NCBI GenBank assembly: GCA_030604405.1 | Contig: JAUVVY010000008.1 | Location: 62,001-126,000, forward strand | From: a bacterium | Lineage (GTDB): Bacteria; Armatimonadota; Zipacnadia; Zipacnadales; UBA11051 | Reading direction: 5' to 3' | DNA: 64,000 nt | In this document: positions 1 to 64,000 of the stretch, piece after piece | Position numbering within the stretch: the stretch's first letter is position 1 | Layout: every line of letters starts with the position of its first letter | Position numbers and translations under genes: made by a program | Notes under the pieces: generated by a model | Told to the model about the DNA's origin: nothing | The model's input: the letters and a program-made list of their open reading frames with translations, nothing else | Database searches by the model: none

Positions 1-60
1 CACGGCGACTTTCTTGGCCTGTTGCAGCGGTATCACATAGTCTCCGGAATTTCCACACAT
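1..60 (-). CDS. 5' end of an unidentified gene, cut by the window edge
   Basis: Twenty codons of an open frame start at an ATG at position 60 and run off the window. An AGGAGG ribosome binding site lies 7 bases upstream, so this is probably a real start. It begins MCGNSGDYVIPLQQAKKVAV, which I do not recognise. It sits 36 bases after the pyrB stop on the same strand and is probably the next gene of the pyrimidine operon. By position another pyrimidine gene is possible, but nothing in the visible residues identifies it. Confidence 0.5.
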   Translation of the reverse strand, partial: MCGNSGDYVIPLQQAKKVAV

Positions 61-96
61 GGCATGTCCTCCTACATTATGGCCTCTTGCGGCCTG

Positions 97-1269
97 CTAT
101 TCTGTTTCATGCGCCTGCTCGCAGTACGCGCAAATGACCCGTCCATCGGCCGCCTCGATAAACGCCGGCTCCAGCGGCTCGGTCGTCGTTATACATCCGT
201 CATTCCTACAGGTCCCGACACCCGTGATCCATTCAGGCTCCGGCTCCGGCGCGACCGCCTCAGCTTCCGGCTCGGCCTTTTTCGTCGGCTGGCCCAGGCC
301 GATGCCCTTCACGGCAGGCTGAAACTGCGGCAACTCCAGCAGCAGGGCGATCAGCGCCATTCGCACCGGCACGCCGCCTGCGGCCTGTCGAAAATACGCC
401 GCACGCGGATCGGCATCTACAGCCGGGCTGATCTCGCCCGCCCTCGGCAGCGGATGCAACAACCGCATATTCTCTCTTGCCTGCGTCATGATCTCCGGCG
501 TCAGCACATATACCCCGGCGACCTTTTCATATTCATCTTTATCATCGAACCGCTCGCGCTGGATGCGGGTGATATACAGCACATCGAGTTCGCCGACGCT
601 GCCTTCGAGGTCATCGGTTTCGACGGGCCGCGTGCCTGATGCCGCTTCGATCTCAGCCAAGTAGCGCTCGGGCATTCCTAGCTGCTGCGGCGCGATGCAG
701 ATAATCTCACTGCTCATCCGCGCCATCACCGGAGCCAGCGAGTGCACGGTACGTCCGTACTTCAGGTCTCCACACAGGCCGACCTTCAGGCCCGACAGGA
801 CGCCGAATTCCCGGCGGATGCAGAACAAGTCGGTCAGCGTCTGTGTCGGGTGCTCGCGAGCGCCGTCGCCGGCATTGATGAAGGGCACCGTGGCAGCGGT
901 GGCGGCGACCTTGGCCGCGCCTGCCAACGGGTGCCGCATCACTAAGATGTCGCAGTAGGCGCTGATTATCTTCGCGCTATCGGCCACCGATTCGCCCTTG
1001 GCTGCCGACGAGACCTTGGCGTCCGCAAAGCCGAAAACCTGCCCGCCCAGCCGCAGCATTGCCGCCTCGAAGGAAAGCCGCGTGCGGGTGCTCGGCTCAT
1101 AAAATGCCGTACCCAGGATGCGGTCCAGCGGAGCCACGGGCGAGGGCTGGAGAGCCTCGCCGAAGCCGATGGCCTCCGCCATCTCCTGCGCCGTATCGAG
1201 GAGCAGTTGCAGGTCCTGATCCGACAGGTCCCTGAAGGAGACTAGATTTCTGATGCTCAGTGAGGCCAT
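97..1269 (-). CDS. pyrB: Aspartate carbamoyltransferase with fused PyrI-type zinc domain
   Basis: Catalyses the committed step of pyrimidine synthesis, carbamoyl phosphate plus aspartate to carbamoyl aspartate, in the cytoplasm. The carbamoyl phosphate loop STRTR is at residues 60-64, HPTQTLTD follows in the middle and HPLPRAGEI lies near residue 285. After a Pro/Glu-rich linker, the last 37 residues carry C354-x4-C359-x20-C380-x2-C383 within CITTTEPLEPAF and CAYCE. This matches the zinc domain of the regulatory chain PyrI. The protein is therefore a catalytic chain with only the zinc half of PyrI attached (390 aa; a plain catalytic chain is about 310). The start at 1269 is preferred over an upstream one at 1296 because a GGGGAAAAGAG ribosome site precedes it. 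It is third in an operon after pyrF and a HEPN-like gene. Confidence 0.93.
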   Translation of the reverse strand: MASLSIRNLVSFRDLSDQDLQLLLDTAQEMAEAIGFGEALQPSPVAPLDRILGTAFYEPSTRTRLSFEAAMLRLGGQVFGFADAKVSSAAKGESVADSAKIISAYCDILVMRHPLAGAAKVAATAATVPFINAGDGAREHPTQTLTDLFCIRREFGVLSGLKVGLCGDLKYGRTVHSLAPVMARMSSEIICIAPQQLGMPERYLAEIEAASGTRPVETDDLEGSVGELDVLYITRIQRERFDDKDEYEKVAGVYVLTPEIMTQARENMRLLHPLPRAGEISPAVDADPRAAYFRQAAGGVPVRMALIALLLELPQFQPAVKGIGLGQPTKKAEPEAEAVAPEPEPEWITGVGTCRNDGCITTTEPLEPAFIEAADGRVICAYCEQAHETE

Positions 1270-1308
1270 CTCTTTTCCCCGCATCACGTCAAACAAGCAA
1301 TTGGCGCT

Positions 1309-1977
1309 CTATGTCGAATACTTGATAATGAAGTCCCGCACGCCCTGCATCATAAGCTGTACGGCATTCGGATCTATGTCGGCGGGATCTGAAAAATTGC
1401 CATGATCAACATCGTTTCGTAGATCGCCCCATACTTGCACTTGGCGCCACTGGGGTTTCGAGTAAACTTGCTTCTTCCAGAGTAGGTCGTTTAACTTGCT
1501 GATAGAGCTTTCGCCCTCCCACTCGATCTGGTGTTTCTCGCAGAGCTTTCGCAGGCTGTCTTCCAATACGGCGCCAGTGATGGACACAGCGGGCAGATGG
1601 TACCCTTTCTCATGCAAGTGGGCCGCCATGTCAACCAAATCATCGAATACTCCAGCAGTGACCAGCTCTGCTATGCTCGTCGCCAGCCCACGCTCTAGGT
1701 CAGTCAACGCCGCTTTGAGTACGCCGTTGCCGCTGTATATGGCCGCCATGTTGTAGGTGTTCAAGAGGCCGTCCGAATATCCACGGAACTGTTCGTAATA
1801 GTGGCTTCGCTCCCCGACGGCTACGCGGAGGACGTTGCAGCCGGACATCGCCCATTCCGCCATGGCATCCTCCTGGCCCGGTGCGATCTCCAAATCCCTG
1901 TCGAGCTCAAGGGAACTTCCCAGTTCAATTACCTCTCTGATACGTTCGAAGACACGCTCCAGATTCACTTTGTGCAC
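1309..1977 (-). CDS. HEPN-like protein of unknown function inside the pyr operon
   Basis: A 222-residue protein with no signal peptide or membrane segment. The C-terminal third is predicted helical and carries R187-NDVD-H192, an R-x4-H pattern as in HEPN-type RNases and nucleotide-binding HEPN proteins, close to the end as is usual in that fold. The N-terminal 90 residues match nothing I know. It begins 8 bases after the pyrF stop and ends 40 bases before pyrB, so it should be co-transcribed with both. Its base composition is visibly more AT-rich than that of its neighbours, which suggests later acquisition. A toxin, an RNA-binding or a purely structural role are all possible; the HEPN assignment rests on one motif and its location. 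Confidence 0.75.
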   Translation of the reverse strand: MHKVNLERVFERIREVIELGSSLELDRDLEIAPGQEDAMAEWAMSGCNVLRVAVGERSHYYEQFRGYSDGLLNTYNMAAIYSGNGVLKAALTDLERGLATSIAELVTAGVFDDLVDMAAHLHEKGYHLPAVSITGAVLEDSLRKLCEKHQIEWEGESSISKLNDLLWKKQVYSKPQWRQVQVWGDLRNDVDHGNFSDPADIDPNAVQLMMQGVRDFIIKYST

Positions 1978-1984
1978 CTCAGTC

Positions 1985-2875
1985 TCATAGGCTCTGGCGC
2001 ATGATGGCCGAATTCAGGTCATCCCGCATGGCCCGCGCCGCATCTGCAGCGGCTTTCTGGTAATCGCCGCCGGTCTCGCGGTACGCATATATGATCCCGC
2101 GCGAGGAGTTGACCACCGCGCCGAGGCCGTCTCTGTCAAACGCGCCTGCCACATCACCTGCCCCGCCACCCTGAGCGCCGTAACCCGGCACCAGGAAGAT
2201 GCTGTGCGGCATCAGTTTGCGCAACTCGGCAAGCTGCTGCGGATAGGTGGCTCCCACTACTGCGCCGACGGAGCTGTAGCCACACTCGCCAATCCGTGAA
2301 GCGCCCCAGTCATTGACCAGGCGCGCGACTGTCTCGTAGATCGTGCCCGAGGCCGTCGCCAGGTCCTGCAATTCGCCCGAGCTGGGATTCGAGGTCTTGG
2401 CCAGCACGAATATCCCGCCGCCGACCTCATCGGCCATTCTCATGAACGGCTCTACGCCGTCGGAGCCCAGGTACGGGTTGACGGTCACCGCATCAACTTC
2501 GGCCACAGCGCCCTGGTGGTGCTTGCCGAAACACGCCCGCGCGTAGGCCTCGGCGGTTGAACTTATATCACTGCGTTTAGCGTCTAAGATAACCAGAAGC
2601 TCGTGCTTGCGGGCGTAGGCGATGACCTGCCACATCGCGGCCAGGCCCTCGGGAGCCAGCGCCTCAAAGTACGCCGCCTGCGGCTTTACACAGACCGCGT
2701 AATCGGCTGTGGCGTCAATGATGCCGCAGCAGAACCGGACAACGCTATCGAGGATATCCGTGCTCTGAGAGAACGTGGAGGGAAGCAGATCAGGCCGCGG
2801 GTCGAGGCCCACGCAGACTCGCGAATTCCTGGCCGCGGTAGCTGCGGCCAGACGGTCTGAAAATTGCAATGCCAT
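1985..2875 (-). CDS. pyrF: Orotidine 5'-phosphate decarboxylase (subfamily 2)
   Basis: Converts OMP to UMP, the last step of de novo UMP synthesis. The catalytic cluster D98-A-K100-R-S-D103-I followed by SSTAEAYA is the signature of the longer subfamily 2 enzymes, and the 296-residue length fits that group (subfamily 1 is about 230). The N-terminal strand reads VCVGLDPRPDLLP. Further on, PGYGAQGGGAGD forms the phosphate-binding region. It is first in the operon pyrF, HEPN-like gene, pyrB. A perfect-consensus promoter lies about 40 bases upstream of the start, so the operon is probably strongly and constitutively transcribed. Confidence 0.95.
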   Translation of the reverse strand: MALQFSDRLAAATAARNSRVCVGLDPRPDLLPSTFSQSTDILDSVVRFCCGIIDATADYAVCVKPQAAYFEALAPEGLAAMWQVIAYARKHELLVILDAKRSDISSTAEAYARACFGKHHQGAVAEVDAVTVNPYLGSDGVEPFMRMADEVGGGIFVLAKTSNPSSGELQDLATASGTIYETVARLVNDWGASRIGECGYSSVGAVVGATYPQQLAELRKLMPHSIFLVPGYGAQGGGAGDVAGAFDRDGLGAVVNSSRGIIYAYRETGGDYQKAAADAARAMRDDLNSAIMRQSL

Positions 2876-2916
2876 ACTGACAACTGCCCCCTCGCGCCCG
2901 TAGCGTGTTGGAAGCG

Positions 2917-2946
2917 ATTATACATGCAGGGGCGGGACATTGTCAA
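2917..2946 (-). promoter_or_regulatory. Perfect-consensus sigma-70-type promoter of the pyrF operon
   Basis: Read on the minus strand: TTGACA, an 18-base spacer, then TATAAT. Both hexamers are exact matches to the consensus. The predicted transcription start near 2910 gives a leader of about 35 bases, too short for an attenuator. Confidence 0.85.
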
Positions 2947-3034
2947 AGCGCGGCCAGCCACTGTGCACGGGGGCCAAGTTGTGATAAAATGCCCATTGGG
3001 AGCGGCTCATCAGACCAGAAAGCGAGATGACGCA

Positions 3035-4807
3035 ATGAGGACATTCAGGGTCTTGGGGTTGGTACTGCTCGGGAGTTGCCTCGTTGTGCAAAGTCTGCCC
3101 GCCGAGGCGCAACGGGGCGCGCAGGCCGCCGCGTCTGAATATGATGCGGTGCAAGTCCTCCTGCTGGCCCGTTACCTACAGCTCACGCAGGAGCAGGCCA
3201 AGGCGATCGTGCCGATTGCCACGGAATTGGCCGCGGCAAAGGCGGCGTTGACTAAGGAACTCGACGCCCAGCACCAGGCAGGCGCTAAGACCCTCGAGCA
3301 GGTCATCGCAGCGTGGGCCGCGGGCAAGCCGGCAGAAGCGAAGACACACGCGGCTGCCGATGCCATCCTGGACAAGTACGACCAGACCTACGACGCCTAC
3401 AACGCGACGGTCATCGGCGCCACCGATAAGATGATGGACTTACTCTCAGCAGAACAGAAGCGGCTGGTCGAGACGCCCGCTGAGACCGAGAGGCGCGAGG
3501 CACGGGCCGCTGCCAGCGGCATCATCCCACCGGCCGAATACGTAGTGTCCCAGCTTAAGATCGTGCGCAGTCTGGAACCGGCGGATTACGCGGCCGTCCG
3601 CGTGCTGTTGGCGCGCGAGATGGCCACGTATATTATGCTCGCCATGGACTTTCCCGATGGTGCGCTGCGGCCGATTTCACGGGTTCTGCTCAGGTTAATG
3701 GATGGACTCATGACCCTCAGCAATGCCGAATTTGCCGACTTGCTGCCTGACCTGCCTGCCGAGATCGCCGACAGGCTCCGGCTTCCTGAGGCACCTGACC
3801 CACTGCCGCCGCGGCCAAGCTTGCGCCAGTTGGATGAATTCCTCACCAACCCGGCAACCACCAAGCTGCTGGGGGAGATGCAGTTCCCCGAAGCCGAGGT
3901 GCCACCGCCTCCGCTCTACGGACTTGCCAGCCCGGACCTCGAGGTTGCCGCCAAGCGACTGCATGAGACCACCGACCCCAGACACAAGCTCGAACAGCTC
4001 ATTGACACGATGGACACTCTTTCGACACTCAACGATCTGGACATCGCGCCCGGACAGGCCGCGGCACTGCGACCCTTGGCCGCGAGTCTGCAGCGGGCCT
4101 ACGCAACACAGCAGCAGCAGTGGCAGGAGGCACTGACCGCTCAGCGCGGAAATCTCGCGAAAATCCGCGAAGTGCTTGTGAAAAATGAGCCTCTCACCGA
4201 GGAGCAGATGGACGCCTTGGCTCAGGTGCACCAAGCGGAGGCTGAAGCTGCTTTCCAGTTGCTGACCGCGGCTGCCGCAGAGCTTCGGCCCGTGTATGAC
4301 ATACTGGACGAGGATCAGAATGTGGATATTGACTGGCGCCCGCCGCGTTGTGTTGTGGGCGTCGAACCGCTGGAAGAAAAGCTTGACAGGCTGTTGCAGG
4401 TCGCGGGCGAGATCAATGACTTCTCGCGCTTTTTCCGGGAAGTCCGCTACATGGAACCTATCGGCTACCAGGATGCCGCCACCCAGATGACTGGAGACTT
4501 TCTCGCCCGGTACATGCCGGAGAACGCACCGGATTTCGATGAGGCGGTCAGCTATCTCATAGATGTCCAAGCCGAGGCGCGCGAGTGGCGTGAAGAGCGA
4601 TGGGATGAATCTGTGGCGGCCACGCTTGCCGTTGAGGCGATGATCGGACTTCGACTATTGCCCGAAGGCGCTGAGTTCGGCTCGGGGCCAGCCAGCCGCC
4701 CTGACGCGCCGTACACCTGGTGGGATATGGAGCAGATCTTCTCCGACCCGCTCACACCCAAGCTGCTCACAACCATAATGAGCACTCCCGGCACCGGCCA
4801 GGATTGA
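3035..4807 (+). CDS. Secreted, helical, Ala-rich protein with LTxxQ motifs
   Basis: A 590-residue protein beginning MRTFRVLGLVLLGSCLVVQS, a signal peptide with likely cleavage after PAEA. The mature part is rich in Ala, Glu and Leu and mostly helical. LTQEQ near residue 50 and LTEEQ near residue 387, each in a long helix, resemble the LTxxQ motif of Spy/CpxP-type periplasmic proteins, but the protein is far longer than that family and the match is only local. The start was chosen because the signal peptide begins there; an upstream extension to 2864 would bury it and would overlap the divergent pyrF promoter. It is divergent from pyrF and stands alone. The function is unknown. Confidence 0.8.
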   Translation: MRTFRVLGLVLLGSCLVVQSLPAEAQRGAQAAASEYDAVQVLLLARYLQLTQEQAKAIVPIATELAAAKAALTKELDAQHQAGAKTLEQVIAAWAAGKPAEAKTHAAADAILDKYDQTYDAYNATVIGATDKMMDLLSAEQKRLVETPAETERREARAAASGIIPPAEYVVSQLKIVRSLEPADYAAVRVLLAREMATYIMLAMDFPDGALRPISRVLLRLMDGLMTLSNAEFADLLPDLPAEIADRLRLPEAPDPLPPRPSLRQLDEFLTNPATTKLLGEMQFPEAEVPPPPLYGLASPDLEVAAKRLHETTDPRHKLEQLIDTMDTLSTLNDLDIAPGQAAALRPLAASLQRAYATQQQQWQEALTAQRGNLAKIREVLVKNEPLTEEQMDALAQVHQAEAEAAFQLLTAAAAELRPVYDILDEDQNVDIDWRPPRCVVGVEPLEEKLDRLLQVAGEINDFSRFFREVRYMEPIGYQDAATQMTGDFLARYMPENAPDFDEAVSYLIDVQAEAREWREERWDESVAATLAVEAMIGLRLLPEGAEFGSGPASRPDAPYTWWDMEQIFSDPLTPKLLTTIMSTPGTGQD

Positions 4808-4894
4808 CCGGGAATGGTCTTTGGAGTCGGATGGGCATTTGTACCAAGTATGGCGCAAATGACACACTGTTATTTGGCGTAGGCCAGGCTTTCC

Positions 4895-4939
4895 CCTTCG
4901 ACGTTGCTCAGGGCGGTGAGCTTGTCGAACCGCAGCCTG
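4895..4939. repeat. 45-bp dispersed repeat, copy 1
   Basis: These 45 bases are identical to positions 45423-45467, about 40 kb away. Both copies are intergenic. The sequence contains CTTCGAC and GTCGAA arms and resembles the dispersed 'cctgagc / cttcgac' repeats common in bacterial genomes. Related but divergent versions lie near 12774-12836 and 48534-48600. Confidence 0.8.
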
Positions 4940-4962
4940 GCGGCAGGGCCAACTGCAAAGGC

Positions 4963-4982
4963 GTCGGGCTGGAAAGCCCGAC
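4963..4982. repeat. Short palindrome of the GTCRGGCT family
   Basis: GTCGGGCT, a GGAA loop, then AGCCCGAC: a perfect 8-bp stem. The same palindrome, with small coordinated changes in both arms, recurs at 27526-27545, three times at 48637-48796 and at 59965-59984, always between genes. Confidence 0.75.
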
Positions 4983-5029
4983 CTACGGGTTGGTGAATAA
5001 TCCGGCGTAGATTGCTGCGGGATACGACT

Positions 5030-5617
5030 ATGAATACGGATTTGACCGCTATGACCGCCGAGCAGTGCAAACAGCGCCTGAAAGAACTGATCATCGAGAA
5101 GGCGCTCAGGTTCGGCGATTTCACACTCGCCTCCGGCCAGAAAAGCAGCTACTACATTGACGGCAGACAGGTGACGCTGGACGGCGAGGGCGCTTACTGC
5201 CTGGCGCGCTGCCTCATCGAGCTACTGAAGGACGAAGATGTGGAGGCCGTGGGCGGCATGGCCATCGGCGCCGATCCCATTTCCGGCGCTACCTCGGCAG
5301 TTGCCGCATCCATGGGCCGGAGGCTCGACGCCTTCATGGTGCGCAAGGAGCCCAAAGGCCACGGCACCGGCCAGCAGGTCGAAGGGCCGCTTGCTGAAGG
5401 GGCGCGTGTCGCGATGGTGGAAGACACCGTGACTACCGGCGGCTCAACGCTCAGGGCCATCGCAGCGGTCGAGCGGGAGCGCAACGCCGAAGTCGTCATC
5501 GTCCTGGCAATGGTGGATCGGCAGCAGGGCGCGGCCCAAGCCTTCCAAGAGGCCGGCTACCGCTTCAAGCCGATCTTCACCGTCGCCGACCTGGGCGTCA
5601 AGGTCAAGCCGCTATGA
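5030..5617 (+). CDS. pyrE: Orotate phosphoribosyltransferase
   Basis: Makes OMP from orotate and PRPP, the step before PyrF. The PRPP-binding loop VEDTVTTGGST is at residues 130-140. The flexible loop MVRKEPKGHGTG is at 103-114, and ASGQKSSYYIDGR near 35-47 forms the orotate side. The length (195 aa) is normal. The start at ATG 5030 is preferred to a TTG at 5012, though neither has a strong ribosome site. It stands alone on the plus strand, separated from pyrF and pyrB by a secreted-protein gene and a repeat-rich spacer. Confidence 0.94.
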   Translation: MNTDLTAMTAEQCKQRLKELIIEKALRFGDFTLASGQKSSYYIDGRQVTLDGEGAYCLARCLIELLKDEDVEAVGGMAIGADPISGATSAVAASMGRRLDAFMVRKEPKGHGTGQQVEGPLAEGARVAMVEDTVTTGGSTLRAIAAVERERNAEVVIVLAMVDRQQGAAQAFQEAGYRFKPIFTVADLGVKVKPL

Positions 5618-5749
5618 GTTCAATGTAAATACCTTCATTCAAGACTTCCACTGCGCAGCTTGCAGACATGCGCGCGACGATGTGTTGACCTTCTAGCGCA
5701 TGACAGCGCGCGGAACAGAGTCCAACAGCCCCCTCTACTGAACACTTGT

Positions 5750-5779
5750 TTGACGTCGCATTGCATAGTGTGTTATGAT
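5750..5779 (+). promoter_or_regulatory. Sigma-70-type promoter of the 5.8-7.3 kb cassette
   Basis: TTGACG, an 18-base spacer and TATGAT, followed by the GGGAGGTG ribosome site and ATG of the next gene. The predicted leader is about 43 bases. Confidence 0.6.
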
Positions 5780-5828
5780 AAACGCGCTAGGTGTACGGTA
5801 ACACATGATGATGGGAGGTGAACCTGCG

Positions 5829-7070
5829 ATGCGTGTCCTTATGACAGGAATCACAGGGACCTGCAATAAACAGGTCATGCAAAATCTGGTTCGCTGCACT
5901 TTGCAGGAATGCAAGCTCCAATGGGATCCACAAGATGAGATATCAAAGAAGGTGATCTCTTCACACGAGTTAGAGGACCATCTGCCTACGGATATTATTT
6001 CCTTCCTAGACTCACCTGATGAGCGCCTACGCACTGGGTGGTGGATGCAAGCTTTCGAGGAAGTCATGGCGAAGATCAGCCACCTGCAGGCTTCGCACGT
6101 GATTCTTGGCATGCATATGACGTACAAGCGACATGGCAGCATCTCTTGCCCTAGTAATTGGGGTTATCTGGCAAGCGCGTTCCAGCCCGATGTGGTGGTT
6201 ACCCTTATTGACGATGTGCACGACATCTGGAGTAGAGTAGTAGCGAGAGACCGAACTAGACACTCCGGTTCCTACCTGCGCCTCAGGGAGATTCTGGACT
6301 GGCGATCGTGCGAGACATTGTTATGCGATAAAGCGGCGGATTATTTCACCAAAGAGCTTGGCAAGAAGTGCGAGAACGTTGTCGTCGCAGTGAAGAGTCC
6401 CGCCATAATGCTTTTCCGGTTACTCTTCAAAGCAAGCAGACCGCGTATTTACGCTAGCTATCCAATCACGCATACCAGACATCACGCCCAGAGAAGAGCC
6501 GAGATCGACCAATACCGCAATAACCTGCACGAGCGATTCGCGGTTTTCGACCCACTAGCCATTGACGAGAAAGTATCGGCAATAGTTTTCGAATGCGAAC
6601 ATGGGAAAGACTCACTCAAAGGTGCCCTACCAGCAACGGTAGACAGTGCGACCACGATTCAAGTTGACCGGACAGGGGAGAATTGCCGCTGGCCTTTGTC
6701 CAGAACTGACTTGCTACTCGCGTATGACGCTTCTGCGTACCCGGTGGAGCTATCTGCTGCGGAAGTTCACGAAGCAAGTCAGGATGTTGACCGGCAGATT
6801 CGAGCCCGTGATTTCCGCTTCATAAGTCAGGCCGATGCAGTTGCAGCTTACAAGCCTTGGTACAAGGGAAGCATATCGCAGGGAGTCACCCAGGAACTGA
6901 GCCATGCCATGCAGGCCGGGAAAGGAACTTTCCAATTACAGCCACCAGACAGAAGCAGTTTTGGCGATTCTCCATTTACGGGAGATTCTTTAGGACCACG
7001 CGTGGAAAGCATGCAGGAATTGCTGGAGGCGCTGGAGAATTTGAACATATCGCGAGAGGACGCTTTTTAG
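5829..7070 (+). CDS. Unidentified cytoplasmic protein, possible nucleotide-kinase-like fold
   Basis: A 413-residue soluble protein. The N-terminus MRVLMTGITGTCNKQVMQNL looks like a first beta strand and P-loop, but GITGTCNK is one residue longer than a Walker A box and has Gln after the Lys, so nucleotide binding is uncertain. The middle reads FQPDVVVTLIDDVHDIWSRV and later VARDRTR, recalling the NMP-binding part of adenylate or shikimate kinases. The C-terminal third is a separate segment without known motifs. The start at 5829 is fixed by GGGAGGTG eight bases upstream; three ATGs further up lie before that site. Codon use is markedly more AT-rich than around it. It forms a two-gene unit with the small gene that starts 12 bases later. 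Confidence 0.8.
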   Translation: MRVLMTGITGTCNKQVMQNLVRCTLQECKLQWDPQDEISKKVISSHELEDHLPTDIISFLDSPDERLRTGWWMQAFEEVMAKISHLQASHVILGMHMTYKRHGSISCPSNWGYLASAFQPDVVVTLIDDVHDIWSRVVARDRTRHSGSYLRLREILDWRSCETLLCDKAADYFTKELGKKCENVVVAVKSPAIMLFRLLFKASRPRIYASYPITHTRHHAQRRAEIDQYRNNLHERFAVFDPLAIDEKVSAIVFECEHGKDSLKGALPATVDSATTIQVDRTGENCRWPLSRTDLLLAYDASAYPVELSAAEVHEASQDVDRQIRARDFRFISQADAVAAYKPWYKGSISQGVTQELSHAMQAGKGTFQLQPPDRSSFGDSPFTGDSLGPRVESMQELLEALENLNISREDAF

Positions 7071-7081
7071 GAGGTAGCGAG

Positions 7082-7327
7082 ATGAAGCATACCGAGGCAG
7101 TATACATTCTCGTAATTGACCAGACCGACGAGAGCGAAAAAGTGCTCAAACTAGTGAATGAAGCCGGGCTACCATTAGTTTTGACCCTGAAAGAACCAAT
7201 CGACTGCGAAGTGCCCTGTCTCATAACGCCCTGGGGGGTTTACTCAAGTTCTCAGGAAATCCAGAAGTTCCTAGGTGGAGTAGCCAATGCGTTGCCGCCT
7301 TTGGGAGCAACTGGTACAGCTATTTGA
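7082..7327 (+). CDS. Small protein (81 aa), partner of the preceding gene
   Basis: Starts MKHTEAVYILVIDQTDESEK with a GGAGGT ribosome site just upstream and 11 bases between the genes, so it is clearly translated with its neighbour. The alternation of strands and helices, with a Pro before a strand (VPCLITPWGVYSSS) and a final helix EIQKFLGGV, resembles a thioredoxin or glutaredoxin-like fold. There is no CxxC; only two Cys are present (C42 and C46). The fold assignment is a guess. It shares the lower GC content of the upstream gene. Confidence 0.75.
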   Translation: MKHTEAVYILVIDQTDESEKVLKLVNEAGLPLVLTLKEPIDCEVPCLITPWGVYSSSQEIQKFLGGVANALPPLGATGTAI

Positions 7328-7357
7328 GTTACAGTTAGCGACACCGGCAGCGACCGT

Positions 7358-8413
7358 CTATTCGTAAATCCAGTCCAGCGGCACGCGGCTAATCTGCGTG
7401 AGATTCAGCCCGCCGGTCGCATAGCGCCCGGCACAATACCCCAGCACCACGGTATCCTCGTCATCCAGGAAATGGATGGCAGTGTAGCAGTAACAGCCAT
7501 CGGGGTCGTCATCCAGCACCTTATGACTCTCCCATGTCTCCCCTTCATCTCTGGATATCGCAGTGACCAGCGGCGTGCGCTTGGCCTGCACGTCCGGTGG
7601 GATATTGCTATGATCCGTATAGACGATTAGAATATCGCCAGTCTGTGGGATGCGCCTGATGCTGGCCGGGCTGACACACCTGGTCACCAGATCAGTCGGC
7701 TCGGCATCCGACCAGGTGATGCCGGCGTCTTCGGAATGCGAGCGATAGTGACAGCCCATGTCGGTGCGGCAAAGCATCATCAGCCGGCCGTCGTTGAGTT
7801 CGATAACGCACGGCTCCTGCAAACCTGACTGGCTGTGCTCCGGCGACAGCAACTCGCCGGCGGCCTGCTCCCACATAGCCCCGTCATCGTCGGAGATATA
7901 GCATGTGGCGAAGCCGGGGCGCCGCGTTTGCCCGGCTTGCGGCGGGTAGTGGATGCTGGCGGGCATCAGCAGGCGGCCGGATGACAGCCTCACCACGCGG
8001 TCGTTGTTGACGACGTTGTAGGTCCGCCGCGGCGTGCACAGCACCGGCTCGGCCCAGCTTTCCGTTTCATCGTTGCTGCGGCGCAGGAACGCTCGGCACA
8101 GGCTAAACTCGTGGTCCTTGCGCAGGTAGAAGAGCCCCACGTCGTCGTTGGCCATACGCAGGAGGCTGACCGACATCACGTTGCATTGGCCCTCATTGTC
8201 CAGAATCTTCACATCTTCTCCCCAGGTTCTGCCGCCATCCTCGGAATAGCGGCCGGCCAGATACGCGGCCCCATGATCCGCAGCGCCGCCGTAGAAATGC
8301 GAATACACGAACAACAGCCGGCCATCCTTCAGTCGGATGAACGAGCCCTCGGAGTTGCGGGGATTTTCCTCAGATGGCGGCAGTAGGGGAATTTTTTCAA
8401 GTTGCCCGGGCAT
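7358..8413 (-). CDS. Sialidase-like six-bladed propeller protein (BNR/Asp-box)
   Basis: A 351-residue protein with four Asp-box turns: SEDGGRTWGED, SDDDGAMWEQ, SEDAGITWSD and SRDEGETWES. The first strand EGSFIRLKDGRLLFVYSHF is the usual opening of exo-alpha-sialidase-family proteins. There is no signal peptide, so it should be cytoplasmic. In soil and sediment bacteria such proteins often act on sugars other than sialic acid, and no sialic acid catabolic genes lie nearby, so the substrate is open. An AAGGAGAG ribosome site precedes the ATG. It converges with the 81-residue gene. Confidence 0.85.
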   Translation of the reverse strand: MPGQLEKIPLLPPSEENPRNSEGSFIRLKDGRLLFVYSHFYGGAADHGAAYLAGRYSEDGGRTWGEDVKILDNEGQCNVMSVSLLRMANDDVGLFYLRKDHEFSLCRAFLRRSNDETESWAEPVLCTPRRTYNVVNNDRVVRLSSGRLLMPASIHYPPQAGQTRRPGFATCYISDDDGAMWEQAAGELLSPEHSQSGLQEPCVIELNDGRLMMLCRTDMGCHYRSHSEDAGITWSDAEPTDLVTRCVSPASIRRIPQTGDILIVYTDHSNIPPDVQAKRTPLVTAISRDEGETWESHKVLDDDPDGCYCYTAIHFLDDEDTVVLGYCAGRYATGGLNLTQISRVPLDWIYE

Positions 8414-8493
8414 GTTTGTCTCTCCTTAGTGGGTGCGTGTAGAGACTACGCAGGCCAGTCTCAGGCCCCTCCAACGACTTAACGGCAACGAAT

Positions 8494-8651
8494 TCACTGT
8501 CCTTCCTGCGCGCGACGGAGCCGGCAGATTGGGCAGTAGGTCGCATTGGTAGGTTCCCCGCAGATGGCGCAGGTCCTTTGCATTTCTTCGGCCTCCGCCG
8601 GCTTCATCGCCTTGAGCATGGTGTGGGCGAACTGGATGGTGCCCACCGGCG
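8494..8651 (-). pseudogene. Duplicated 3' end of the ttuA-like gene
   Basis: Encodes only the last 50 or so residues of the thiolase at 10554-11522, ending in the C-terminal zinc finger CAIC-x8-CPIC and a stop. The duplicated DNA spans 8473-8651 and aligns without gaps to 10533-10711, with about 8 mismatches in 179 positions. There is no start codon or body, so it is a remnant. The two copies lie in the same orientation and bracket two genes. Confidence 0.85.
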
Positions 8652-8848
8652 ATTGTTGCAGACAGACAGTTGGCATTAGTAGGAATTCGCGTACTAAGCA
8701 GAGAAGGTTACAAGCAGCAAGAACCTGTATCGCAAATCTGGGGTAGTGTGGGCCGGAGATTCGCAAGTTTGGTGGATCGGAGTCGGTCAGGCGGCCCGTC
8801 TCTGCGCTTGCGGTCGTTGGGCTCGGCGAACCAGAGGGAGGCAAACCA

Positions 8849-9733
8849 ATGCCAATCAAGTTCAAGTGTCCCGGTTGTGGAAGGCGATATAGCGTGCCAG
8901 AGGAGAAGGCAGGTTCGAGCGGCCGTTGCCGCCGATGCGGAGAGCGGTTCACTGTGCCGGTGCCCGAGAGCACCATACCGGAGACGGATGCCCAAGAGCA
9001 AACGCAGGCGCCTGTATCTCCGGAGCCGCCGGCCGTTGAGGCTGCGTCTCCCAGGTCCCGCATCGGCCGCAGGGCAAGTGCCGGTCGGCGTGCTTCGCGT
9101 CTCTGGCTCAAAGTTACCCTTGGCGTGTTGGGAGTTGCGATTCTTGCTGGCGCCGGAGTGTACCTGGTTCCGCGCCTGGGCAGGACCTTGCCTGGTGCAG
9201 TGAAAGAAGATATGGAAGCCAGTATCGGCGAAGCGGGGCGAGCAGAGCCAACACTCCTACCAGGAGAAGCGATACCGCTTTCGCAAGGCCAGGCCCTGGG
9301 TGCTATTGTGTCCGTCGAGCAAGAAGAGGATCTCGAGGACTTTATCGTTCACTACACCTGGAACGATTCGCCGACATGGGACGTAAAGAACCGATGCCTG
9401 ATGCTCGCCGGCCTGAGGGAAGAGGGCGTCCCCGACCTCACCCAGGCTGCGAAGGACTTTGCAAAGCTGGTTAAGATTGCTTCCAGGTCGTTGTCGATGG
9501 GCCCGTTGTCGATATCAGGTGACTGGGGCGTTTTGGTCTGTGCGAAGCTCGACTGGGAGCCTGAAACAGACCAGGATGCCGCGTCGGGAGCTTACGTGGC
9601 CTCCATCGACCTTGAGCCCCCCATGACTACGCTCTCGGGCACCGGCGTGGTAGTTTTCCAGATTTTTGACTTTCGCAAACTGACCTCACCAAGGCCAGTT
9701 TCAAACCTGTATATGGTAAAAGCCAGTTTCTGA
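8849..9733 (+). CDS. Zinc-ribbon membrane protein of unknown function
   Basis: A 294-residue protein. Residues 1-37 form a MJ0042-type zinc ribbon (CPGCGRRYSVPEEKAG then CRRCGERFTV). A disordered, Pro- and Glu-rich linker follows, then one membrane helix near residues 90-108 (VTLGVLGVAILAGAGVYLV). The remaining 185 residues would lie outside the membrane and match nothing I know. Such 'zinc ribbon, helix, unknown domain' proteins are common in Planctomycetota and Armatimonadota. The ribosome site is GGGAGG. It lies inside the segment bracketed by the 179-bp duplication, with a small lipoprotein gene after it. Confidence 0.8.
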   Translation: MPIKFKCPGCGRRYSVPEEKAGSSGRCRRCGERFTVPVPESTIPETDAQEQTQAPVSPEPPAVEAASPRSRIGRRASAGRRASRLWLKVTLGVLGVAILAGAGVYLVPRLGRTLPGAVKEDMEASIGEAGRAEPTLLPGEAIPLSQGQALGAIVSVEQEEDLEDFIVHYTWNDSPTWDVKNRCLMLAGLREEGVPDLTQAAKDFAKLVKIASRSLSMGPLSISGDWGVLVCAKLDWEPETDQDAASGAYVASIDLEPPMTTLSGTGVVVFQIFDFRKLTSPRPVSNLYMVKASF

Positions 9734-9938
9734 GGGTTGAGGCGCGAACTCTGGAATTTGAGGGACGCCGGGTACATGGCAAAGTTCGGCTGTGGGGTCC
9801 TTGCATGGCTGTATCACCATCATTAAGCAGTGGCGCTCACGCCAATTATGCCAGTTTCAGCAGAGGCGTCTCTTGACATCTACCCTCGCCCAATATGACC
9901 TGTCGCAGACTTTTGGAACAGTCTCGGAGGTGAGCAAT

Positions 9939-10451
9939 ATGAGGGCGAACTGTGGTATGGCGCTGCTGGTGTGTATTGTCGTTGTGCTGGCGGGATGTGG
10001 GACTAAGGGCAGTGCGGAGCACGACGAAGAAGCAGAGAAGGTGTTTGCGCAGGGAAAGGAGATCTACCTCCACGACCTGACGTGGACACGCCAAGACGCT
10101 AACTTCTCCGGCACGGTCAAGTACAAGATCAATTGGCCGAAAGAGGAAGTGGGCCTGATAAGGGGCTCGTTCATGTTCCAGGGGTGCGATCGCAGTACAG
10201 GGCGGTTGTTGGGCGGCAGCGTATTCATAGACAACTCCGCGGGACGTGACCTGCCGTATAACAGGAAGGACGGCAGCAAGGGCGAGATGTCGTGGTCTTG
10301 CCCTGTACCGAGGCCGGAGCGGCCAGGTGTTAACATCGTGATGACTGTGTCCGCCCTTTACATCTCGATCCCGACGCAGCTAGATGCCAAATTCCATAGC
10401 AACGCCGTTTCTTTCGCCACGGATCAGGCCAGTGGGCCAGCCGCACCGTAG
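9939..10451 (+). CDS. Small lipoprotein
   Basis: A 170-residue protein starting MRANCGMALLVCIVVVLAGC, a signal peptide with an LAGC lipobox, so it should be lipid-anchored after cleavage before the Cys. The rest is a compact beta-rich domain without recognisable motifs. The start is set by CGGAGGTG six bases upstream. TTGACA and TATGAC separated by only 15 bases lie at 9873-9899 and may be a poor promoter. It is the second gene between the duplicated ttuA ends. Confidence 0.8.
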   Translation: MRANCGMALLVCIVVVLAGCGTKGSAEHDEEAEKVFAQGKEIYLHDLTWTRQDANFSGTVKYKINWPKEEVGLIRGSFMFQGCDRSTGRLLGGSVFIDNSAGRDLPYNRKDGSKGEMSWSCPVPRPERPGVNIVMTVSALYISIPTQLDAKFHSNAVSFATDQASGPAAP

Positions 10452-10532
10452 ACCGCCCTGGCGCCTCGCAGCCCGCAGCATTGGCTTGGTTTCTCGCCAG
10501 GCGGGGGAATTCCTATTGACATACACTGTGCG

Positions 10533-10711
10533 AACGACTCAACGGCAACGAATTCACTGTGCTTGCTGCGCTCGGCGCAGCCGGCAGATTGGGCAGTAGG
10601 TCGCATTGGTAGGTTCCCCGCAGATGGCGCAGGTCCTTTGCATTTCTTCGGCCTCCGCCGGCTTCATCGCCTTGAGCATGGTGTGGGCGAACTGAATGGT
10701 GCCCATCGGCG
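10533..10711. repeat. 179-bp direct duplication, intact-gene copy
   Basis: This covers the 3' end of the ttuA-like gene plus 21 bases beyond its stop. It matches 8473-8651 at about 95% identity, in the same orientation and without gaps. The similarity ends sharply on both sides. Confidence 0.85.
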
Positions 10712-11522
10712 CTTTGGCCTCGAGCAGCTTGAAGATCTCCTTGAAGCGGTGGCCGGCCGGGTCAAATTCGGGGCATACGGCGTCGGTACAGGGTACGTCA
10801 AGCAGATTAACATAGACATCTGTGGCGGTTTCTGGGGTGAAGTACAGCGGCTTAATCTTGCGGGGGCGGTGTGAGGCCGGCTCGAGCATCGGCCGGGGAG
10901 CGTCCAGGCGACCGGAAAGAATGCCTTTCAGCATGAACTGGAGGATGTCATCGAGGGTGTGGCCGGTGGCCAGGACCTGGACATCGAGGCGGTCGGTGAG
11001 GCGATTCAGAAGTGCCCGACGAACGGCCCCGCACACGCTGCACTGGCGAAACTGCCCTACCGGCTCGATTCTCACGCCCTCATCGGCCACTTTGGTCACA
11101 TGCAGTTCGATGCCCAGGTGGTCGCAAAGCCTGGCCGCGGTCTGCTCGCCGGTATCTGAGAATTCGCCGAGGCCCATGTTGACGTGCAGGCCGACGATGC
11201 TGATACGCAGCCGCGCGCGCAGCGAGTTCATGATATGGGCCAGCGTGGCGCTGTCTTTGCCACCCGAAAGCGCAATACCTATCGTATCGCCGCGTTTGTA
11301 CATGAGCCGGCGCCGCATCAGGCTTTCAACGCGGCGCTGCACGAAGCCGGGGAAACACTCGCTGCACAGCGCCTTGCCGAATTCGCTGATGCGGATCAGC
11401 TCGCCCTCGGCCTTGCAGACCGCGCAGCTATCATCGTGAAATACAAGCCGTGAATGCAATGGGGTTACCTTCTGAGCGGATTGGTGGATGTGGAGACAAT
11501 TCCGGAATTCGCGTGGAGACAA
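10554..11522 (-). CDS. TtuA/TtcA-family tRNA thiolase with two zinc fingers
   Basis: An adenylating PP-loop sulfurtransferase that thiolates a tRNA uridine or cytidine. It has an N-terminal zinc finger (C33, C36, C53, C56), the PP-loop SGGKDS at 86-91, the catalytic CSVC at 160-163, a third catalytic Cys at 244, and a C-terminal zinc finger (C298, C301, C310, C313). Zinc fingers at both ends are typical of TtuA (2-thiouridine at position 54 of tRNA) and of Ctu1/NcsA, rather than of TtcA. The true start is uncertain: the TTG at 11522 has no ribosome site, and a TTG about 20 codons downstream is an alternative. It follows the CpaE-like gene by 24 bases. A fragment of its 3' end is repeated 2 kb away. 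Confidence 0.88.
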   Translation of the reverse strand: MSPREFRNCLHIHQSAQKVTPLHSRLVFHDDSCAVCKAEGELIRISEFGKALCSECFPGFVQRRVESLMRRRLMYKRGDTIGIALSGGKDSATLAHIMNSLRARLRISIVGLHVNMGLGEFSDTGEQTAARLCDHLGIELHVTKVADEGVRIEPVGQFRQCSVCGAVRRALLNRLTDRLDVQVLATGHTLDDILQFMLKGILSGRLDAPRPMLEPASHRPRKIKPLYFTPETATDVYVNLLDVPCTDAVCPEFDPAGHRFKEIFKLLEAKAPMGTIQFAHTMLKAMKPAEAEEMQRTCAICGEPTNATYCPICRLRRAQQAQ

Positions 11523-11546
11523 TTGCCGAATTGTGAATTGCTGGGG

Positions 11547-12728
11547 CTACAAGCGCATGGCTTCTATTTCTTCGGCCGCCAGCCTCTGGCTCATCTCGGT
11601 GAGTGTGACGGCGGCTATCTGCTCGGGCTGGTGCAGCACCAACGGCACTCCGAGTTCCATCGCGGTTGCGCAGGCTTCAGCGGCTGGCGGTATCACTCCC
11701 ACGATTCTGCAGTCGAGGCGGGCCTCTATTTCGGCCAGTTCAACTTCCGAATAGGAAGCGCCGATGCTAACAACTACCGCTCCGATGATGTCCAGGCTGA
11801 CGTCCCAGGCTTTCAATTGATCTATTCTGACTTTGCCAGCTTTTACGCAGTAGGATTCGGGCTGCAGAACCACGCCCACATAGTCACTGAGGCGGATGGC
11901 GAGCTGAGTTGCCGCCGACAGGTTACAGGGCAGGTCAATGATCGTGTAGTCAGAGATCCCCTGCAAGGCCTTGATGACGATGTTGGCCTGTTCGGGTTCG
12001 ATCTCTATGAACTCATCAGCCGTCTGCGGTCCGAACACTACACGAGGCCCGTAGGGGAGGCTGAATAGTCGTGCTTCCAATTCATTCCTCTCCAGAAGAG
12101 CGTCCGCTGAGACACGCAGCAAATGGCTGAGGTTGTAGTCTGGAGCGAGGTTGAGCTGCAGGGCAAGGGTGCCATAGTCGGAGCGCAACTCCAGAATGGT
12201 GACTTTATTGTTCTCACGGGCCAGGGCGGCGGCAACATTGGAGACAACGGTCGTAGTCCCTACGCCACCTTTGGCACCGATAAGAGCAATGACCCGGCCA
12301 AGTGGTTCTTCCTGCGCCGCGCGGAACTGCTCGGACTGGACACGGTGTCGTTCGACAGCGTAGCGGATCGAGCGCGCCAACGCGGCTCCGGCAATCTGAC
12401 CCTTGACCACGCAATCCTGTGCGCCTGCTTGCATCGCGCTCATCGCCATGACATCATCGTCAATTCTGGTCAGTACAACAATCGGCAGGTCGGGTGCGCG
12501 AGCAGTGGTCTGGTCAAGGCTGGTTATCCCGGCACTGTCCTGCAGGTCAAGCTCCAGTATGATTACGTCGAAGTCCTGAACATCGAGAATCAGCAGGCCC
12601 TCGGCAAGCTGCAGGACATGCGTAAACTCAAAATCATTGACGCCAGCTTTTGAAAAGGATTCGCGCAGTTGATCGACATCGTCCGTAGAGTCGTCGATCA
12701 CGAGTGCTTTGATAATTGCGTTGTCCAT
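11547..12728 (-). CDS. CpaE-like protein: pseudo-receiver domain plus MinD/ParA-type ATPase
   Basis: Residues 1-125 are a CheY-like receiver. The acidic pocket (D12, D13), T87 and K109 are present, but the phosphoacceptor is Glu59 (IILELDLQD where the family has LLDLxLPD). Residues 148-390 are a P-loop ATPase with the deviant Walker A GAKGGVGTTT at 151-160. This domain order is that of CpaE/TadZ, which places Flp/Tad pili at the cell pole. A Glu at the phosphorylation site suggests a fixed, phosphorylated-like state. No other tad genes are in the window. The ribosome site GGAGG precedes the ATG. The TtuA-like gene follows 24 bases after the stop and may be co-transcribed. Confidence 0.88.
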   Translation of the reverse strand: MDNAIIKALVIDDSTDDVDQLRESFSKAGVNDFEFTHVLQLAEGLLILDVQDFDVIILELDLQDSAGITSLDQTTARAPDLPIVVLTRIDDDVMAMSAMQAGAQDCVVKGQIAGAALARSIRYAVERHRVQSEQFRAAQEEPLGRVIALIGAKGGVGTTTVVSNVAAALARENNKVTILELRSDYGTLALQLNLAPDYNLSHLLRVSADALLERNELEARLFSLPYGPRVVFGPQTADEFIEIEPEQANIVIKALQGISDYTIIDLPCNLSAATQLAIRLSDYVGVVLQPESYCVKAGKVRIDQLKAWDVSLDIIGAVVVSIGASYSEVELAEIEARLDCRIVGVIPPAAEACATAMELGVPLVLHQPEQIAAVTLTEMSQRLAAEEIEAMRL

Positions 12729-13059
12729 AAGCTATCCTCCCGCCGCCGACAGCTCTGACGACCTCGGGTTGCCCTTCGACGTTGCTCCCTTCGCCTCCTC
12801 GACAGGCTCAGGGCCTTCAGCAAGCTCAAGGCAAGCCCAACTGCGCGCCCGTGAACAATACGCGCCAACGCTCCTCGGCTTTGTGCCCCCACGTGCCACT
12901 ATAGGATACTAATTTCGCGGCAGTATTACAATATCCATTTGCCAACTTTGTCCGTTTTTGTAGAGGGGAACGCCGACCGGCAGCGGAATTATCTCGCTGA
13001 CAACGAGGCGACAACATGGACTCAAGAGCGGCCGCTAGTGCCGAAAAGGAGTGAACTTC
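12729..13059. other. Intergenic region between divergent genes, with a dispersed repeat
   Basis: 331 bases between the CpaE-like gene and the isomerase gene. Positions 12774-12836 hold a diverged relative of the repeat at 4895-4939, with inverted CTTCGAC, GGCTCAGG and AAGCTCAAGG blocks. The part from 12890 to 12950 is AT-rich and probably contains the rightward promoter, but I see no clear -35/-10 pair. Confidence 0.5.
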
Positions 13060-13842
13060 ATGGCCTACCAACCAGGCTGCTTCAACCGACCCTGGAGCCG
13101 GTTGAGGTACGAAGATGCGCTTCGGGGAATTGCCGAGGCGGGCTTTGGCCACACCGGCCTGATGCGCCAGCAGGGCGAGGCGCTGATAAGCGCCGCCTCC
13201 GACGACGAGCAGGTGGCGTACGTCAACAATGCCGTCGCTGAAGCGGGGCTTCAGATGAGCACGGTGCTGGGCACATTTGACCTCAGCGGCTGTGTTGATC
13301 GCGCGGTCGCCGAACTGGGCACGCTGCTGAAAAAATGCGCCGCCGTGAGCGCCGAGTACTTCCTGAGCTGCGGCGTGGCTGATGAGACCAAACGCGAGGC
13401 CTATTACGAAGTGATGCGGGAGGGTGCTGCCATCGGTGCCGAGCTGGGTGTGATGGTGACCCTGAAGCCGCACGGCGGCATATCAATGCACGGGGCCGAC
13501 CTTCTGCAGGCGGTCGAGGCCATCGCCCACCCCAACTTCGGCATCTACTACGACCCGGGCAATATGCTCTACTACGGGGGCTTCGACCCGGTGAAAGAAG
13601 CGCGCATGGTCGCGCCCCATGTCGTCGGGATCTGCGTCAAGGACTGCACCGGCCACCAGGAAGGCGTCGAACTGCTGCCGGGCGAGGGCATGGTGGATTT
13701 CGCAGGCGTATTCGACGCGCTGCGGGATGGCGGCTTCGACCACGGGCCGCTGCTGGTCGAGTGCCTCGGCGGCGAAGACTATCAAGACACTACCGCCAGA
13801 GCCAAGCAGACCCACGCTTTCCTGGAGCAGTTCCTGGGGTGA
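13060..13842 (+). CDS. Sugar phosphate isomerase/epimerase-like TIM barrel
   Basis: A 260-residue AP-endonuclease-2/xylose-isomerase-like TIM barrel. Signs of the fold are the repeated strand-helix pattern and metal-ligand-like residues: VTLKPHGG, YYDPGNMLYY, CVKDCTG and the final LLVECLGGE. These match the conserved Glu/Asp/His positions of the family loosely, with the first Glu replaced by Lys in LKPH. The start at ATG 13060 has AAGGAG just upstream; a GTG at 13051 overlaps that site. The exact sugar is unknown. It converges with an oxidoreductase gene, a common partnership in polyol or inositol-like sugar catabolism. Confidence 0.85.
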   Translation: MAYQPGCFNRPWSRLRYEDALRGIAEAGFGHTGLMRQQGEALISAASDDEQVAYVNNAVAEAGLQMSTVLGTFDLSGCVDRAVAELGTLLKKCAAVSAEYFLSCGVADETKREAYYEVMREGAAIGAELGVMVTLKPHGGISMHGADLLQAVEAIAHPNFGIYYDPGNMLYYGGFDPVKEARMVAPHVVGICVKDCTGHQEGVELLPGEGMVDFAGVFDALRDGGFDHGPLLVECLGGEDYQDTTARAKQTHAFLEQFLG

Positions 13843-13854
13843 GCAAACCACGTA

Positions 13855-14826
13855 CTACCTCAGCTTCACGGCTTCGCCGGTGTCCATTGATTTGTTTGCC
13901 GCCAGGACCACTTCCAGGCTTTTGACCGCATCGGCGTAATCGCTCTTCAGCAGCGATTGGTCGTTCTTGGCGATCGCAGCGATGAAGGTATTGTCAAGCT
14001 CGGCAAGGGGATCAGCCTTCACAGTCATGAACTCCGCGTCGCCGTTGCCGTGGATGATGTTCAGTGACCGGCGCTCCGAATACTTCAGCGAAAGCTCCCT
14101 GCACCACACGTCAATGCCACTCTTGTTATTAGCGCCGGCGAAGCAGGAGGAGAATATCGTCCCGCACAGCCGGGAGACGAATTTGAGATTGACCGCGCTG
14201 GCATCCTCGATGTCGTAGTTTTCCAACTCGGTCACCAGGCCCCTGGAGCCCACGGCATGGACGCTCTCGATTTCGCCGAACAGATAGCGGGCGGCGTCAA
14301 AGATGTGGATGGTCTGCTCGACGGCCTGGCCACCGGATTGCGCCTTCACGCGCCACCACGGTACCATCGGAATGCCGCCCATCCAATAGCCCATCATCAG
14401 GCCGGGCTTGTTGTCGGCCAGGACCTGTTTCATCCTGGCTATCACAGCCAGGTAGCGGTCCTGGAAGCCCGCTGTCGAGATGATGCCGGCTTTCTTGATT
14501 GCTTGCTCGTTGGCCCGGGCGGTGTCCATATCCAGAGCCACCGGCTTTTCCACGAATAGATGGAGACCGGCCGCTGCGGCCATTGTCTCCTGCTGCTCGT
14601 GCGCAAAAGGCGGCACTCCCACATACACCGCATCCAGCTCCGCCTCCCCGATCATCGTCTCGTACGCCGTGAATGCCTCTGCGTCATATTCGGCAGCGGC
14701 CTTGTCCGCGCGTTCCTGCTCAATGTCGCATACGGCAACGACATCGGCGTCGGGATTGGCGGCAATGCTTCTCATGTGGTCATTGTTGATACTCCCGCAC
14801 CCAATGAACCCAACTTCGATCGCCAT
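13855..14826 (-). CDS. Gfo/Idh/MocA-family NAD(P)-dependent oxidoreductase
   Basis: A sugar or cyclitol dehydrogenase of 323 residues. The N-terminal Rossmann motif is VGFIGCGSINNDHM, and LFVEKPVALD contains the catalytic-region EKP signature of the family. The C-terminal half is the alpha/beta substrate domain, with QTIHIFDAARYLFGE supplying the conserved His. The start at 14826 is chosen by AGGAGAG upstream; a further 32 codons are open before it but look non-coding. It ends 12 bases from the end of the isomerase-like gene on the other strand. The substrate cannot be told from sequence. Confidence 0.9.
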   Translation of the reverse strand: MAIEVGFIGCGSINNDHMRSIAANPDADVVAVCDIEQERADKAAAEYDAEAFTAYETMIGEAELDAVYVGVPPFAHEQQETMAAAAGLHLFVEKPVALDMDTARANEQAIKKAGIISTAGFQDRYLAVIARMKQVLADNKPGLMMGYWMGGIPMVPWWRVKAQSGGQAVEQTIHIFDAARYLFGEIESVHAVGSRGLVTELENYDIEDASAVNLKFVSRLCGTIFSSCFAGANNKSGIDVWCRELSLKYSERRSLNIIHGNGDAEFMTVKADPLAELDNTFIAAIAKNDQSLLKSDYADAVKSLEVVLAANKSMDTGEAVKLR

Positions 14827-15036
14827 AATATTCACTCTCCTATTTGAGACTCCGACAGGTTGCGTGGCATTTCGCCACTGCGGGGATTTATCCTTGCAAT
14901 TCGCGTGGTTGTGACTAGCCAAACATCAGGCACTAATGCTTCAGGGCAAGGTGCTGACAGGTCTTGCAATTGTGGGGAGGGGGTGATAGACTACAAGCTG
15001 TAGTAGATTTTCCGGGCGTTTTGAGGAGCTTTTATC

Positions 15037-15747
15037 ATGTACTGTGGGAAAACCGGGCGCACATCTCACATAGTTATTGCCTGCATCTTGAGCATGGCAG
15101 CGGCCAACCTGGCGGTCGCCGGACAGGTGACGCCGCAGAAGATCGCCGAGAAGATGAGCAGAATTGTCAAGCAGAGATGGACGTGTAAGAACCTGCAGAT
15201 CAAGGTCGTGCCGTTTCAGAACGACAGTCTGACGCAGGCCGGTCGGTTCCAGGCCATTGTCTTCAAGGCCGACTCGATTTCGCGCAAGGGCATTACGGTC
15301 GCCCCCATCTATGTGAAGGCTTTTGACGTGACTCTGGATTTGTACACGCTGTATTACAAGAACGAGATCAAAACCAGCAAGCGGAAGAATACGACAATTA
15401 ATGCCAAAATAAGTGAAACTAGCCTCAACAAGCTACTGGCGATGAAAGATATGCCGATTAAGAATCCGAAAGTGGATTTCGGCACCGGCAAGCTCACCTT
15501 CACCGGCAAGTACCAGGCCATATTCGGCCACAACCTGCTGATGGAGGCAAAGCTTGAGGTGGCTGACCACCGCAAAATCAATCTGATCCCGACCAGGGTC
15601 AGCGTCAATGGCGTGCCACTGCCTTCGGGACCGGTCAGGAGCCTGCTCTCCAAGCTGAATCCACTACTCGACCTGCAAGACGTACCCTTGTCGCCTACGC
15701 TCGACAGCCTCACCATCACTCCGACCAGTATCATCCTGAAGGGCTGA
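15037..15747 (+). CDS. Exported DUF2993-like protein
   Basis: A 236-residue protein with a signal peptide (hydrophobic core IVIACILSMAAANLAVA, cleavage after AVAG). The body resembles the DUF2993/LmeA family: IKVVPFQNDSLTQAGRFQAI near the start, ITVAPIYVKAFDVTLDL in the middle and SETSLNKLLAMKDMPIKNPK in the second half. LmeA is a periplasmic lipid-binding-fold protein of mycobacteria; the role elsewhere is unknown. GAGGAG lies nine bases before the ATG. A strong terminator follows. Confidence 0.82.
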   Translation: MYCGKTGRTSHIVIACILSMAAANLAVAGQVTPQKIAEKMSRIVKQRWTCKNLQIKVVPFQNDSLTQAGRFQAIVFKADSISRKGITVAPIYVKAFDVTLDLYTLYYKNEIKTSKRKNTTINAKISETSLNKLLAMKDMPIKNPKVDFGTGKLTFTGKYQAIFGHNLLMEAKLEVADHRKINLIPTRVSVNGVPLPSGPVRSLLSKLNPLLDLQDVPLSPTLDSLTITPTSIILKG

Positions 15748-15782
15748 GGTGTTGTCGTAATTTCCGATCGAAGACGCCCCCG

Positions 15783-15816
15783 GGCCGGCGCGCTACTGCG
15801 CCGGCCGCTTTCTTTG
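15783..15816 (+). terminator. Rho-independent terminator
   Basis: GGCCGGCGC, a six-base loop, GCGCCGGCC, then GCTTTCTTT. It lies 35 bases past the DUF2993-like gene and before the large heparinase-like gene, so the two are probably separate transcripts. Confidence 0.8.
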
Positions 15817-15890
15817 TGGCAGGGCATCGGCGAGTTGAGGCGAATGTTACGCAGGTGTACATGCCCAATAGCATCTCAGGAGGCCACCAG

Positions 15891-18800
15891 ATGCGTTGCA
15901 CGTGGATGATTGTCCTGGTACTCTTACTCGCCGTATCAGCAGTTGTCGCCCAGATGGGGGAAGAGGTGCCGCCAGTTTTTACGGAGGACTTCGAAGCGCC
16001 TGATGAAGCCGGCACGCTGCCCAAGGCCTGGACACATTTCACCGAGGTGCACACCATAAGCCTGTCCACCGAACAGGTCCACGGCGGCAAATACAGCCTC
16101 AAGCTGGTGGACGAAGACCCGGTCAATGCAGTCGGCCTGCGCAGTTCCCATATCAAGGTTGAGCCGGGCAAGTACGTCTGGGTGAGCTGGTGGTACTACG
16201 GCGAGCAGGGCAATAACCAGTCCATGTATATCGAGTTCTGGACCGCCGATGGCAAGCGGCCTCAGAACCACGCACGGTCATGGGGCTCTCCCGGCAGGGG
16301 CAAGTGGATCCGCCAGACGAAGCGCACGAAGGTGCCCGCGGACACGGCGACGATTACGCTGCATGCCAATAGCTACTCAGCAAATGTGGCGACAGGCTAT
16401 TTCGACGATATTGAATTCGGCATTGGAGCGAAATCCATGTATGATCGCACACCCCAGCCTCCGTCTGATGTCAAACATCCCTGCGGCCTGTACAAAGGGG
16501 CCGACATCGAGCGGGCAAGACGCAACATCGAAAAGTACGCCTGGGCCAAAGCGACGCTGGCGGGCTTTGAGTCCGCTTCGAAATTCTGGATGGACTGCAC
16601 TGATGAGCAGCTCTCCTACTGGATACCGGATATCACTCCCTTCAGGGTTGTTGACTGTCCCAAGTGCCATGCCGGCTGGCGCTTTGCGTGGAGTGGCAAC
16701 GATAAGCAGATCGAGTGCCGCAGCTGCGGTTTCACCTGGCCCGATCCCGACTATCCCGAGGACAAAGTCCAGACATTCCCGGACCCAGTCGGCGACGAGC
16801 AGGAGATCCCCTATTATGAAGGCACGCCTTCGACGGTCTATGGCTCGGCCAAAAGTCCCACCTACCGTCTCAGCGGGCGGCTGCGCTACCACCGCATCGG
16901 TAGGCTGAGCAGCCTGGGCAACCTCGGCAAGGCGTACGCCTTTACCGGAGATATGGCCTATGCCGAAAAGGCCAGGAAGGTGCTGCTGAGACTTGCGGAT
17001 GTGTATCCGCACTATCTGCCGCATGACTGGGGGCGCATCTTCGAGGATTACAGCAATCTGCAGTCGGGCAAGATGTCGGGCTGGAAGCTGCATGACGCCG
17101 GTGTGTTCATACAACTCGCGACCGCCTATGATCTGACCTACAACAGCGGGGTGTACAGCGATGAGGACAAGGTGAAGATCGAAGAGAACTGCTTCCGCGA
17201 GTTCGCCCGCCTGATGACAGAGACCAGCCCGCGCGGTTGCTGCATCAACGATGGCCCCACTGCAATGGCCGCCGGAGCGCTGGCCGGGCTGATGCTGGGC
17301 GACCACAAAGCCATCGCCTGGGCAATCGAGCCGCCGGACGGCCTCCTCGGCTTTCTCGAAGACTATTTCTATCGTGACGGTCACTGGTATGAGGCCTCGC
17401 CATCTTACGAGGGCATGACCTTAGGCCGCCTGTACGTGACGCCTGAGGCGTTGCGCGGCTACAGCGATCCGCCCGCCTACAAAGAAGACAACCGCTATGA
17501 CCACCTCGACCTCTTCCGGCATCCGCTGATGAAAAAGATACTGGTTGCCGGCGCTCCCGAGACAATGCCTGACGGCTGCCTGCCGGCGACAAATGACTCG
17601 ACGCTGGGTGCCAGGTATCCGCGCGCCCGCACCGAGCAACAGTACTTCTGGTACCCGACCGAGTATAATATGCGGCTTATGGCCTGGGCGTTCGGGGGTA
17701 ATATCGGTGACACCGGCGGCGAATACGCCCTGTTCCGCCGCGAGCCCGACCTGGATTTCTCAGACGTCAAGCCACTGCAGGCGTCGGCCAAGAGCATCGT
17801 GCGTCCTGACGTGGGCTGGGCGATCATGCGCACCGGCGACGGCCGCAGCGACGCGGCGCTGATGATTGACTACGGCCCGTACGGCAGCGGCCACGGGCAC
17901 CCGGACAGGCTCAACATCATCTATTACGATTTCGGCAAGGAGATGGTCACTGATCTGGGCTACCTGGGCGCCGGTCATCCCATCCACCCGTGGATCAGAT
18001 GCACCGCCTCGCACCACCACGTCATCGTGGATGGCAAGCCGCAGGCACGGGCCGCCGGAGAGCTCGAAGGCTTCTGCGGCGATGGTAATGTGCAGGCGAC
18101 GATAGCCTCAGCGCCCGCTGTTTACAAGGACATCGTGGACACTTACCGCCGCTATCTGCTGTTTGTGGATCACGGCATCGGCAGGCGCTACCTCGTGGAC
18201 CTTTTTGAAGTCGAGGGCGGCCAGGATCACCAGTACGGCTTCCACGCCGATGGCGAGGTATTCAAGCCTCCTCTATTCCCCTACCAGGATGTTGATCCCA
18301 AGGAGCTCGGCGAGGGCGGCACCGGCTACAGTTGGCTAAAGCAGGTCAAGCGGGCCGATGCGCCGCTAGCGTTTGTCGCCGAGTGGATCAGCGACGGGGA
18401 AACGAACCTGGGCACGCGCCTGCACATGATGGCCGCTGAGCAGACCAAACTCATCTACGCCAAGGCTCCCGGTCTGCGCAATCGCTCGACCCCGTTTGCC
18501 GAGGTGGACATGTACAAGGTCTTGGTCCAGCGCCCGGGGCCTGAAAACATGTTCCTGTCGGTCATCGAAGCCTTCAAGGGCAGTTCGGACTTGCAGGCCC
18601 GTGAGCTGGCTGCCAGGACCGAGGCCGGCCAGGCCCGCGCTGTCGAGGTCAAGTATGAGGACATGGTGGACATCACCGTCATCGCCGACGAAGAGGCGGC
18701 CGCCGGCGCGATTGCTGTCCCGGAGTATCCTGCGCTGAGCTTCACCGGCAGGATGGGTTTTGTCAGCCTGCAGGGCGAGACGCTTCAGCAGATGTGGATG

Positions 18801-20114
18801 CTCGGCGGCGAAAGCATCGCATACGGCACCGTCAGCCTTGAGAGCACTCCCAGATACCAGGGCAAGATCCTGTCGCTGGACCAGGAAAACTACACGGTGG
18901 CAGTGGATTGCGACATCCCGGCCGGCAAATCCTGGGCCGGCCAGCAGATGATGATCGCCGGACGCTCCGATGGTGCGTACGTCGTTGAGCAGATCGTGCG
19001 CGACGGCGAGCAGACAACGATCGAGCTAGCCGGTGAGCCGATATTCGCTCTGAAACCGGACGACAGTTTCACGATTGTGCCGACCGCCAGCATGACAATG
19101 CTGGCTGAAAACACCTGGCACCTGCAGGGCGAAGTGGCGCAGTTGCGTCTCGTGGACGGGAAGACTTTGCCGGACGGGCGGGTGATGGTTCCCGCCAACA
19201 GCAGCAGCAAGCAGCGTCAGGTCTATGCCAGGGTCCCGGGCGGCCAATGGCAGCCGATGCCATATTCCGCCGATAAGGGCCAGATAACCGTGCGCTTGAG
19301 CCCGCAGGAGTTGGATGCCTCGGAGGTATGGCTCTACCTGGCTACCGGGCCTGTTGACCTGCACGATGCTGACGCGCCGGTGCTGACTGCGATCAGCGCC
19401 GATGGCCGCGAACTCAGCGTCGGCGACGACTTGGGCTACGTGGCCTCGGCCACGCGGATCAGCTTGACATTCGAGGATGAAAGTCGGCTTCTGGCCGGCA
19501 GCGTGAAGGCGGTTCTTGTGGGGCAGCGCGCGGGCGTTGTGCCACTGTCGGTTCACTCCCGCCAGCTTACCGGCCGCGATGCGGGCAAATGGCGCATCAC
19601 GCTGCGACCCGACGGGGACCGCATGGCCGAAGACGAATACGCTCTCTGTGTCCAGGTCAGCGATGTGCTGGCCAATTTCGCATACTATGATCTCAACTTC
19701 ACCACGCTCGGATATATCCTACCCTTTGAAAGCATCCCGATAATCGCCTCCAGCGGCAAGGTCAGCAAGCCTCTCGGCGGGCTTGACACGATGTTTTATC
19801 GCAGCCAGGAGCCGGGCGATTTTCTGACCTACGAGTTCAAGCCGCCGATTGACGGAAAGTGCCGCCTGCTGTTGCGCTATACGCGATACAGCGGCTACGG
19901 CATCTTCCAGGCGTATCTGGACGAGGAGCGGATTGGGGAGCCGGTTGACATGTACTTTGCGGGCCTCGATCCGCGCGGCGGCATCGCTGACCTGGGCGCA
20001 CACCAACTCAGCCCGGGGCCCCACACTCTCAAGCTGGAGACAACCGGCAAGAACCCCAAGGCCGAGAGCTGCTACATCGGCGTATGCGATCTTATCTTCC
20101 GACCTGCCGAGTAA
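15891..20114 (+). CDS. Large exported heparinase II/III-like protein
   Basis: A 1407-residue protein with a signal peptide (MIVLVLLLAVSAVVAQ). Residues 30-180 look like a carbohydrate-binding beta sandwich. A zinc ribbon follows near 254-276 (CPKC, then CRSCGFTWPD). Next come the helical toroid typical of polysaccharide lyases, with SPSYEG near 505, and the heparinase II/III beta domain with YGSGHGHPDRLN near 665. The last 500 residues are further beta domains of unknown role. It is twice the length of usual family members. An AGGAGG ribosome site sets the start. It is followed by three UxuA-like genes, which fits release of unsaturated uronic acid oligosaccharides and their catabolism. The polysaccharide is not identifiable. 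Confidence 0.85.
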   Translation: MRCTWMIVLVLLLAVSAVVAQMGEEVPPVFTEDFEAPDEAGTLPKAWTHFTEVHTISLSTEQVHGGKYSLKLVDEDPVNAVGLRSSHIKVEPGKYVWVSWWYYGEQGNNQSMYIEFWTADGKRPQNHARSWGSPGRGKWIRQTKRTKVPADTATITLHANSYSANVATGYFDDIEFGIGAKSMYDRTPQPPSDVKHPCGLYKGADIERARRNIEKYAWAKATLAGFESASKFWMDCTDEQLSYWIPDITPFRVVDCPKCHAGWRFAWSGNDKQIECRSCGFTWPDPDYPEDKVQTFPDPVGDEQEIPYYEGTPSTVYGSAKSPTYRLSGRLRYHRIGRLSSLGNLGKAYAFTGDMAYAEKARKVLLRLADVYPHYLPHDWGRIFEDYSNLQSGKMSGWKLHDAGVFIQLATAYDLTYNSGVYSDEDKVKIEENCFREFARLMTETSPRGCCINDGPTAMAAGALAGLMLGDHKAIAWAIEPPDGLLGFLEDYFYRDGHWYEASPSYEGMTLGRLYVTPEALRGYSDPPAYKEDNRYDHLDLFRHPLMKKILVAGAPETMPDGCLPATNDSTLGARYPRARTEQQYFWYPTEYNMRLMAWAFGGNIGDTGGEYALFRREPDLDFSDVKPLQASAKSIVRPDVGWAIMRTGDGRSDAALMIDYGPYGSGHGHPDRLNIIYYDFGKEMVTDLGYLGAGHPIHPWIRCTASHHHVIVDGKPQARAAGELEGFCGDGNVQATIASAPAVYKDIVDTYRRYLLFVDHGIGRRYLVDLFEVEGGQDHQYGFHADGEVFKPPLFPYQDVDPKELGEGGTGYSWLKQVKRADAPLAFVAEWISDGETNLGTRLHMMAAEQTKLIYAKAPGLRNRSTPFAEVDMYKVLVQRPGPENMFLSVIEAFKGSSDLQARELAARTEAGQARAVEVKYEDMVDITVIADEEAAAGAIAVPEYPALSFTGRMGFVSLQGETLQQMWMLGGESIAYGTVSLESTPRYQGKILSLDQENYTVAVDCDIPAGKSWAGQQMMIAGRSDGAYVVEQIVRDGEQTTIELAGEPIFALKPDDSFTIVPTASMTMLAENTWHLQGEVAQLRLVDGKTLPDGRVMVPANSSSKQRQVYARVPGGQWQPMPYSADKGQITVRLSPQELDASEVWLYLATGPVDLHDADAPVLTAISADGRELSVGDDLGYVASATRISLTFEDESRLLAGSVKAVLVGQRAGVVPLSVHSRQLTGRDAGKWRITLRPDGDRMAEDEYALCVQVSDVLANFAYYDLNFTTLGYILPFESIPIIASSGKVSKPLGGLDTMFYRSQEPGDFLTYEFKPPIDGKCRLLLRYTRYSGYGIFQAYLDEERIGEPVDMYFAGLDPRGGIADLGAHQLSPGPHTLKLETTGKNPKAESCYIGVCDLIFRPAE

Positions 20115-20223
20115 TAATTCGCGGAATTGCGGAAAAAACTTCTCAGGCAAGAAGGACTCCCTGCCTGCAAGCAAGAATAGAGCGGCAACGTTGCAGCAAA
20201 TGTCATCCAGGGAGATGCAGCAA

Positions 20224-21201
20224 ATGAAGCTGGCGGTCGGCTTGCGAGAGACGTCTGACGAGTACTACCGGTTCCTCGCGCAGTTGGGCGTCCATTACGT
20301 CAAGTTCAACCTATGGGATGAACTGATGAGCGAGCCGGGCGCGTGCGGAGTGATGAAGGCTGACGCACTCCGCAAGCTGCAAGAAACCCTCAAGCCTTAC
20401 GAGATGCAAACCTACGTATTCCTGCTCCCCCAGGGCCCCAACACCCAGTACTGGCATGCCCGCTTTGGCAGATCCCCTGAAGCCGACAAAGAGATCGAAA
20501 ACGTATGTGAGACGATCCGTGTATGTGGCGGCTGTGGTCTGCCGGTGATCGAGTGGACCTGGTCAATCCCGGATGTGTATGGCCGGATTGGTGCCGCGCC
20601 TGTCGCCCGTGGCGGAGCTACGACCCCCCGCTTCGATTATTACCTCATCAAGGACACGCGCCCCCCGTACGCCGTGGACATGAGCGCGGAGGAGATGTGG
20701 GAAAACATCATCTACTTCATGGAGCGCATCATGCCGGTGGCCGAGCAGGCGGGCGTGCAGATGGCGATGCATCACCACGATCCTCCCACCGAGGTGCTGG
20801 CGGGCGAGGCGCGAATCCTCAGCAACTTCGAGGGCATGAAGCGGCTGATCGAAGAAGTGGACAGCCCGGTCAATGGCTTCAACATCTGCCAGGGCTCATT
20901 GTCCGAACAGGCGGGCGTTGATGTGCTGGCCGTCATTCGCTATTTCGGGGAGCGCGGCAAGATCAACCACTGCCATTTTCGCAATGTCAAGGGCTCGGTG
21001 CCCGTATATGACGAGGCCTTCATAGACGACGGCGATGTGGACATGTATGAGGCGATGAAGGTGTATAAGCAGGTCGGATACCAGCACTGCTTCATACCCG
21101 ACCACTACCCTGGAATGGTCGGTGATCCGAAGCGCCGGGCAGCTCTGGCCTACGCGGTGGGCTACATCCGCGCGCTGCTGCACGTCGTGGGCGAACTATA
21201 G
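20224..21201 (+). CDS. uxuA: Mannonate dehydratase-like protein, paralogue 1
   Basis: 325 residues, related to UxuA, which dehydrates D-mannonate to 2-keto-3-deoxy-D-gluconate. Family signatures present are DPPTE after a metal-site His cluster, SPVNGFNICQGS, NHCHFRNVKG, DDGDVDMYEAMK and IPDHYPG. The position that reads HP-x-DPP in its two neighbours is HHHDPP here. The protein is shorter than E. coli UxuA (394 aa). It is the first of three tandem copies, 110 bases after the giant lyase gene, so co-transcription is plausible. The start used has GGGAG upstream. Confidence 0.85.
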   Translation: MKLAVGLRETSDEYYRFLAQLGVHYVKFNLWDELMSEPGACGVMKADALRKLQETLKPYEMQTYVFLLPQGPNTQYWHARFGRSPEADKEIENVCETIRVCGGCGLPVIEWTWSIPDVYGRIGAAPVARGGATTPRFDYYLIKDTRPPYAVDMSAEEMWENIIYFMERIMPVAEQAGVQMAMHHHDPPTEVLAGEARILSNFEGMKRLIEEVDSPVNGFNICQGSLSEQAGVDVLAVIRYFGERGKINHCHFRNVKGSVPVYDEAFIDDGDVDMYEAMKVYKQVGYQHCFIPDHYPGMVGDPKRRAALAYAVGYIRALLHVVGEL

Positions 21202-21258
21202 CCCTGAAAAAGGGGACAGAGCCTTTTCTTGAATACAGTTGTAAGGAGATATGAAACA

Positions 21259-22239
21259 ATGAAAGTCGGCGACCAGGTAGGCAATGTCACTGATGAAGAA
21301 TGTACGTTCCTTGCCCAGTTGGGTGTGCATTACGTCCGGATTACTTCATGGAAGGTGACGATGAGCGAGCCGGGTGCCTGTGGCGTGCTCCAGGCCGACG
21401 AGGTGAAGAAGCTGCAAGAAGTTCTCAACCCGTATGACATCGATGCCTACATGTTCCTGCTGCCACAGGGCCCCAATACGCAGTACTGGCACGCGCGTTT
21501 CGGGGATCACCCGCTGCGCGACCAGGAGATAGATAACGTCTGCGAGACCATCAAGGTCTGTGGCGACTGCGGCGTATCGGTGGTGGAGTGGACCTGGTCA
21601 ATCCCGGATACCTTCGGCCGCGTTCCGGGACCTAATACCGCGGGCCGAGGCGGAGCACACGTGTCGCGCTTTAACTACGACCTCATCAAGGACAAGCGCC
21701 CCGACTACGCGGTGGACATGAGCGCCGAGGAAATGTGGGACAATATCATCTACTTCATGGAGCGCATCTGCCCCGTCGCCGAGCAGGCCGGTGTCCTGAT
21801 GGCCATGCACCCCCACGATCCCCCGACCGAGTGGCTCGCCGGCGAGGCCCGCATCATCAACAGCCCCGAGGGCATGAAGCGCATGATCGAAGAGGTGGAC
21901 AGCCCGGTCAACGGCTTCAATATCTGCCAGGGGACCGTCGCGGAACAGGCCGGCACTGACGTGCTGGCTTTGCTCCGCTATCTCGGCGAGCGCGACAGAA
22001 TCAATATGGTCCACTTCCGCAATGTCAAGGGTACCGTGCCGGTCTTCGACGAGAGCTTCATTGATGACGGCGATGTGGACATGTATGAGGCAATGAAGGT
22101 GTACAAGGAGGTCGGCTACCGGCACGTCTTCGTTCCCGACCATTGCCCGGGCATGACCGGCGATCCGACACACAGGGCCTCCCGCGCCTACGCCATCGGC
22201 TACATTCGGGCCCTGCTCCACGTCGTGGGCGAACTCTAG
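21259..22239 (+). CDS. uxuA: Mannonate dehydratase-like protein, paralogue 2
   Basis: 326 residues, the middle copy. It has HPHDPPTE, SPVNGFNICQGT, NMVHFRNVKGT, DDGDVDMYEAMK and VPDHCPG, all at the spacing of paralogue 1. The start has AAGGAGAT nine bases upstream. The three copies share their last residues (GYIRALLHVVGEL), while the N-terminal 25 residues differ the most, hinting at different substrates or oligomer contacts. Confidence 0.85.
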   Translation: MKVGDQVGNVTDEECTFLAQLGVHYVRITSWKVTMSEPGACGVLQADEVKKLQEVLNPYDIDAYMFLLPQGPNTQYWHARFGDHPLRDQEIDNVCETIKVCGDCGVSVVEWTWSIPDTFGRVPGPNTAGRGGAHVSRFNYDLIKDKRPDYAVDMSAEEMWDNIIYFMERICPVAEQAGVLMAMHPHDPPTEWLAGEARIINSPEGMKRMIEEVDSPVNGFNICQGTVAEQAGTDVLALLRYLGERDRINMVHFRNVKGTVPVFDESFIDDGDVDMYEAMKVYKEVGYRHVFVPDHCPGMTGDPTHRASRAYAIGYIRALLHVVGEL

Positions 22240-22260
22240 CGGGGAAAGGGACAGAGCAGG

Positions 22261-23241
22261 ATGAAACTCGGCAGCCGTCTGAATTGCTTCGACGATGAGG
22301 AGTATCGCTTTGTTGCGCAACTGGGCGTTCATCACGTGGGCATTCATGGACGTGAGGAACTGATGAGCGAAGCGGGCGAGTGCGGGGTGGTCAAGGCTGA
22401 CGAACTGCGCACGCTGCAGGAGACGCTGAAGCCGTACGAGATCGAGCTCTACGTGCTTGTGCTGCCACAGCGGCACAATACGCAGTACTGGCATGCGCGT
22501 CTGGGCGATCCCTCGCTGCGTGACAAGCAAATCGAGGACGTCTGCGAGACCATCCGAGTCTGCGGGGGCCTGGGCGTACCTATCGTGGAGTGGACCTGGT
22601 ATATCACGCGGATCTGCGGGCGTGCGTACCCGCGCTACGAAACCGGGCGCGGCGGGGCGCTCGTATCGTTCTTCGACTATGACCTCGTCAGAGATGAACG
22701 CCCCGAAGGCACCATTGAAATGAGTCCTGAGCAGATGTGGGAAAACATCATCTATTTCATGGAGCGCGTCATGCCGGTGGCGGAGCAAGCCGGTGTGCGA
22801 ATGGCGGTGCACCCGAACGATCCCCCGACACAGGAACTGGGAGGCGAGGGCCGCGTCCTCAGCACCTTCGACGACATGAAGCGGCTGGTCGCCGAAGTGG
22901 ACAGCCCGGCCAACGGCTTCAATATCTGCCAGGGCACAGTTGCCTCGATGGCTGATACCGACGTGCTGGCTTTGATTCGCTATTTCGGACAGCGCGACAG
23001 GATCAGCCACTGTCACTTCCGCAATGTCACCGGTACCGTCCCGCGCTTCAAGGAGAGCTTCATAGACGACGGCGACGTGGACATGTACGAGGCGATGAAG
23101 GTCTATAAGGAGGTCGGGTACCAGCACATGATGATGCCCGACCACATGCCGACAATGGACGGTGACGAGACCCGGCGAGCCTCCCGCGCCTACGCCATCG
23201 GCTACATCCGCGCCCTGCTACATGTCGTCGGCGAGCTGTAA
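22261..23241 (+). CDS. uxuA: Mannonate dehydratase-like protein, paralogue 3
   Basis: 326 residues, the last copy, only 21 bases after paralogue 2. It has HPNDPPTQ, SPANGFNICQGT, SHCHFRNVTGT, DDGDVDMYEAMK and MPDHMPT. It differs from the other two in the segment around residues 115-140 (YITRICGRAYPRYETGRGGA against SIPDTFGRVPGP), next to the active site in the family. A separate but related substrate is plausible. Confidence 0.85.
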   Translation: MKLGSRLNCFDDEEYRFVAQLGVHHVGIHGREELMSEAGECGVVKADELRTLQETLKPYEIELYVLVLPQRHNTQYWHARLGDPSLRDKQIEDVCETIRVCGGLGVPIVEWTWYITRICGRAYPRYETGRGGALVSFFDYDLVRDERPEGTIEMSPEQMWENIIYFMERVMPVAEQAGVRMAVHPNDPPTQELGGEGRVLSTFDDMKRLVAEVDSPANGFNICQGTVASMADTDVLALIRYFGQRDRISHCHFRNVTGTVPRFKESFIDDGDVDMYEAMKVYKEVGYQHMMMPDHMPTMDGDETRRASRAYAIGYIRALLHVVGEL

Positions 23242-23274
23242 CCACCTCTCGCCTCAGCTATTCCCTCTTTCCCC

Positions 23275-23306
23275 CTGTGGCTGTATAATCACTGGTGCAG
23301 CCACAG
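23275..23306 (+). promoter_or_regulatory. TATAAT box inside an inverted repeat
   Basis: CTGTGGCTG and CAGCCACAG form a perfect 9-bp inverted repeat at 23275-23283 and 23298-23306. A perfect TATAAT sits between the arms at 23284-23289. A matching -35 is weak (TTCCCT, 17 bases up). It could be the promoter of the next gene with an operator around it, or a terminator-like hairpin after the uxuA genes, although no T-run follows. Confidence 0.4.
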
Positions 23307-23335
23307 CTTATTCCGCAGCACTCAGAGAATCGCCA

Positions 23336-23818
23336 ATGGATGCAGGTTACGCCCGAGGCAAGACAATTCTCGCCGTGACGACAGCGGCAACGTTGGTGCT
23401 GGCGCTGGTTGCCGTGGTGTTCATCGCGGCCCAGGTCGGCGAGGGCCCTGCGATACCTGCCTGGTTTGTACTGGCCGGGCTGGGTGTCGCGGGCGTGGTG
23501 CAGCTACTGGTGCTGCTGGTCGCCTCGGCTATCGAGATCAGCCGCAAGGTGACGTGGATTGCCGCCATGGTGCTGCTTGCTGGCGGGCTGCCGCTCAGCG
23601 GCGTGTGGGTCGCCAGCTTCAATATCCCTGTCTCGACTGTCCACTGGCACATACTCGCCTTCTTGCCGGGCTTGCTGGCACTGCTTTTCTGCTGGCTTGC
23701 AGGCAGTGGCGCGAGGAGATGGCTCTTGTTGGGTGTCGGGGTCCCCCTTGTTTCGCTCGCTCTGGGGCTTGCCGCCGTCGCGCATTTGTTCATGATGTTC
23801 GTCCTGGCTGTCCCCTGA
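23336..23818 (+). CDS. Small membrane protein, four predicted helices
   Basis: 160 residues, nearly all hydrophobic, with four membrane segments: TILAVTTAATLVLALVAVVF, FVLAGLGVAGVVQLLVLLV, WIAAMVLLAGGLPLSGVWVA with a following helix, and LLLGVGVPLVSLALGLAAVA. There are no charged motifs or known domain. It is followed 34 bases later by another membrane-protein gene of the same kind, so the two probably act together. Confidence 0.75.
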   Translation: MDAGYARGKTILAVTTAATLVLALVAVVFIAAQVGEGPAIPAWFVLAGLGVAGVVQLLVLLVASAIEISRKVTWIAAMVLLAGGLPLSGVWVASFNIPVSTVHWHILAFLPGLLALLFCWLAGSGARRWLLLGVGVPLVSLALGLAAVAHLFMMFVLAVP

Positions 23819-23852
23819 GGCACGCGGCAAGGGGATCAGGTTGGTTGTGGAC

Positions 23853-24755
23853 ATGTCAGAACGCCGGAATATGGAAAACAGACTACTGAAACACCAGAGG
23901 AGCCTTGGCCGCGGCGCGGCGGCCTTCCTGATCCTGGCCATCATCATCACTGCGTGGCAGGCATTCGCGGCGCTCTCGGGTTCTCTCGACTTCGAGTTGC
24001 GGCGTGACTGGCCGTTTGTACTGTTTCACTTTGCCCCGGGTGGCCTTCTGCTGGCCGTGTGGCTGCTGTGGCGCAGGTTCCCCGACCGCGTTAACACAAT
24101 AGCCTGGGCCTTGGGAGCCGTGTTCCTGCTCGGCGGGCTGTGGGCTGATTACTTCTGGATTTCTGGCTACGGCACACACATACTGTTCCTCCTTCATTTC
24201 TGTAATCTGATCCCTGGCGTACTCATCCTGACGCTCACACTTATGGCGACCCGCGACCCCAAGCTGTCGCATGTGCCTCTGGGCTGCGGCGCGCCCGTGA
24301 TGGTCGTCATCACACTCATCCTGCTTTCCGTCAATCATATGCTCTCATGGTTCATGCCCATACGCACACCAGCGCGTTACGATCACGTTCTGCAAAAGTA
24401 CCGATCCGCGGAGTTTATCACCCACTTTCCCCGGTCCATACCGGGCGCCGCCGAGAATGTACGGTTTCACTATCAACCGATGATTATGCAGGGCGCCGGT
24501 TTCATGGAGCTGCGCTTTGTGCTGGATGCAGGCGAGCTGGCGAGGGTGCGTAAATCAATGCGTCGCCTCGGCCAAGTTGACGAGAAATCTCAGATGAAGC
24601 CTCGCGACCATTTCTACGGTCCCTCGCGCGATGACCTGAGCAGCTTCGACGAGCACGCCGAGTTCATGACCGAACCGGCTAACCACGGGCACTCGGGGGG
24701 CATAGCGCTCAACTCGACCACAGGCGAGGTGCTCTACTGGGCAGCGTTCTGGTAA
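23853..24755 (+). CDS. Membrane protein with C-terminal soluble domain
   Basis: About 300 residues. The first 160 hold four or five membrane helices (for example AAAFLILAIIITAWQAFAAL and VMVVITLILLSVNHMLSWFM). The last 140, starting RTPARYDHVLQKY, form a soluble domain on the outer side by the positive-inside rule and include HFPRSIP and the end HSGGIALNSTTGEVLYW. I do not recognise it. The ATG at 23853 or GTG/TTG codons a few bases upstream could start it; the AAGGGGATCAGG sequence before them does not decide. Confidence 0.75.
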   Translation: MSERRNMENRLLKHQRSLGRGAAAFLILAIIITAWQAFAALSGSLDFELRRDWPFVLFHFAPGGLLLAVWLLWRRFPDRVNTIAWALGAVFLLGGLWADYFWISGYGTHILFLLHFCNLIPGVLILTLTLMATRDPKLSHVPLGCGAPVMVVITLILLSVNHMLSWFMPIRTPARYDHVLQKYRSAEFITHFPRSIPGAAENVRFHYQPMIMQGAGFMELRFVLDAGELARVRKSMRRLGQVDEKSQMKPRDHFYGPSRDDLSSFDEHAEFMTEPANHGHSGGIALNSTTGEVLYWAAFW

Positions 24756-24881
24756 GGGCCGTCGGTCGTCAGCTCCCTTCGCCACTGTATGCCCGAGCGG
24801 CATTCTCCTGGAACCATTCTTGCAGAAGATGTAGAATGTTCACGCTTCTGCGCCGGGTGGGGGAAGAAAAGGAGAACCGTT

Positions 24882-25679
24882 ATGCGGATACGTTGCTTTC
24901 GATTGATTGGAATCCTTCTGGCGGTCACGGTCGCTTGCTGCCTCACGCAGGCCCAGCCGGCCGACCGCGAGGTGCTCGTCCAGACCTCTACCATTGACGC
25001 GCTGCTGGCAGGGGTCTTCGATGGCGAGATGACTTATGCGCAGCTTTCGCAGTACGGCGATTTCGGCATCGGCACCTTCAACGGTCTCGATGGCGAGATG
25101 ATCGCCTTCGATGGCGCGATCTGGCAGATTAAGGCCGACGGCAAGGCCTATCGCGTTGATCCGGCGGCCGCTCACACTCCGTTCGCCGCCATGACATTCT
25201 TCGACACCGATTACTATGCCCAGGTGCCGGCGGGCATGGATTTCGCGGCTCTGACGAAGCTTATTGACAGCCTGGTGCCGAGCAGCAACTATTTCTACGC
25301 CATCCGCGTGGACGGGGTCTTCAAATTCATGAAGACGCGCAGCGTGCCGGGCCAGAAAAAGCCCTATCCGCCGCTGGTCGAGGTCACAAAGAATCAGCCG
25401 GAGTTCGAGTTTCACAATGTCGTCGGGACGATAGTGGGGTTCCGCTGCCCGCCGTTTGCCAAGGGCGTGAACGTGGTCGGGGATCATCTGCATTTCCTGA
25501 ACATCGCCCGCACCGGCGGCGGCCATGTCCTGGCTTTCGAGGTCGAGCAGGCCGTCATTTCAATTGATCTGACCAGCCGCTATTATCTGATGCTCCCGAC
25601 GACTATCGTGGACTTCGCAGGCACTGATCTGAGCAAGGACCGCGAGAAGCAACTGCACGAGGCGGAGAAAGACAAGTAG
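24882..25679 (+). CDS. budA: Exported alpha-acetolactate decarboxylase
   Basis: Converts acetolactate to acetoin. The 265-residue protein matches BudA/AlsD throughout: STIDALLAGVFDGEMTYAQL, GDFGIGTFNGLDGEMIAFDG, TPFAAMTFFD and the zinc-site histidines in GDHLHFL and GGHVLAF. It begins with a clear signal peptide (MRIRCFRLIGILLAVTVACC, cleavage after TQAQ). Exported members of this family occur in several bacteria. The start is set by AAAGGAGAACC. No acetolactate synthase or butanediol dehydrogenase is nearby. Confidence 0.92.
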   Translation: MRIRCFRLIGILLAVTVACCLTQAQPADREVLVQTSTIDALLAGVFDGEMTYAQLSQYGDFGIGTFNGLDGEMIAFDGAIWQIKADGKAYRVDPAAAHTPFAAMTFFDTDYYAQVPAGMDFAALTKLIDSLVPSSNYFYAIRVDGVFKFMKTRSVPGQKKPYPPLVEVTKNQPEFEFHNVVGTIVGFRCPPFAKGVNVVGDHLHFLNIARTGGGHVLAFEVEQAVISIDLTSRYYLMLPTTIVDFAGTDLSKDREKQLHEAEKDK

Positions 25680-25714
25680 CCACGCCGCCACAGGTACTTA
25701 TACCAGCGCCGTTC

Positions 25715-25786
25715 TGTAGGGCGGGGACTTGTGCCCCGCCGCCGCAGCTATTATACGACCGGCGCGGGACAAGCCCGCGCCCTACA
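25715..25786. repeat. Twin-hairpin element, copy 1
   Basis: TGTAGGG at 25715-25721 and CCCTACA at 25780-25786 are inverted end repeats. Inside are two hairpins: GGCGGGG/CCCCGCC (25720-25740) and GGCGCGGG/CCCGCGCC (25761-25781). The same plan, with different inner arms, recurs at 48861-48928. Confidence 0.65.
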
Positions 25787-25829
25787 ACAGGGCTTCGAGG
25801 CAATACACGACCAGTCTCGAGAATAACCA

Positions 25830-26597
25830 CTAGGCCGCCGTCATCCACGCCTGGGCATTCTTGTAGAAGATCGCCGCGCTGTCCTCTTCGGACAACACCG
25901 CCTCTTTCATCTTCAGCAGTGCCGCGTCCATGTACTGATATGGGGCGTGGGTACCGAACACGATGCTGGCCGCTCCGATCTCCGCGACCAGCTTCTCCAC
26001 TCCGCCGGTGCCCTCGAGGTTCGATATCTCCACATACAGGTTGGGCAGCGATCTGATGTCCTCGGCGATGCCCATGATCTCAGCCGTCTTGATATTGCAG
26101 AGCACGATACTAACTTCGGGGAACTTTAGTGCCACCGCCCCGGCCTCTGTCACTGCCACCGGCGGCACCATGCAGCGCGGGTGATGCAGCCGCTCGTCGT
26201 ACATTCGCAGGTGGATGCTCACCGTGACGCTGTGCTCTTTCGCCGCTGCCATCAGGTCAGTGAGGCATCCATCTCCCAGCTCGTAGCTGTGATAGTTCGG
26301 ATATAGCCGCACCCCGACGCAGCCGCCGTCAACCGCTTCCCCGAAGTCGCGTTCCCAGTCCGGGAAATTCGGGTTGATTGCTGCATGTGGGATCAGCCTG
26401 TCTCGGTGCGGCGCGATGGCTTCGATCAGCCAGTCATTCGCCGGCCGCACATCCCCGTAGAGCAAGCCCTGAAACGGCGCGACACAGGCCTGCGTCACCC
26501 CGCAGCGGTCCATCAGGGCGACAAAGTCGTCGGGCTGCGAATTCTCCAGGTGCCGAAACGGCCAGTGGCCCAGATGCGCATTGCAATCTATTATCAT
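25830..26597 (-). CDS. Amidohydrolase-2 family protein (second of a pair)
   Basis: A 255-residue TIM-barrel metal hydrolase or decarboxylase-like protein. It starts MIIDCNAHLGHWPF, where the usual first metal motif HxH is N-A-H. Other family features are CVGVRLYPNYHSYEL, TVSIHLRMYDERLHHP and FGTHAPYQYMDAA in place of the common FGSD. The missing first His and the Thr-His in the last motif suggest altered metal binding. Its ATG overlaps the stop of the upstream amidohydrolase (ATGA at 26594-26597), so the two are translationally coupled. A lactone hydrolysis or sugar-acid role is possible by context. Confidence 0.85.
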   Translation of the reverse strand: MIIDCNAHLGHWPFRHLENSQPDDFVALMDRCGVTQACVAPFQGLLYGDVRPANDWLIEAIAPHRDRLIPHAAINPNFPDWERDFGEAVDGGCVGVRLYPNYHSYELGDGCLTDLMAAAKEHSVTVSIHLRMYDERLHHPRCMVPPVAVTEAGAVALKFPEVSIVLCNIKTAEIMGIAEDIRSLPNLYVEISNLEGTGGVEKLVAEIGAASIVFGTHAPYQYMDAALLKMKEAVLSEEDSAAIFYKNAQAWMTAA

Positions 26598-27346
26598 AGC
26601 TTGAACATCCTCACTGCATTGTCGCCGAGTATCATGCGGCGGTCGCTGTCCGGTATTTCGGCCCCGATGACCTTGGCCAGTTGCGAGGCGAAGCTGCGGC
26701 CCGAGGCGTCTGAGCCGTAGAGCACCCGCTGCGCGCCGAGAAACGCCACAGCGTACTCAGTCTGGCCGGCCTCCGGGTCGCCGCCGCAGACATCTACCGC
26801 GATGTTCGGCTGATGAGACACGGTGCGGATGCCGCACTCCCAGTTGCCGCCTGAATGTGCCATTACGAATTGCGCGGCTGGGTGTCGCCGTGCCAGCTCG
26901 ACGAGGTCAGCCGGGGTCGACTCGGTGGGCATGTTCCCGGTGCTCTTGATCCAGGTGTGCTGCTGAATAGGCACGTCAAGCTCAGTGGCGTACTCAACGA
27001 TGGGGTCACAGTTGGGGTCATTGCACCGCCGGCACACCCACATCTTCAAGCCCTTCATCGGCCCGTTGGCAATGTAGCGCTCCATAAGCTGCAGGCTCTT
27101 GTCAACGTGATTCGGGCTGGCATACACCAGGCCGATGATGCGCTGCGGACAATGCTTGATGGCCTCCATGCCCCAGGCATTGTCCAGCTCCAATTCCTGC
27201 GCGGTGGGCTGGCGTCGTAAGCTCTCGCCCAGGGAGCATACGAGAAGATCGATTCCGAGCCGGTCGGCGTATTTGAGGCGGAAGTCCACATTGGCGGCAG
27301 GAGTCTCGCCATTGCCGTGCAGATGTACGTGGCAGTCAACAATCAA
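26594..27346 (-). CDS. Amidohydrolase-2 family protein (first of a pair)
   Basis: A 250-residue TIM-barrel protein with the complete metal motif at its start (VDCHVHLHG), then GLKMWVCRR, IQQHTW, VMAHSGGNW and YGSDASGR, which together supply the His, Glu and Asp positions of the family. It starts with TTG at 27346, with GGGAG nine bases upstream. It is followed with a 4-base overlap by a related but more degenerate copy, so an active/inactive or two-substrate pair is likely. The family includes lactonases such as 2-pyrone-4,6-dicarboxylate hydrolase and uronolactonase-like proteins. Confidence 0.85.
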   Translation of the reverse strand: MIVDCHVHLHGNGETPAANVDFRLKYADRLGIDLLVCSLGESLRRQPTAQELELDNAWGMEAIKHCPQRIIGLVYASPNHVDKSLQLMERYIANGPMKGLKMWVCRRCNDPNCDPIVEYATELDVPIQQHTWIKSTGNMPTESTPADLVELARRHPAAQFVMAHSGGNWECGIRTVSHQPNIAVDVCGGDPEAGQTEYAVAFLGAQRVLYGSDASGRSFASQLAKVIGAEIPDSDRRMILGDNAVRMFKL

Positions 27347-27705
27347 GGTGGATCGCTCCCTGTCTTAGCAGGCCGATGCGCACAAGCAAGTCGCCTGGGA
27401 CTGTCGAATCTTCCCTGTGAGCGGGAGTTGCACCTGCTAGCCATTGGCGGTATTGTCGGGTATCCACACTGTTGGTGTGGGTGACACGGCGTACGCCCGC
27501 GGCCCTTCCAGCTCGTATCGCGTGGCACAGGCTTTCTAGCCTGTGAGTCCCTCGGAAGCACGCGGGCCGGTTGCACCCACTGCTTCGCAGCGGGTACCCG
27601 GCTCAGCCGGCCCCTCCTTATGGCAAAGACGACGTCTCTGCTGCCACCACCACCCAACATCACGTACCGGCAATCTTTACACACACTCCCTCTGGCCGCA
27701 GCGGT
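27347..27705. other. Non-coding spacer upstream of argG with small hairpins
   Basis: No convincing gene. It contains a palindrome CACAGGCT-TTCT-AGCCTGTG at 27526-27545, a member of the GTCRGGCT family, and a small hairpin CCACAC/GTGTGG at 27464-27480. The rest is unstructured GC-rich sequence. Confidence 0.5.
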
Positions 27706-27735
27706 TTGTCAGCATCTGCCCACATCGGGTATAAT
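27706..27735 (+). promoter_or_regulatory. Near-consensus promoter of argG
   Basis: TTGTCA, an 18-base spacer, then a perfect TATAAT at 27730-27735. The predicted transcript starts near 27742, giving a leader of about 170 bases that holds two perfect hairpins. Confidence 0.75.
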
Positions 27736-27807
27736 ACGGCCCTTAGCTCGCGTGATTGGCGAAGACTCTGAAGATGACACAGCCTTGACGACCTCGGGCT
27801 GGAAGCT

Positions 27808-27873
27808 GAGAACTGAGAAAGCAGAGCTTCCTCAGTTCTCACCTGAGCTTTGTGAAGAAAGACAAAGCTCAGG
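27808..27873 (+). promoter_or_regulatory. Two adjacent perfect stem-loops in the argG leader
   Basis: Hairpin 1 is GAGAACTGAG/CTCAGTTCTC with a 13-base loop (27808-27840). Hairpin 2 is CCTGAGCTTTGT/ACAAAGCTCAGG with an 8-base loop (27842-27873). They are one base apart. No U-run follows either. The ribosome site of argG begins 22 bases beyond. They may be a regulatory leader or an inserted repeat. Confidence 0.6.
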
Positions 27874-27910
27874 CCGAGCCACGCGTTGGTAAGCGAAGGA
27901 GACGATGGAG

Positions 27911-29116
<1,206 letters not shown>

Positions 29117-29148
29117 CCGGCCAACCGCCAACAATAGCGCCACACCAA

Positions 29149-29187
29149 AAGGGCCATCCCCAGCGGGATGACCCTTGATCTTCTTTT
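29149..29187 (+). terminator. Rho-independent terminator of argG
   Basis: AAGGG-CC-ATCCC, a CAGC loop, GGGAT-GA-CCCTT, then a T-rich tail (GATCTTCTTTT). It lies 32 bases past the argG stop. Confidence 0.8.
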
Positions 29188-29240
29188 CCTATCCCCCTTT
29201 GATTCCCCCTTCCCTGCAGGGAAGGGGGCTAGGGGGTTAG
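29188..29240. repeat. Long palindromic repeat around DUF559 gene, copy 1
   Basis: The core at 29205-29228 is a perfect 24-bp palindrome (CCCCCTTCCCTG and its complement). It lies inside a longer imperfect one starting CCTATCCCCC and ending GGGGGTTAG. The stop codon of the DUF559 gene lies at 29245, in the flank of this repeat. Confidence 0.85.
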
Positions 29241-29244
29241 GGGG

Positions 29245-29622
29245 CTAGGAAGCAGTTAGGTCCGCTGCAGCACGGATCTGTTCTAAGACGCCTTCTATTT
29301 CATTGAGCACGCGTTCGTTGGAAAAATGCAGAACCTGTAACTGTCGTGCGGCCAGGATACTATCGCGCTCGGCATCATAGTCGGCCTGAGCTTCGTGAAC
29401 GCCTCCGTCCACCTCCACAACCAGACCCTTGGCATGGCAGTAAAAATCCACAATGAAGCCATCAATTACTTGCTGACGTCGGAAATGCAGGCCCTGCAGC
29501 CGGTTGGCCCGTAGTCTCTCCCACAAGATTGCCTCGGCAGGCGTCATATTGCGGCGCATCTCATGAGCCAGTTGACGCTTTTCGCGAGAGTGGTGACCAA
29601 GAACGATATCTGACTTGTCCAT
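29245..29622 (-). CDS. DUF559 endonuclease-like protein
   Basis: A 125-residue single-domain protein of the DUF559 family, related to Vsr-type PD-(D/E)XK nucleases. Features are MRRNMTPAEAILWERLR, then LHFRRQQVIDGFIVDFYCH and LVVEVDGGVHEAQADYD, giving the D-x(n)-E-x-D core expected of the fold. The start at 29622 follows ribosome-site-like GGATAGGACGG that derives from the end of repeat copy 2. The whole gene lies exactly between two direct copies of a long palindrome, with a third copy just beyond. No methylase or partner nuclease is adjacent. The function of DUF559 proteins is unknown. Confidence 0.92.
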   Translation of the reverse strand: MDKSDIVLGHHSREKRQLAHEMRRNMTPAEAILWERLRANRLQGLHFRRQQVIDGFIVDFYCHAKGLVVEVDGGVHEAQADYDAERDSILAARQLQVLHFSNERVLNEIEGVLEQIRAAADLTAS

Positions 29623-29631
29623 GCCCACCGT

Positions 29632-29685
29632 CCTATCCCCCTTTGATTCCCCCTTCCCTGCAGGGAAGGGGGCTAGGGGGTTAGG
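29632..29685. repeat. Long palindromic repeat around DUF559 gene, copy 2
   Basis: Same orientation as, and nearly identical to, the copy at 29188-29240, with the perfect 24-bp core at 29649-29672. It begins 10 bases upstream of the DUF559 start codon. Confidence 0.85.
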
Positions 29686-29713
29686 TTTGCCTTTCCTTCC
29701 GCCCTGCCGGGCA

Positions 29714-29769
29714 CCTATCCCCCTTTGATTCCCCCTTCCCTACCAGGGAAGGGGGCTAGGGGGTTAGGT
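29714..29769. repeat. Long palindromic repeat around DUF559 gene, copy 3
   Basis: Same orientation. It differs in the centre, where TGCA is replaced by TACCA, so the loop is changed but the arms CCCCCTTCCCT and AGGGAAGGGGG are intact (29731-29755). Confidence 0.85.
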
Positions 29770-29802
29770 AAGGACAGCCGCTTGTACCAACGCCGCGCCT
29801 GT

Positions 29803-30492
29803 TTAGTACTTCGGCCGGCCGTCGGGGAACCAGCAGACGTCTGTGATTGGGAGGGTGTACTTGACCGGGCCGGAATAGGGCGAGTTGGGATAAAGCTTGA
29901 CGTGGTGCCATTTGGCATGTCCATCGGCGAATACCAGATTGGCGCCATCATTGTGCCGCTGGGGTACGAAGAAGCTCGCATGGTTGCTTTCGCAGATGCG
30001 CCACGCGTTAGTCCCATAGTCAGAGTAGCAGCGCGTCCAGTCGGACTCTGCGATGACCACGGTCTCGGCCGCGTACTTGACTGAAGCTAGTCTGATGTAG
30101 GCTCCCCATACCGCCAGCAGGCGGTGATTGCACCCGTAGTCAACGGGGCCATAGGCGCTGCAACGCGCCACGCCACTGGTCGGACACTTCACACACCCGG
30201 CACTGGGGCACCGAAATACCTGCCAGTTCATAATGTAAGGCTGAAGCAGTTGATACCAAAACCTATTCGAGGTTGGGACATTTCGGAGAAAGCCGCACAC
30301 ATACGTCTCGTCGTAGTCCTGCGCGTACTGCATCACGGCCAGACCCATCTGTTTGGTGTTGCTAAGACAACTGGCCTGCCGCGCCTTCTCCCGCGCCCGA
30401 GCGAACACGGGAAACAGAATCGCCGCCAGGATCGCGATTATCGCGATCACAACCAACAATTCGATGAGCGTAAAACCCTTCTGCCTCTTCAT
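29803..30492 (-). CDS. Type II secretion-type pseudopilin (DUF1559-like), copy 2
   Basis: A 229-residue protein. It has a prepilin leader with cleavage before [10 protein letters not shown], the membrane helix, [20 protein letters not shown], and the C-terminal H-x9-DG motif in [14 protein letters not shown]. Several Cys ([15 protein letters not shown]) probably bind metal or form disulfides. It would be processed by a prepilin peptidase and sit in the envelope. GGAG before the ATG at 30492 sets the start. It is almost identical to the gene at 30698-31384, so the duplication is recent. Its promoter region has an AT dinucleotide run. Confidence 0.92.
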
Positions 30493-30536
30493 CACCATCA
30501 TCTCCATTCCGATTGCTGACCACTCCGTACGCGATA

Positions 30537-30574
30537 CATACATATAATATATATATACATATATATATATCATG
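30537..30574. repeat. AT-dinucleotide microsatellite
   Basis: A run of TA/TATAT units, with two ACAT interruptions, in an otherwise GC-rich region. It lies just upstream of the pseudopilin gene and overlaps its probable -10 box. Confidence 0.85.
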
Positions 30575-30592
30575 TTTTACTTCGACACTCAA
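30564..30592 (-). promoter_or_regulatory. Promoter of pseudopilin copy 2, -10 within the AT run
   Basis: On the minus strand TTGAGT is followed by a 17-base spacer and TATATA. The -10 is part of the (TA)n run, so several registers are possible. Confidence 0.5.
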
Positions 30593-30697
30593 GCACAATA
30601 TCCTGCCGCGCAGAACAAAACACCCGCTGTCAGCGCGCGCATCTAGCCGCGGACAGCAGGACTTGCCGCCGACTTCATCTGCCGGTGCAATCCGCCC

Positions 30698-31384
30698 TCA
30701 GTACTTCGGCCGGCCGTCGGGGAACCAGCAGAGGTCTGTGATTGGGAGGGTGTACTTAACCGGGCCGGAATAGGGCGAGTTGGGATAAAGCTTGACGTGG
30801 TGCCATTTTGCGTGTCCATCGGCGAATACGAGATTGGCGCCATCATTGTGCCGCTGGGGTACGAAGAAGCTCGCATGGTTGCTTTCGCAGATGCGCCAGG
30901 CGTTACTCCCATAGTCAGAGGGGCAGCGCGTCCAGTCGGACTCTGCGATGACCACGGTCTCGGCCGCGTACTTGACTGAAGCTACTCTGATGTAGGCTCC
31001 CCATACCGCCAGCAGGCGGTGATTGCACGCGTAGTCAACGGGGCCATAGGCGCCGCAATAAAACGAGCCATTGGTCGGACATTTCACACACCCGGCACTG
31101 GGGCACCGAAATACCTGATAGTTCATAATGTAAGGCTGAAGCAGTTGATACCAAAACCTATTCGAGGTTGGGACATTTCGGAGAAAGCCGCACACATACG
31201 TCTCGTCGTAGTCCTGCGCGTACTGCATCACCGCCAGGCCCATCTGCTTGGTGTTGCTGAGACAACTGGCCTGCCGCGCCTTCTCCCGCGCCCGGGCGAA
31301 CACGGGAAACAGGATTGCGGCCAGGATCGCGATTATCGCGATCACAACCAACAATTCGATGAGCGTAAATCCTTTCCGTGACAT
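30698..31384 (-). CDS. Type II secretion-type pseudopilin (DUF1559-like), copy 1
   Basis: A 228-residue protein, near-identical to copy 2. Differences cluster at the extreme N-terminus (MSRKGF against MKRQKGF) and in a short window after CVKCPT ([10 protein letters not shown] against [10 protein letters not shown]). The domain order is the same: prepilin leader, membrane helix, Cys-bearing central part and [14 protein letters not shown]. The ribosome site is GGGAGG. The gene follows the lyase array on the same strand, 115 bases after its last stop, with a possible TATAAT box at 31444-31449 in between. Confidence 0.92.
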
Positions 31385-31443
31385 GATATGCCTCCCTCTA
31401 ATGATTGGCTTCGCTATGTACAGCGTACCCTTACATCTTACAG

Positions 31444-31449
31444 ATTATA
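31444..31449 (-). promoter_or_regulatory. Possible -10 box of pseudopilin copy 1
   Basis: A perfect TATAAT on the minus strand about 60 bases before the start codon. No good -35 lies 16-18 bases upstream of it, so the call rests on the -10 and the position between genes. Confidence 0.35.
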
Positions 31450-31499
31450 CGTGGCAAGTGCAGATTCCTGCCAGCATTTAAAATTATTTGCCTTGTGGG

Positions 31500-34196
31500 C
31501 TAGTCCGCTCTGACCATGGTCGCCGCCAGCGGAATCACAAAGGTGTTCTTACCCTCAATCTCTCGGCGCGGGAAATAGAACTGCTTGGTCGTGTCGCCCT
31601 CTATCATCAGCCCGTGGTCGTAGGTGACCACGATCACGCGCTCGCCGTCCTGCTCCACGATGCGCTCTATCTCATAGCCGTGTGTGTACCCGTTGCCGTG
31701 GGTCACGATCATCCATACGCCGCGCAGGGTGTTCCCCAGTGGCAAGTCGTCAGCGGTCACGAAGGCGTCGTACTCGTCACCATCGGCCTGCCGCAAGCCG
31801 GCCGAGATTTCGCCACGGTACGCCCCGATCTCCGTACTGATACTCCACTGCCTGCACGACAGTCGCTCCCCCTCAAAGAGCCATGCGCCAGTGGTCTGGC
31901 TGCCGACTTGGCGTACTATCCCCAGCCGGCCCCTGATGCTGATGCCGTCGGCGGTTGTGCGCTCCGGGTATGGCGGCTCGTCGAGTGTGCTGATGATGGT
32001 ATCAACAGTGTCGCCGTGGGTTACGCGCAGTGCCACTACACCCACGGCGGCGGGTTCTACTGCCAGCGGCTCCACGGAGTCAATGAACGTTTTCTCGCTG
32101 AAGGGCTCCTCGATAGCCACGAAGGTGGTGGCCAGGGGCGCATCCCCCGTTCGCCGCACCACCAACTGCGGCATCCAGTAGTCGAAGGCCTTGCGGGTGT
32201 CGTGGCTGGCTTTGCGCGGCGTCAGGCTTTTCCCGAGATAGACCTGCACCTGTCCACCCGCAATCACGTGTGTGCGGACACCTTTGTCCGGCTCGTCCAC
32301 ATAGCGGAAGGTAGTCTGCACCAGGCCGTCTGCGCTGTCCTCCTGCACGTCACGGATGCAGCCCCAGACATTGTAGCTGGACTGTTCATCGCGTGGCTCG
32401 ACCCATTCCTCGCCTTCTTCGAGCATATTCTCGCGGGTGCCGGTGAAGTTCACGTTGCACTCTGCGGTCATGTCGTGGTTGCCGCTGCCGTGGACCAGCC
32501 AGTCATGAATACTGCCGCCCCTGACGCGGAACACATCCACGACGTAGGCGTCCTGGTCCGAAACCGGCACTAGCGCCAGCATTCGCCGGTACATATCTAC
32601 GTCCTCGATCTTGCGGTAGCCGCGTTTGCCGTCGGCTTCCGCCATTGACACCCCGTTGGAATCGGGGAAGAAGGCCAGGAGATCGCAGTCGCCGCCGGCC
32701 TGGTTTTGTCGGTCAACGGCCACCAGGTTGTGACTGATGGTAGAGGAACACCACCGCCGCGCCTGTGTGTGGTTGTAGCCCACATCACACAGTATCTCGC
32801 GGTCTTTGGCGAACAGCGTCAGATTAAGGTTATCGAGGTGAGAGTGGCCGTAAGCGCCGGAGAAGTGAAGCTGCGCCTGCATCTGGTGTGGGCCTTCGCC
32901 GCGGCCGAGCGAGGCGTGCCCATAGCCGGGAGTGATGGTGGAAACGGTCTTGATGCGCGGGGAGGAGCGCTGCTCGTTGGGCCAGGTATCGTGAATCGGC
33001 GAGGAGCAGCCATTGGGGAAATCCAGCACCGAGGGCGCGCGCAGTGCTCTGGCGATGAAGGGGTTATCCTTCTTCGGCTCCAGGTTGTCAAACCGCTCGC
33101 CGTATTCTTCGTCAACGTACCCGGGCGGGTCACAATAGCCGGTCAATTCGTTAAAGTTCGCCCCGATGCGCGACAGGGTCTGGTAGTGATACGATGGGGC
33201 CTCGCGCCACATGCCGTCATAGAAGCAGCCGCCGTAGAGTATCTCCAGCATCCAGTGATAGGCCCAGTGCACGTAGTGCGGCTCATTGATGACCTGACCG
33301 ATCCTGGCCGTATTCATCAGGTAACTGGGCGCGATATTGTCAGTGAAATCGTCCCAGGTGTTGATGTATTCCCAGGTACCCTTGAGAAAGTCATTCTCGA
33401 ACTTCTCGCGCACGTCGTAGCCGCGTATCTCGGAGAGCTTGTCGAATTCCTCACTGTCGTATATGAGGTCGTAAGTTTCGGCCATGCCAGATGGGATCTC
33501 GCTCTCCATCCACCGCCCCCATTTGCCGCCTGCTCGCGGCCAGGGCGGCTCCTGCTTGGCCGGGAAGTGGAACGCCGTAATCCACTGATATATGGCCGGG
33601 TAATGCGGATAAAGCTGGGCGATCCGGTCCAGAATCAGGGCAGCTTTTCTGGCGTATTCGGGCTTGCCTGTCGCGTGATAGGCGATCGCCAGGGCACCGG
33701 CCTGCTGCAGTACCCAGCCGCGCTTGAACGTAATAATATGAGCTCGGAAGAACATATTTATGTCCTTCTTCGGCTCGTGGTAGTAGCGGTAACTGAACGG
33801 CTCGCCCAGAGAATTGACGCCCTCGATTACCTGGTCGTCGGGGTATCTGGCATTGGGGAAGACCATGTCGCAGTATTTGCACTTCAGCTCATCAGGCCTG
33901 TCTATGCTCCATGAGAACACGCCGCTGTAGGCGCCGCCGTAGCAGTTGGGGCACTGGACGAATACCCGCATCGGCCGGTTGGGAACATAGGAGAGCATCT
34001 GCTCCTCGTCCATCGCCATGACGCGCTCTACCGCCTGCTCGTAGGTGGCGGCATTGTTCTTGTCAATATTGTGCTCGAGCACGGGATGTTTGATGCCGAC
34101 GGCCTGTCCTGCGCCCAGTGCCGGTAGAGCAACCGCCCCCACCATCACACAGACTACCAGCAGGTCAACGAGATTGCACCCGTTGCAGCTCAACAT
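31500..34196 (-). CDS. Exported heparinase II/III-like protein, array member 6 (last)
   Basis: About 898 residues with a signal peptide ending VGAVALPALGAGQ. Domains are a zinc ribbon (CPNC near residue 82, CKYC near 107), a helical lyase toroid with catalytic-type Tyr in EAPSYHYQT, and a heparinase II/III beta domain with YGHSHLDNLN near 450. A conserved C-terminal beta domain follows, with HGDTVDTIISTLDEPPYPER. These sites fit a beta-eliminating polysaccharide lyase. The start at 34196 is the second of two ATGs; it has good spacing to AAGGGAG and is the position used by the paralogues. It is the most diverged of members 2-6 at the N-terminus. Confidence 0.88.
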   Translation of the reverse strand: MLSCNGCNLVDLLVVCVMVGAVALPALGAGQAVGIKHPVLEHNIDKNNAATYEQAVERVMAMDEEQMLSYVPNRPMRVFVQCPNCYGGAYSGVFSWSIDRPDELKCKYCDMVFPNARYPDDQVIEGVNSLGEPFSYRYYHEPKKDINMFFRAHIITFKRGWVLQQAGALAIAYHATGKPEYARKAALILDRIAQLYPHYPAIYQWITAFHFPAKQEPPWPRAGGKWGRWMESEIPSGMAETYDLIYDSEEFDKLSEIRGYDVREKFENDFLKGTWEYINTWDDFTDNIAPSYLMNTARIGQVINEPHYVHWAYHWMLEILYGGCFYDGMWREAPSYHYQTLSRIGANFNELTGYCDPPGYVDEEYGERFDNLEPKKDNPFIARALRAPSVLDFPNGCSSPIHDTWPNEQRSSPRIKTVSTITPGYGHASLGRGEGPHQMQAQLHFSGAYGHSHLDNLNLTLFAKDREILCDVGYNHTQARRWCSSTISHNLVAVDRQNQAGGDCDLLAFFPDSNGVSMAEADGKRGYRKIEDVDMYRRMLALVPVSDQDAYVVDVFRVRGGSIHDWLVHGSGNHDMTAECNVNFTGTRENMLEEGEEWVEPRDEQSSYNVWGCIRDVQEDSADGLVQTTFRYVDEPDKGVRTHVIAGGQVQVYLGKSLTPRKASHDTRKAFDYWMPQLVVRRTGDAPLATTFVAIEEPFSEKTFIDSVEPLAVEPAAVGVVALRVTHGDTVDTIISTLDEPPYPERTTADGISIRGRLGIVRQVGSQTTGAWLFEGERLSCRQWSISTEIGAYRGEISAGLRQADGDEYDAFVTADDLPLGNTLRGVWMIVTHGNGYTHGYEIERIVEQDGERVIVVTYDHGLMIEGDTTKQFYFPRREIEGKNTFVIPLAATMVRAD

Positions 34197-34294
34197 ATCC
34201 ATCACTCCCTTAACAGTATTATCCCGTGGGTCAAGCTTCCAGCCCGAGCACCCAATCATGCGCTTCGACATCCCGCCGCATCACACGCCCATTA

Positions 34295-37000
34295 TCATTC
34301 CGCCTTGGTCATGGTCACGGCCAGCGGAATATAGAAGCTGTTGATCCCTTCGATGTGGCGGCGCGGGTAGTACACCTCGCCGGTCACGTCATCTTCAATT
34401 CTCAGCCCGTGATCGTCAGTCAACACTATCACCGATTTGCCGTCCTGGTCTTCGATCCGGTCTATCTCGTAGCCGTGCGTGTAACCGTTGCCATGCGTCA
34501 CGATCATCCACACCCCGTGCAGCGCATTGCCTGCTGGTAACCTGGCGGCGGTGACGAGGCTATCGGTTTCCGCGCCATCTGCTTTGCGCGTGGCACTGAT
34601 GATGTCTCCGGTATAGGGTCCTGCATCTGTCTTCAGCGACCAGCCGTCGCCGGCCAGGGCCGCACCGTCCAACAGCCACGCCCCGACCGTCTCACCGTTC
34701 TGCTGCCGGACTATCCCCAGCCGGCCGCTGATGCTGATGCCGTCGGCAGTCACACGCTCCGGGTACGGCGGCTCGTCGAGTGTGCTGATGATGGTGTCAA
34801 CGGTGTTGCCGTGAGTGACGCGCAGGGCGATGGCGCCCTCGGCCTCGGGCACAAGCTGGACGGGTTCCACTCTGGTAATGAACGGCTCCCCGCTGAACGG
34901 CTCTTCGACGGCGACAAAGGTATTCGCCAGAGGTGCTTCGCCGGTGCGACGGGCAACAAGCTGCGGCATCCAGTAGTCCCACGCCTTGGCGCTATCGCTC
35001 TTAGCTTGCCGGATCGAAGGGCTGCGTCCCAGATACACTTCGGTCTCACCGTCCTGGAGTATATGCACCCGCACGCCCTTGTCCGGCTCGTCAACATAGG
35101 CAAAAGTTGTCACCACATCGCCGTCGGTCTTGCCCTCGGCTACCTCCCTGATTGCACCGTACGGGGGAAATCTCGACCCCTCGGTTTTCGGCTCGACCCA
35201 TTCCTCGCCTTCTTCCAGCATATTCTCGCGTCCCGGCGTCAGCTCTACGTTGCACTCCACCGTCATATCGTGGTTGGCGCTCCCGTGCAGCAGCCAGTCG
35301 TGCGTGCTACCACCCCTGACCCGGAAGATGTCCACAACATAGGCATCCCCGGTGGAGACCGGCACCATCACCAACATCCGCCGGTAGGTGTCAAGGCCCT
35401 CAATCTCGCGGTAGCCGGACTTGCCGTCAGCTTCCACCATTGACACGCCATTGGAATCCGGAAAGAAGGCCAGCAGGCTACAGTCACCGCCGACCTGGTC
35501 TTGTCGGTCAACCGCCACCACGTTGTGGCCGATGGTACATACTGTCCAGCGCCGCAGTTTCGTGTGGCTATAGCCGATATCGCACAGCATCTCGCGCTCT
35601 TTGGCGAACAGGCTCAGGTTGAGGTTATCGTAATGCGAGTGCCCGTGTGCGCCGGAAAAATGCAACTGGGCCTGCATCTGATCGGGGCCAGCGCCTCGTC
35701 CCAGCGAGGCGTGTCCGTAGCCGGGGCAGATCGTCGAGATGGTCTCGACCCGTGGCTTGGCGCGGGCGCTGTTGGCCCAGGTGTCGTGGATCGGGCTGAC
35801 GCGGCCATTGGGAAAGCCCACTACTGCCGGGGCGTCCTTCGCCTTGGCGAAGAAGGCGATGTCCTTGTCGGGGTCCAGGTCATCAAACCGTGTGCCATCA
35901 ATTTCGTCAACATAGCCGGGCGGGTCGCTGTAGCCGCGCAGATCCTCGAACCCGTTGCTCAACCCGCCCATCACCTGGTAGTGGTACGACGGCGCTTCAT
36001 GCCACATGCCATCATAGAAGCAGCCGCCCACCAGTATCTCAAGCAGCCACTTGTACGCCCAGTGCACGTAACTGGGCTGTTTGATCACTCTACCGATGCG
36101 CGCGGCCACCGTCAGGTAGAAAGGCGACATGTTGCCCGTGTGGCCTGCGAAGGTATTGACATATTCGAAGGTGGCCTTGAAGAAGTCGTTTTCCAGCTTC
36201 TCACGCACATCGTAGCCGCGTATCTCAGAGAGCTTGTCGAACTCCTCGCTGTCATAGACGAGGTCATAACACTCGGGGACCCCCGAGGGCAGCTCGCTGG
36301 CCATCCACCGGCCCCATTTGCCACCGGCACCCGAGTAAGGCGGATCCTGCGAGTCAGGGAATACGAACATAGTAATCCACTGCCGCATCATCGGGTAGTG
36401 CGGATAGACCTGCGCAATGCGGTCGAGTATCAGTATCGCCCGGCGAGCGTACTCCGCCTTGCCGGTAGCTTGGTATACTCTGCCCAGAGCGCGGCACTGG
36501 CCCATTATCCATCCGCGCTTGAACATCAGGGTGTGCCCGGGGATGAATATCTGCAGGTCACCACGCGTCTTGTCCTGGTGGTAGCGGTACGTGACCGTCT
36601 CGCCCAGGGCGTTCTCCCCCTCGATGACCTGGTCACAGGGATACTGGTCATTGGGGAAGACCATGTCGCAGTACTTGCACTTGAGCTCCTCGGGACGGTC
36701 AATGCTCCAACTGTATATGCTGCTGCCCTGTGAACCGCCGTGGCAGTTGGGGCAGTAGCAGAAGCGCACGAACGGCTTCTCCGGCACGTATGACAGCATC
36801 TCTTCATCGCTCATCGCCATGACCGGCTCAACGGCCTTCTCATAGTCGGCGGCCCTTGCCGGATCGATATTGTGTTCCAGCACCGGGTGCTTGATTCCCA
36901 CTGCCTGCCCGGCGCAGAAGCACCCAGACGCTGAAACCAACGTCAGCATCACTGCCAACACCAGCACATAACTCACCTCATCAATTGCGTGAAGCAACAT
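34295..37000 (-). CDS. Exported heparinase II/III-like protein, array member 5
   Basis: 901 residues. The signal peptide has the core VLVLAVMLTLVSASGCF. The zinc ribbon is CYCPNCHGG and LKCKYCDMVFPN, the toroid Tyr motif EAPSYHYQV, and the beta-domain His motif AHGHSHYDNLN. It keeps the RVTHGNTVDTIISTLDEPPY block (Asn where others have Asp). Its start at 37000 is the only suitable ATG after AAAGGGTGG, which helps to fix the starts of its relatives. The gap to the next gene upstream is 58 bases, consistent with one operon. Confidence 0.88.
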   Translation of the reverse strand: MLLHAIDEVSYVLVLAVMLTLVSASGCFCAGQAVGIKHPVLEHNIDPARAADYEKAVEPVMAMSDEEMLSYVPEKPFVRFCYCPNCHGGSQGSSIYSWSIDRPEELKCKYCDMVFPNDQYPCDQVIEGENALGETVTYRYHQDKTRGDLQIFIPGHTLMFKRGWIMGQCRALGRVYQATGKAEYARRAILILDRIAQVYPHYPMMRQWITMFVFPDSQDPPYSGAGGKWGRWMASELPSGVPECYDLVYDSEEFDKLSEIRGYDVREKLENDFFKATFEYVNTFAGHTGNMSPFYLTVAARIGRVIKQPSYVHWAYKWLLEILVGGCFYDGMWHEAPSYHYQVMGGLSNGFEDLRGYSDPPGYVDEIDGTRFDDLDPDKDIAFFAKAKDAPAVVGFPNGRVSPIHDTWANSARAKPRVETISTICPGYGHASLGRGAGPDQMQAQLHFSGAHGHSHYDNLNLSLFAKEREMLCDIGYSHTKLRRWTVCTIGHNVVAVDRQDQVGGDCSLLAFFPDSNGVSMVEADGKSGYREIEGLDTYRRMLVMVPVSTGDAYVVDIFRVRGGSTHDWLLHGSANHDMTVECNVELTPGRENMLEEGEEWVEPKTEGSRFPPYGAIREVAEGKTDGDVVTTFAYVDEPDKGVRVHILQDGETEVYLGRSPSIRQAKSDSAKAWDYWMPQLVARRTGEAPLANTFVAVEEPFSGEPFITRVEPVQLVPEAEGAIALRVTHGNTVDTIISTLDEPPYPERVTADGISISGRLGIVRQQNGETVGAWLLDGAALAGDGWSLKTDAGPYTGDIISATRKADGAETDSLVTAARLPAGNALHGVWMIVTHGNGYTHGYEIDRIEDQDGKSVIVLTDDHGLRIEDDVTGEVYYPRRHIEGINSFYIPLAVTMTKAE

Positions 37001-37058
37001 ATCTACCACCCTTTCTAAGGTTCTGGGGAATTGGTCCGAAACGTTGCTCGCCTGCATC

Positions 37059-39788
37059 TCACTGCCCCTTGACCATCGCCACTGCCAGCGGAATCACGAA
37101 GCTGTTGGTGCCTTCGATTTCGCGCTGCGGGAAAAAGACCTCTTCAGTTACGCTGCCGTCTATCTTCAGCCCATGGTCGTCGGTCAGCAGTACGAAGGTC
37201 TTGCCGTCGCGGACTTCCACGCGGTCTATCTCGTAGCCGTGGGTGAAGCCGTTGCCGTGGGTGACGATCATCCACACACCGTGCAGCACATCATCGGCAG
37301 GCAACTCCGCGTCGGTAACGAAGGCATCATATTCTGCGCCGTCGGCCTTGCGCGTTGCGGCTTGTATCTGGCCATCGTAGCGGCCCTTCTCAGAAGCGAC
37401 CATCCAGCCGCCCCCGGTCAGCTTCTCGCCTTCAAACAGCCACGCGCCGGTTGTCTTGCCATTCACCTCGCGCAATATTCCCAGCTTGCCATTGAAGGCG
37501 ACACCGTCGGCTGTGACGCGCTGCGGATAGGGCGGCTCGTCGAGAGTGCTGATGATGGTGTCCACGGTGTCGCCGTGAGTGACGCGCAGCGCGATGGCGT
37601 TGTCATCGGCAGGAGTCAACTGCACCCGCTCTACTCTCCTGATAAACGGCTTGCCGGAGTAAGGCTCCTCGACCGCTGCGAACACACTGGCAAGAGGTGC
37701 TTCTGCTTGCCTGCGCACCAGCAGTTGCGGCATCCAGAAGTCGTATGCTTTGCGCATGTCGCCGCGTGTGCCCACCCCCATTCTGCGCACCGAGGGAGCC
37801 CGACCGAGCCACACCTCGGCGGACTGGTCATTGAGCATGTGGATGCGGACGCCCCTGGTCGTCTCTTCAACATAGTTGAAATCCACCTGAAAGTCGCCTT
37901 CAGTCTCTGCATTGGCCACATCGCGGATCATGCCATACGGGTTGAATCTTGCGCCCTCGATGGTCGGCTCCTTCCACTCCTCGCCCTCTTCCAGCATCCA
38001 CTTGCGGCTTCCTGACAAGTCGAGGCTGCACGTGGCCGTTGTATCTTCATCAGCGTCGCCATGCAGCGCCCACTCGTGCATCGAGCCACCGCGGACGCGG
38101 AAAACATCCACCACATAGGCATCCGCATCCGACACCGGAATCATCACCAGCATCCGCCGGTACATGTCAAGGCCCTCGATCTGCTTGTAGCCCCGCTTGC
38201 CGTCGGCATCTACTACCGACACGCCGTTGGAATCAGGGAAAAACCAGAGCAGGTCACCGTCCGACCCACTCCCCTTCTGATCCTGACGGTCTATGACAAC
38301 AGTATTGTGACCGAGCGTGCATGCGCACCAGTAGCGCATCTGCGTCCAGGTATAGCCGAGGTCCGGCAGCATCTCGCGGCCTTTGGCCCACAGTATCAGG
38401 TTGAGATTGTCCAGATGCGTGTGGCCGTATCCGCCGGAGAAATGCAGTTGCGCCTGCATCTGGTCGCCACCTGTGCCGCGCCCCAGCGAAGCATGCCCGT
38501 ACCCGGGCAGGATCGTCGAGACCGTCTTGGCCCGCGCCGGTGCGCCATACTTCGATCCTGCCCAACTGTCGTGGATCGGAGACACACAGCCGTTGGGGAA
38601 GCTGACTATTGCAGGCGCGCTGACGCACCTGGCCCAGAATGGAACCTGCGTGTCGGGGTCGAAGTCGTCGAAGCGGGTGCCGTCTATCTCATCCACATAT
38701 CCGGGCGGGTCGGTATGGCCTCTGACCGTGTCAAACGCGGCTCTGATGCCACCGATAGTCATGTAGTGATAGGAGGGCGCCTCGTGCCACATACCGTCAT
38801 AGAAAAACCCCTCATCCACGTTTTGCTTCATCCATCCGAAGGCCCGGTGGACGTAGGCAGGCTCATTGATGATGCGGCCGAGTATGGCAGCGCCGGCAAT
38901 ATCATAGCCGACGACGTTGCTGACGTGGTAGGGACTGGCGGCGATGACTTCGTAGGTGGCCTTGAAGAAGTCATTCTCCAACCTCTCCCTCACGTCATAG
39001 CCGCGCTCTTCGGAGAGCTTGTCGAACTCCTTGCTCTCGCAGACGAGGTCGTAGGCTGTGAGGAGCGGCTTGGGTATTTCGTTGTGGAAGTACCCCCATT
39101 TGCCGGAGTCCCAGGGATATGGCATCTCCTGCGACTCGCGGAACTTGAACCTGCGGCATCCATTCTGCATGACCGGGTAGTGCGGATAGACCTGGCCGAA
39201 CTTGTCGAGAACGAGAACTACCCGTGCGGCGTACTCCGCCTTGGCGGTGGCCTGGTAAGCCCTGCCCAGAGCGATCAACTGGCCAACGAGCCAGCCGCGC
39301 TTGTGGCGTAGCAGATGGGTGCTGAAGAAGTGGGGGATGTCCTTGTCCTCGTTGAGGTAGTAAGGGAAGCTGATCTCTTCACCGAGCTTGTTCTTGCCCT
39401 TGATGAGCTGGTTCTCGGGGTACTTGTCGTTGGGATAGACGATTTCGTCGCAGAAGCGGCATTTGAGCTCGTCGGGCCGGTCAATGCTCCAGATGAAGAT
39501 ATTGTTGCCCTCGACGCCGCCGTAGCAGTTCGGGCACTCGCAGTAATAGACAATAGCGTACGGCGGAACGAACGACAGCACCTCCTCTTCGCTCATCGCC
39601 ATGACGCGCTCGACGCCCTTTTCGTAGCCAGCCGCATTGTCCTTATCAATCTTGTAATCAAACACCGGATGCTTGACGCCCAGCGCCTGCCCCGCACCAA
39701 ACGCAGTGCCTGCCACACTCACCAGTGCAATCATTACGCTGAGTACGTGCGCTGTGTTGCTCAGACTGGTTTCAAACGTGTTCACCAT
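37059..39788 (-). CDS. Exported heparinase II/III-like protein, array member 4
   Basis: 909 residues. The signal peptide ends VAGTAFGAGQ. It has the zinc ribbon CECPNCYGG and LKCRFCDEIV, the Tyr motif EAPSYHYMT and the His motif GYGHTHLDNLN. The central toroid (for instance HRAFGWMKQNVDEGFFYDGM) is nearly the same as in member 2. The open frame extends upstream to 40058, but that part is an out-of-frame reading of the preceding gene; ATG 39788, with AAAAGGA before it, is the likely start. Confidence 0.88.
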   Translation of the reverse strand: MVNTFETSLSNTAHVLSVMIALVSVAGTAFGAGQALGVKHPVFDYKIDKDNAAGYEKGVERVMAMSEEEVLSFVPPYAIVYYCECPNCYGGVEGNNIFIWSIDRPDELKCRFCDEIVYPNDKYPENQLIKGKNKLGEEISFPYYLNEDKDIPHFFSTHLLRHKRGWLVGQLIALGRAYQATAKAEYAARVVLVLDKFGQVYPHYPVMQNGCRRFKFRESQEMPYPWDSGKWGYFHNEIPKPLLTAYDLVCESKEFDKLSEERGYDVRERLENDFFKATYEVIAASPYHVSNVVGYDIAGAAILGRIINEPAYVHRAFGWMKQNVDEGFFYDGMWHEAPSYHYMTIGGIRAAFDTVRGHTDPPGYVDEIDGTRFDDFDPDTQVPFWARCVSAPAIVSFPNGCVSPIHDSWAGSKYGAPARAKTVSTILPGYGHASLGRGTGGDQMQAQLHFSGGYGHTHLDNLNLILWAKGREMLPDLGYTWTQMRYWCACTLGHNTVVIDRQDQKGSGSDGDLLWFFPDSNGVSVVDADGKRGYKQIEGLDMYRRMLVMIPVSDADAYVVDVFRVRGGSMHEWALHGDADEDTTATCSLDLSGSRKWMLEEGEEWKEPTIEGARFNPYGMIRDVANAETEGDFQVDFNYVEETTRGVRIHMLNDQSAEVWLGRAPSVRRMGVGTRGDMRKAYDFWMPQLLVRRQAEAPLASVFAAVEEPYSGKPFIRRVERVQLTPADDNAIALRVTHGDTVDTIISTLDEPPYPQRVTADGVAFNGKLGILREVNGKTTGAWLFEGEKLTGGGWMVASEKGRYDGQIQAATRKADGAEYDAFVTDAELPADDVLHGVWMIVTHGNGFTHGYEIDRVEVRDGKTFVLLTDDHGLKIDGSVTEEVFFPQREIEGTNSFVIPLAVAMVKGQ

Positions 39789-39844
39789 GCTCCACATCCT
39801 TTTCCTGTTCTCTGTCAACTGCAACTGAATGTGCGCTTTGCGGG

Positions 39845-42553
39845 TCAGTGATTGACGATCGCTGCGGCCAGCGGGATGACGAAGGTGTTCTTGCCTTCGA
39901 TCTCGCGCTGCGGGAAGTATATTTCGCCAGTCTTGTCCCCATGCACCTTCAAACCGTGATCCATGCTCAGCACGATCACGGTCTTGCCGTCTTGCTTCTC
40001 CACGCGCTCTATCGGGTAGCCGTGGGTGAAGCCATTGCCGTGAGTTACGATCATCCATACCCCTTGGAGCATCTGGCCTTCGGGCAAACTGGCATCCGTG
40101 ATGAAGCTGTCTTCATCTGCGCCGTCGGCCTTGCGCGTAGCGGCTTGTATTTCGCCGCTGCAGGCGCCTTTTTCCGATGTGATGCTGCCGTCTTTCGCGA
40201 CGAGCTCTTCTCCCTCGAACAGCCACATGCCGATGGTATTGCCTGCCAGTTGTCGGACTATTCCCAGCCGGCCTTTGATGCTGATGCCGTCTTCGGTTGT
40301 TCGCTCTGGGTATGGCGCTTCATCGAGCGTACTGATGATGGTGTCAACCGTATCGCCGTGAGTCACCTGCAGGGCCACAACACCTTCATCTGTCGGGTTC
40401 ACTTCGAGACGGCTGATGCTGTCAATGAATGGCTCGCCCCCAAACGGCTCCTCGACTGCGACAAAGGTACTTTGCAGGGCACCTGCGCCGTGCCTTCTGA
40501 GGACAAGCTGCGGCATCCAGTACTCAAAGGCCTTGCTGTCTTCGTTCTTAGCCCGGCGCGCCGACGGACTCCGCCCGAGATAGACCTCTGTTGCCTCATC
40601 GCCAAGCACATGGACACGGATGCCTCTATCAGGCTCTTGTGCATACCTGAATGTTGTCACCACATTCTCATCGCTCTTGGCCTCAGCCACGTCTCTGATT
40701 ACGCCGTAGTGGTTGAAGCGCGATCCCTCGCGTGTAGGCTCTTCCCATTCTTCGCCTTCTTCGAGCATATTGTCACGCCCGGGTTCGAGCTCCAGACTAC
40801 ACGTGGCGGTCATGTCATGGTCCGCATCGCCGTGCAGCAGCCAGTCGTGCACCGAGCCACCCTTGGTCCGGAATATGTCCACGACATAGGCGTCCTCATC
40901 AGATACCGGCACCAGCACCAGCAGCCGCCGGTACCTTTCGACGCCTTCGATGCTGTGGTAGCCGCGCTTGCCATCGGCTTCGGTCACGCTGATGCCTTCG
41001 GTGTCCGGGAAATACCACAACAAGTCGCCGGCCGACGCATTTCCGCCACCGTCTTGCATCTTGCGATCGATGGCAACCAGATTGTGCCCGATGGTCCCCC
41101 CATTCCAGCTTCGAACGCGGGTGTGGGTGTAGCCCAGGTCAGACACCATCTCCCGCTCTTTGGCCCAGATGATGAGGTTGAGGTTATCGCGGTGCGAGTG
41201 GCCGTAAGCGCCGGAGAAGTGTAGTTGCGCCTGCATCTGGTTCGTCCCCTCACCGCGCCCTAAAGAGGCATGTCCATAACCCGGGCAGATGGTGGAGACA
41301 GTCTTGTCGCGCGGCTTCGAGCGCCGCTCGCCCGGCCAGGTATCGTGGATCGGACTGGAGCAGCCATTCGGAAAATCCAGCACCGATGGCGCATCGTACG
41401 CCCTGACTATGAATGGGACCTCTTCTTCCGGGACCAGATTGTCGAACCGGGTGCCGTCAACCTCGTCCAGGTAGCCCGCAGGATCGGAATAGCCGTTGAG
41501 ATTGGCAAAGGCGCGCTTGAAATCCCCCAGGATCTGGTAGTGGTACGAGGGCGCCAGGTTCAGCATCCCGTCGTAGAAACAGCGCTGGCAAGCCATGTGC
41601 TTCAGCCAGCCGAACGACCAGTGCACGATGCGCGGCTCGTTGATAACCCACCCGATGATGCCGGCGCGCCGCAGGTTGCGGGTCGAAAGCTGTCCGCCCT
41701 CGGTCAGAGGCGGTGTGTTATTGGCCTCGAATATGGCCTTGAAGAAGTCATTCTCTAGCTTTTCTCGCACGCCATAGCCGCGTTCTTCGGACAGCTTATC
41801 GAATTCATCGCTGTCATAAACAAGGTCATAGCATGGCGCAGGTTGGCCGGGCAGTTCGCTCGCCGTCCAGCGGCCCCACCTGCCACCATTGCTCGGATAC
41901 GGCGGAGCCTGGGAAGCGACAAAATCGAATGTTCCGGTCCACTGCTTGACGACGGGGTAGTGGGGATAGACTTGAGCGATGCGGTCAAGTATCAGCGCCG
42001 CCCGCCGCGCATACTCCGGCTTCTTGGTGGCTTGATACGCCTTCCCCAGCTCAAAGCAGCGAGCCAGGACCCAGCTCCGTTTGCGGGAAAGGATATGCGC
42101 GCCGAAAAACTCTCGCAAGTCGGGGTACTTCTTATCCTGATGGTACTGGTAGGTGATGGTTTCGCCCAGTGCGTTCTTGCCCTCCATGACCTGGTCGTCG
42201 CCATACTGCTCATTGGGAAAGACCATGCCACAGTAGCGGCACTTCAGTTCATCGGGCCTATCCACACTCCAGGTAAAGACGCCATTACCCTGCGAGCCAC
42301 CGTGGCAATTGGGGCAGTAGCAGAATACTGACACCGGCTTTTCGGGTACGAAGGAGAGCATCTCTGCTTCGCTCATCGCCATGACGCGCTCGACTGCCTT
42401 TTCGTATTGGGCCGCCTTTGCCGGGTCAATGCCATAGTCCAGCACCGGATGCTCGATCCCCACCGCTTGCCCAGCGCCCAGAGCCGGCACAGCCACGACC
42501 AGTGCATATACTGAGACCAAATAAAGAATACCAAATCCATAGGAGTTGCACAT
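39845..42553 (-). CDS. Exported heparinase II/III-like protein, array member 3
   Basis: 902 residues. The signal peptide ILYLVSVYALVVAVPALGAG and its leader DNA are almost identical to member 2, while the C-terminal stretch VEKQDGKTVIVLSMDHGL matches member 1. It has the zinc ribbon CYCPNCHGG and LKCRYCGMVFPN, the Tyr motif LAPSYHYQI and the His motif AYGHSHRDNLN. In the segment before the Tyr it has NLAPSYHY where most others have HEAPSYHY. It is a mosaic of its neighbours. Confidence 0.88.
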   Translation of the reverse strand: MCNSYGFGILYLVSVYALVVAVPALGAGQAVGIEHPVLDYGIDPAKAAQYEKAVERVMAMSEAEMLSFVPEKPVSVFCYCPNCHGGSQGNGVFTWSVDRPDELKCRYCGMVFPNEQYGDDQVMEGKNALGETITYQYHQDKKYPDLREFFGAHILSRKRSWVLARCFELGKAYQATKKPEYARRAALILDRIAQVYPHYPVVKQWTGTFDFVASQAPPYPSNGGRWGRWTASELPGQPAPCYDLVYDSDEFDKLSEERGYGVREKLENDFFKAIFEANNTPPLTEGGQLSTRNLRRAGIIGWVINEPRIVHWSFGWLKHMACQRCFYDGMLNLAPSYHYQILGDFKRAFANLNGYSDPAGYLDEVDGTRFDNLVPEEEVPFIVRAYDAPSVLDFPNGCSSPIHDTWPGERRSKPRDKTVSTICPGYGHASLGRGEGTNQMQAQLHFSGAYGHSHRDNLNLIIWAKEREMVSDLGYTHTRVRSWNGGTIGHNLVAIDRKMQDGGGNASAGDLLWYFPDTEGISVTEADGKRGYHSIEGVERYRRLLVLVPVSDEDAYVVDIFRTKGGSVHDWLLHGDADHDMTATCSLELEPGRDNMLEEGEEWEEPTREGSRFNHYGVIRDVAEAKSDENVVTTFRYAQEPDRGIRVHVLGDEATEVYLGRSPSARRAKNEDSKAFEYWMPQLVLRRHGAGALQSTFVAVEEPFGGEPFIDSISRLEVNPTDEGVVALQVTHGDTVDTIISTLDEAPYPERTTEDGISIKGRLGIVRQLAGNTIGMWLFEGEELVAKDGSITSEKGACSGEIQAATRKADGADEDSFITDASLPEGQMLQGVWMIVTHGNGFTHGYPIERVEKQDGKTVIVLSMDHGLKVHGDKTGEIYFPQREIEGKNTFVIPLAAAIVNH

Positions 42554-42617
42554 ATCCATCACTCCTGCAACGCTATTATCGCGTAGCATGGGCTTACCAG
42601 CCTGTGGGCCGTTGCCC

Positions 42618-45317
42618 TCATTCCGTCTTCGTCATCGTCACAGACAGCGGAATAACGAAGCTGTTCGTGCCTTCGATCTCCCGGCGCGGGAAGTACACTT
42701 CTGTCGTCTTATCGCCCTCAATTCGCAGTCCGTGGTCGTCTGTCAGCATGATTATTGTCCTGCCATCCTGCTTCTCAACTCGGTCTATCTCGTAGCCATG
42801 CTTGTAACCATTCCCATGCGTGACAATCATCCACATCCCGTGCAGCGCGCTGCCGGCCGGCAACTCAGCATCGGTGGTGAAGGCGTCGTACTCTGCACCC
42901 TCCGCCTTACGCGTGGCGGCCTGTATTTGGCCTGCATAGCAGCTCTTCTTCGGGTTGATGCGCCAGCCCTTGGCGGCCAGCTCTTCGCCCTCGAGCAGCC
43001 ACATGCCGATGGTCTCGCCATTTGTTTGGCGGACGATTCCCAGCCGCCCCTTGATCGTGATGCCGTCGCCCGTGGCACGTTCCGGGTATGGCGGCTCGTC
43101 AAGCGTGCTGATAATGGTGTCAATGGTGTCTCCGTGGGTCACGCGCAGCGCGACTGCCATGTCGTCCGGTGGCGTCAGCGCCAGCGGCTCGACGCTGCTG
43201 ATGAACGGCCTTTCCGAGTATGGCTCCTCAACTGCGACGAAGGTGTTGGCCAGCGGCGCTTCACCCCTGCGACGGGCTATTAGCTGCGGCATCCAGTAGT
43301 CGTATGCCTTGGCGCTCTCGCTTCCTGCCTGCCGCACCGAAGGGCTGCGCCCCAGGTACACTTCGGTCTCACCATCCCCTAACAGGTACACGCGCACTCC
43401 CTGCTCCGGCTTGTCAACGTAGGCAAAAGTCACCGCAACATCGCCATCGGTCTTACCTTCTGCCACCTCCCTGATTACGCCGTAGGGGTTGAATCTGGAT
43501 CCCTCGGTCCGTGGCTCTTGCCATTCGTCACCGGGCTCCAGCATATTCTCGCGATCGCCGGTAAGCTGCACACTGCACTGCGCCGTCATCTCGTGATTGG
43601 CGCTGCCGTGCAGCAGCCAGTCGTGAATCGTCCCGCCCCTGACACGGAACAGGTCCACAATATAAGCATCCTCGTCGGACACCGGCACCGTCACCAACAT
43701 CCGCCGGTACATATCGAGACCCTCTATGTTCGCGTAGGCGCGCTTGCCGTCTGCCTCCACCACCGCCACACCGTTGGCATCAGGGAAGAAGGCCAGCAGA
43801 TCACCGTCGGACCGGCTGTGGGTCTGCTGTTTGCGATCGACCGCCACCAGGTTGTGCCCGACGGTAGTGACCGTCCAGTTACGCAGCTTGGTGTGGGTAT
43901 AGCCGATGTCGCACAGCATCTCGCGCTCTTTGGCGAAAAGGCTCAGGTTGAGGTTGTCAGAGTGGGCGTGGCCGTAGGCGCCGGAGAAGTGCAGTTGTGC
44001 CTGCATCTGGTGCGGTCCTTCGCCGCGGCCCAGCGAGGCGTGTCCGTACCCGGGGCAGATAGTGGATACCGTCCTCGTCCGGGGTTTGGAACGGCGCTGG
44101 CCGGGCCAGGTATCGTGAATTGTACTCGAGCACCCGTTAGGGAAATCCAGCACTGACGGCGCATCTATGCACCTGGCCAGGAACGGCACTGCCTCTTCGG
44201 GGACCAGATCATCAAAGCGCGTGCCATCAACCTCGTCAACATAGCCGGGAGGGTCCGAATAGCCCCTTACGGTGTTGAATGCCGACCGCAGACCACCCAT
44301 AGTCATGTAGTGGTAGGAGGGCGCCTCATGCCACATGCCGTCATAGAAGAACCCCTCATCAACGTTCTGCTTCATCCAGCCGAAGGCCCGATGGACGTAG
44401 GCCGGCTCGTTGATGACCCGCCCGAGTATCGCGACGCCGGTCACATCATAGCCCACCACGTTGCCCACATGGTACTTACTGGCGGCGGCAGCCTCATAGG
44501 TCACTTTCAGGAAGTCATTCTCCAGCCTCTCCCTGACGTCATAGCCGCGTTCCTGCGATAGCTTGTCGAACTCCTCGCTCTCATAGACCAAATCATAGGG
44601 CCAGATAACGGACTTGGGGATCTCGTTGTGGAAGTTCCCCCATCTTCCCGCGTTCCAGGCGAACGGCGGGGCCTGGGATTTGGCGAACCCAAAGCTGGTG
44701 ATCGGGTGCTGCATCACCGGATAGTGCGGATAGACCTGCGCGGTGCGGTCAAGTATCAGCACTACACGCCGCGCGTACTCCTCGTTGCCGGTGGCGTGGT
44801 AGGCTGTGGCCAGGGCGTTGCATTGGCGCATTATCCAGGAGCGCTTGTGCATCAGGATGTGTGCGCGGATAAAGATCGTCAGGTCGTCGCGCTGCTGGTC
44901 CTGGTGGTAGCGATACGTAATTGTCTCTCCCAGCGCGTTCTTGCCCTCCATTATCTGGTCGTCTGGATATTTCTCATTAGGGAACACCATGCCACAGTAC
45001 TTGCATTTCAGCTCCTCGGGACGGTCAATGCTCCACTCATATATGCCACTGCCCTGCGCGCCGCCGTGGCAGTTGGGGCAGTAGCAGTGCCGAGAGAACG
45101 GCTTGTCCGGCACACAGGAAACCATCTCTTCATCGCTCATCGCCATGACGCGCTCGACGGCCTTCTCATATTGGGCCGCATTTGCCGGGTCAATGCCATA
45201 GTCCAGCACCGGGTGCTTGATGCCCAGAGCTTGCCCAGCGCCCAGAGCCGGCACAGCCACGACCACTGCATATACTGAGACCAAATAAAGAATACTAAAT
45301 CCATCGGAGTTGCACAT
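42618..45317 (-). CDS. Exported heparinase II/III-like protein, array member 2
   Basis: 899 residues. The signal peptide matches member 3. It has the zinc ribbon CYCPNCHGG and LKCKYCGMVFPN, the Tyr motif EAPSYHYMT, the His motif AYGHAHSDNLN and the block HGDTIDTIISTLDEPPYPER. The toroid half matches member 4 most closely. The start is the second ATG after GGAGTG, as in member 3. It lies 64 bases before member 3 and 167 bases after member 1; that gap holds a 45-bp dispersed repeat. Confidence 0.88.
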   Translation of the reverse strand: MCNSDGFSILYLVSVYAVVVAVPALGAGQALGIKHPVLDYGIDPANAAQYEKAVERVMAMSDEEMVSCVPDKPFSRHCYCPNCHGGAQGSGIYEWSIDRPEELKCKYCGMVFPNEKYPDDQIMEGKNALGETITYRYHQDQQRDDLTIFIRAHILMHKRSWIMRQCNALATAYHATGNEEYARRVVLILDRTAQVYPHYPVMQHPITSFGFAKSQAPPFAWNAGRWGNFHNEIPKSVIWPYDLVYESEEFDKLSQERGYDVRERLENDFLKVTYEAAAASKYHVGNVVGYDVTGVAILGRVINEPAYVHRAFGWMKQNVDEGFFYDGMWHEAPSYHYMTMGGLRSAFNTVRGYSDPPGYVDEVDGTRFDDLVPEEAVPFLARCIDAPSVLDFPNGCSSTIHDTWPGQRRSKPRTRTVSTICPGYGHASLGRGEGPHQMQAQLHFSGAYGHAHSDNLNLSLFAKEREMLCDIGYTHTKLRNWTVTTVGHNLVAVDRKQQTHSRSDGDLLAFFPDANGVAVVEADGKRAYANIEGLDMYRRMLVTVPVSDEDAYIVDLFRVRGGTIHDWLLHGSANHEMTAQCSVQLTGDRENMLEPGDEWQEPRTEGSRFNPYGVIREVAEGKTDGDVAVTFAYVDKPEQGVRVYLLGDGETEVYLGRSPSVRQAGSESAKAYDYWMPQLIARRRGEAPLANTFVAVEEPYSERPFISSVEPLALTPPDDMAVALRVTHGDTIDTIISTLDEPPYPERATGDGITIKGRLGIVRQTNGETIGMWLLEGEELAAKGWRINPKKSCYAGQIQAATRKAEGAEYDAFTTDAELPAGSALHGMWMIVTHGNGYKHGYEIDRVEKQDGRTIIMLTDDHGLRIEGDKTTEVYFPRREIEGTNSFVIPLSVTMTKTE

Positions 45318-45422
45318 ATCCATCACTCCTCCAACGTTATTGTGGCGTGGCACAAGCTCGCCCGCCATTTTAATCGCCATAGCCTTGGCGAAGGCGATAG
45401 CCTAGCGACGGCGGGGCTTTCT

Positions 45423-45467
45423 CCTTCGACGTTGCTCAGGGCGGTGAGCTTGTCGAACCGCAGCCTG
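45423..45467. repeat. 45-bp dispersed repeat, copy 2
   Basis: Base-for-base identical to 4895-4939 and in the same orientation. It lies in the widest gap of the lyase array, between members 1 and 2. Confidence 0.8.
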
Positions 45468-45484
45468 TGGGTCGTTGCCTGTCC

Positions 45485-48211
45485 TCATTCCGTCTTCGTC
45501 ACCGTCACCGCCAGCGGGATGACGAAACTGTTCATCCCCTCGAGCGTCCGTTGCGGGTAGAAGACCTCCTGGGTCTGCTCCCCTTCTAGCCTCAGCCCAT
45601 GATCCATGCTCAGTACGATCACGGTCTTGCCGTCTTGCTTCTCTACGCGCTCTATCGGGTAGCCGTGCGTGAAGCCATTGCCGTGAGCGACAATCATCCA
45701 CACCCCGGCCAGGCCGTTACCTTCAGGCAACTCGGCATCGGTGATGAACGCATCGTCTGCAGCCCCGTCCGCTTTGCGCGTAGCGGCTTGTATCTGACCT
45801 GTGTAGCGGCTGTTTGCGGTATCTGCCGTCCAGCCGCCGCCGCGCAGCCCCGCTCCTTCAAACAGCCATGCCCCCGTGGCCTCGCCGTCCACCTGTCGCA
45901 CTATGCCGAGGCGGCCCTTGATAGTGATACCGTGCGCTGTCTTGCGCTCCGGATACGGCGCTTCATCAAGTGTGCTGATGATCGTGTCAACCGTATCGCC
46001 GTGCCTTACCTGCAGGGCGACTGCATTTTCGTCTGACGGCGTCAGTTGCACGAGCTCGATGCTGTCAATAAAGCTATTGCCGCGGAACGGTTCTTCCACT
46101 GCCACAAAGATGCTCTGCAGCGGCTCGTCATCGGCGGCCTGCCGACGCACAACCAGTTGCGGCATCCAGAAGTCGAGTATCTTGGCGTTGTCGCCTTTGC
46201 TGCCGACGCCCGCACGCCGCACTGACGGACTGCTCCCGAGCAACACGCGTGCCGGAGCGTTGCCCAGAACGTGCGTGCGCACCGAGGTATCCGCCACGTC
46301 GCTGTACGTAAAGGTCACGCTGAAGGTGGCGTCGGTATCGGCGAAGCTCAGCTCGCGCATGACGCTGTAGCCGCGACATCCGGCCTGTGGATTGTCCCGG
46401 TCGCTGTCAGCCGGCTCGCTGAGGTCCTCGCGCCTGCCGGTAAGCGGAATGTTGCAGGTTGCGGTCATGTCCTCGTCGGCGCTGCCATGCAGGAGCCAAT
46501 CGTGTGTGGAGCCGCCGCGCGTGCGGAAGATGTCCACGACGTAGGCGTCTTCCTCGGAGACGGGCACAAGCACCAGCATCCGCCGGTACATGCTGACATG
46601 CTCCAGGTTGTTGTAACCCCGCAACCCGTCGGCCTCGACCATCGCAATACCGTTGACGTCGGGGAAGTAGCTCAGCAAGTCGCCGTCAGTAATCCCCCGG
46701 CCCTGTTCCTTGCGGTCCACCACAACCAGGTTGTGGCTTGCAGTGGACCCCGCCCACCAGCGGATCCTGGTCCACGTGTAGCCGATATCTGACAGCATCT
46801 CGCGTTGTTTGGCGAATAGGGTCAGGTTGAGGTTATCGTAGTGCGAGTGCCCGTGATGGCCGGAGAAATGCAGTTGCGCCTGCATCTGGTGCGCATCCGT
46901 CCCACGGCCGAGCGAGGCATGACCGAAGCCCGGGAGAATGGTGGAGGCGGTGGTCGTCCGCGGGCTGGAGCGGCGTTCGTTGGCCCAGGTGTCATGCACC
47001 GGAGTGGAGCAGCCGTTCGGGAAGTCGAGCACCTCGGGCGCATGCTGCACCTTCTGCCAGAACGGCACAGCCGCCAGCGTATCCAGATCGTCGAAGCGGG
47101 TACCGTCCTCTTCGTCCAGATATCCGGGCGGATCCGAATAGCCCTTCAAGTACGAAAACGACCTGCGCAATCCGCCCATCGTCATGTAATGGTAAGACGG
47201 TGATTCGTGCCACATCCCGTCATAGAAACAGCCTGCATTGACGTTGCGCAGCAGCCACCGGAAAGCCCAGTGAACGTACGCCGGCTCGCCGATAACCATG
47301 CCGACTCTGGCCACATTGCCGAGGTATTGCGCGTAGTTGCTGATGTGAGTCGGGTAAGCCTGCGCCGCCGCCACTGTGTCGCGTACGAAGTCGTTTTCGA
47401 ACCGCTCGCGCACGTTGTAGCCGCGGTCCTGCGAAAGCTTGTCCCACCACGGGCTCTCATAGACAAGGTCATACGTGCGAACGGTATGGAAGGGCACCTC
47501 GCTGGAGGGGCTGTGCCACCCCCACTTGCCGGCGGACCAGTTGTACGGCGGCTGCTGATTCTTGTTGATGCGGAAATACCGGTTCTGATTGCTCCCGTGG
47601 ATCGCCACAACATAGTGCGGATAGACGTTGGCGATCTTGTCCAGAACCAGCACCACGCGCCGGGCGTACTCCTCCTTGCTGGTAGCGCTGTAGGCCTTGC
47701 CGAGGTTGTACAGTTGCTGCATCAGCCAGCTACGCTTGCGCCCGGCGATGTAGGCGCTGAAGCAGTGGTAGTAGTCTATGTCTTTGGCATACCACGCCTT
47801 GTAGCGCACCGTTTCGCCGAGGCTGTTCTTGCCCTCCATGATGTCCTTTTCGGGCCATTTCTCATTGGGCCAGATGGCGGTGCCGCAGATCGTGCAGCTC
47901 AACTCATCGGGCCGATCTACCGACCACTTGATGTTGTTGCTGTCTATGCCCTTGTAGCAGTTCGGGCAGCGGACGAATGTCGCCGGACGCTGCTCGGGCA
48001 TCCACGACAGCATCTCCTCCTCGCTCATCGCCATTACACGCTCAACGGCCTTTTCGTATTCTGCCGCCCTGGCCGGATCAATACTATGCTCCAGCACCGG
48101 GTGCTTGATCCCAGCCGCCTGGCCGGCGCCAAAGGCCCACCCGGCCACTGTCCCAATCAGAGCCACTACAACAGGCAACGTCATGCTGATGCACCGCGAA
48201 TCGAGTCCCAT
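45485..48211 (-). CDS. Exported heparinase II/III-like protein, array member 1 (first)
   Basis: 908 residues. The signal peptide is MTLPVVVALIGTVAGWAFGA. The zinc ribbon VRCPNCYKG and LSCTICGTAIWPN is the most diverged of the set. It has the Tyr motif ESPSYHYMT and the His motif HHGHSHYDNLN, and ends with VEKQDGKTVIVLSMDHGL as in member 3. AAGGAGAGG lies seven bases before the start. It is the first gene of the presumed six-gene operon. The toroid differs most from the others, so it is probably the oldest branch or has another substrate. Confidence 0.88.
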   Translation of the reverse strand: MGLDSRCISMTLPVVVALIGTVAGWAFGAGQAAGIKHPVLEHSIDPARAAEYEKAVERVMAMSEEEMLSWMPEQRPATFVRCPNCYKGIDSNNIKWSVDRPDELSCTICGTAIWPNEKWPEKDIMEGKNSLGETVRYKAWYAKDIDYYHCFSAYIAGRKRSWLMQQLYNLGKAYSATSKEEYARRVVLVLDKIANVYPHYVVAIHGSNQNRYFRINKNQQPPYNWSAGKWGWHSPSSEVPFHTVRTYDLVYESPWWDKLSQDRGYNVRERFENDFVRDTVAAAQAYPTHISNYAQYLGNVARVGMVIGEPAYVHWAFRWLLRNVNAGCFYDGMWHESPSYHYMTMGGLRRSFSYLKGYSDPPGYLDEEDGTRFDDLDTLAAVPFWQKVQHAPEVLDFPNGCSTPVHDTWANERRSSPRTTTASTILPGFGHASLGRGTDAHQMQAQLHFSGHHGHSHYDNLNLTLFAKQREMLSDIGYTWTRIRWWAGSTASHNLVVVDRKEQGRGITDGDLLSYFPDVNGIAMVEADGLRGYNNLEHVSMYRRMLVLVPVSEEDAYVVDIFRTRGGSTHDWLLHGSADEDMTATCNIPLTGRREDLSEPADSDRDNPQAGCRGYSVMRELSFADTDATFSVTFTYSDVADTSVRTHVLGNAPARVLLGSSPSVRRAGVGSKGDNAKILDFWMPQLVVRRQAADDEPLQSIFVAVEEPFRGNSFIDSIELVQLTPSDENAVALQVRHGDTVDTIISTLDEAPYPERKTAHGITIKGRLGIVRQVDGEATGAWLFEGAGLRGGGWTADTANSRYTGQIQAATRKADGAADDAFITDAELPEGNGLAGVWMIVAHGNGFTHGYPIERVEKQDGKTVIVLSMDHGLRLEGEQTQEVFYPQRTLEGMNSFVIPLAVTVTKTE

Positions 48212-48629
48212 GGACGTCCTCTCCTTCAGCGCGCTCAGAGCGAGCTGCCAAGAGCCAAACGCAGCCGCTGTTCGACGTTCGCCTCGTCCGTCTCAGGATG
48301 CGCAGACTTCGGCCCCGCGCTCCATCAACCGCGGTCAGTACTTGTCTGATCGTGCACCTACTAAGTTGCTCTTGTCCGCCTCGTTCACCTGCCGGATTCG
48401 CGATTCAGCCGGCCTGCGTGTGCGGATTGTCGGTAGGGCAAGTTAGCTGATAGTGGGAGCAGAAACCCCGCCATCGCCAATCACTATCCCGTGGGCTTGC
48501 CCGCCATCGTGTCCGTCGAAGCCTTGCTGAAAGCCCTGCCGCGTGCGCCCTGAGCCTGCCGAAAGGAGCTTGCCGAAGGGGCGAAGGCGGAAGCTTTAGC
48601 GAAGCCTGGTCGCGCTTCCCAAATATATT

Positions 48630-48840
48630 CGCGTGGGTCAGGCTTTCCAGCCTGACAATGCTGTTTATTTATCCCGTGGGTCGGGCATCCTGGATACAAT
48701 CGCGTGGGTCAGGCTTTCCAGCCTGACAATGCTTCTTCTCTCCCGTGGGTCGGGCATCCTGGATACAATCGCGTGGGTCAGGCTTTCCAGCCTGACAATG
48801 CTTCTTCTCTCCCGTGGGTCGGGCATCCTGCCCGACTCCG
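48630..48840. repeat. Tandem repeat of about 70 bp built on two palindromes
   Basis: Three units start at 48630, 48701 and 48770. Each unit has GTCAGGCT-TTCC-AGCCTGAC (48637-48656, 48708-48727, 48777-48796) followed by TCCCGTGGGTCGGGCATCCT. In units 1 and 2 the second palindrome is cut short by GGATACAAT; in unit 3 it is complete (GTCGGGCA-TCC-TGCCCGAC). There are no variable spacers, so it is not a CRISPR array. Confidence 0.85.
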
Positions 48841-48860
48841 TTTCGCGTCACACCCTCGTC

Positions 48861-48928
48861 CGTAGGGGCGCAATTCATTGCGCCCACTCAGCAGCGCCCT
48901 GGAGGGCGTGATAAATCACGCCCCTACG
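48861..48928. repeat. Twin-hairpin element, copy 2
   Basis: The ends CGTAGGGGCG and CGCCCCTACG are a perfect 10-bp inverted repeat. Inside are GGGCGCAAT/ATTGCGCCC (48866-48885) and GGGCGTGAT/ATCACGCCC (48904-48923), each with a 2-base loop. It has the same plan as 25715-25786. Confidence 0.7.
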
Positions 48929-49071
48929 AACACACAAGGGGCGCTTTTTTCCCATTTGCCGACGACCTTTGTACCCACCCTCTCTTCTCGCTGAGTGCTC
49001 AGGGAGGGACGTCGGTGCAATGTGTGGAACTCATCACCACATCACAACACTGGCAAGGGAGCTGACCAATC

Positions 49072-50463
49072 ATGACTATGGACACCAAACCGCGCGTCGG
49101 ACTGCTCGGCCTGATGCTTGAATTATACGACAAGTCCCATCCTGATCTGCGCCCCAGCCAGGAGCAATTCGCCGGTCAGCTTGCAGCGAAGCTGGACGAG
49201 TTCGCCCAAGTCACTTTCACCGGCATCGTCAATACTCGCGCCGGAGTGGAGCAGGCGATGGCCGCATTCGAGGCCGCTGCTGTTGACCTCGTCGTTGTCG
49301 TCCACTTCTCATATTCGCCAAGCCTGATTGCTATGCAGGCGCTGATCCGCACAAGCCGGCCGGTGGTGCTCTTCAACACACAGCGCAAGCGCGGCATCGG
49401 CGACGACTTCTCCAGCCAGGACGTGTTGGAGAATCACGGCATGCACGGGCAGCAGGACCTGGCTAATGTGCTGGTCCGCGCCGGCCGCGATTTCGGCGCG
49501 GTCACTGGCTACTGGGAAGACGCTGACACGCTGCACGAGCTGGCTGAGTGGGCGCAGGCCGCCGTGGCTGCTCGCCGAATGCGGGAAACCGAAGTCGGCC
49601 TCATCGGCTATCCCTTCCAGGACATGGGCGATTTTGGGGTGGACGAGACCGCCTTCATGCACCAGGTCGGCTGCCACGTTCAGCATATTGGCCTCGACGA
49701 ACTCGCCGATGCACTGCGACAGGCTCCGGAGGCGGATTTGCACGATATCGTCGCCTCTGACAAGCAGAACTTCGACATCACCCCGGAGCTGTCGGAGGAG
49801 GAGCATTTAGAGTCAGCGCGTGCCGAGTGGGCCCTGCGCGAAGTCGTCGCGGACCGTGGTCTCGACGCGCTGGCGATTCACTACGAGGTCCTCGGCGCTG
49901 ATCCGCGCTTCACTGCGCTGCCTTTCACCGCAGTTACCAAGCTAATCACCGAGGGCCTTGGCTTCGGCGGCGAGGGTGATGTCACTTCCGCCGCCGGCGT
50001 CACGGCCATGCACTATCTGACCGGTCTGAGCACTTTCACCGAGATGTTCTGCATGGACTTCGATGGCGGGGCGATTCTGATGTCGCATTTTGCGGAGGGC
50101 AACTTGCACTTCGCTGCTGACAAGCCGCGGCTGATCCGTCGCGAGGGCTGGGTTGGAAGCGGCGGCGTATCCAGCTCGGTCGCGTTCGATTTCGCCCCGG
50201 GGCCGGTCACGATGCTCAATCTGACGGTTGGCGCTGGCGGCCGGGTAAAACTCATCGCTAGTGCCGCCGAGATACTCGATTATGCCCTGCCTGAGGGCTC
50301 AACCCCGCACTGCAAACTCCAGCCCAACTGCGACCTCAATATCTTCCTCGACTCTTATCTCTATCACGGCGGCTCTCACCATGTGGCTTTAGTGAGGGGC
50401 GACCAGTTGCCACTGCTGGAAAAATTCGCCGGGCTAATGGAACTGGAACTGTACATCATTTAG
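49072..50463 (+). CDS. L-arabinose isomerase-family (FucI/AraA-like) sugar isomerase
   Basis: A 463-residue cytoplasmic protein. The N-terminal Rossmann-like part (VGLLGLMLELYDKSHPDL) and FGGEGDVTSAAGVTAMHYL near residue 300, the counterpart of the GAEGDWKTAA metal-binding region of AraA, place it in the AraA/FucI fold. The later Glu and His ligands fit TFTEMFCMDF and MSHFAEGNLHF. It is distant from true AraA, so the substrate is open. It is divergent from the lyase array, and the proximity suggests it handles a released sugar. GGGAG lies 11 bases upstream of the start, slightly far. Confidence 0.8.
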   Translation: MTMDTKPRVGLLGLMLELYDKSHPDLRPSQEQFAGQLAAKLDEFAQVTFTGIVNTRAGVEQAMAAFEAAAVDLVVVVHFSYSPSLIAMQALIRTSRPVVLFNTQRKRGIGDDFSSQDVLENHGMHGQQDLANVLVRAGRDFGAVTGYWEDADTLHELAEWAQAAVAARRMRETEVGLIGYPFQDMGDFGVDETAFMHQVGCHVQHIGLDELADALRQAPEADLHDIVASDKQNFDITPELSEEEHLESARAEWALREVVADRGLDALAIHYEVLGADPRFTALPFTAVTKLITEGLGFGGEGDVTSAAGVTAMHYLTGLSTFTEMFCMDFDGGAILMSHFAEGNLHFAADKPRLIRREGWVGSGGVSSSVAFDFAPGPVTMLNLTVGAGGRVKLIASAAEILDYALPEGSTPHCKLQPNCDLNIFLDSYLYHGGSHHVALVRGDQLPLLEKFAGLMELELYII

Positions 50464-50516
50464 CCCGCCGCTTTCACGCTGTTTGTTTCTATTCACCTAA
50501 AGCCGCCATCCAGGCC

Positions 50517-50547
50517 CACTTGTACCCCCCGCAGGGGGGTACAAGTG
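50517..50547. terminator. Perfect 14-bp hairpin between convergent genes
   Basis: CACTTGTACCCCCC, a GCA loop and GGGGGGTACAAGTG. It lies 54 bases past the isomerase-like stop. No T-run follows on either strand, so a terminator role comes from the position and the stem strength only. Confidence 0.5.
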
Positions 50548-50692
50548 ATTCCCGCCAAGAAAATCCGCTGGTAGCTTGCAAGCTGGCAGGCTTGCATGCA
50601 AAGTAGATTTGCTCCCCCCTAGTAACAAAGCCCGTAGTACCAGGGCCTCGTGGCTTCGGCGCAGTTTTGCTCTAGGGGAGTAAAACGCCACT

Positions 50693-50730
50693 TTGACCCC
50701 CCTGAGCAAGCGCTTGCTGAGGGGGGTCAA
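50693..50730. terminator. 38-nt near-perfect palindrome between convergent genes
   Basis: A TTGACCCCCC/GGGGGGTCAA outer stem encloses AGCAAGC/GCTTGCT, with a single mismatched pair of positions on each side. It lies 21 bases past the stop of the leftward isomerase-like gene. It may stop transcription from that side, though there is no T-run. Confidence 0.5.
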
Positions 50731-50751
50731 GACGCTTCGCCATAATGTTCC

Positions 50752-51558
50752 TCATGGAGCCTGCTCGCGGATGTAGTCCATCGCCTTGGGCAGCTCCTCG
50801 AAGGGGTCGCCGGGGATCGCGCACTCGAAGCCCATGTAGTACTCATAGCCGATCTCGTCGAGGGCGGCCAGGCCAGGGCGGAAGTCGGTGTGCCCGTAGC
50901 CGGGCAGCGAGCGCTGGCTGTCGGCCAGGTGCACGTTCTTGATGTACTTGCCCGCCGCGCGGATGCTCTCGTCAAAGTGCGCGTCCTCGATGTGCATGTG
51001 GAAGAAGTCGGCCATCATCGAGATCCCCGGCTTGCTGACATCCTCGCAGATGGCCAGCCCGTCCTGCAGCGTGCAGGGCCACCATTGTTCATAGCGGTTC
51101 AGCGGCTCGACGATGACATCGGCGCCTACTTCCTGGCAGTGGTCGGCGAGTTCGGTCAGGATGCTCTTGAGCACCGCACGCTCCAGTTCCGCCTGGCTCA
51201 TGAAGGGCGACAGGTCGGGGATGCGCGGCAGGTTTCCCATCTTGGTGGGGAGCAGCGGTACGACGATGACGCCGACGCCACCCACCTCGCCGCAGAAGCT
51301 CAGGGCCTCCTTGATGCTCTGGACGCACCGCTCGCGCTCATCAGGGCGCGGGTCGAGGATGTTGTGATGCTCCGAGGAAGCGATGTTAGGCACGATGCCG
51401 GTGTTTTCGGATGCCTGGAGGACTTCCTTGAGAAGCTCTGGCGTAGGGGCGCTGGTGATTTCAATGCCGGCAAAGCCCATCTCCGCGATGCTCTCGAACT
51501 TTTCGGCGATGGTGCTCCCTGGGGCCATTGCTTCGCGAATTGAGAATTTGAACTCCAT
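50752..51558 (-). CDS. Sugar phosphate isomerase/epimerase-like TIM barrel
   Basis: A 268-residue protein of the xylose-isomerase-like barrel family. It shows EIAEMGF-type helix 1 (ESIAEMGFAGIEIT), VIVEPLNRYE (first Glu ligand), MMADFFHMHIEDA (Asp and His ligands), VHLADSQRSLPGYGHTDF and the final YYMGFECA. All four metal-ligand positions of the family (E, D, H, E) are therefore present, unlike in the barrel at 13060. It resembles hydroxypyruvate isomerase and D-tagatose epimerase-type proteins. The start at 51558 has CAGGAGGA at normal spacing; the ATG at 51564 is too close. It stands alone with its own promoter. Confidence 0.88.
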   Translation of the reverse strand: MEFKFSIREAMAPGSTIAEKFESIAEMGFAGIEITSAPTPELLKEVLQASENTGIVPNIASSEHHNILDPRPDERERCVQSIKEALSFCGEVGGVGVIVVPLLPTKMGNLPRIPDLSPFMSQAELERAVLKSILTELADHCQEVGADVIVEPLNRYEQWWPCTLQDGLAICEDVSKPGISMMADFFHMHIEDAHFDESIRAAGKYIKNVHLADSQRSLPGYGHTDFRPGLAALDEIGYEYYMGFECAIPGDPFEELPKAMDYIREQAP

Positions 51559-51655
51559 GTCCATTCCTCCTGGAAACGTCTGGATTCAGCTTTGACAACT
51601 ACTGAGCTGTACTACGCGAACGCGCCAATTCACACCGCGCGGACAGGAATCTGCA

Positions 51656-51683
51656 TACATATTGCCCCCCGCAATACTATCAA
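51656..51683 (-). promoter_or_regulatory. Possible promoter of the isomerase-like gene
   Basis: On the minus strand TTGATA, a 16-base spacer and TATGTA. It would give a leader of about 90 bases. Confidence 0.35.
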
Positions 51684-51734
51684 GGGTAAGTCCGGTTTTT
51701 CGCGGCTATGGCTTGGGAGGAGGCGGCCGCAGCG

Positions 51735-54437
51735 CTACTCAGCGTCCAGCTTAACGTTGTCTATGTAGAACACCGCAGTGTCGGTGGCCAGGCTCACAAA
51801 CCCAAGCCACCTCAGCCGCCGCCACTGTGGGCTGCCGTTGGGGAGTTTTTCAAACCTGTGCGGCTCCTGGCCCTGCACCGTTACTTTCAGGTCGTAGGCC
51901 CCCGCTATCTTTCCCAGGCCGCATGCGATTTCGATGTGGGTCCACTTGCTATGCGGGACGGTCATCAGAGGATTTCCGCCGGCCCTCAGCTCCCCGTTCT
52001 TTTCAATCGAAATCGAGGGCCCGACGCGATAGGGATAATGCGCGTCTCGCCATTCGTGCCAGAAGATTGCGCCCGGCTCCACGCGCAGATCGAAGCTGAA
52101 ACGCACCAGGCCTTTGCTGAAGCGCGGCTGATAGTACATATGCGGCTGCCAGTCGTGCTCCAGGCCGGGGGCGTCCGTGAACTTGAGGCTGTGGTTGCCG
52201 GTTGCCGCCTGCTCGTCGGTTACACGGATGCCGGCGCCTGCTGACTGTCCGTGAGTCCGCGCCAGCTTTGCGTTCTCGCCCACCTCGGTATCCTCGAAAT
52301 CATCTATGATCGGCTGCGGTTCGGGAGCAGGCGGGCGATCAAGCGGCTTGCGCACGATCTTTTTGGGCGCATTTACCCACTCCGTCTCCCCGTAAAGGCC
52401 GATCTTGCTGATATCAATCGGCTCAAAGCCCCACTTGCGCACAGGTGAGTCTTCCCGCAGGCGGAAGTCGTAATTCTGCGCATCCACAAACAGCGGGTCG
52501 GCGATGCGCGAATGTCGGTCTCGGCCCAGCTCCTGCCACTCTTCAAATTCCATGCCTGCGAATTCAATGTCCTCATCCGCGATGTCCCAGTAGATGTTGT
52601 AATCTATCCGGTAATTCCCGTTGCCCCAATTCCCGCCCAGTGGCACGCCGTTGTTGGTCAGCACTATGTTGCGCTTGAACGTGAACGAGAGGTGCTCCTC
52701 CTGCCGCGAGCGGACGATGTTGCCGGTTTGGGCGACAGCAAAGATGTTATTGCGGATTGTGTTAGTGCGGCCATAGTGCTGGTGGAAGCATCCGGTTTTG
52801 CAGTTATAGACGACGTTGTTCTCCAGCAGTATATCGGTGCTGCCTTCGTCAGTGTACAGGCCCCAGCCACCGTAGGCGTAGGAATAGACATCGTGGATAA
52901 GATTGAAGCGCTCTACGCTGCCCGGAGAAACACCGAGTGAATAGATGCCGCCCATGTCGCTCAGGACGCCCTTGCCCAGGTTGTGAATGTGGTTGTACTC
53001 GAAAACATTGTGGTTTGCGGAACTTGGGGCGTATCCCCAACTCCATCCGACCGAGCAGCCGGAGTAGTAGAAGTCGCAGATTTCATTGTGTGAGACGGTG
53101 TTGTAGCTGCTCCTGCCAATCCAGACGCCAATGCCCGCCTTGAAGACATGGCCGCCATCGTGGATGAAGCAGTTGTCCACGACGTTGTGGTCAGTTTGCC
53201 TCTCCGGGTCTGTATGCAGGAGCGTCTCTCCCAGCCGAACACCCCCGCCGCCGAGGTCGTGAATATGACAGTGACACACGCGATTGTGCTTGCAGCCTTC
53301 GCCCAGGATCAGGCCATATTCGCCTACATGCGCAATCTCACAGCGCTCGATGCTGCAATGGCGTGCCCACGTGGCGACCACTGCCGCGCTCAGGTGCATC
53401 GCCGCCTGCCCGTCGGCCATCTTGTTCTTCGGATGGACCCATTCCGCGTGTTGAAATGACAACCCGCGCAGAACGAGATACTCGACCGTATTTCCCGCCT
53501 GCGCATCGCCGCGGATCTCGACCAGGTGCTGCAGACGCGGTGCATTGACTTCAGCCTCCTGCATGTCCTCGCCCTCGAATGGCCAGTAGTACAAGATGCC
53601 GGTTTTGCGGTTCAGGTACCACTCGCCGGGCGCATCAAGGGCCTCAAAATAGTTCTCCAGGTGGTAGCGCTCATTGGCGTCCCAATAGGCCACGGGCCAG
53701 GCGCAGCGAGCTGTGAAATGCACGGTATTGCTCTGCTCATCAAGCTCCTTGATCCAGTGCAGCGACGCCGTCCAGGAGTGGTAGAGGATTATGTTGAGGT
53801 CCTCGAGCCCGTCGGAATGCTTGATGTCACCGGGGTGATAGCGAAAGCCGATTTTGTAGCTGGTGTCGCCGCGCGCGGCGCTGCGATCGGTCAGCGGCTT
53901 CAGGGTTCCGGCGATTCGTAGGTAGCCCTCATTGGGATGCCGTGCACGGGTCCGACGCTTGCCATTGACGAAAAGCTGGTGGAAATACCAGTCGCCCGAT
54001 TTGACCTGCGGGATTTCGGCAATCCACAATTCGCCTTCGCCCTTTGTCCAGCCCGTGATAGGCCTGCCGCCGCTGAACACTGGCTGTTCACCCGGGTAAG
54101 CGGCGTAGATTGTCGGCGCGTTTTCGAAGCCCGAGTCTTGGGGTGTGAAGGTCAGGGGCTGGGCCAGCCGGTAGATGCCACCGCGGATCAACACACTGAC
54201 CGGCCGATCCGAGACGTCGGCGCGAATCTCGCGCATGGCTTTCTGGGCCCGGGCAACGCTGGCAAAAGGCCCGTCGCTAGCGGATGCGTTGGCAACGGCA
54301 AAGCGTCCTGACCAAGCGTCGTTGCCATCGGTCGCAACGTAGAAGTCAGCTTTGCTCGTCGCGGCCTCTGCGGCGGCAAAGGTTGCAACCAGCAAGCATG
54401 ACACGACACTAATAATCCACACTGGCGCCAAGTGCAT
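51735..54437 (-). CDS. Exported right-handed parallel beta-helix protein
   Basis: A 900-residue protein with a signal peptide (VWIISVVSCLLVATFAAAEA). Residues 30-120 have the common opening DFYVATDGNDAWSGRF and GPFASVARAQKAMREI. Residues 300-620 are a beta helix with repeated Asn- and His-rich turns (CHIHDLGGGGVRLGE, YNTVSHNEICDFYYSG, HNVFEYNHIHNLGKG). The C-terminal 200 residues look like a concanavalin-like domain (FEDTEVGENA, MYYQPRFSKGLVRFSFDLRV). Such proteins are polysaccharide lyases, hydrolases or epimerases, and this one may act with the lyases nearby. The ATG at 54437 has GGGAG upstream. Confidence 0.88.
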   Translation of the reverse strand: MHLAPVWIISVVSCLLVATFAAAEAATSKADFYVATDGNDAWSGRFAVANASASDGPFASVARAQKAMREIRADVSDRPVSVLIRGGIYRLAQPLTFTPQDSGFENAPTIYAAYPGEQPVFSGGRPITGWTKGEGELWIAEIPQVKSGDWYFHQLFVNGKRRTRARHPNEGYLRIAGTLKPLTDRSAARGDTSYKIGFRYHPGDIKHSDGLEDLNIILYHSWTASLHWIKELDEQSNTVHFTARCAWPVAYWDANERYHLENYFEALDAPGEWYLNRKTGILYYWPFEGEDMQEAEVNAPRLQHLVEIRGDAQAGNTVEYLVLRGLSFQHAEWVHPKNKMADGQAAMHLSAAVVATWARHCSIERCEIAHVGEYGLILGEGCKHNRVCHCHIHDLGGGGVRLGETLLHTDPERQTDHNVVDNCFIHDGGHVFKAGIGVWIGRSSYNTVSHNEICDFYYSGCSVGWSWGYAPSSANHNVFEYNHIHNLGKGVLSDMGGIYSLGVSPGSVERFNLIHDVYSYAYGGWGLYTDEGSTDILLENNVVYNCKTGCFHQHYGRTNTIRNNIFAVAQTGNIVRSRQEEHLSFTFKRNIVLTNNGVPLGGNWGNGNYRIDYNIYWDIADEDIEFAGMEFEEWQELGRDRHSRIADPLFVDAQNYDFRLREDSPVRKWGFEPIDISKIGLYGETEWVNAPKKIVRKPLDRPPAPEPQPIIDDFEDTEVGENAKLARTHGQSAGAGIRVTDEQAATGNHSLKFTDAPGLEHDWQPHMYYQPRFSKGLVRFSFDLRVEPGAIFWHEWRDAHYPYRVGPSISIEKNGELRAGGNPLMTVPHSKWTHIEIACGLGKIAGAYDLKVTVQGQEPHRFEKLPNGSPQWRRLRWLGFVSLATDTAVFYIDNVKLDAE

Positions 54438-54527
54438 CACACGAAGCTCCCTTCAAGCCACGGGCGAACAGTTATCAACTCTCTGCCTACTCTTCAGCAA
54501 AACGGCACTCAGGCCTTTTTTCTCCTG

Positions 54528-55055
54528 CTAGCTTTCCTGTGGCAAGAAAGTCTCGGAGCCACAGTGGGCGCATCTGGCAATACCCTTGCCGGCCAGTTCC
54601 ATCTCGCCCCCGCAGTTCGGGCAGCGGTCCGAGGGAAGCTCCGACGCCTCCACCGAGATCAGTCGCCCCGCCTTCCAGTCAACGTAGCCGGTGAACAGGT
54701 TCTTGCCAACTACGGAATAGATGGCCTGCTCGACCTGTTGCTTCGACACGCCCAGTTCGGTGACGATGTCGCCCAGCATCACTTCGCCCCGGGTGCTGAC
54801 GCGCTGCAGGACGGCCTGTTCGAGGCGCAGATTGCGTAGCTCCCTGTCTTCCCGTCCGCCCCTTGCGTAGAGAACAGCCGCAACAGCAAATGCCGCACCG
54901 GCTGGGACTGCAGCAAATAGAATCAGGCCCAGTAGCATGGCGGAAATGTCGAGTTCGCCGCTGTGCAGGCCCGAGTAGAAGAACGCCGCGATTGCGATCA
55001 TCCACAACAGGCCCGCTATCACTACGATCGTTGCCACGAGCTTTGACTGGTTCAT
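54528..55055 (-). CDS. Membrane protein with winged-helix-like and zinc-ribbon parts
   Basis: A 175-residue protein. It has two membrane helices at the start (LVATIVVIAGLLWMIAIAAFFY and MLLGLILFAAVPAGAAFAVAAVLY). A basic linker follows, then a small winged-helix-like segment (VMLGDIVTELGVSKQQVEQAIYSVV), and a zinc ribbon at the end (CPNCGGEMELAGKGIARCAHCG). It starts 53 bases after a DUF2207 gene, so the two probably form an operon. The start at 55055 follows GGGAG. No function is known. Confidence 0.82.
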   Translation of the reverse strand: MNQSKLVATIVVIAGLLWMIAIAAFFYSGLHSGELDISAMLLGLILFAAVPAGAAFAVAAVLYARGGREDRELRNLRLEQAVLQRVSTRGEVMLGDIVTELGVSKQQVEQAIYSVVGKNLFTGYVDWKAGRLISVEASELPSDRCPNCGGEMELAGKGIARCAHCGSETFLPQES

Positions 55056-55108
55056 CGGTAAAGCGCTCCCGACTCTTTGGTTTGATGTAACCCAGGCGGC
55101 CCGTGGCA

Positions 55109-57064
55109 TCACCAGCCGCCACCACCGCCTCCACCGCCGCCGCCTCCTCCTCCGCCTCCGCTACCACCACTGCCGCCGGGACTGCTGCTCAGGACGGCTG
55201 ACATGGAGTTGAGCGTCGAAAACAGACTGTCGGTGACAGACTGCAAAGACGGCATGGTGCCGACCGTGGTCTCGATGGGCTGGGCGTTAGCAAAACCGGT
55301 GTCAATCGTGCCCTTGGTAAAGTCAACGTCAATGGTGCCGTAGTGGCTGACACTATACCACGACGGCCCCGCGACAGTGGGCATTTTGGCGAACTGTGCC
55401 ACAAAGTCGCGCTCGATGCCGAAGGCGACTGCGTAGGGCATATACTTCTCGACCAGTTCCTGCGCGCGGGCGAGGCCGCCATATAGCTGGAGATTGCGCA
55501 GGTAGTCGCGAAATCCGTTCCATCTGGCTCGCTCGCGGCTGCCCAGGAGCGTCTTGGCCGGCATGCAGTTGGCAAAGGCTCCTACTATCACGCCGCAGAC
55601 GACGGCCACTGCAATTGCCCACCCATAGTACATGACACCCAGCAGGGCGCCCGGGCTGACCGAAAGCGCAAACAGCCCAAAGCTCACTACACCCAGCCAC
55701 AGGAAACCGTTGGCCGTATCCTTGCGCAGCAGATTCCACAGGCCCAGCGCAACCAGGCCTGCCACGATGTGCATGAGAATGCGCCAGGGCCAGGGGACCA
55801 AGGCCGGGTCCAGAAACAGCGCCACAATGCTGAAGGCAATGAGGAAGGCGTAACCAACGTACGCAGCACGCGTGACCGCCGGAGATCTTTCAAAGTATCC
55901 GATCTCGGCCACCTTTTCGTAGAAGCGCTTCTGCAGCTTCTGGGCGACCGCGTGGAACTTTTCATCCAGCGATGCGAGTTTGACGCTGTGGCCGGGCCGG
56001 CTGAGAGTAAGCCCGAGCAAAGTGGCTCTTTCAAAATCCTGCAGATCGCCTATCTCCTTTTTGAGCGTGAGCGTGGTGTTCTTGTTTTCAAAGCTGAACA
56101 GGAAGAACTTGGCGGTGCTGACGTGCTCGTGGATTTCCAGGTAGCCGCGGGCGGCCAGATCGAGGATGACCGCAACTACCTCCTTCATCCCCGCCTTCTC
56201 GTCTATCAGCGTGCCCGCCAATGCCGGAGAGATATCGGTCGGTGGGCTGGTGGCATAAAGCGCGTAGTCGGCGACAGGTTTGTCGCGACCGACGCCCATG
56301 AAATGCACGAGCATGCCGAGGAACAGTATAATCGGCAGCAGGAAAAAGGTCGGGTATATCGCATACTCGTTGAACAGCCGACTTGGCGAGAAGGTCCGGG
56401 GCAGACCGCATTTCGGGAAGCGAATCTCCACCTCCATGTCCTCCCCTGGCGGCACATCCTCAGCGGTAGCTGTGACGGTGTTGTCATCATTCACCGCTAG
56501 GTTTGCGCCGACAGTGAGGGCGAAAAGTTTAGCCCGGACATCAGCATTCGCGGGTAGGGCATCCGGCAGGCTGATGCGTACATTGACGTAGTCTATCGAG
56601 GCGGAGCGCTCAGGAAAGATCGTCTTCCAGTACAACTGCTCGAAGTCGCTGCCGTGGTTGATCGCCCCGTGGGCCTTGTAGCGGAGCGTGAAGGTGACAT
56701 GCTCGTTTGCATACGGCGGGTCGTTCACCTCGCGGCTGCGCCATTTTATGCGCAAGTTGCGCCCGAGGCGCTGCAAGATGAAGCCGCCCTTGTGCTTGAT
56801 GCTGCCTTTCTTGTACTGCTGCGGGCCCTCGGAGATGGAGATGTCGCTGTAGTGGTCCACCTTCGCCAGCGGCAAGTCGCGGTAGCCACCGTTCCAGGCT
56901 CCGTCGAAGACGTATTCCTGCACCTCAGTGATATCCAGGACACCCTCAGGCGTGACCTTGATGTCAACATCAACCCGCTCCCAGTAAAGCTTCCTGGCAT
57001 GTGCTGGACCGATCAACAAGCCGGCCAGCAGAATGAGTAACAAAGGCCAGCATCTTACACTCAT
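55109..57064 (-). CDS. DUF2207 family membrane protein
   Basis: A 651-residue protein. It has a signal peptide (WPLLLILLAGLLIGPAHA), then the extracytoplasmic DUF2207 domain (VDVDIKVTPEGVLDITEVQE, GAWNGGYRDLPL), a membrane helix near 245 and a cytoplasmic middle domain. Two or more further helices are followed by a C-terminal tail ending in a run of about 16 Gly and a Trp. That Gly-rich tail is usual in the family. The biological role of DUF2207 (YciQ-like) proteins is not established. The start is fixed by AGGGAG. Confidence 0.9.
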   Translation of the reverse strand: MSVRCWPLLLILLAGLLIGPAHARKLYWERVDVDIKVTPEGVLDITEVQEYVFDGAWNGGYRDLPLAKVDHYSDISISEGPQQYKKGSIKHKGGFILQRLGRNLRIKWRSREVNDPPYANEHVTFTLRYKAHGAINHGSDFEQLYWKTIFPERSASIDYVNVRISLPDALPANADVRAKLFALTVGANLAVNDDNTVTATAEDVPPGEDMEVEIRFPKCGLPRTFSPSRLFNEYAIYPTFFLLPIILFLGMLVHFMGVGRDKPVADYALYATSPPTDISPALAGTLIDEKAGMKEVVAVILDLAARGYLEIHEHVSTAKFFLFSFENKNTTLTLKKEIGDLQDFERATLLGLTLSRPGHSVKLASLDEKFHAVAQKLQKRFYEKVAEIGYFERSPAVTRAAYVGYAFLIAFSIVALFLDPALVPWPWRILMHIVAGLVALGLWNLLRKDTANGFLWLGVVSFGLFALSVSPGALLGVMYYGWAIAVAVVCGVIVGAFANCMPAKTLLGSRERARWNGFRDYLRNLQLYGGLARAQELVEKYMPYAVAFGIERDFVAQFAKMPTVAGPSWYSVSHYGTIDVDFTKGTIDTGFANAQPIETTVGTMPSLQSVTDSLFSTLNSMSAVLSSSPGGSGGSGGGGGGGGGGGGGGGW

Positions 57065-57116
57065 CAGCCATTCTCCCTACGTTTGAAGGATTCTGCGGCT
57101 CAATCACCGCCGTGTT

Positions 57117-58922
57117 CTAGGCTGGAGAGAGCTGCAATAGGATCTCTACAACAGTTCGACCTGCCGGCATGCCGAATGCAAGCCTCGCCCGGTGCAGGAT
57201 GCGCTCTTGGCCGGCTCGCAGCGGACTCTCTTCAAGCGGCTCTATCTCCCACACCGCGTCTGGCGAGCTGCCGCAGGTTGCCACGACTCGCGTTCGTTCA
57301 CCCTCGATGATGAGTTCGTTGCCCTGGCAGTGCATCGGCAGGCGGCTGACTAGCGCCTCTTCGATGTGTGCGGGCTCGGCCAAGTCGAATAGATCGGTTA
57401 TGGTCAGTGCGTTGACCCGCTGGCCACTTTTGCGCAATTCCCAGCTTCGGCGCAGTAATTTCAGCTCCGGGGCGTCGTAAGCTTGCGCGAACTCGATAAC
57501 GAGCCGGCTAGCCTCCAGGTCTGTTTCGACAAACTCGCCACGGTACTCTGGGCCCGGGCTCTGGAGCCGCCCGCCGACAACCGGCACGCTGTGCCCGCGT
57601 GAGTTGGCATAAACGTTGTCATAGCGCGTGGGGCTGAAGAATTCCCGGGTGTAGTCCGGCGGCCCCGGGTCGCACAAGAGCGTCTCGCCCGCCGCGTGCA
57701 GAATGAATGAGCCGACATCGTTGTGATTGTGGTTCTCGGCATTGTGCCCGGCCTTGACGATAAGCACAAGCGGGGCCCCCGAGGGCGCCATCGCGCTCAA
57801 TCTCGCTACCTCGCCGTCTGGCAGATAGGCAGACGGTTGTGCCGGCGGCTCAGCGCAGTGTCCGTTCCACCAGTAGAGCTCGCGCAAAGCCATCGGCAGG
57901 CGGATTGCGGCCGCCCGATTGTTGTCATCAGGTCTGAGCAAGCCGAGAAGCTCGGGAGTGTTGGTGCGCTCGGCCAGCCGCGCAATGAAGCCGCGACCAA
58001 ATGCCGCCGTCTCCACGCAGTCAGAAAATGAAGCGAACCTTCCGGGCGAAAGGGTCATGCACAGTGGAAAGTGGGCGATCTTGCGCATCTTTTCACCGGC
58101 CAGGATGTCTATTGCGCCACCGGTGCGGGCCCTGAGCAGCTCCCCAAACAGCACATAGAAAGATAAGCCGTAGTGCCAGTAGGACACGCCCTCAGTGGAG
58201 GTCCCATCATCGCAGAAGGCCTCGGCCAGGAAGGCGTCGAGACTGTGGAGGATGCTCGCAATGTCGCCAGCCAGCAAGGTTTCGTCATCCTCAAGGTGGA
58301 GTGCAGTCGCCCCGACTGAGCCGCTGCAAACACCATTCCAGTTGTTGGTGCCCTCGTACCACCACAGGTCGTCAGTACTGGCACGGAAAGGGTCAAGCAC
58401 CCGCCGGTAGATTTCGTCTCTGGCCCGCTGCGAAACCTCATCGGGTAACTGCTCGGCGAGCAGTCGCACCGTTTCCGCCAGAATCAAGGCAGTCTCGGCC
58501 GAGAACAGGTCAATCTTGACCTGCTCGTGCGCCGGCAGAACCCAGTTAGTCTCCTCGCAGATGTCCCAGACGTAGTCGCAGACGTGGCCGAGCGCATTGT
58601 CGTCAACAAAAGCGGCCAGCAAAACAGCCTGACACAGCCGCTGGCGCTTTGCAAAATAGGGGCCCTCGTAGCCCTTGCGGCTGCCGGTGCGGGCATACTC
58701 GCGGTAGAGTGTGTAGCTGGTCAGCGGGATAGCGGGAAGGTCGTGTGGCTCGGGCAAACGCGCGCTGACATACGCTCGTGCGTCTGCTGTGACAGCTACC
58801 GCATCCGGCGCTGGCAGCAACTCTTCGAGCAGCGGTCGCCGTGGCCCGACGCTGCGTAGAGCTTGCAGTAGCTCGTCTGCGCTGTACAGCAGGCCTGATT
58901 TGCCACGCGCTTGCTCTGGCAT
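57117..58922 (-). CDS. Cytoplasmic heparinase II/III-like protein
   Basis: A 601-residue protein with no signal peptide, so it should act inside the cell on imported oligosaccharides. The helical toroid carries TNNWNGVCSGSVG and EGVSYWHYGLSFY, holding the Asn and Tyr expected of the active site. The beta domain has HNAENHNHNDVGSFIL with the catalytic-type His, then LLCDPGPPDYTREFF. It lacks the N-terminal zinc ribbon and the C-terminal block of the six array members, so it belongs to another branch. The start at 58922 is preferred because GGGGAGG directly abuts the ATG at 58928. Confidence 0.88.
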   Translation of the reverse strand: MPEQARGKSGLLYSADELLQALRSVGPRRPLLEELLPAPDAVAVTADARAYVSARLPEPHDLPAIPLTSYTLYREYARTGSRKGYEGPYFAKRQRLCQAVLLAAFVDDNALGHVCDYVWDICEETNWVLPAHEQVKIDLFSAETALILAETVRLLAEQLPDEVSQRARDEIYRRVLDPFRASTDDLWWYEGTNNWNGVCSGSVGATALHLEDDETLLAGDIASILHSLDAFLAEAFCDDGTSTEGVSYWHYGLSFYVLFGELLRARTGGAIDILAGEKMRKIAHFPLCMTLSPGRFASFSDCVETAAFGRGFIARLAERTNTPELLGLLRPDDNNRAAAIRLPMALRELYWWNGHCAEPPAQPSAYLPDGEVARLSAMAPSGAPLVLIVKAGHNAENHNHNDVGSFILHAAGETLLCDPGPPDYTREFFSPTRYDNVYANSRGHSVPVVGGRLQSPGPEYRGEFVETDLEASRLVIEFAQAYDAPELKLLRRSWELRKSGQRVNALTITDLFDLAEPAHIEEALVSRLPMHCQGNELIIEGERTRVVATCGSSPDAVWEIEPLEESPLRAGQERILHRARLAFGMPAGRTVVEILLQLSPA

Positions 58923-59162
58923 TTGCATCCTCCCCTTGCCGTGCAGTTGCCCAGTACGAGTACTGCCAGTCGTCCGAGCGCTCCTGCTGGATACGCGATA
59001 GATTCTTCGCCGCGAGGGTCAGTGCCTCCTTTTGCCCGCCGGCGTGGTGCCGGAGGAAAGCCCGGCAAATCGGCTGCAACGCGGCCGTCGGCAGGTATTT
59101 CGGTGCTGTGGCGCGAAATCGTGTGTGGGCGCAATCACAAGCAAAGATGGAAGCGGAGTTAG

Positions 59163-59927
59163 ATGAAACAACACACGCCGGTGCTGGATGAACTTGTGGC
59201 CATGTCGCTGTGGCTGGCCGAGCCGCAACGCGAATATGTCATACTCGGCGAAGGCAATACCTCCGCGCAAGCGGATGAGACCAGCTTCTGGGTCAAAGCC
59301 AGCGGTGCTAAACTGGTCGAAAGTATGCCCGAAAGCTTCGTGCAGGTCTGCAGCGAGCCGCTGCTGGAATTGCTCGATGGCCCTGACCTGAGCGATGAGC
59401 AGATCAAGGAGGCGCTGAGCGCGGCTTGCCTGGAGCCGGGGCCACAGCGCCCGTCGGTCGAGACAGTGCTGCACGCGCTGCTGCTCGCATATCCGGATGT
59501 GCGCTTCGTCGGCCATACCCATCCCACCGCCGTGAACAGCATCCTGTGCTCGGAGAACTGGCAGGAGCTTTTCTCCCAGCGGCTGTTCCCCGACGAAATC
59601 GTCGTCTGCGGGGAGGAGTACGTGCTGGTGCCCTACACCGACCCGGGGTTGCCTCTGGCCAGGGCCGTGCGCCAGCGAGTGGCGCAGTACGCCGATCGCA
59701 ACGGCCAGCCGCCACGGACAATACTGATCCAGAACCACGGCCTGATAGCGTCGGGCAAGACGCCGGCGATGGTGGAGAATATCACCGCGATGCTGGACAA
59801 GACCGCGCGGATCATCCTGGGGGCCTGCGTGGCCGGCGGCGTGCATGCCCTGAGCGCGGAAGACGTCAGCCGGCTAGCCAGCCGAGATGATGAAAAATAC
59901 AGGCAAGAAGGGCTGGATGAGAGGTGA
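59163..59927 (+). CDS. Class II aldolase/adducin-family protein
   Basis: A 254-residue protein like fuculose- or rhamnulose-phosphate aldolases and ribulose-phosphate 4-epimerases. Motifs are LGEGNTSAQ (substrate phosphate loop), VGHTHPTAVN with the zinc His pair, and LIQNHGLIASG with the third His. The usual SG.KL loop is VKASGAKL. It is divergent from the cytoplasmic lyase and followed by two dehydrogenase genes on the same strand, which suggests cleavage of a ketose phosphate made by those enzymes. The usual GGAG ribosome site is present as GCGGAG. Confidence 0.88.
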   Translation: MKQHTPVLDELVAMSLWLAEPQREYVILGEGNTSAQADETSFWVKASGAKLVESMPESFVQVCSEPLLELLDGPDLSDEQIKEALSAACLEPGPQRPSVETVLHALLLAYPDVRFVGHTHPTAVNSILCSENWQELFSQRLFPDEIVVCGEEYVLVPYTDPGLPLARAVRQRVAQYADRNGQPPRTILIQNHGLIASGKTPAMVENITAMLDKTARIILGACVAGGVHALSAEDVSRLASRDDEKYRQEGLDER

Positions 59928-59933
59928 GAGCGG

Positions 59934-60075
59934 CGGCCCCTCCAGAGGACTCAACGACAACGACGTCGGGCTGGAAAGCCCGACCTACGCGCTAAAGGGT
60001 TGAGACGTTGCCTTTCGGAGGGGCCGAATGGGGGGTACCCACGCCGAAGGCGTGGGTGGGGCCCCCATCCGGCCC
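59934..60075. other. Highly structured intergenic segment
   Basis: It consists of two adjoining structures. The first has outer arms GGCCCCTCC and GGAGGGGCC, inner arms CTCAAC/GTTGAG, and the palindrome GTCGGGCT-GGAA-AGCCCGAC (59965-59984). The second nests CCCACGCC-GAA-GGCGTGGG (60038-60056) within GGGGG/CCCCC and GGGCCG/CGGCCC arms (60021-60075). It lies between the aldolase and dehydrogenase genes. Confidence 0.55.
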
Positions 60076-60152
60076 AGCCGTTAGCAAGATTTGCATAAGT
60101 ACAGTGGATGCCCGAGCTACGCGATAATCAATGATGACGAGAAGGGATGGCA

Positions 60153-61910
60153 ATGTTTGAATCATTTGAGCAGTATCGGTCGGGCGAGCAGGAGCTGCCC
60201 GAAGAGCAAATCGTGTGGTACCTGTATGGCGTCGGCCTGGAGGTACTGGGCAAAGACAAAACGCCAGAGCATGCACAGATCGGCGCGCCAGGCCCTGACC
60301 AGTTGCTGGCTCGGGTTGACGCGGCTGGTCTGTGCTTCTCCGATACCAAGATAATCAAACTGGGCGGCGACCACCCCCGCCTGTACGGCCGCGATCTGGC
60401 CAACGACCCGATCATCCCCGCGCACGAGGCCGCATTGACGATCATCGCCGTAGGCGAAAACCGCCGCGAACAGTACAAAGTCGGGGATCGCTTCGTCGTG
60501 CAGGCCGATATCTACTTCGACGGGGTGAATCTGGCGTTCGGGTATATGCTGCCCGGGGCGCTGGAGCAGTACGTGCTGATCGGCGAGGAGATTCTCGACG
60601 GGGACGACGGCTGCTACCTGGTGCCGGTGCAGGCCGAGACCGGCTACGCCGAGGCCGCGCTGGCCGAGCCGTGGGCGTGTGTGGTGCGGGCGTACCGCGA
60701 TGTGCGCCGCAGCGATCTGAAACCCGGCGGCGCGGTCTGGATCATCGGCACCCCAGGAGCCGAGGACGAGGATTACCGGCTCCCCGGTGCCGAGTATGCC
60801 GCCGTGCCGCGACAGGTCGTGATGACCGATGTGCCCGAAGGACTCGCCGGGCAAATCCGCAACCTCGCCGCAGGAGCCGGTGTACAGGTGACGACGACGG
60901 GCCGCTTCAGCGAGATCAGCGAAGCCGGCTTGGTGGAGAACTACACGGGCGGCAAGGGCTTTGATGATGTGTTCGTGCTCGGCAGCGGTAGTCCGGAAGC
61001 CGTCGAGGTCGCCGACCGGTCGCTGAACAAGCGTGGCAGGCTGACCATCGTCACCGATAAGCCTCTTCCCCGGCCAGTCAATCTAGACGTGGGGCGCATA
61101 CACTACGACGAGACCTACTACGCCGGTGCCAGTCCGAAGAACCCGCTTGCCGCCTACCGCAAGATACGGCCGCTGCACCTCAAGCCGGGCGGGAAAGCCT
61201 GGCTCGTCGGCGGGGCCGGGCCGATGGGGCAGATGCACCTGCAACTGGCGCTGGAGAGCAGCAACCGGCCCGCGCAAGTGCTGGTAAGCGATATTGACGA
61301 CGGCCGCTTGGCCACCACGGTGACGCGCCTCGGCGACACCGCAAGAGAAAACGGTGTAGAGATGATTACCGTCAATCCAACTACGATCAGCCCTGAGGAG
61401 TTCGATGGCAGACTACGTGAGTTGGCACCTGAGGGCTTCGACGATATTGTGATGATGGTCGCGGTGCCGCAACTGATATCCGCCTCGGCGGCCTACCTCG
61501 CCAGGGAGGGCATGTTCAACGTCTTTGCCGGCATCGCCAGGGGCACGACTGCCGAGATAGATGCGACTGCCATTGCGCTTAATGGTGTGCGGTTCGTCGG
61601 CTCCAGCGGCTCGGGAATTCAAGACCTCGCGCAGACGATTCAGATGACCGAGACGGGCGAGCTTTCACCCAACCGGGCGGTGGCAGGCATCGGGGGCATG
61701 GACGCGGTCTGGGACGGGATGGAGGCGGTGCGCGACGGGACCTTCTCGGGCAAGATCGTCATCTATCCGCAGATTGCCAATCTGCCGCTGACGCGGCTGG
61801 AGGACCTGGGTGGCATCCTGCCCGAGGTGGCCGCCAAGCTCGGCCCGGCCCTGCAGTGGACCCGCGAGGCAGAAGCGGCACTGCTGGGGCACTTCCTGGT
61901 GGAGGAGTAG
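60153..61910 (+). CDS. Zinc-type alcohol dehydrogenase-like protein with two Rossmann units
   Basis: A 585-residue protein, much longer than usual medium-chain dehydrogenases (about 350). It has an N-terminal GroES-like catalytic domain (GLCFSDTKIIKLGGDHPR, then PIIPAHEAALTI). A first, degenerate nucleotide-binding unit near residue 191 (GGAVWIIGTPGAEDED) is followed by a second with a normal fingerprint near residue 346 (GGKAWLVGGAGPMGQMHL). It most resembles the SorE-type L-sorbose-1-phosphate reductases and related sorbitol enzymes. It stops 2 bases before an SrlD-type dehydrogenase, so the two are coupled. The ATG at 60153 has AAGGG seven bases upstream. Confidence 0.85.
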   Translation: MFESFEQYRSGEQELPEEQIVWYLYGVGLEVLGKDKTPEHAQIGAPGPDQLLARVDAAGLCFSDTKIIKLGGDHPRLYGRDLANDPIIPAHEAALTIIAVGENRREQYKVGDRFVVQADIYFDGVNLAFGYMLPGALEQYVLIGEEILDGDDGCYLVPVQAETGYAEAALAEPWACVVRAYRDVRRSDLKPGGAVWIIGTPGAEDEDYRLPGAEYAAVPRQVVMTDVPEGLAGQIRNLAAGAGVQVTTTGRFSEISEAGLVENYTGGKGFDDVFVLGSGSPEAVEVADRSLNKRGRLTIVTDKPLPRPVNLDVGRIHYDETYYAGASPKNPLAAYRKIRPLHLKPGGKAWLVGGAGPMGQMHLQLALESSNRPAQVLVSDIDDGRLATTVTRLGDTARENGVEMITVNPTTISPEEFDGRLRELAPEGFDDIVMMVAVPQLISASAAYLAREGMFNVFAGIARGTTAEIDATAIALNGVRFVGSSGSGIQDLAQTIQMTETGELSPNRAVAGIGGMDAVWDGMEAVRDGTFSGKIVIYPQIANLPLTRLEDLGGILPEVAAKLGPALQWTREAEAALLGHFLVEE

Positions 61911-61912
61911 CT

Positions 61913-62713
61913 ATGTCAGATAATGACAAAACGCTGAGCGGCAAGACAGCGCTGGTGAGCGGTGCGGCGCAGGGGTTAGGCCGGGCGCTGGGCGAGCGGC
62001 TGGGACAGGCGGGCGCAGATGTCGCACTGCTGGACCTGCAGGCGGAAGCAACTGCTGCCGCCGCCTCCGAGATCGCCGCAAGCTGCGCGGTGCGTACAAT
62101 CGGCCTGGCCGCCGATGTGACCGATGAGGAGCAGGTGCGCGCCGCCTTCGACGAAGCGCTCGAAGAATTCGACAAGCTCGATATTGTGGTGTCCAATGCC
62201 GGTATTGTCATCTCCGGAGCGATAACGGAGTTCGAGGCTGCGAAGTGGAGTAAGGTCATCGAGGTCAACCTCGTCGGCTATATGATCGTCGCCAAGTATG
62301 CGGCCAAGGCGATGATCCCGCGCGGCGAAGGCGTCATCGTACAGATCAACAGCAAGTCGGGCAAGACCGGCAGCCACAAGAACTCCGCCTACGCTGCCAG
62401 CAAGTTCGGGGGCATCGGGCTGACCCAGAGCCTGGCTCTGGAACTGGCCGAGTACAATATCCGCGTCAACGCCATCTGTCCGGGTAACCTGCTCGATTCG
62501 CCGCTGTGGGTGGATAGTCTCTACGAGCAATACGCACAGCGCTGGGGCAAGACCAAAGCAGAGGTGCGGCAGATGTACATTGATAAGGTGCCGCTGAAGC
62601 GGGGCTGCACCTACGACGATGTGGCCGACACGCTGCTGTTTCTGTGCAGCGATGAGGCGTCATATATCACCGGCCAGGCGCTGAACGTTGACGGCGGCCA
62701 GACGATGCACTGA
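61913..62713 (+). CDS. srlD: Sorbitol-6-phosphate 2-dehydrogenase-like SDR
   Basis: A 266-residue short-chain dehydrogenase, with SGAAQGLGRALGE (NAD-binding glycines) and NAGI. The Ser-Tyr-Lys triad is in QINSKSGKTGSHKNSAYAAS. Its second half is strikingly like E. coli SrlD, for example KFGGIGLTQSLALELAEY and YIDKVPLKRGC. It should oxidise a hexitol phosphate to a ketose phosphate, or act in reverse. It follows the large dehydrogenase by 2 bases, with GGAGGAG inside that gene's end as ribosome site. A clear terminator follows, closing the operon aldolase, dehydrogenase, SrlD. Confidence 0.9.
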   Translation: MSDNDKTLSGKTALVSGAAQGLGRALGERLGQAGADVALLDLQAEATAAAASEIAASCAVRTIGLAADVTDEEQVRAAFDEALEEFDKLDIVVSNAGIVISGAITEFEAAKWSKVIEVNLVGYMIVAKYAAKAMIPRGEGVIVQINSKSGKTGSHKNSAYAASKFGGIGLTQSLALELAEYNIRVNAICPGNLLDSPLWVDSLYEQYAQRWGKTKAEVRQMYIDKVPLKRGCTYDDVADTLLFLCSDEASYITGQALNVDGGQTMH

Positions 62714-62737
62714 GCGCATCCTTCGGAATATTGTGAC

Positions 62738-62769
62738 AAAGCGCAACCCCTGATGGAGTTGCGCTTTTC
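62738..62769 (+). terminator. Rho-independent terminator after srlD
   Basis: AAAGCGCAAC, a 10-base loop, GTTGCGCTTT, then TTC. Being rich in A on the left side, it may also serve the convergent HEAT-repeat gene. Confidence 0.85.
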
Positions 62770-62846
62770 TGATTCGGCTGATAGACCGCACACGCCTGCG
62801 CGAGGCGGGTTATTATTTGGCCGCTCTTGTTCTTCTATGCGCCGTC

Positions 62847-64000
62847 CTAGCCTTGTTCGTCGAAGCCGGTGCCTTTGCGCTTGGCGACGCCCAGCTTCTG
62901 CAGGCCCCGCTCGGCAGCGTTGGAAACCTGCGGATACTTGTCCCGCAGGGCCTTGACGAGGTACGGCGTAGCCGCTTTGTTGCGCAGGTCGCCGACTGCG
63001 CGTACCGCGGCCCAGCGCACGTCTTCATCCTCGTCGTCGAAGAGTTCAACCAGCGCACCCAGGGCCTGCTGTGCCTGGAGGCGGCCGAGTTCGTTGGCCG
63101 CGTGCTGGCGGACCTCAGCGTCGGCGTCCTGGGTGGCCTTCGCCAGAGCCTCGATTACCCGTGGGCCGCCGACGTTGCCCAGCGCTCTGACCGCGTAAGC
63201 GCGCACCTGAGCGACCTCGTCATTGGCAGCCACATCCGCAAGCTGCTTAACAACGCCCACAGCAGACACTGTCTCCAGCGCAGCGGCGGCGCGGCGTCGC
63301 ACATGGTCGTTGGGATCGTACAGGGCCTTGGCCAGTGCGGGAGCGGTCTTTGCGGAGCCCAAATAGCCGAGGCCTTGTGCCGCGGCTTCTCTTGCCACAG
63401 CGTAAGGATCATTTTGCAGCACGTACAGCAGCGGCTCGAGACCTTCGAGATTAGCCTCGCGGCGTTGGGGCTCGAATTCCTCGTGCCTGGTGGCATGGGC
63501 CCGCTCGGCAAATTCATCGAGCGAGGGATTGTTGCCGGCGCAGATCATGGATATACATGTGGTCGCAGCAGCGCGGCGGTGCCTGTTGTTGTCGTTCATC
63601 ACCGCATCTATCAGATACGGTAGGGCCGGGGCCCCTTGCACTACCAGTTGGGTTGAGGCAAGCGCACTGGCGTCGTTGCGATAGACACCGAGGTCCTGGA
63701 CCAGTGCGATGATGCCCTCGTCGCCCATGCGACTCATCAGTTGGCTGTAAATGTCCTGGGCCATTTGCCTGATGTCCGCGTTCGGATCCTTGGTCAGCTC
63801 CCGCAATACAGAGGCTGCCGCCGCGCCATCGTTGATGAGGGTCATAACGGCCGCCCGCCTGACCCCTGTATCGGGGTCTGATTTGGCCGCGCGTACCCGC
63901 AGGTCGAAACGGGAATTGTTGAAGCTGGCGAGTATTGCAAGGGCGTTCCCACGGGCGGCTGCCACGTCGGAGTTCTGTAGCAGATCAACAGCGGCCTGCT
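62847..64000 (-). CDS. HEAT-repeat protein, 5' end cut by window edge
   Basis: At least 384 residues, built almost wholly of HEAT or PBS-lyase-type helical repeats of about 31 residues. Examples are VRRRAAAALETVSAVG, VRAYAVRALGNVGG, VRQHAANELGRLQ and VRWAAVRAVGDLRN. The frame stays open to 64000, so the start lies outside. Such proteins are scaffolds or bilin lyase-like helpers, and the partner here is unknown. It converges with srlD. Confidence 0.88.
   Translation of the reverse strand, partial: QAAVDLLQNSDVAAARGNALAILASFNNSRFDLRVRAAKSDPDTGVRRAAVMTLINDGAAAASVLRELTKDPNADIRQMAQDIYSQLMSRMGDEGIIALVQDLGVYRNDASALASTQLVVQGAPALPYLIDAVMNDNNRHRRAAATTCISMICAGNNPSLDEFAERAHATRHEEFEPQRREANLEGLEPLLYVLQNDPYAVAREAAAQGLGYLGSAKTAPALAKALYDPNDHVRRRAAAALETVSAVGVVKQLADVAANDEVAQVRAYAVRALGNVGGPRVIEALAKATQDADAEVRQHAANELGRLQAQQALGALVELFDDEDEDVRWAAVRAVGDLRNKAATPYLVKALRDKYPQVSNAAERGLQKLGVAKRKGTGFDEQG

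Follow-up and report, generated by a model that had tools for sequence, protein, structure and literature searches.

A conserved tandem array of six predicted exported polysaccharide lyases in a Zipacnadia genome, with occasional gene conversion between copies

At 31500-48211 of the window (the whole stretch of DNA analysed, 64,000 nucleotides), six genes follow one another head to tail on the minus strand. They probably encode exported beta-eliminating polysaccharide lyases and constitute an old, diverging tandem set under purifying selection, with occasional gene conversion between copies. Lyase activity, substrate class, co-transcription and a division of labour among the copies are what we infer from the data below.

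Six exported heparinase-like genes in tandem

The array comprises six ORFs of 908-923 aa, numbered M1-M6 in the order of transcription, with M1 at the high-coordinate end (Table 1). All six products match PF07940 (Hepar_II_III_C), with scores of 33-42 bits against a gathering cut-off of 24, and all contain a signal peptide, a CPxC...CxxC zinc-ribbon motif and the motifs PSYHY, GHxHxDNLN and (V/I)DTIISTLDE, bearing out the sequence-only reading of the region as six tandem, exported heparinase-like genes. No NCBIfam family was found for the members tested (M1, M2 and M6). From copy to copy, M1-M6 are 54-67% identical in protein (around 60%) and 61-71% in DNA; a seventh gene of this clade, M7, is located on another contig.

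To judge by their sequence, the ATGs listed for four genes (M2, M3, M5 and M6) are probably too far upstream; each of the four has, 10-23 codons into its longest ORF, another start that opens on a plausible signal peptide. GGAG-type sites precede the downstream starts of M2, M3 and M6, which have in common a GGAGTG-ATGGATATG motif at the inner start, and a AAGGAGAG-like site is found upstream of M1. A 999-aa ORF for M4, reaching 40058, was discarded as an over-extension into M3. When the revised starts are used, together with the second ATG for M4, the intergenic gaps measure 56-161 bp, which is compatible with an operon. Promoter scanning performed at chance level, neither promoters nor terminators stood out from chance in the array, and an Rfam search of 25-52 kb returned no match.

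Upstream of M1, a 69-bp unit is repeated 2.9 times (window 48629-48830) and contains the palindrome GTCAGGCTTTCCAGCCTGAC, which has 31 copies genome-wide with at most one mismatch, versus 1 in the reversed control, marking a putative REP-like dispersed element. A second palindrome of this repeat, GTCGGGCA..TGCCCGAC, also occurs between array genes of the sister species G001. Directly downstream of the array, and on the same strand, there are two DUF1559 pseudopilin-like genes (PF07963 and PF07596; window 29803-31384).

Table 1. Coordinates of the array genes, related genes and conversion tracts (window positions unless a contig is given)
Feature	Position	Strand	Description	Basis or identity
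M1	45485..48211	-	First array gene, 908 aa, Hepar_II/III-like, exported	Sequence and Pfam
M2	42618..45380	-	920 aa; probable true start 45323; leader overwritten by M3-type sequence	
M3	39845..42589	-	914 aa; probable start 42559; Gln at the catalytic-site Asn position	
M4	37059..39797	-	~910 aa	
M5	34295..37057	-	920 aa; probable start 37000	
M6	31500..34271	-	923 aa; probable start 34202	
M7	C51:51275-54031		Seventh member of the array clade, other contig	65% identity to M2
Distant Hepar_II/III-like gene	57117..58928	-	603 aa, outside the array	
Distant Hepar_II/III-like gene	15816..20114	+	1432 aa, outside the array, directly upstream of three UxuA-like genes	
Leader tract, M2 side	45140..45365	-	Recent M3-to-M2 conversion, ~200-250 bp, ends approximate	
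Leader tract, M3 side	42345..42590	-	Donor, ends approximate	
Toroid tract, M2	44292..44489	-	M2 residues 298-363, older tract common to M4	

Gene conversion is real but limited

Windowed identity recovered all of the patchy similarities to which the sequence-only reading had drawn attention, that is, the leaders of M2 and M3, the toroids of M2 and M4, and the C-termini of M1 and M3. The leaders of M2 and M3 are 91-93% identical in nucleotide sequence; identity reaches 86-90% in the toroid of M2 and M4, and 95% over residues 854-882 of M1 and M3, compared with 61-71% for whole genes. A GENECONV-like permutation test at the DNA level (800 permutations) gave z scores of 23 for the M2-M3 leader, 14 for M2-M4 (residues 298-363), 14 for M1-M3 (854-882) and 10 for M4-M7 (793-868), the last one involving the copy on another contig, and none of the four scores was reached in any permutation.

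The M2-M3 leaders share 90% of their 4-fold sites, as against baselines of ~77% for orthologues and 45% for paralogues, and each leader is less similar to that of its own orthologue (67% nt for M2 and 84% nt for M3) than they are to each other (93%). Because the M2 leader of the sister species is of the M6 type (84% aa), whereas the M3 leader matches that of its counterpart in G001, the conversion ran from M3 to M2. It is thus certain that some 240 bp of the M3 signal-peptide region overwrote that of M2 after the split from the sister species. This tract comprises the signal peptide and the start of the mature protein, outside the substrate cleft.

The M2-M4 tract spans the catalytic Asn and Tyr, and is present in the sister species too. 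Synonymous identity in the inner tracts is intermediate (58% for M2-M4, 66% for M4-M7 and 75%, over 12 sites, for M1-M3), with most of the values near the paralogue background, and a permutation test on silent sites found no tract, suggesting that these three exchanges are older and took place roughly at or before the species split. We did not retain the similarity between M2 and M5 as conversion, since its synonymous identity (54%) equals the background, indicating ordinary kinship or constraint.

These tracts, at z 10-23, could also be taken as signs of a recombination hot spot, in which frequent conversion, also with the seventh copy, would keep reshuffling substrate specificity. PHI was significant on the array (P = 0.001), but it was significant on the control set as well, and we discarded it as evidence of recombination. 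Likewise, trees from segments chosen after inspection strongly rejected each other in AU tests; with pre-set equal segments, however, 24 of 30 cross-tests conflicted in the array versus 17 of 30 in the control, a set with mostly a single gene from each genome, and only one of the six segments rejected the full-length tree. We therefore abandoned a general model of mosaic genes and kept only claims at the level of tracts. Given, in addition, that synonymous sites of the inner tracts are near background, that the silent-site test was empty, and that a single tract clearly postdates the species split, and lies outside the cleft, we consider a hot spot unlikely.

Mosaicism is thus real but limited, with a handful of conversion tracts over mainly vertical descent. 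The sequence-only reading, which had invoked recombination among the copies and regarded a single consistent tree as its refutation, holds for some tracts, which persist beside a full-length tree that nearly all segments accept, but recombination is not supported as the chief force behind the array, because each copy has its own orthologue. Its further suggestion that recombination generates substrate diversity is not supported: as the sole clearly post-split tract falls outside the substrate cleft, any such role could be no more than minor, and would fall to the older M2-M4 tract in the toroid.

The array proteins look like PL40- and PL17-type lyases

An AlphaFold2 model of M2, built with 62 relatives, consisted of a toroid and a beta-sandwich (pLDDT 92.1, pTM 0.88), and M3, modelled separately (pLDDT 90.6), had the same structural neighbours. 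In searches of the M2 model with Foldseek and VIA-align, the top match was the PL40 ulvan lyase Uly1040 (Z 39.1, 642 aligned residues within 54-918, rmsd 4.2), ahead of PL17 (VIA-align Z 35-36), PL39 and PL12 (VIA-align Z ~30) and, overall, PL12, PL39, PL15, PL21, PL33 and PL35 (Z 23-30). A search with a family profile of 62 sequences likewise retrieved Uly1040 (3.2e-42), PL17 (1e-38 to 1e-21) and PL12 (1e-16), whereas a phmmer search of PDB sequences with M2 alone gave chance matches only, Uly1040 being absent at E<=1.

In the profile alignment, residues N307, Y356, D423, H471 and H473 of M2 correspond to Asn245, Tyr305, Asp358, His485 and His487 of Uly1040, to which mutagenesis and structure assign, in that order, neutralisation of the carboxylate, the roles of acid, base activator and base, and metal binding (PMC12915356). 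The Tyr, the Asp and both His are invariant across the array and its orthologues, and the Asn is kept in all array genes except M3. In the M3 lineage (L049, L052 and L059 besides the window copy), a Gln replaces this Asn in four genomes, as aligned within a variable loop that was modelled at low confidence (block pLDDT 57).

The array proteins share with Uly1040 (PDB 9VTK; PMC12915356) an (alpha/alpha)6 toroid, an antiparallel beta-sheet and the Asn/Tyr/Asp/His/His set. They differ in an extra N-terminal zinc-ribbon motif, in an identity of ~15%, which by single-sequence search is below the level of a CAZy family, and in lacking the Trp (rarely His) that follows the Asn in PL40; the residues following the Asn or Gln in M1-M6 are Y, V, L, V, M and I. 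Because this Trp is absent and the single-sequence PDB search gave no PL relatives, we did not file the array under PL40, whose homologues are reported to be 92.6% from Bacteroidota (PMC12915356). The PL17 alginate lyases Alg17C and AlgL17 appear similar in fold and catalytic layout, but their identity is 17-21% and the match is shorter than that to Uly1040, covering residues 53-786 and missing the last 130 residues of the array proteins. PL12 heparinase III, PL39, PL15, PL21, PL33 and PL35 have the superfamily fold in common with the array, are less similar than PL40 and PL17, and their substrates cannot be transferred to it; for the whole superfamily, the name heparinase does not predict the substrate (PMC12088678). 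Overall, the array proteins look like PL40/PL17-type lyases in their working design, and the conserved catalytic residues agree with the exported lyases predicted by the sequence-only reading.

Transferring the mechanism of Uly1040, and using M2 numbering, a uronic-acid chain would bind in the cleft between the toroid and beta-sandwich domains, where Asn307 (Gln in M3) would neutralise the carboxylate, His471 would take the C5 proton, with help from Asp423 and from a metal that His473 binds, and Tyr356 would give a proton to the leaving oxygen. The substrate would be, we infer, a uronate polymer. Positions that are fixed among orthologues and show at least three states among paralogues are more frequent in the toroid (48/274 vs 23/303, Fisher P = 3e-4), which in relatives contributes a large part of the substrate cleft. 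Given this concentration of divergence, the copies probably act on different, though related, linkages of a polymer rich in uronates. Short conversion events have now and then carried patches from one copy to another.

The same fold houses human dermatan sulfate epimerase (Z 28.1 to the M2 model), and the array could instead encode uronyl C5-epimerases or other sugar-modifying enzymes. The Gln for Asn in M3 also counts against lyases, and so do the low genome-wide numbers of GH88 matches (just one, odd for a lyase specialist) and of UxuA matches (three). Nevertheless, the proteins are far nearer to lyases in both sequence and structure (PL40 Z 39, PL17 Z 36) and conserve the lyase residue set, making epimerases or the like very improbable.

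The array is old and conserved

In the sister species, a single contig carries M1-M5 in unchanged order and M6 lies on a separate contig, each gene being 86-90% identical to its orthologue; the more distant congeners G002 (M3 76%, M6 77%) and G004 (M4 67%, M3 64%) keep subsets. Orthologues have dN/dS values of 0.14-0.24. In the family tree, the array copies are interspersed with sequences that come from further genera and families within the order, indicating that the duplications are old; the copies would thus derive from duplications preceding the genus and be kept in tandem by purifying selection. In G001 (L049, contig C330), the M1 and M2 orthologues are each broken into two frames that overlap, and each lacks a short stretch, due to either assembly error or gene decay.

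Six alike copies in a draft genome, with array contigs broken in sister assemblies, might suggest a recent tandem amplification or an assembly artefact, an explanation that we regard as practically eliminated, because the copies are just 54-67% identical, clade members from elsewhere in the order interleave with them and, decisively, the order M1-M5 was assembled independently in G001. Considering the mostly ordinary descent, the conserved order and the low dN/dS, we regard the tandem set as a long-standing, conserved family of enzymes that are diverging, and not as a recombination-driven generator of diversity.

A large family expansion without TonB receptors

The genome (G000) is a 4.37 Mb draft in 96 contigs, with 58 PF07940 matches over the cut-off. 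An iterative profile over the examined regions retrieved 81 ORFs, corresponding to ~76 Hepar_II/III-like genes once fragments, very weak matches and a gene interrupted by an in-frame TGA (L082, contig C16, ~70.1-73.3 kb) were left out. Among 79 aligned rows, 77 conserve His471 and 76 conserve Tyr356, while 52 have the complete NYDHHH set. The window contains eight members, the six of the array and two more distant ones; further tandem pairs and triplets occur on contigs C3, C33, C57, C61, C71 and C96, and the genome also has 1500-aa forms. First-look counts over 201 genomes of the phylum gave 64 here, 83 in a congener and fewer than 20 in most others. The named relatives are Candidatus Zipacnadia or Armatimonadota MAGs, and plasmids yielded distant partial relatives only.

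Like SusCD-type PULs, the array groups exported polysaccharide-degrading enzymes next to sugar-acid genes; unlike them, it contains no other enzyme classes. The absence of a SusC-type transporter, already noted in the sequence-only reading, extends to the entire genome, where the TonB receptor barrel PF00593 had no match while control genomes gave matches. The genome holds one GH88 (unsaturated uronyl hydrolase) over the threshold, ~16 sulfatases and, as its sole PF03786 matches, three tandem UxuA/xylose-isomerase-like TIM-barrel genes (window 19849-23241). An AraA-like isomerase, a xylose-isomerase-like protein and a GH141-like beta-helix protein are also encoded near the array, a neighbourhood that leans toward sugar-acid catabolism and does not name the substrate. 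Across ~55 heparinase loci compared, recurrent neighbours were only small groups in 3-8 loci; that found in eight loci is Gfo/Idh oxidoreductase-like by sequence appearance.

The main text of the class description presents extracellular hydrolysing CAZymes as uncommon, and contains no occurrence of 'heparin' or 'polysaccharide lyase' (PMC10290634); the superfamily expansion in this lineage is exceptional and apparently undescribed. We propose, as a tentative possibility, that Zipacnadia may be specialists in uronate-polymer lyases, with a hugely expanded, not-yet-classified PL family (~76 genes in this genome), part of it zinc-ribboned, operating without TonB receptors and nearly without GH88, and with array specificity diverging in the toroid and now and then swapped between copies by conversion.

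The genome-wide expansion to ~76 members is a larger finding than the array itself, and a class reported to have few extracellular carbohydrate enzymes has one of the largest Hepar_II/III-like sets of its phylum. If these proteins are lyases, the six-gene array would offer natural variants on one scaffold for tracing the determinants of substrate choice, and the class would have a different ecological role in sediment carbon turnover.
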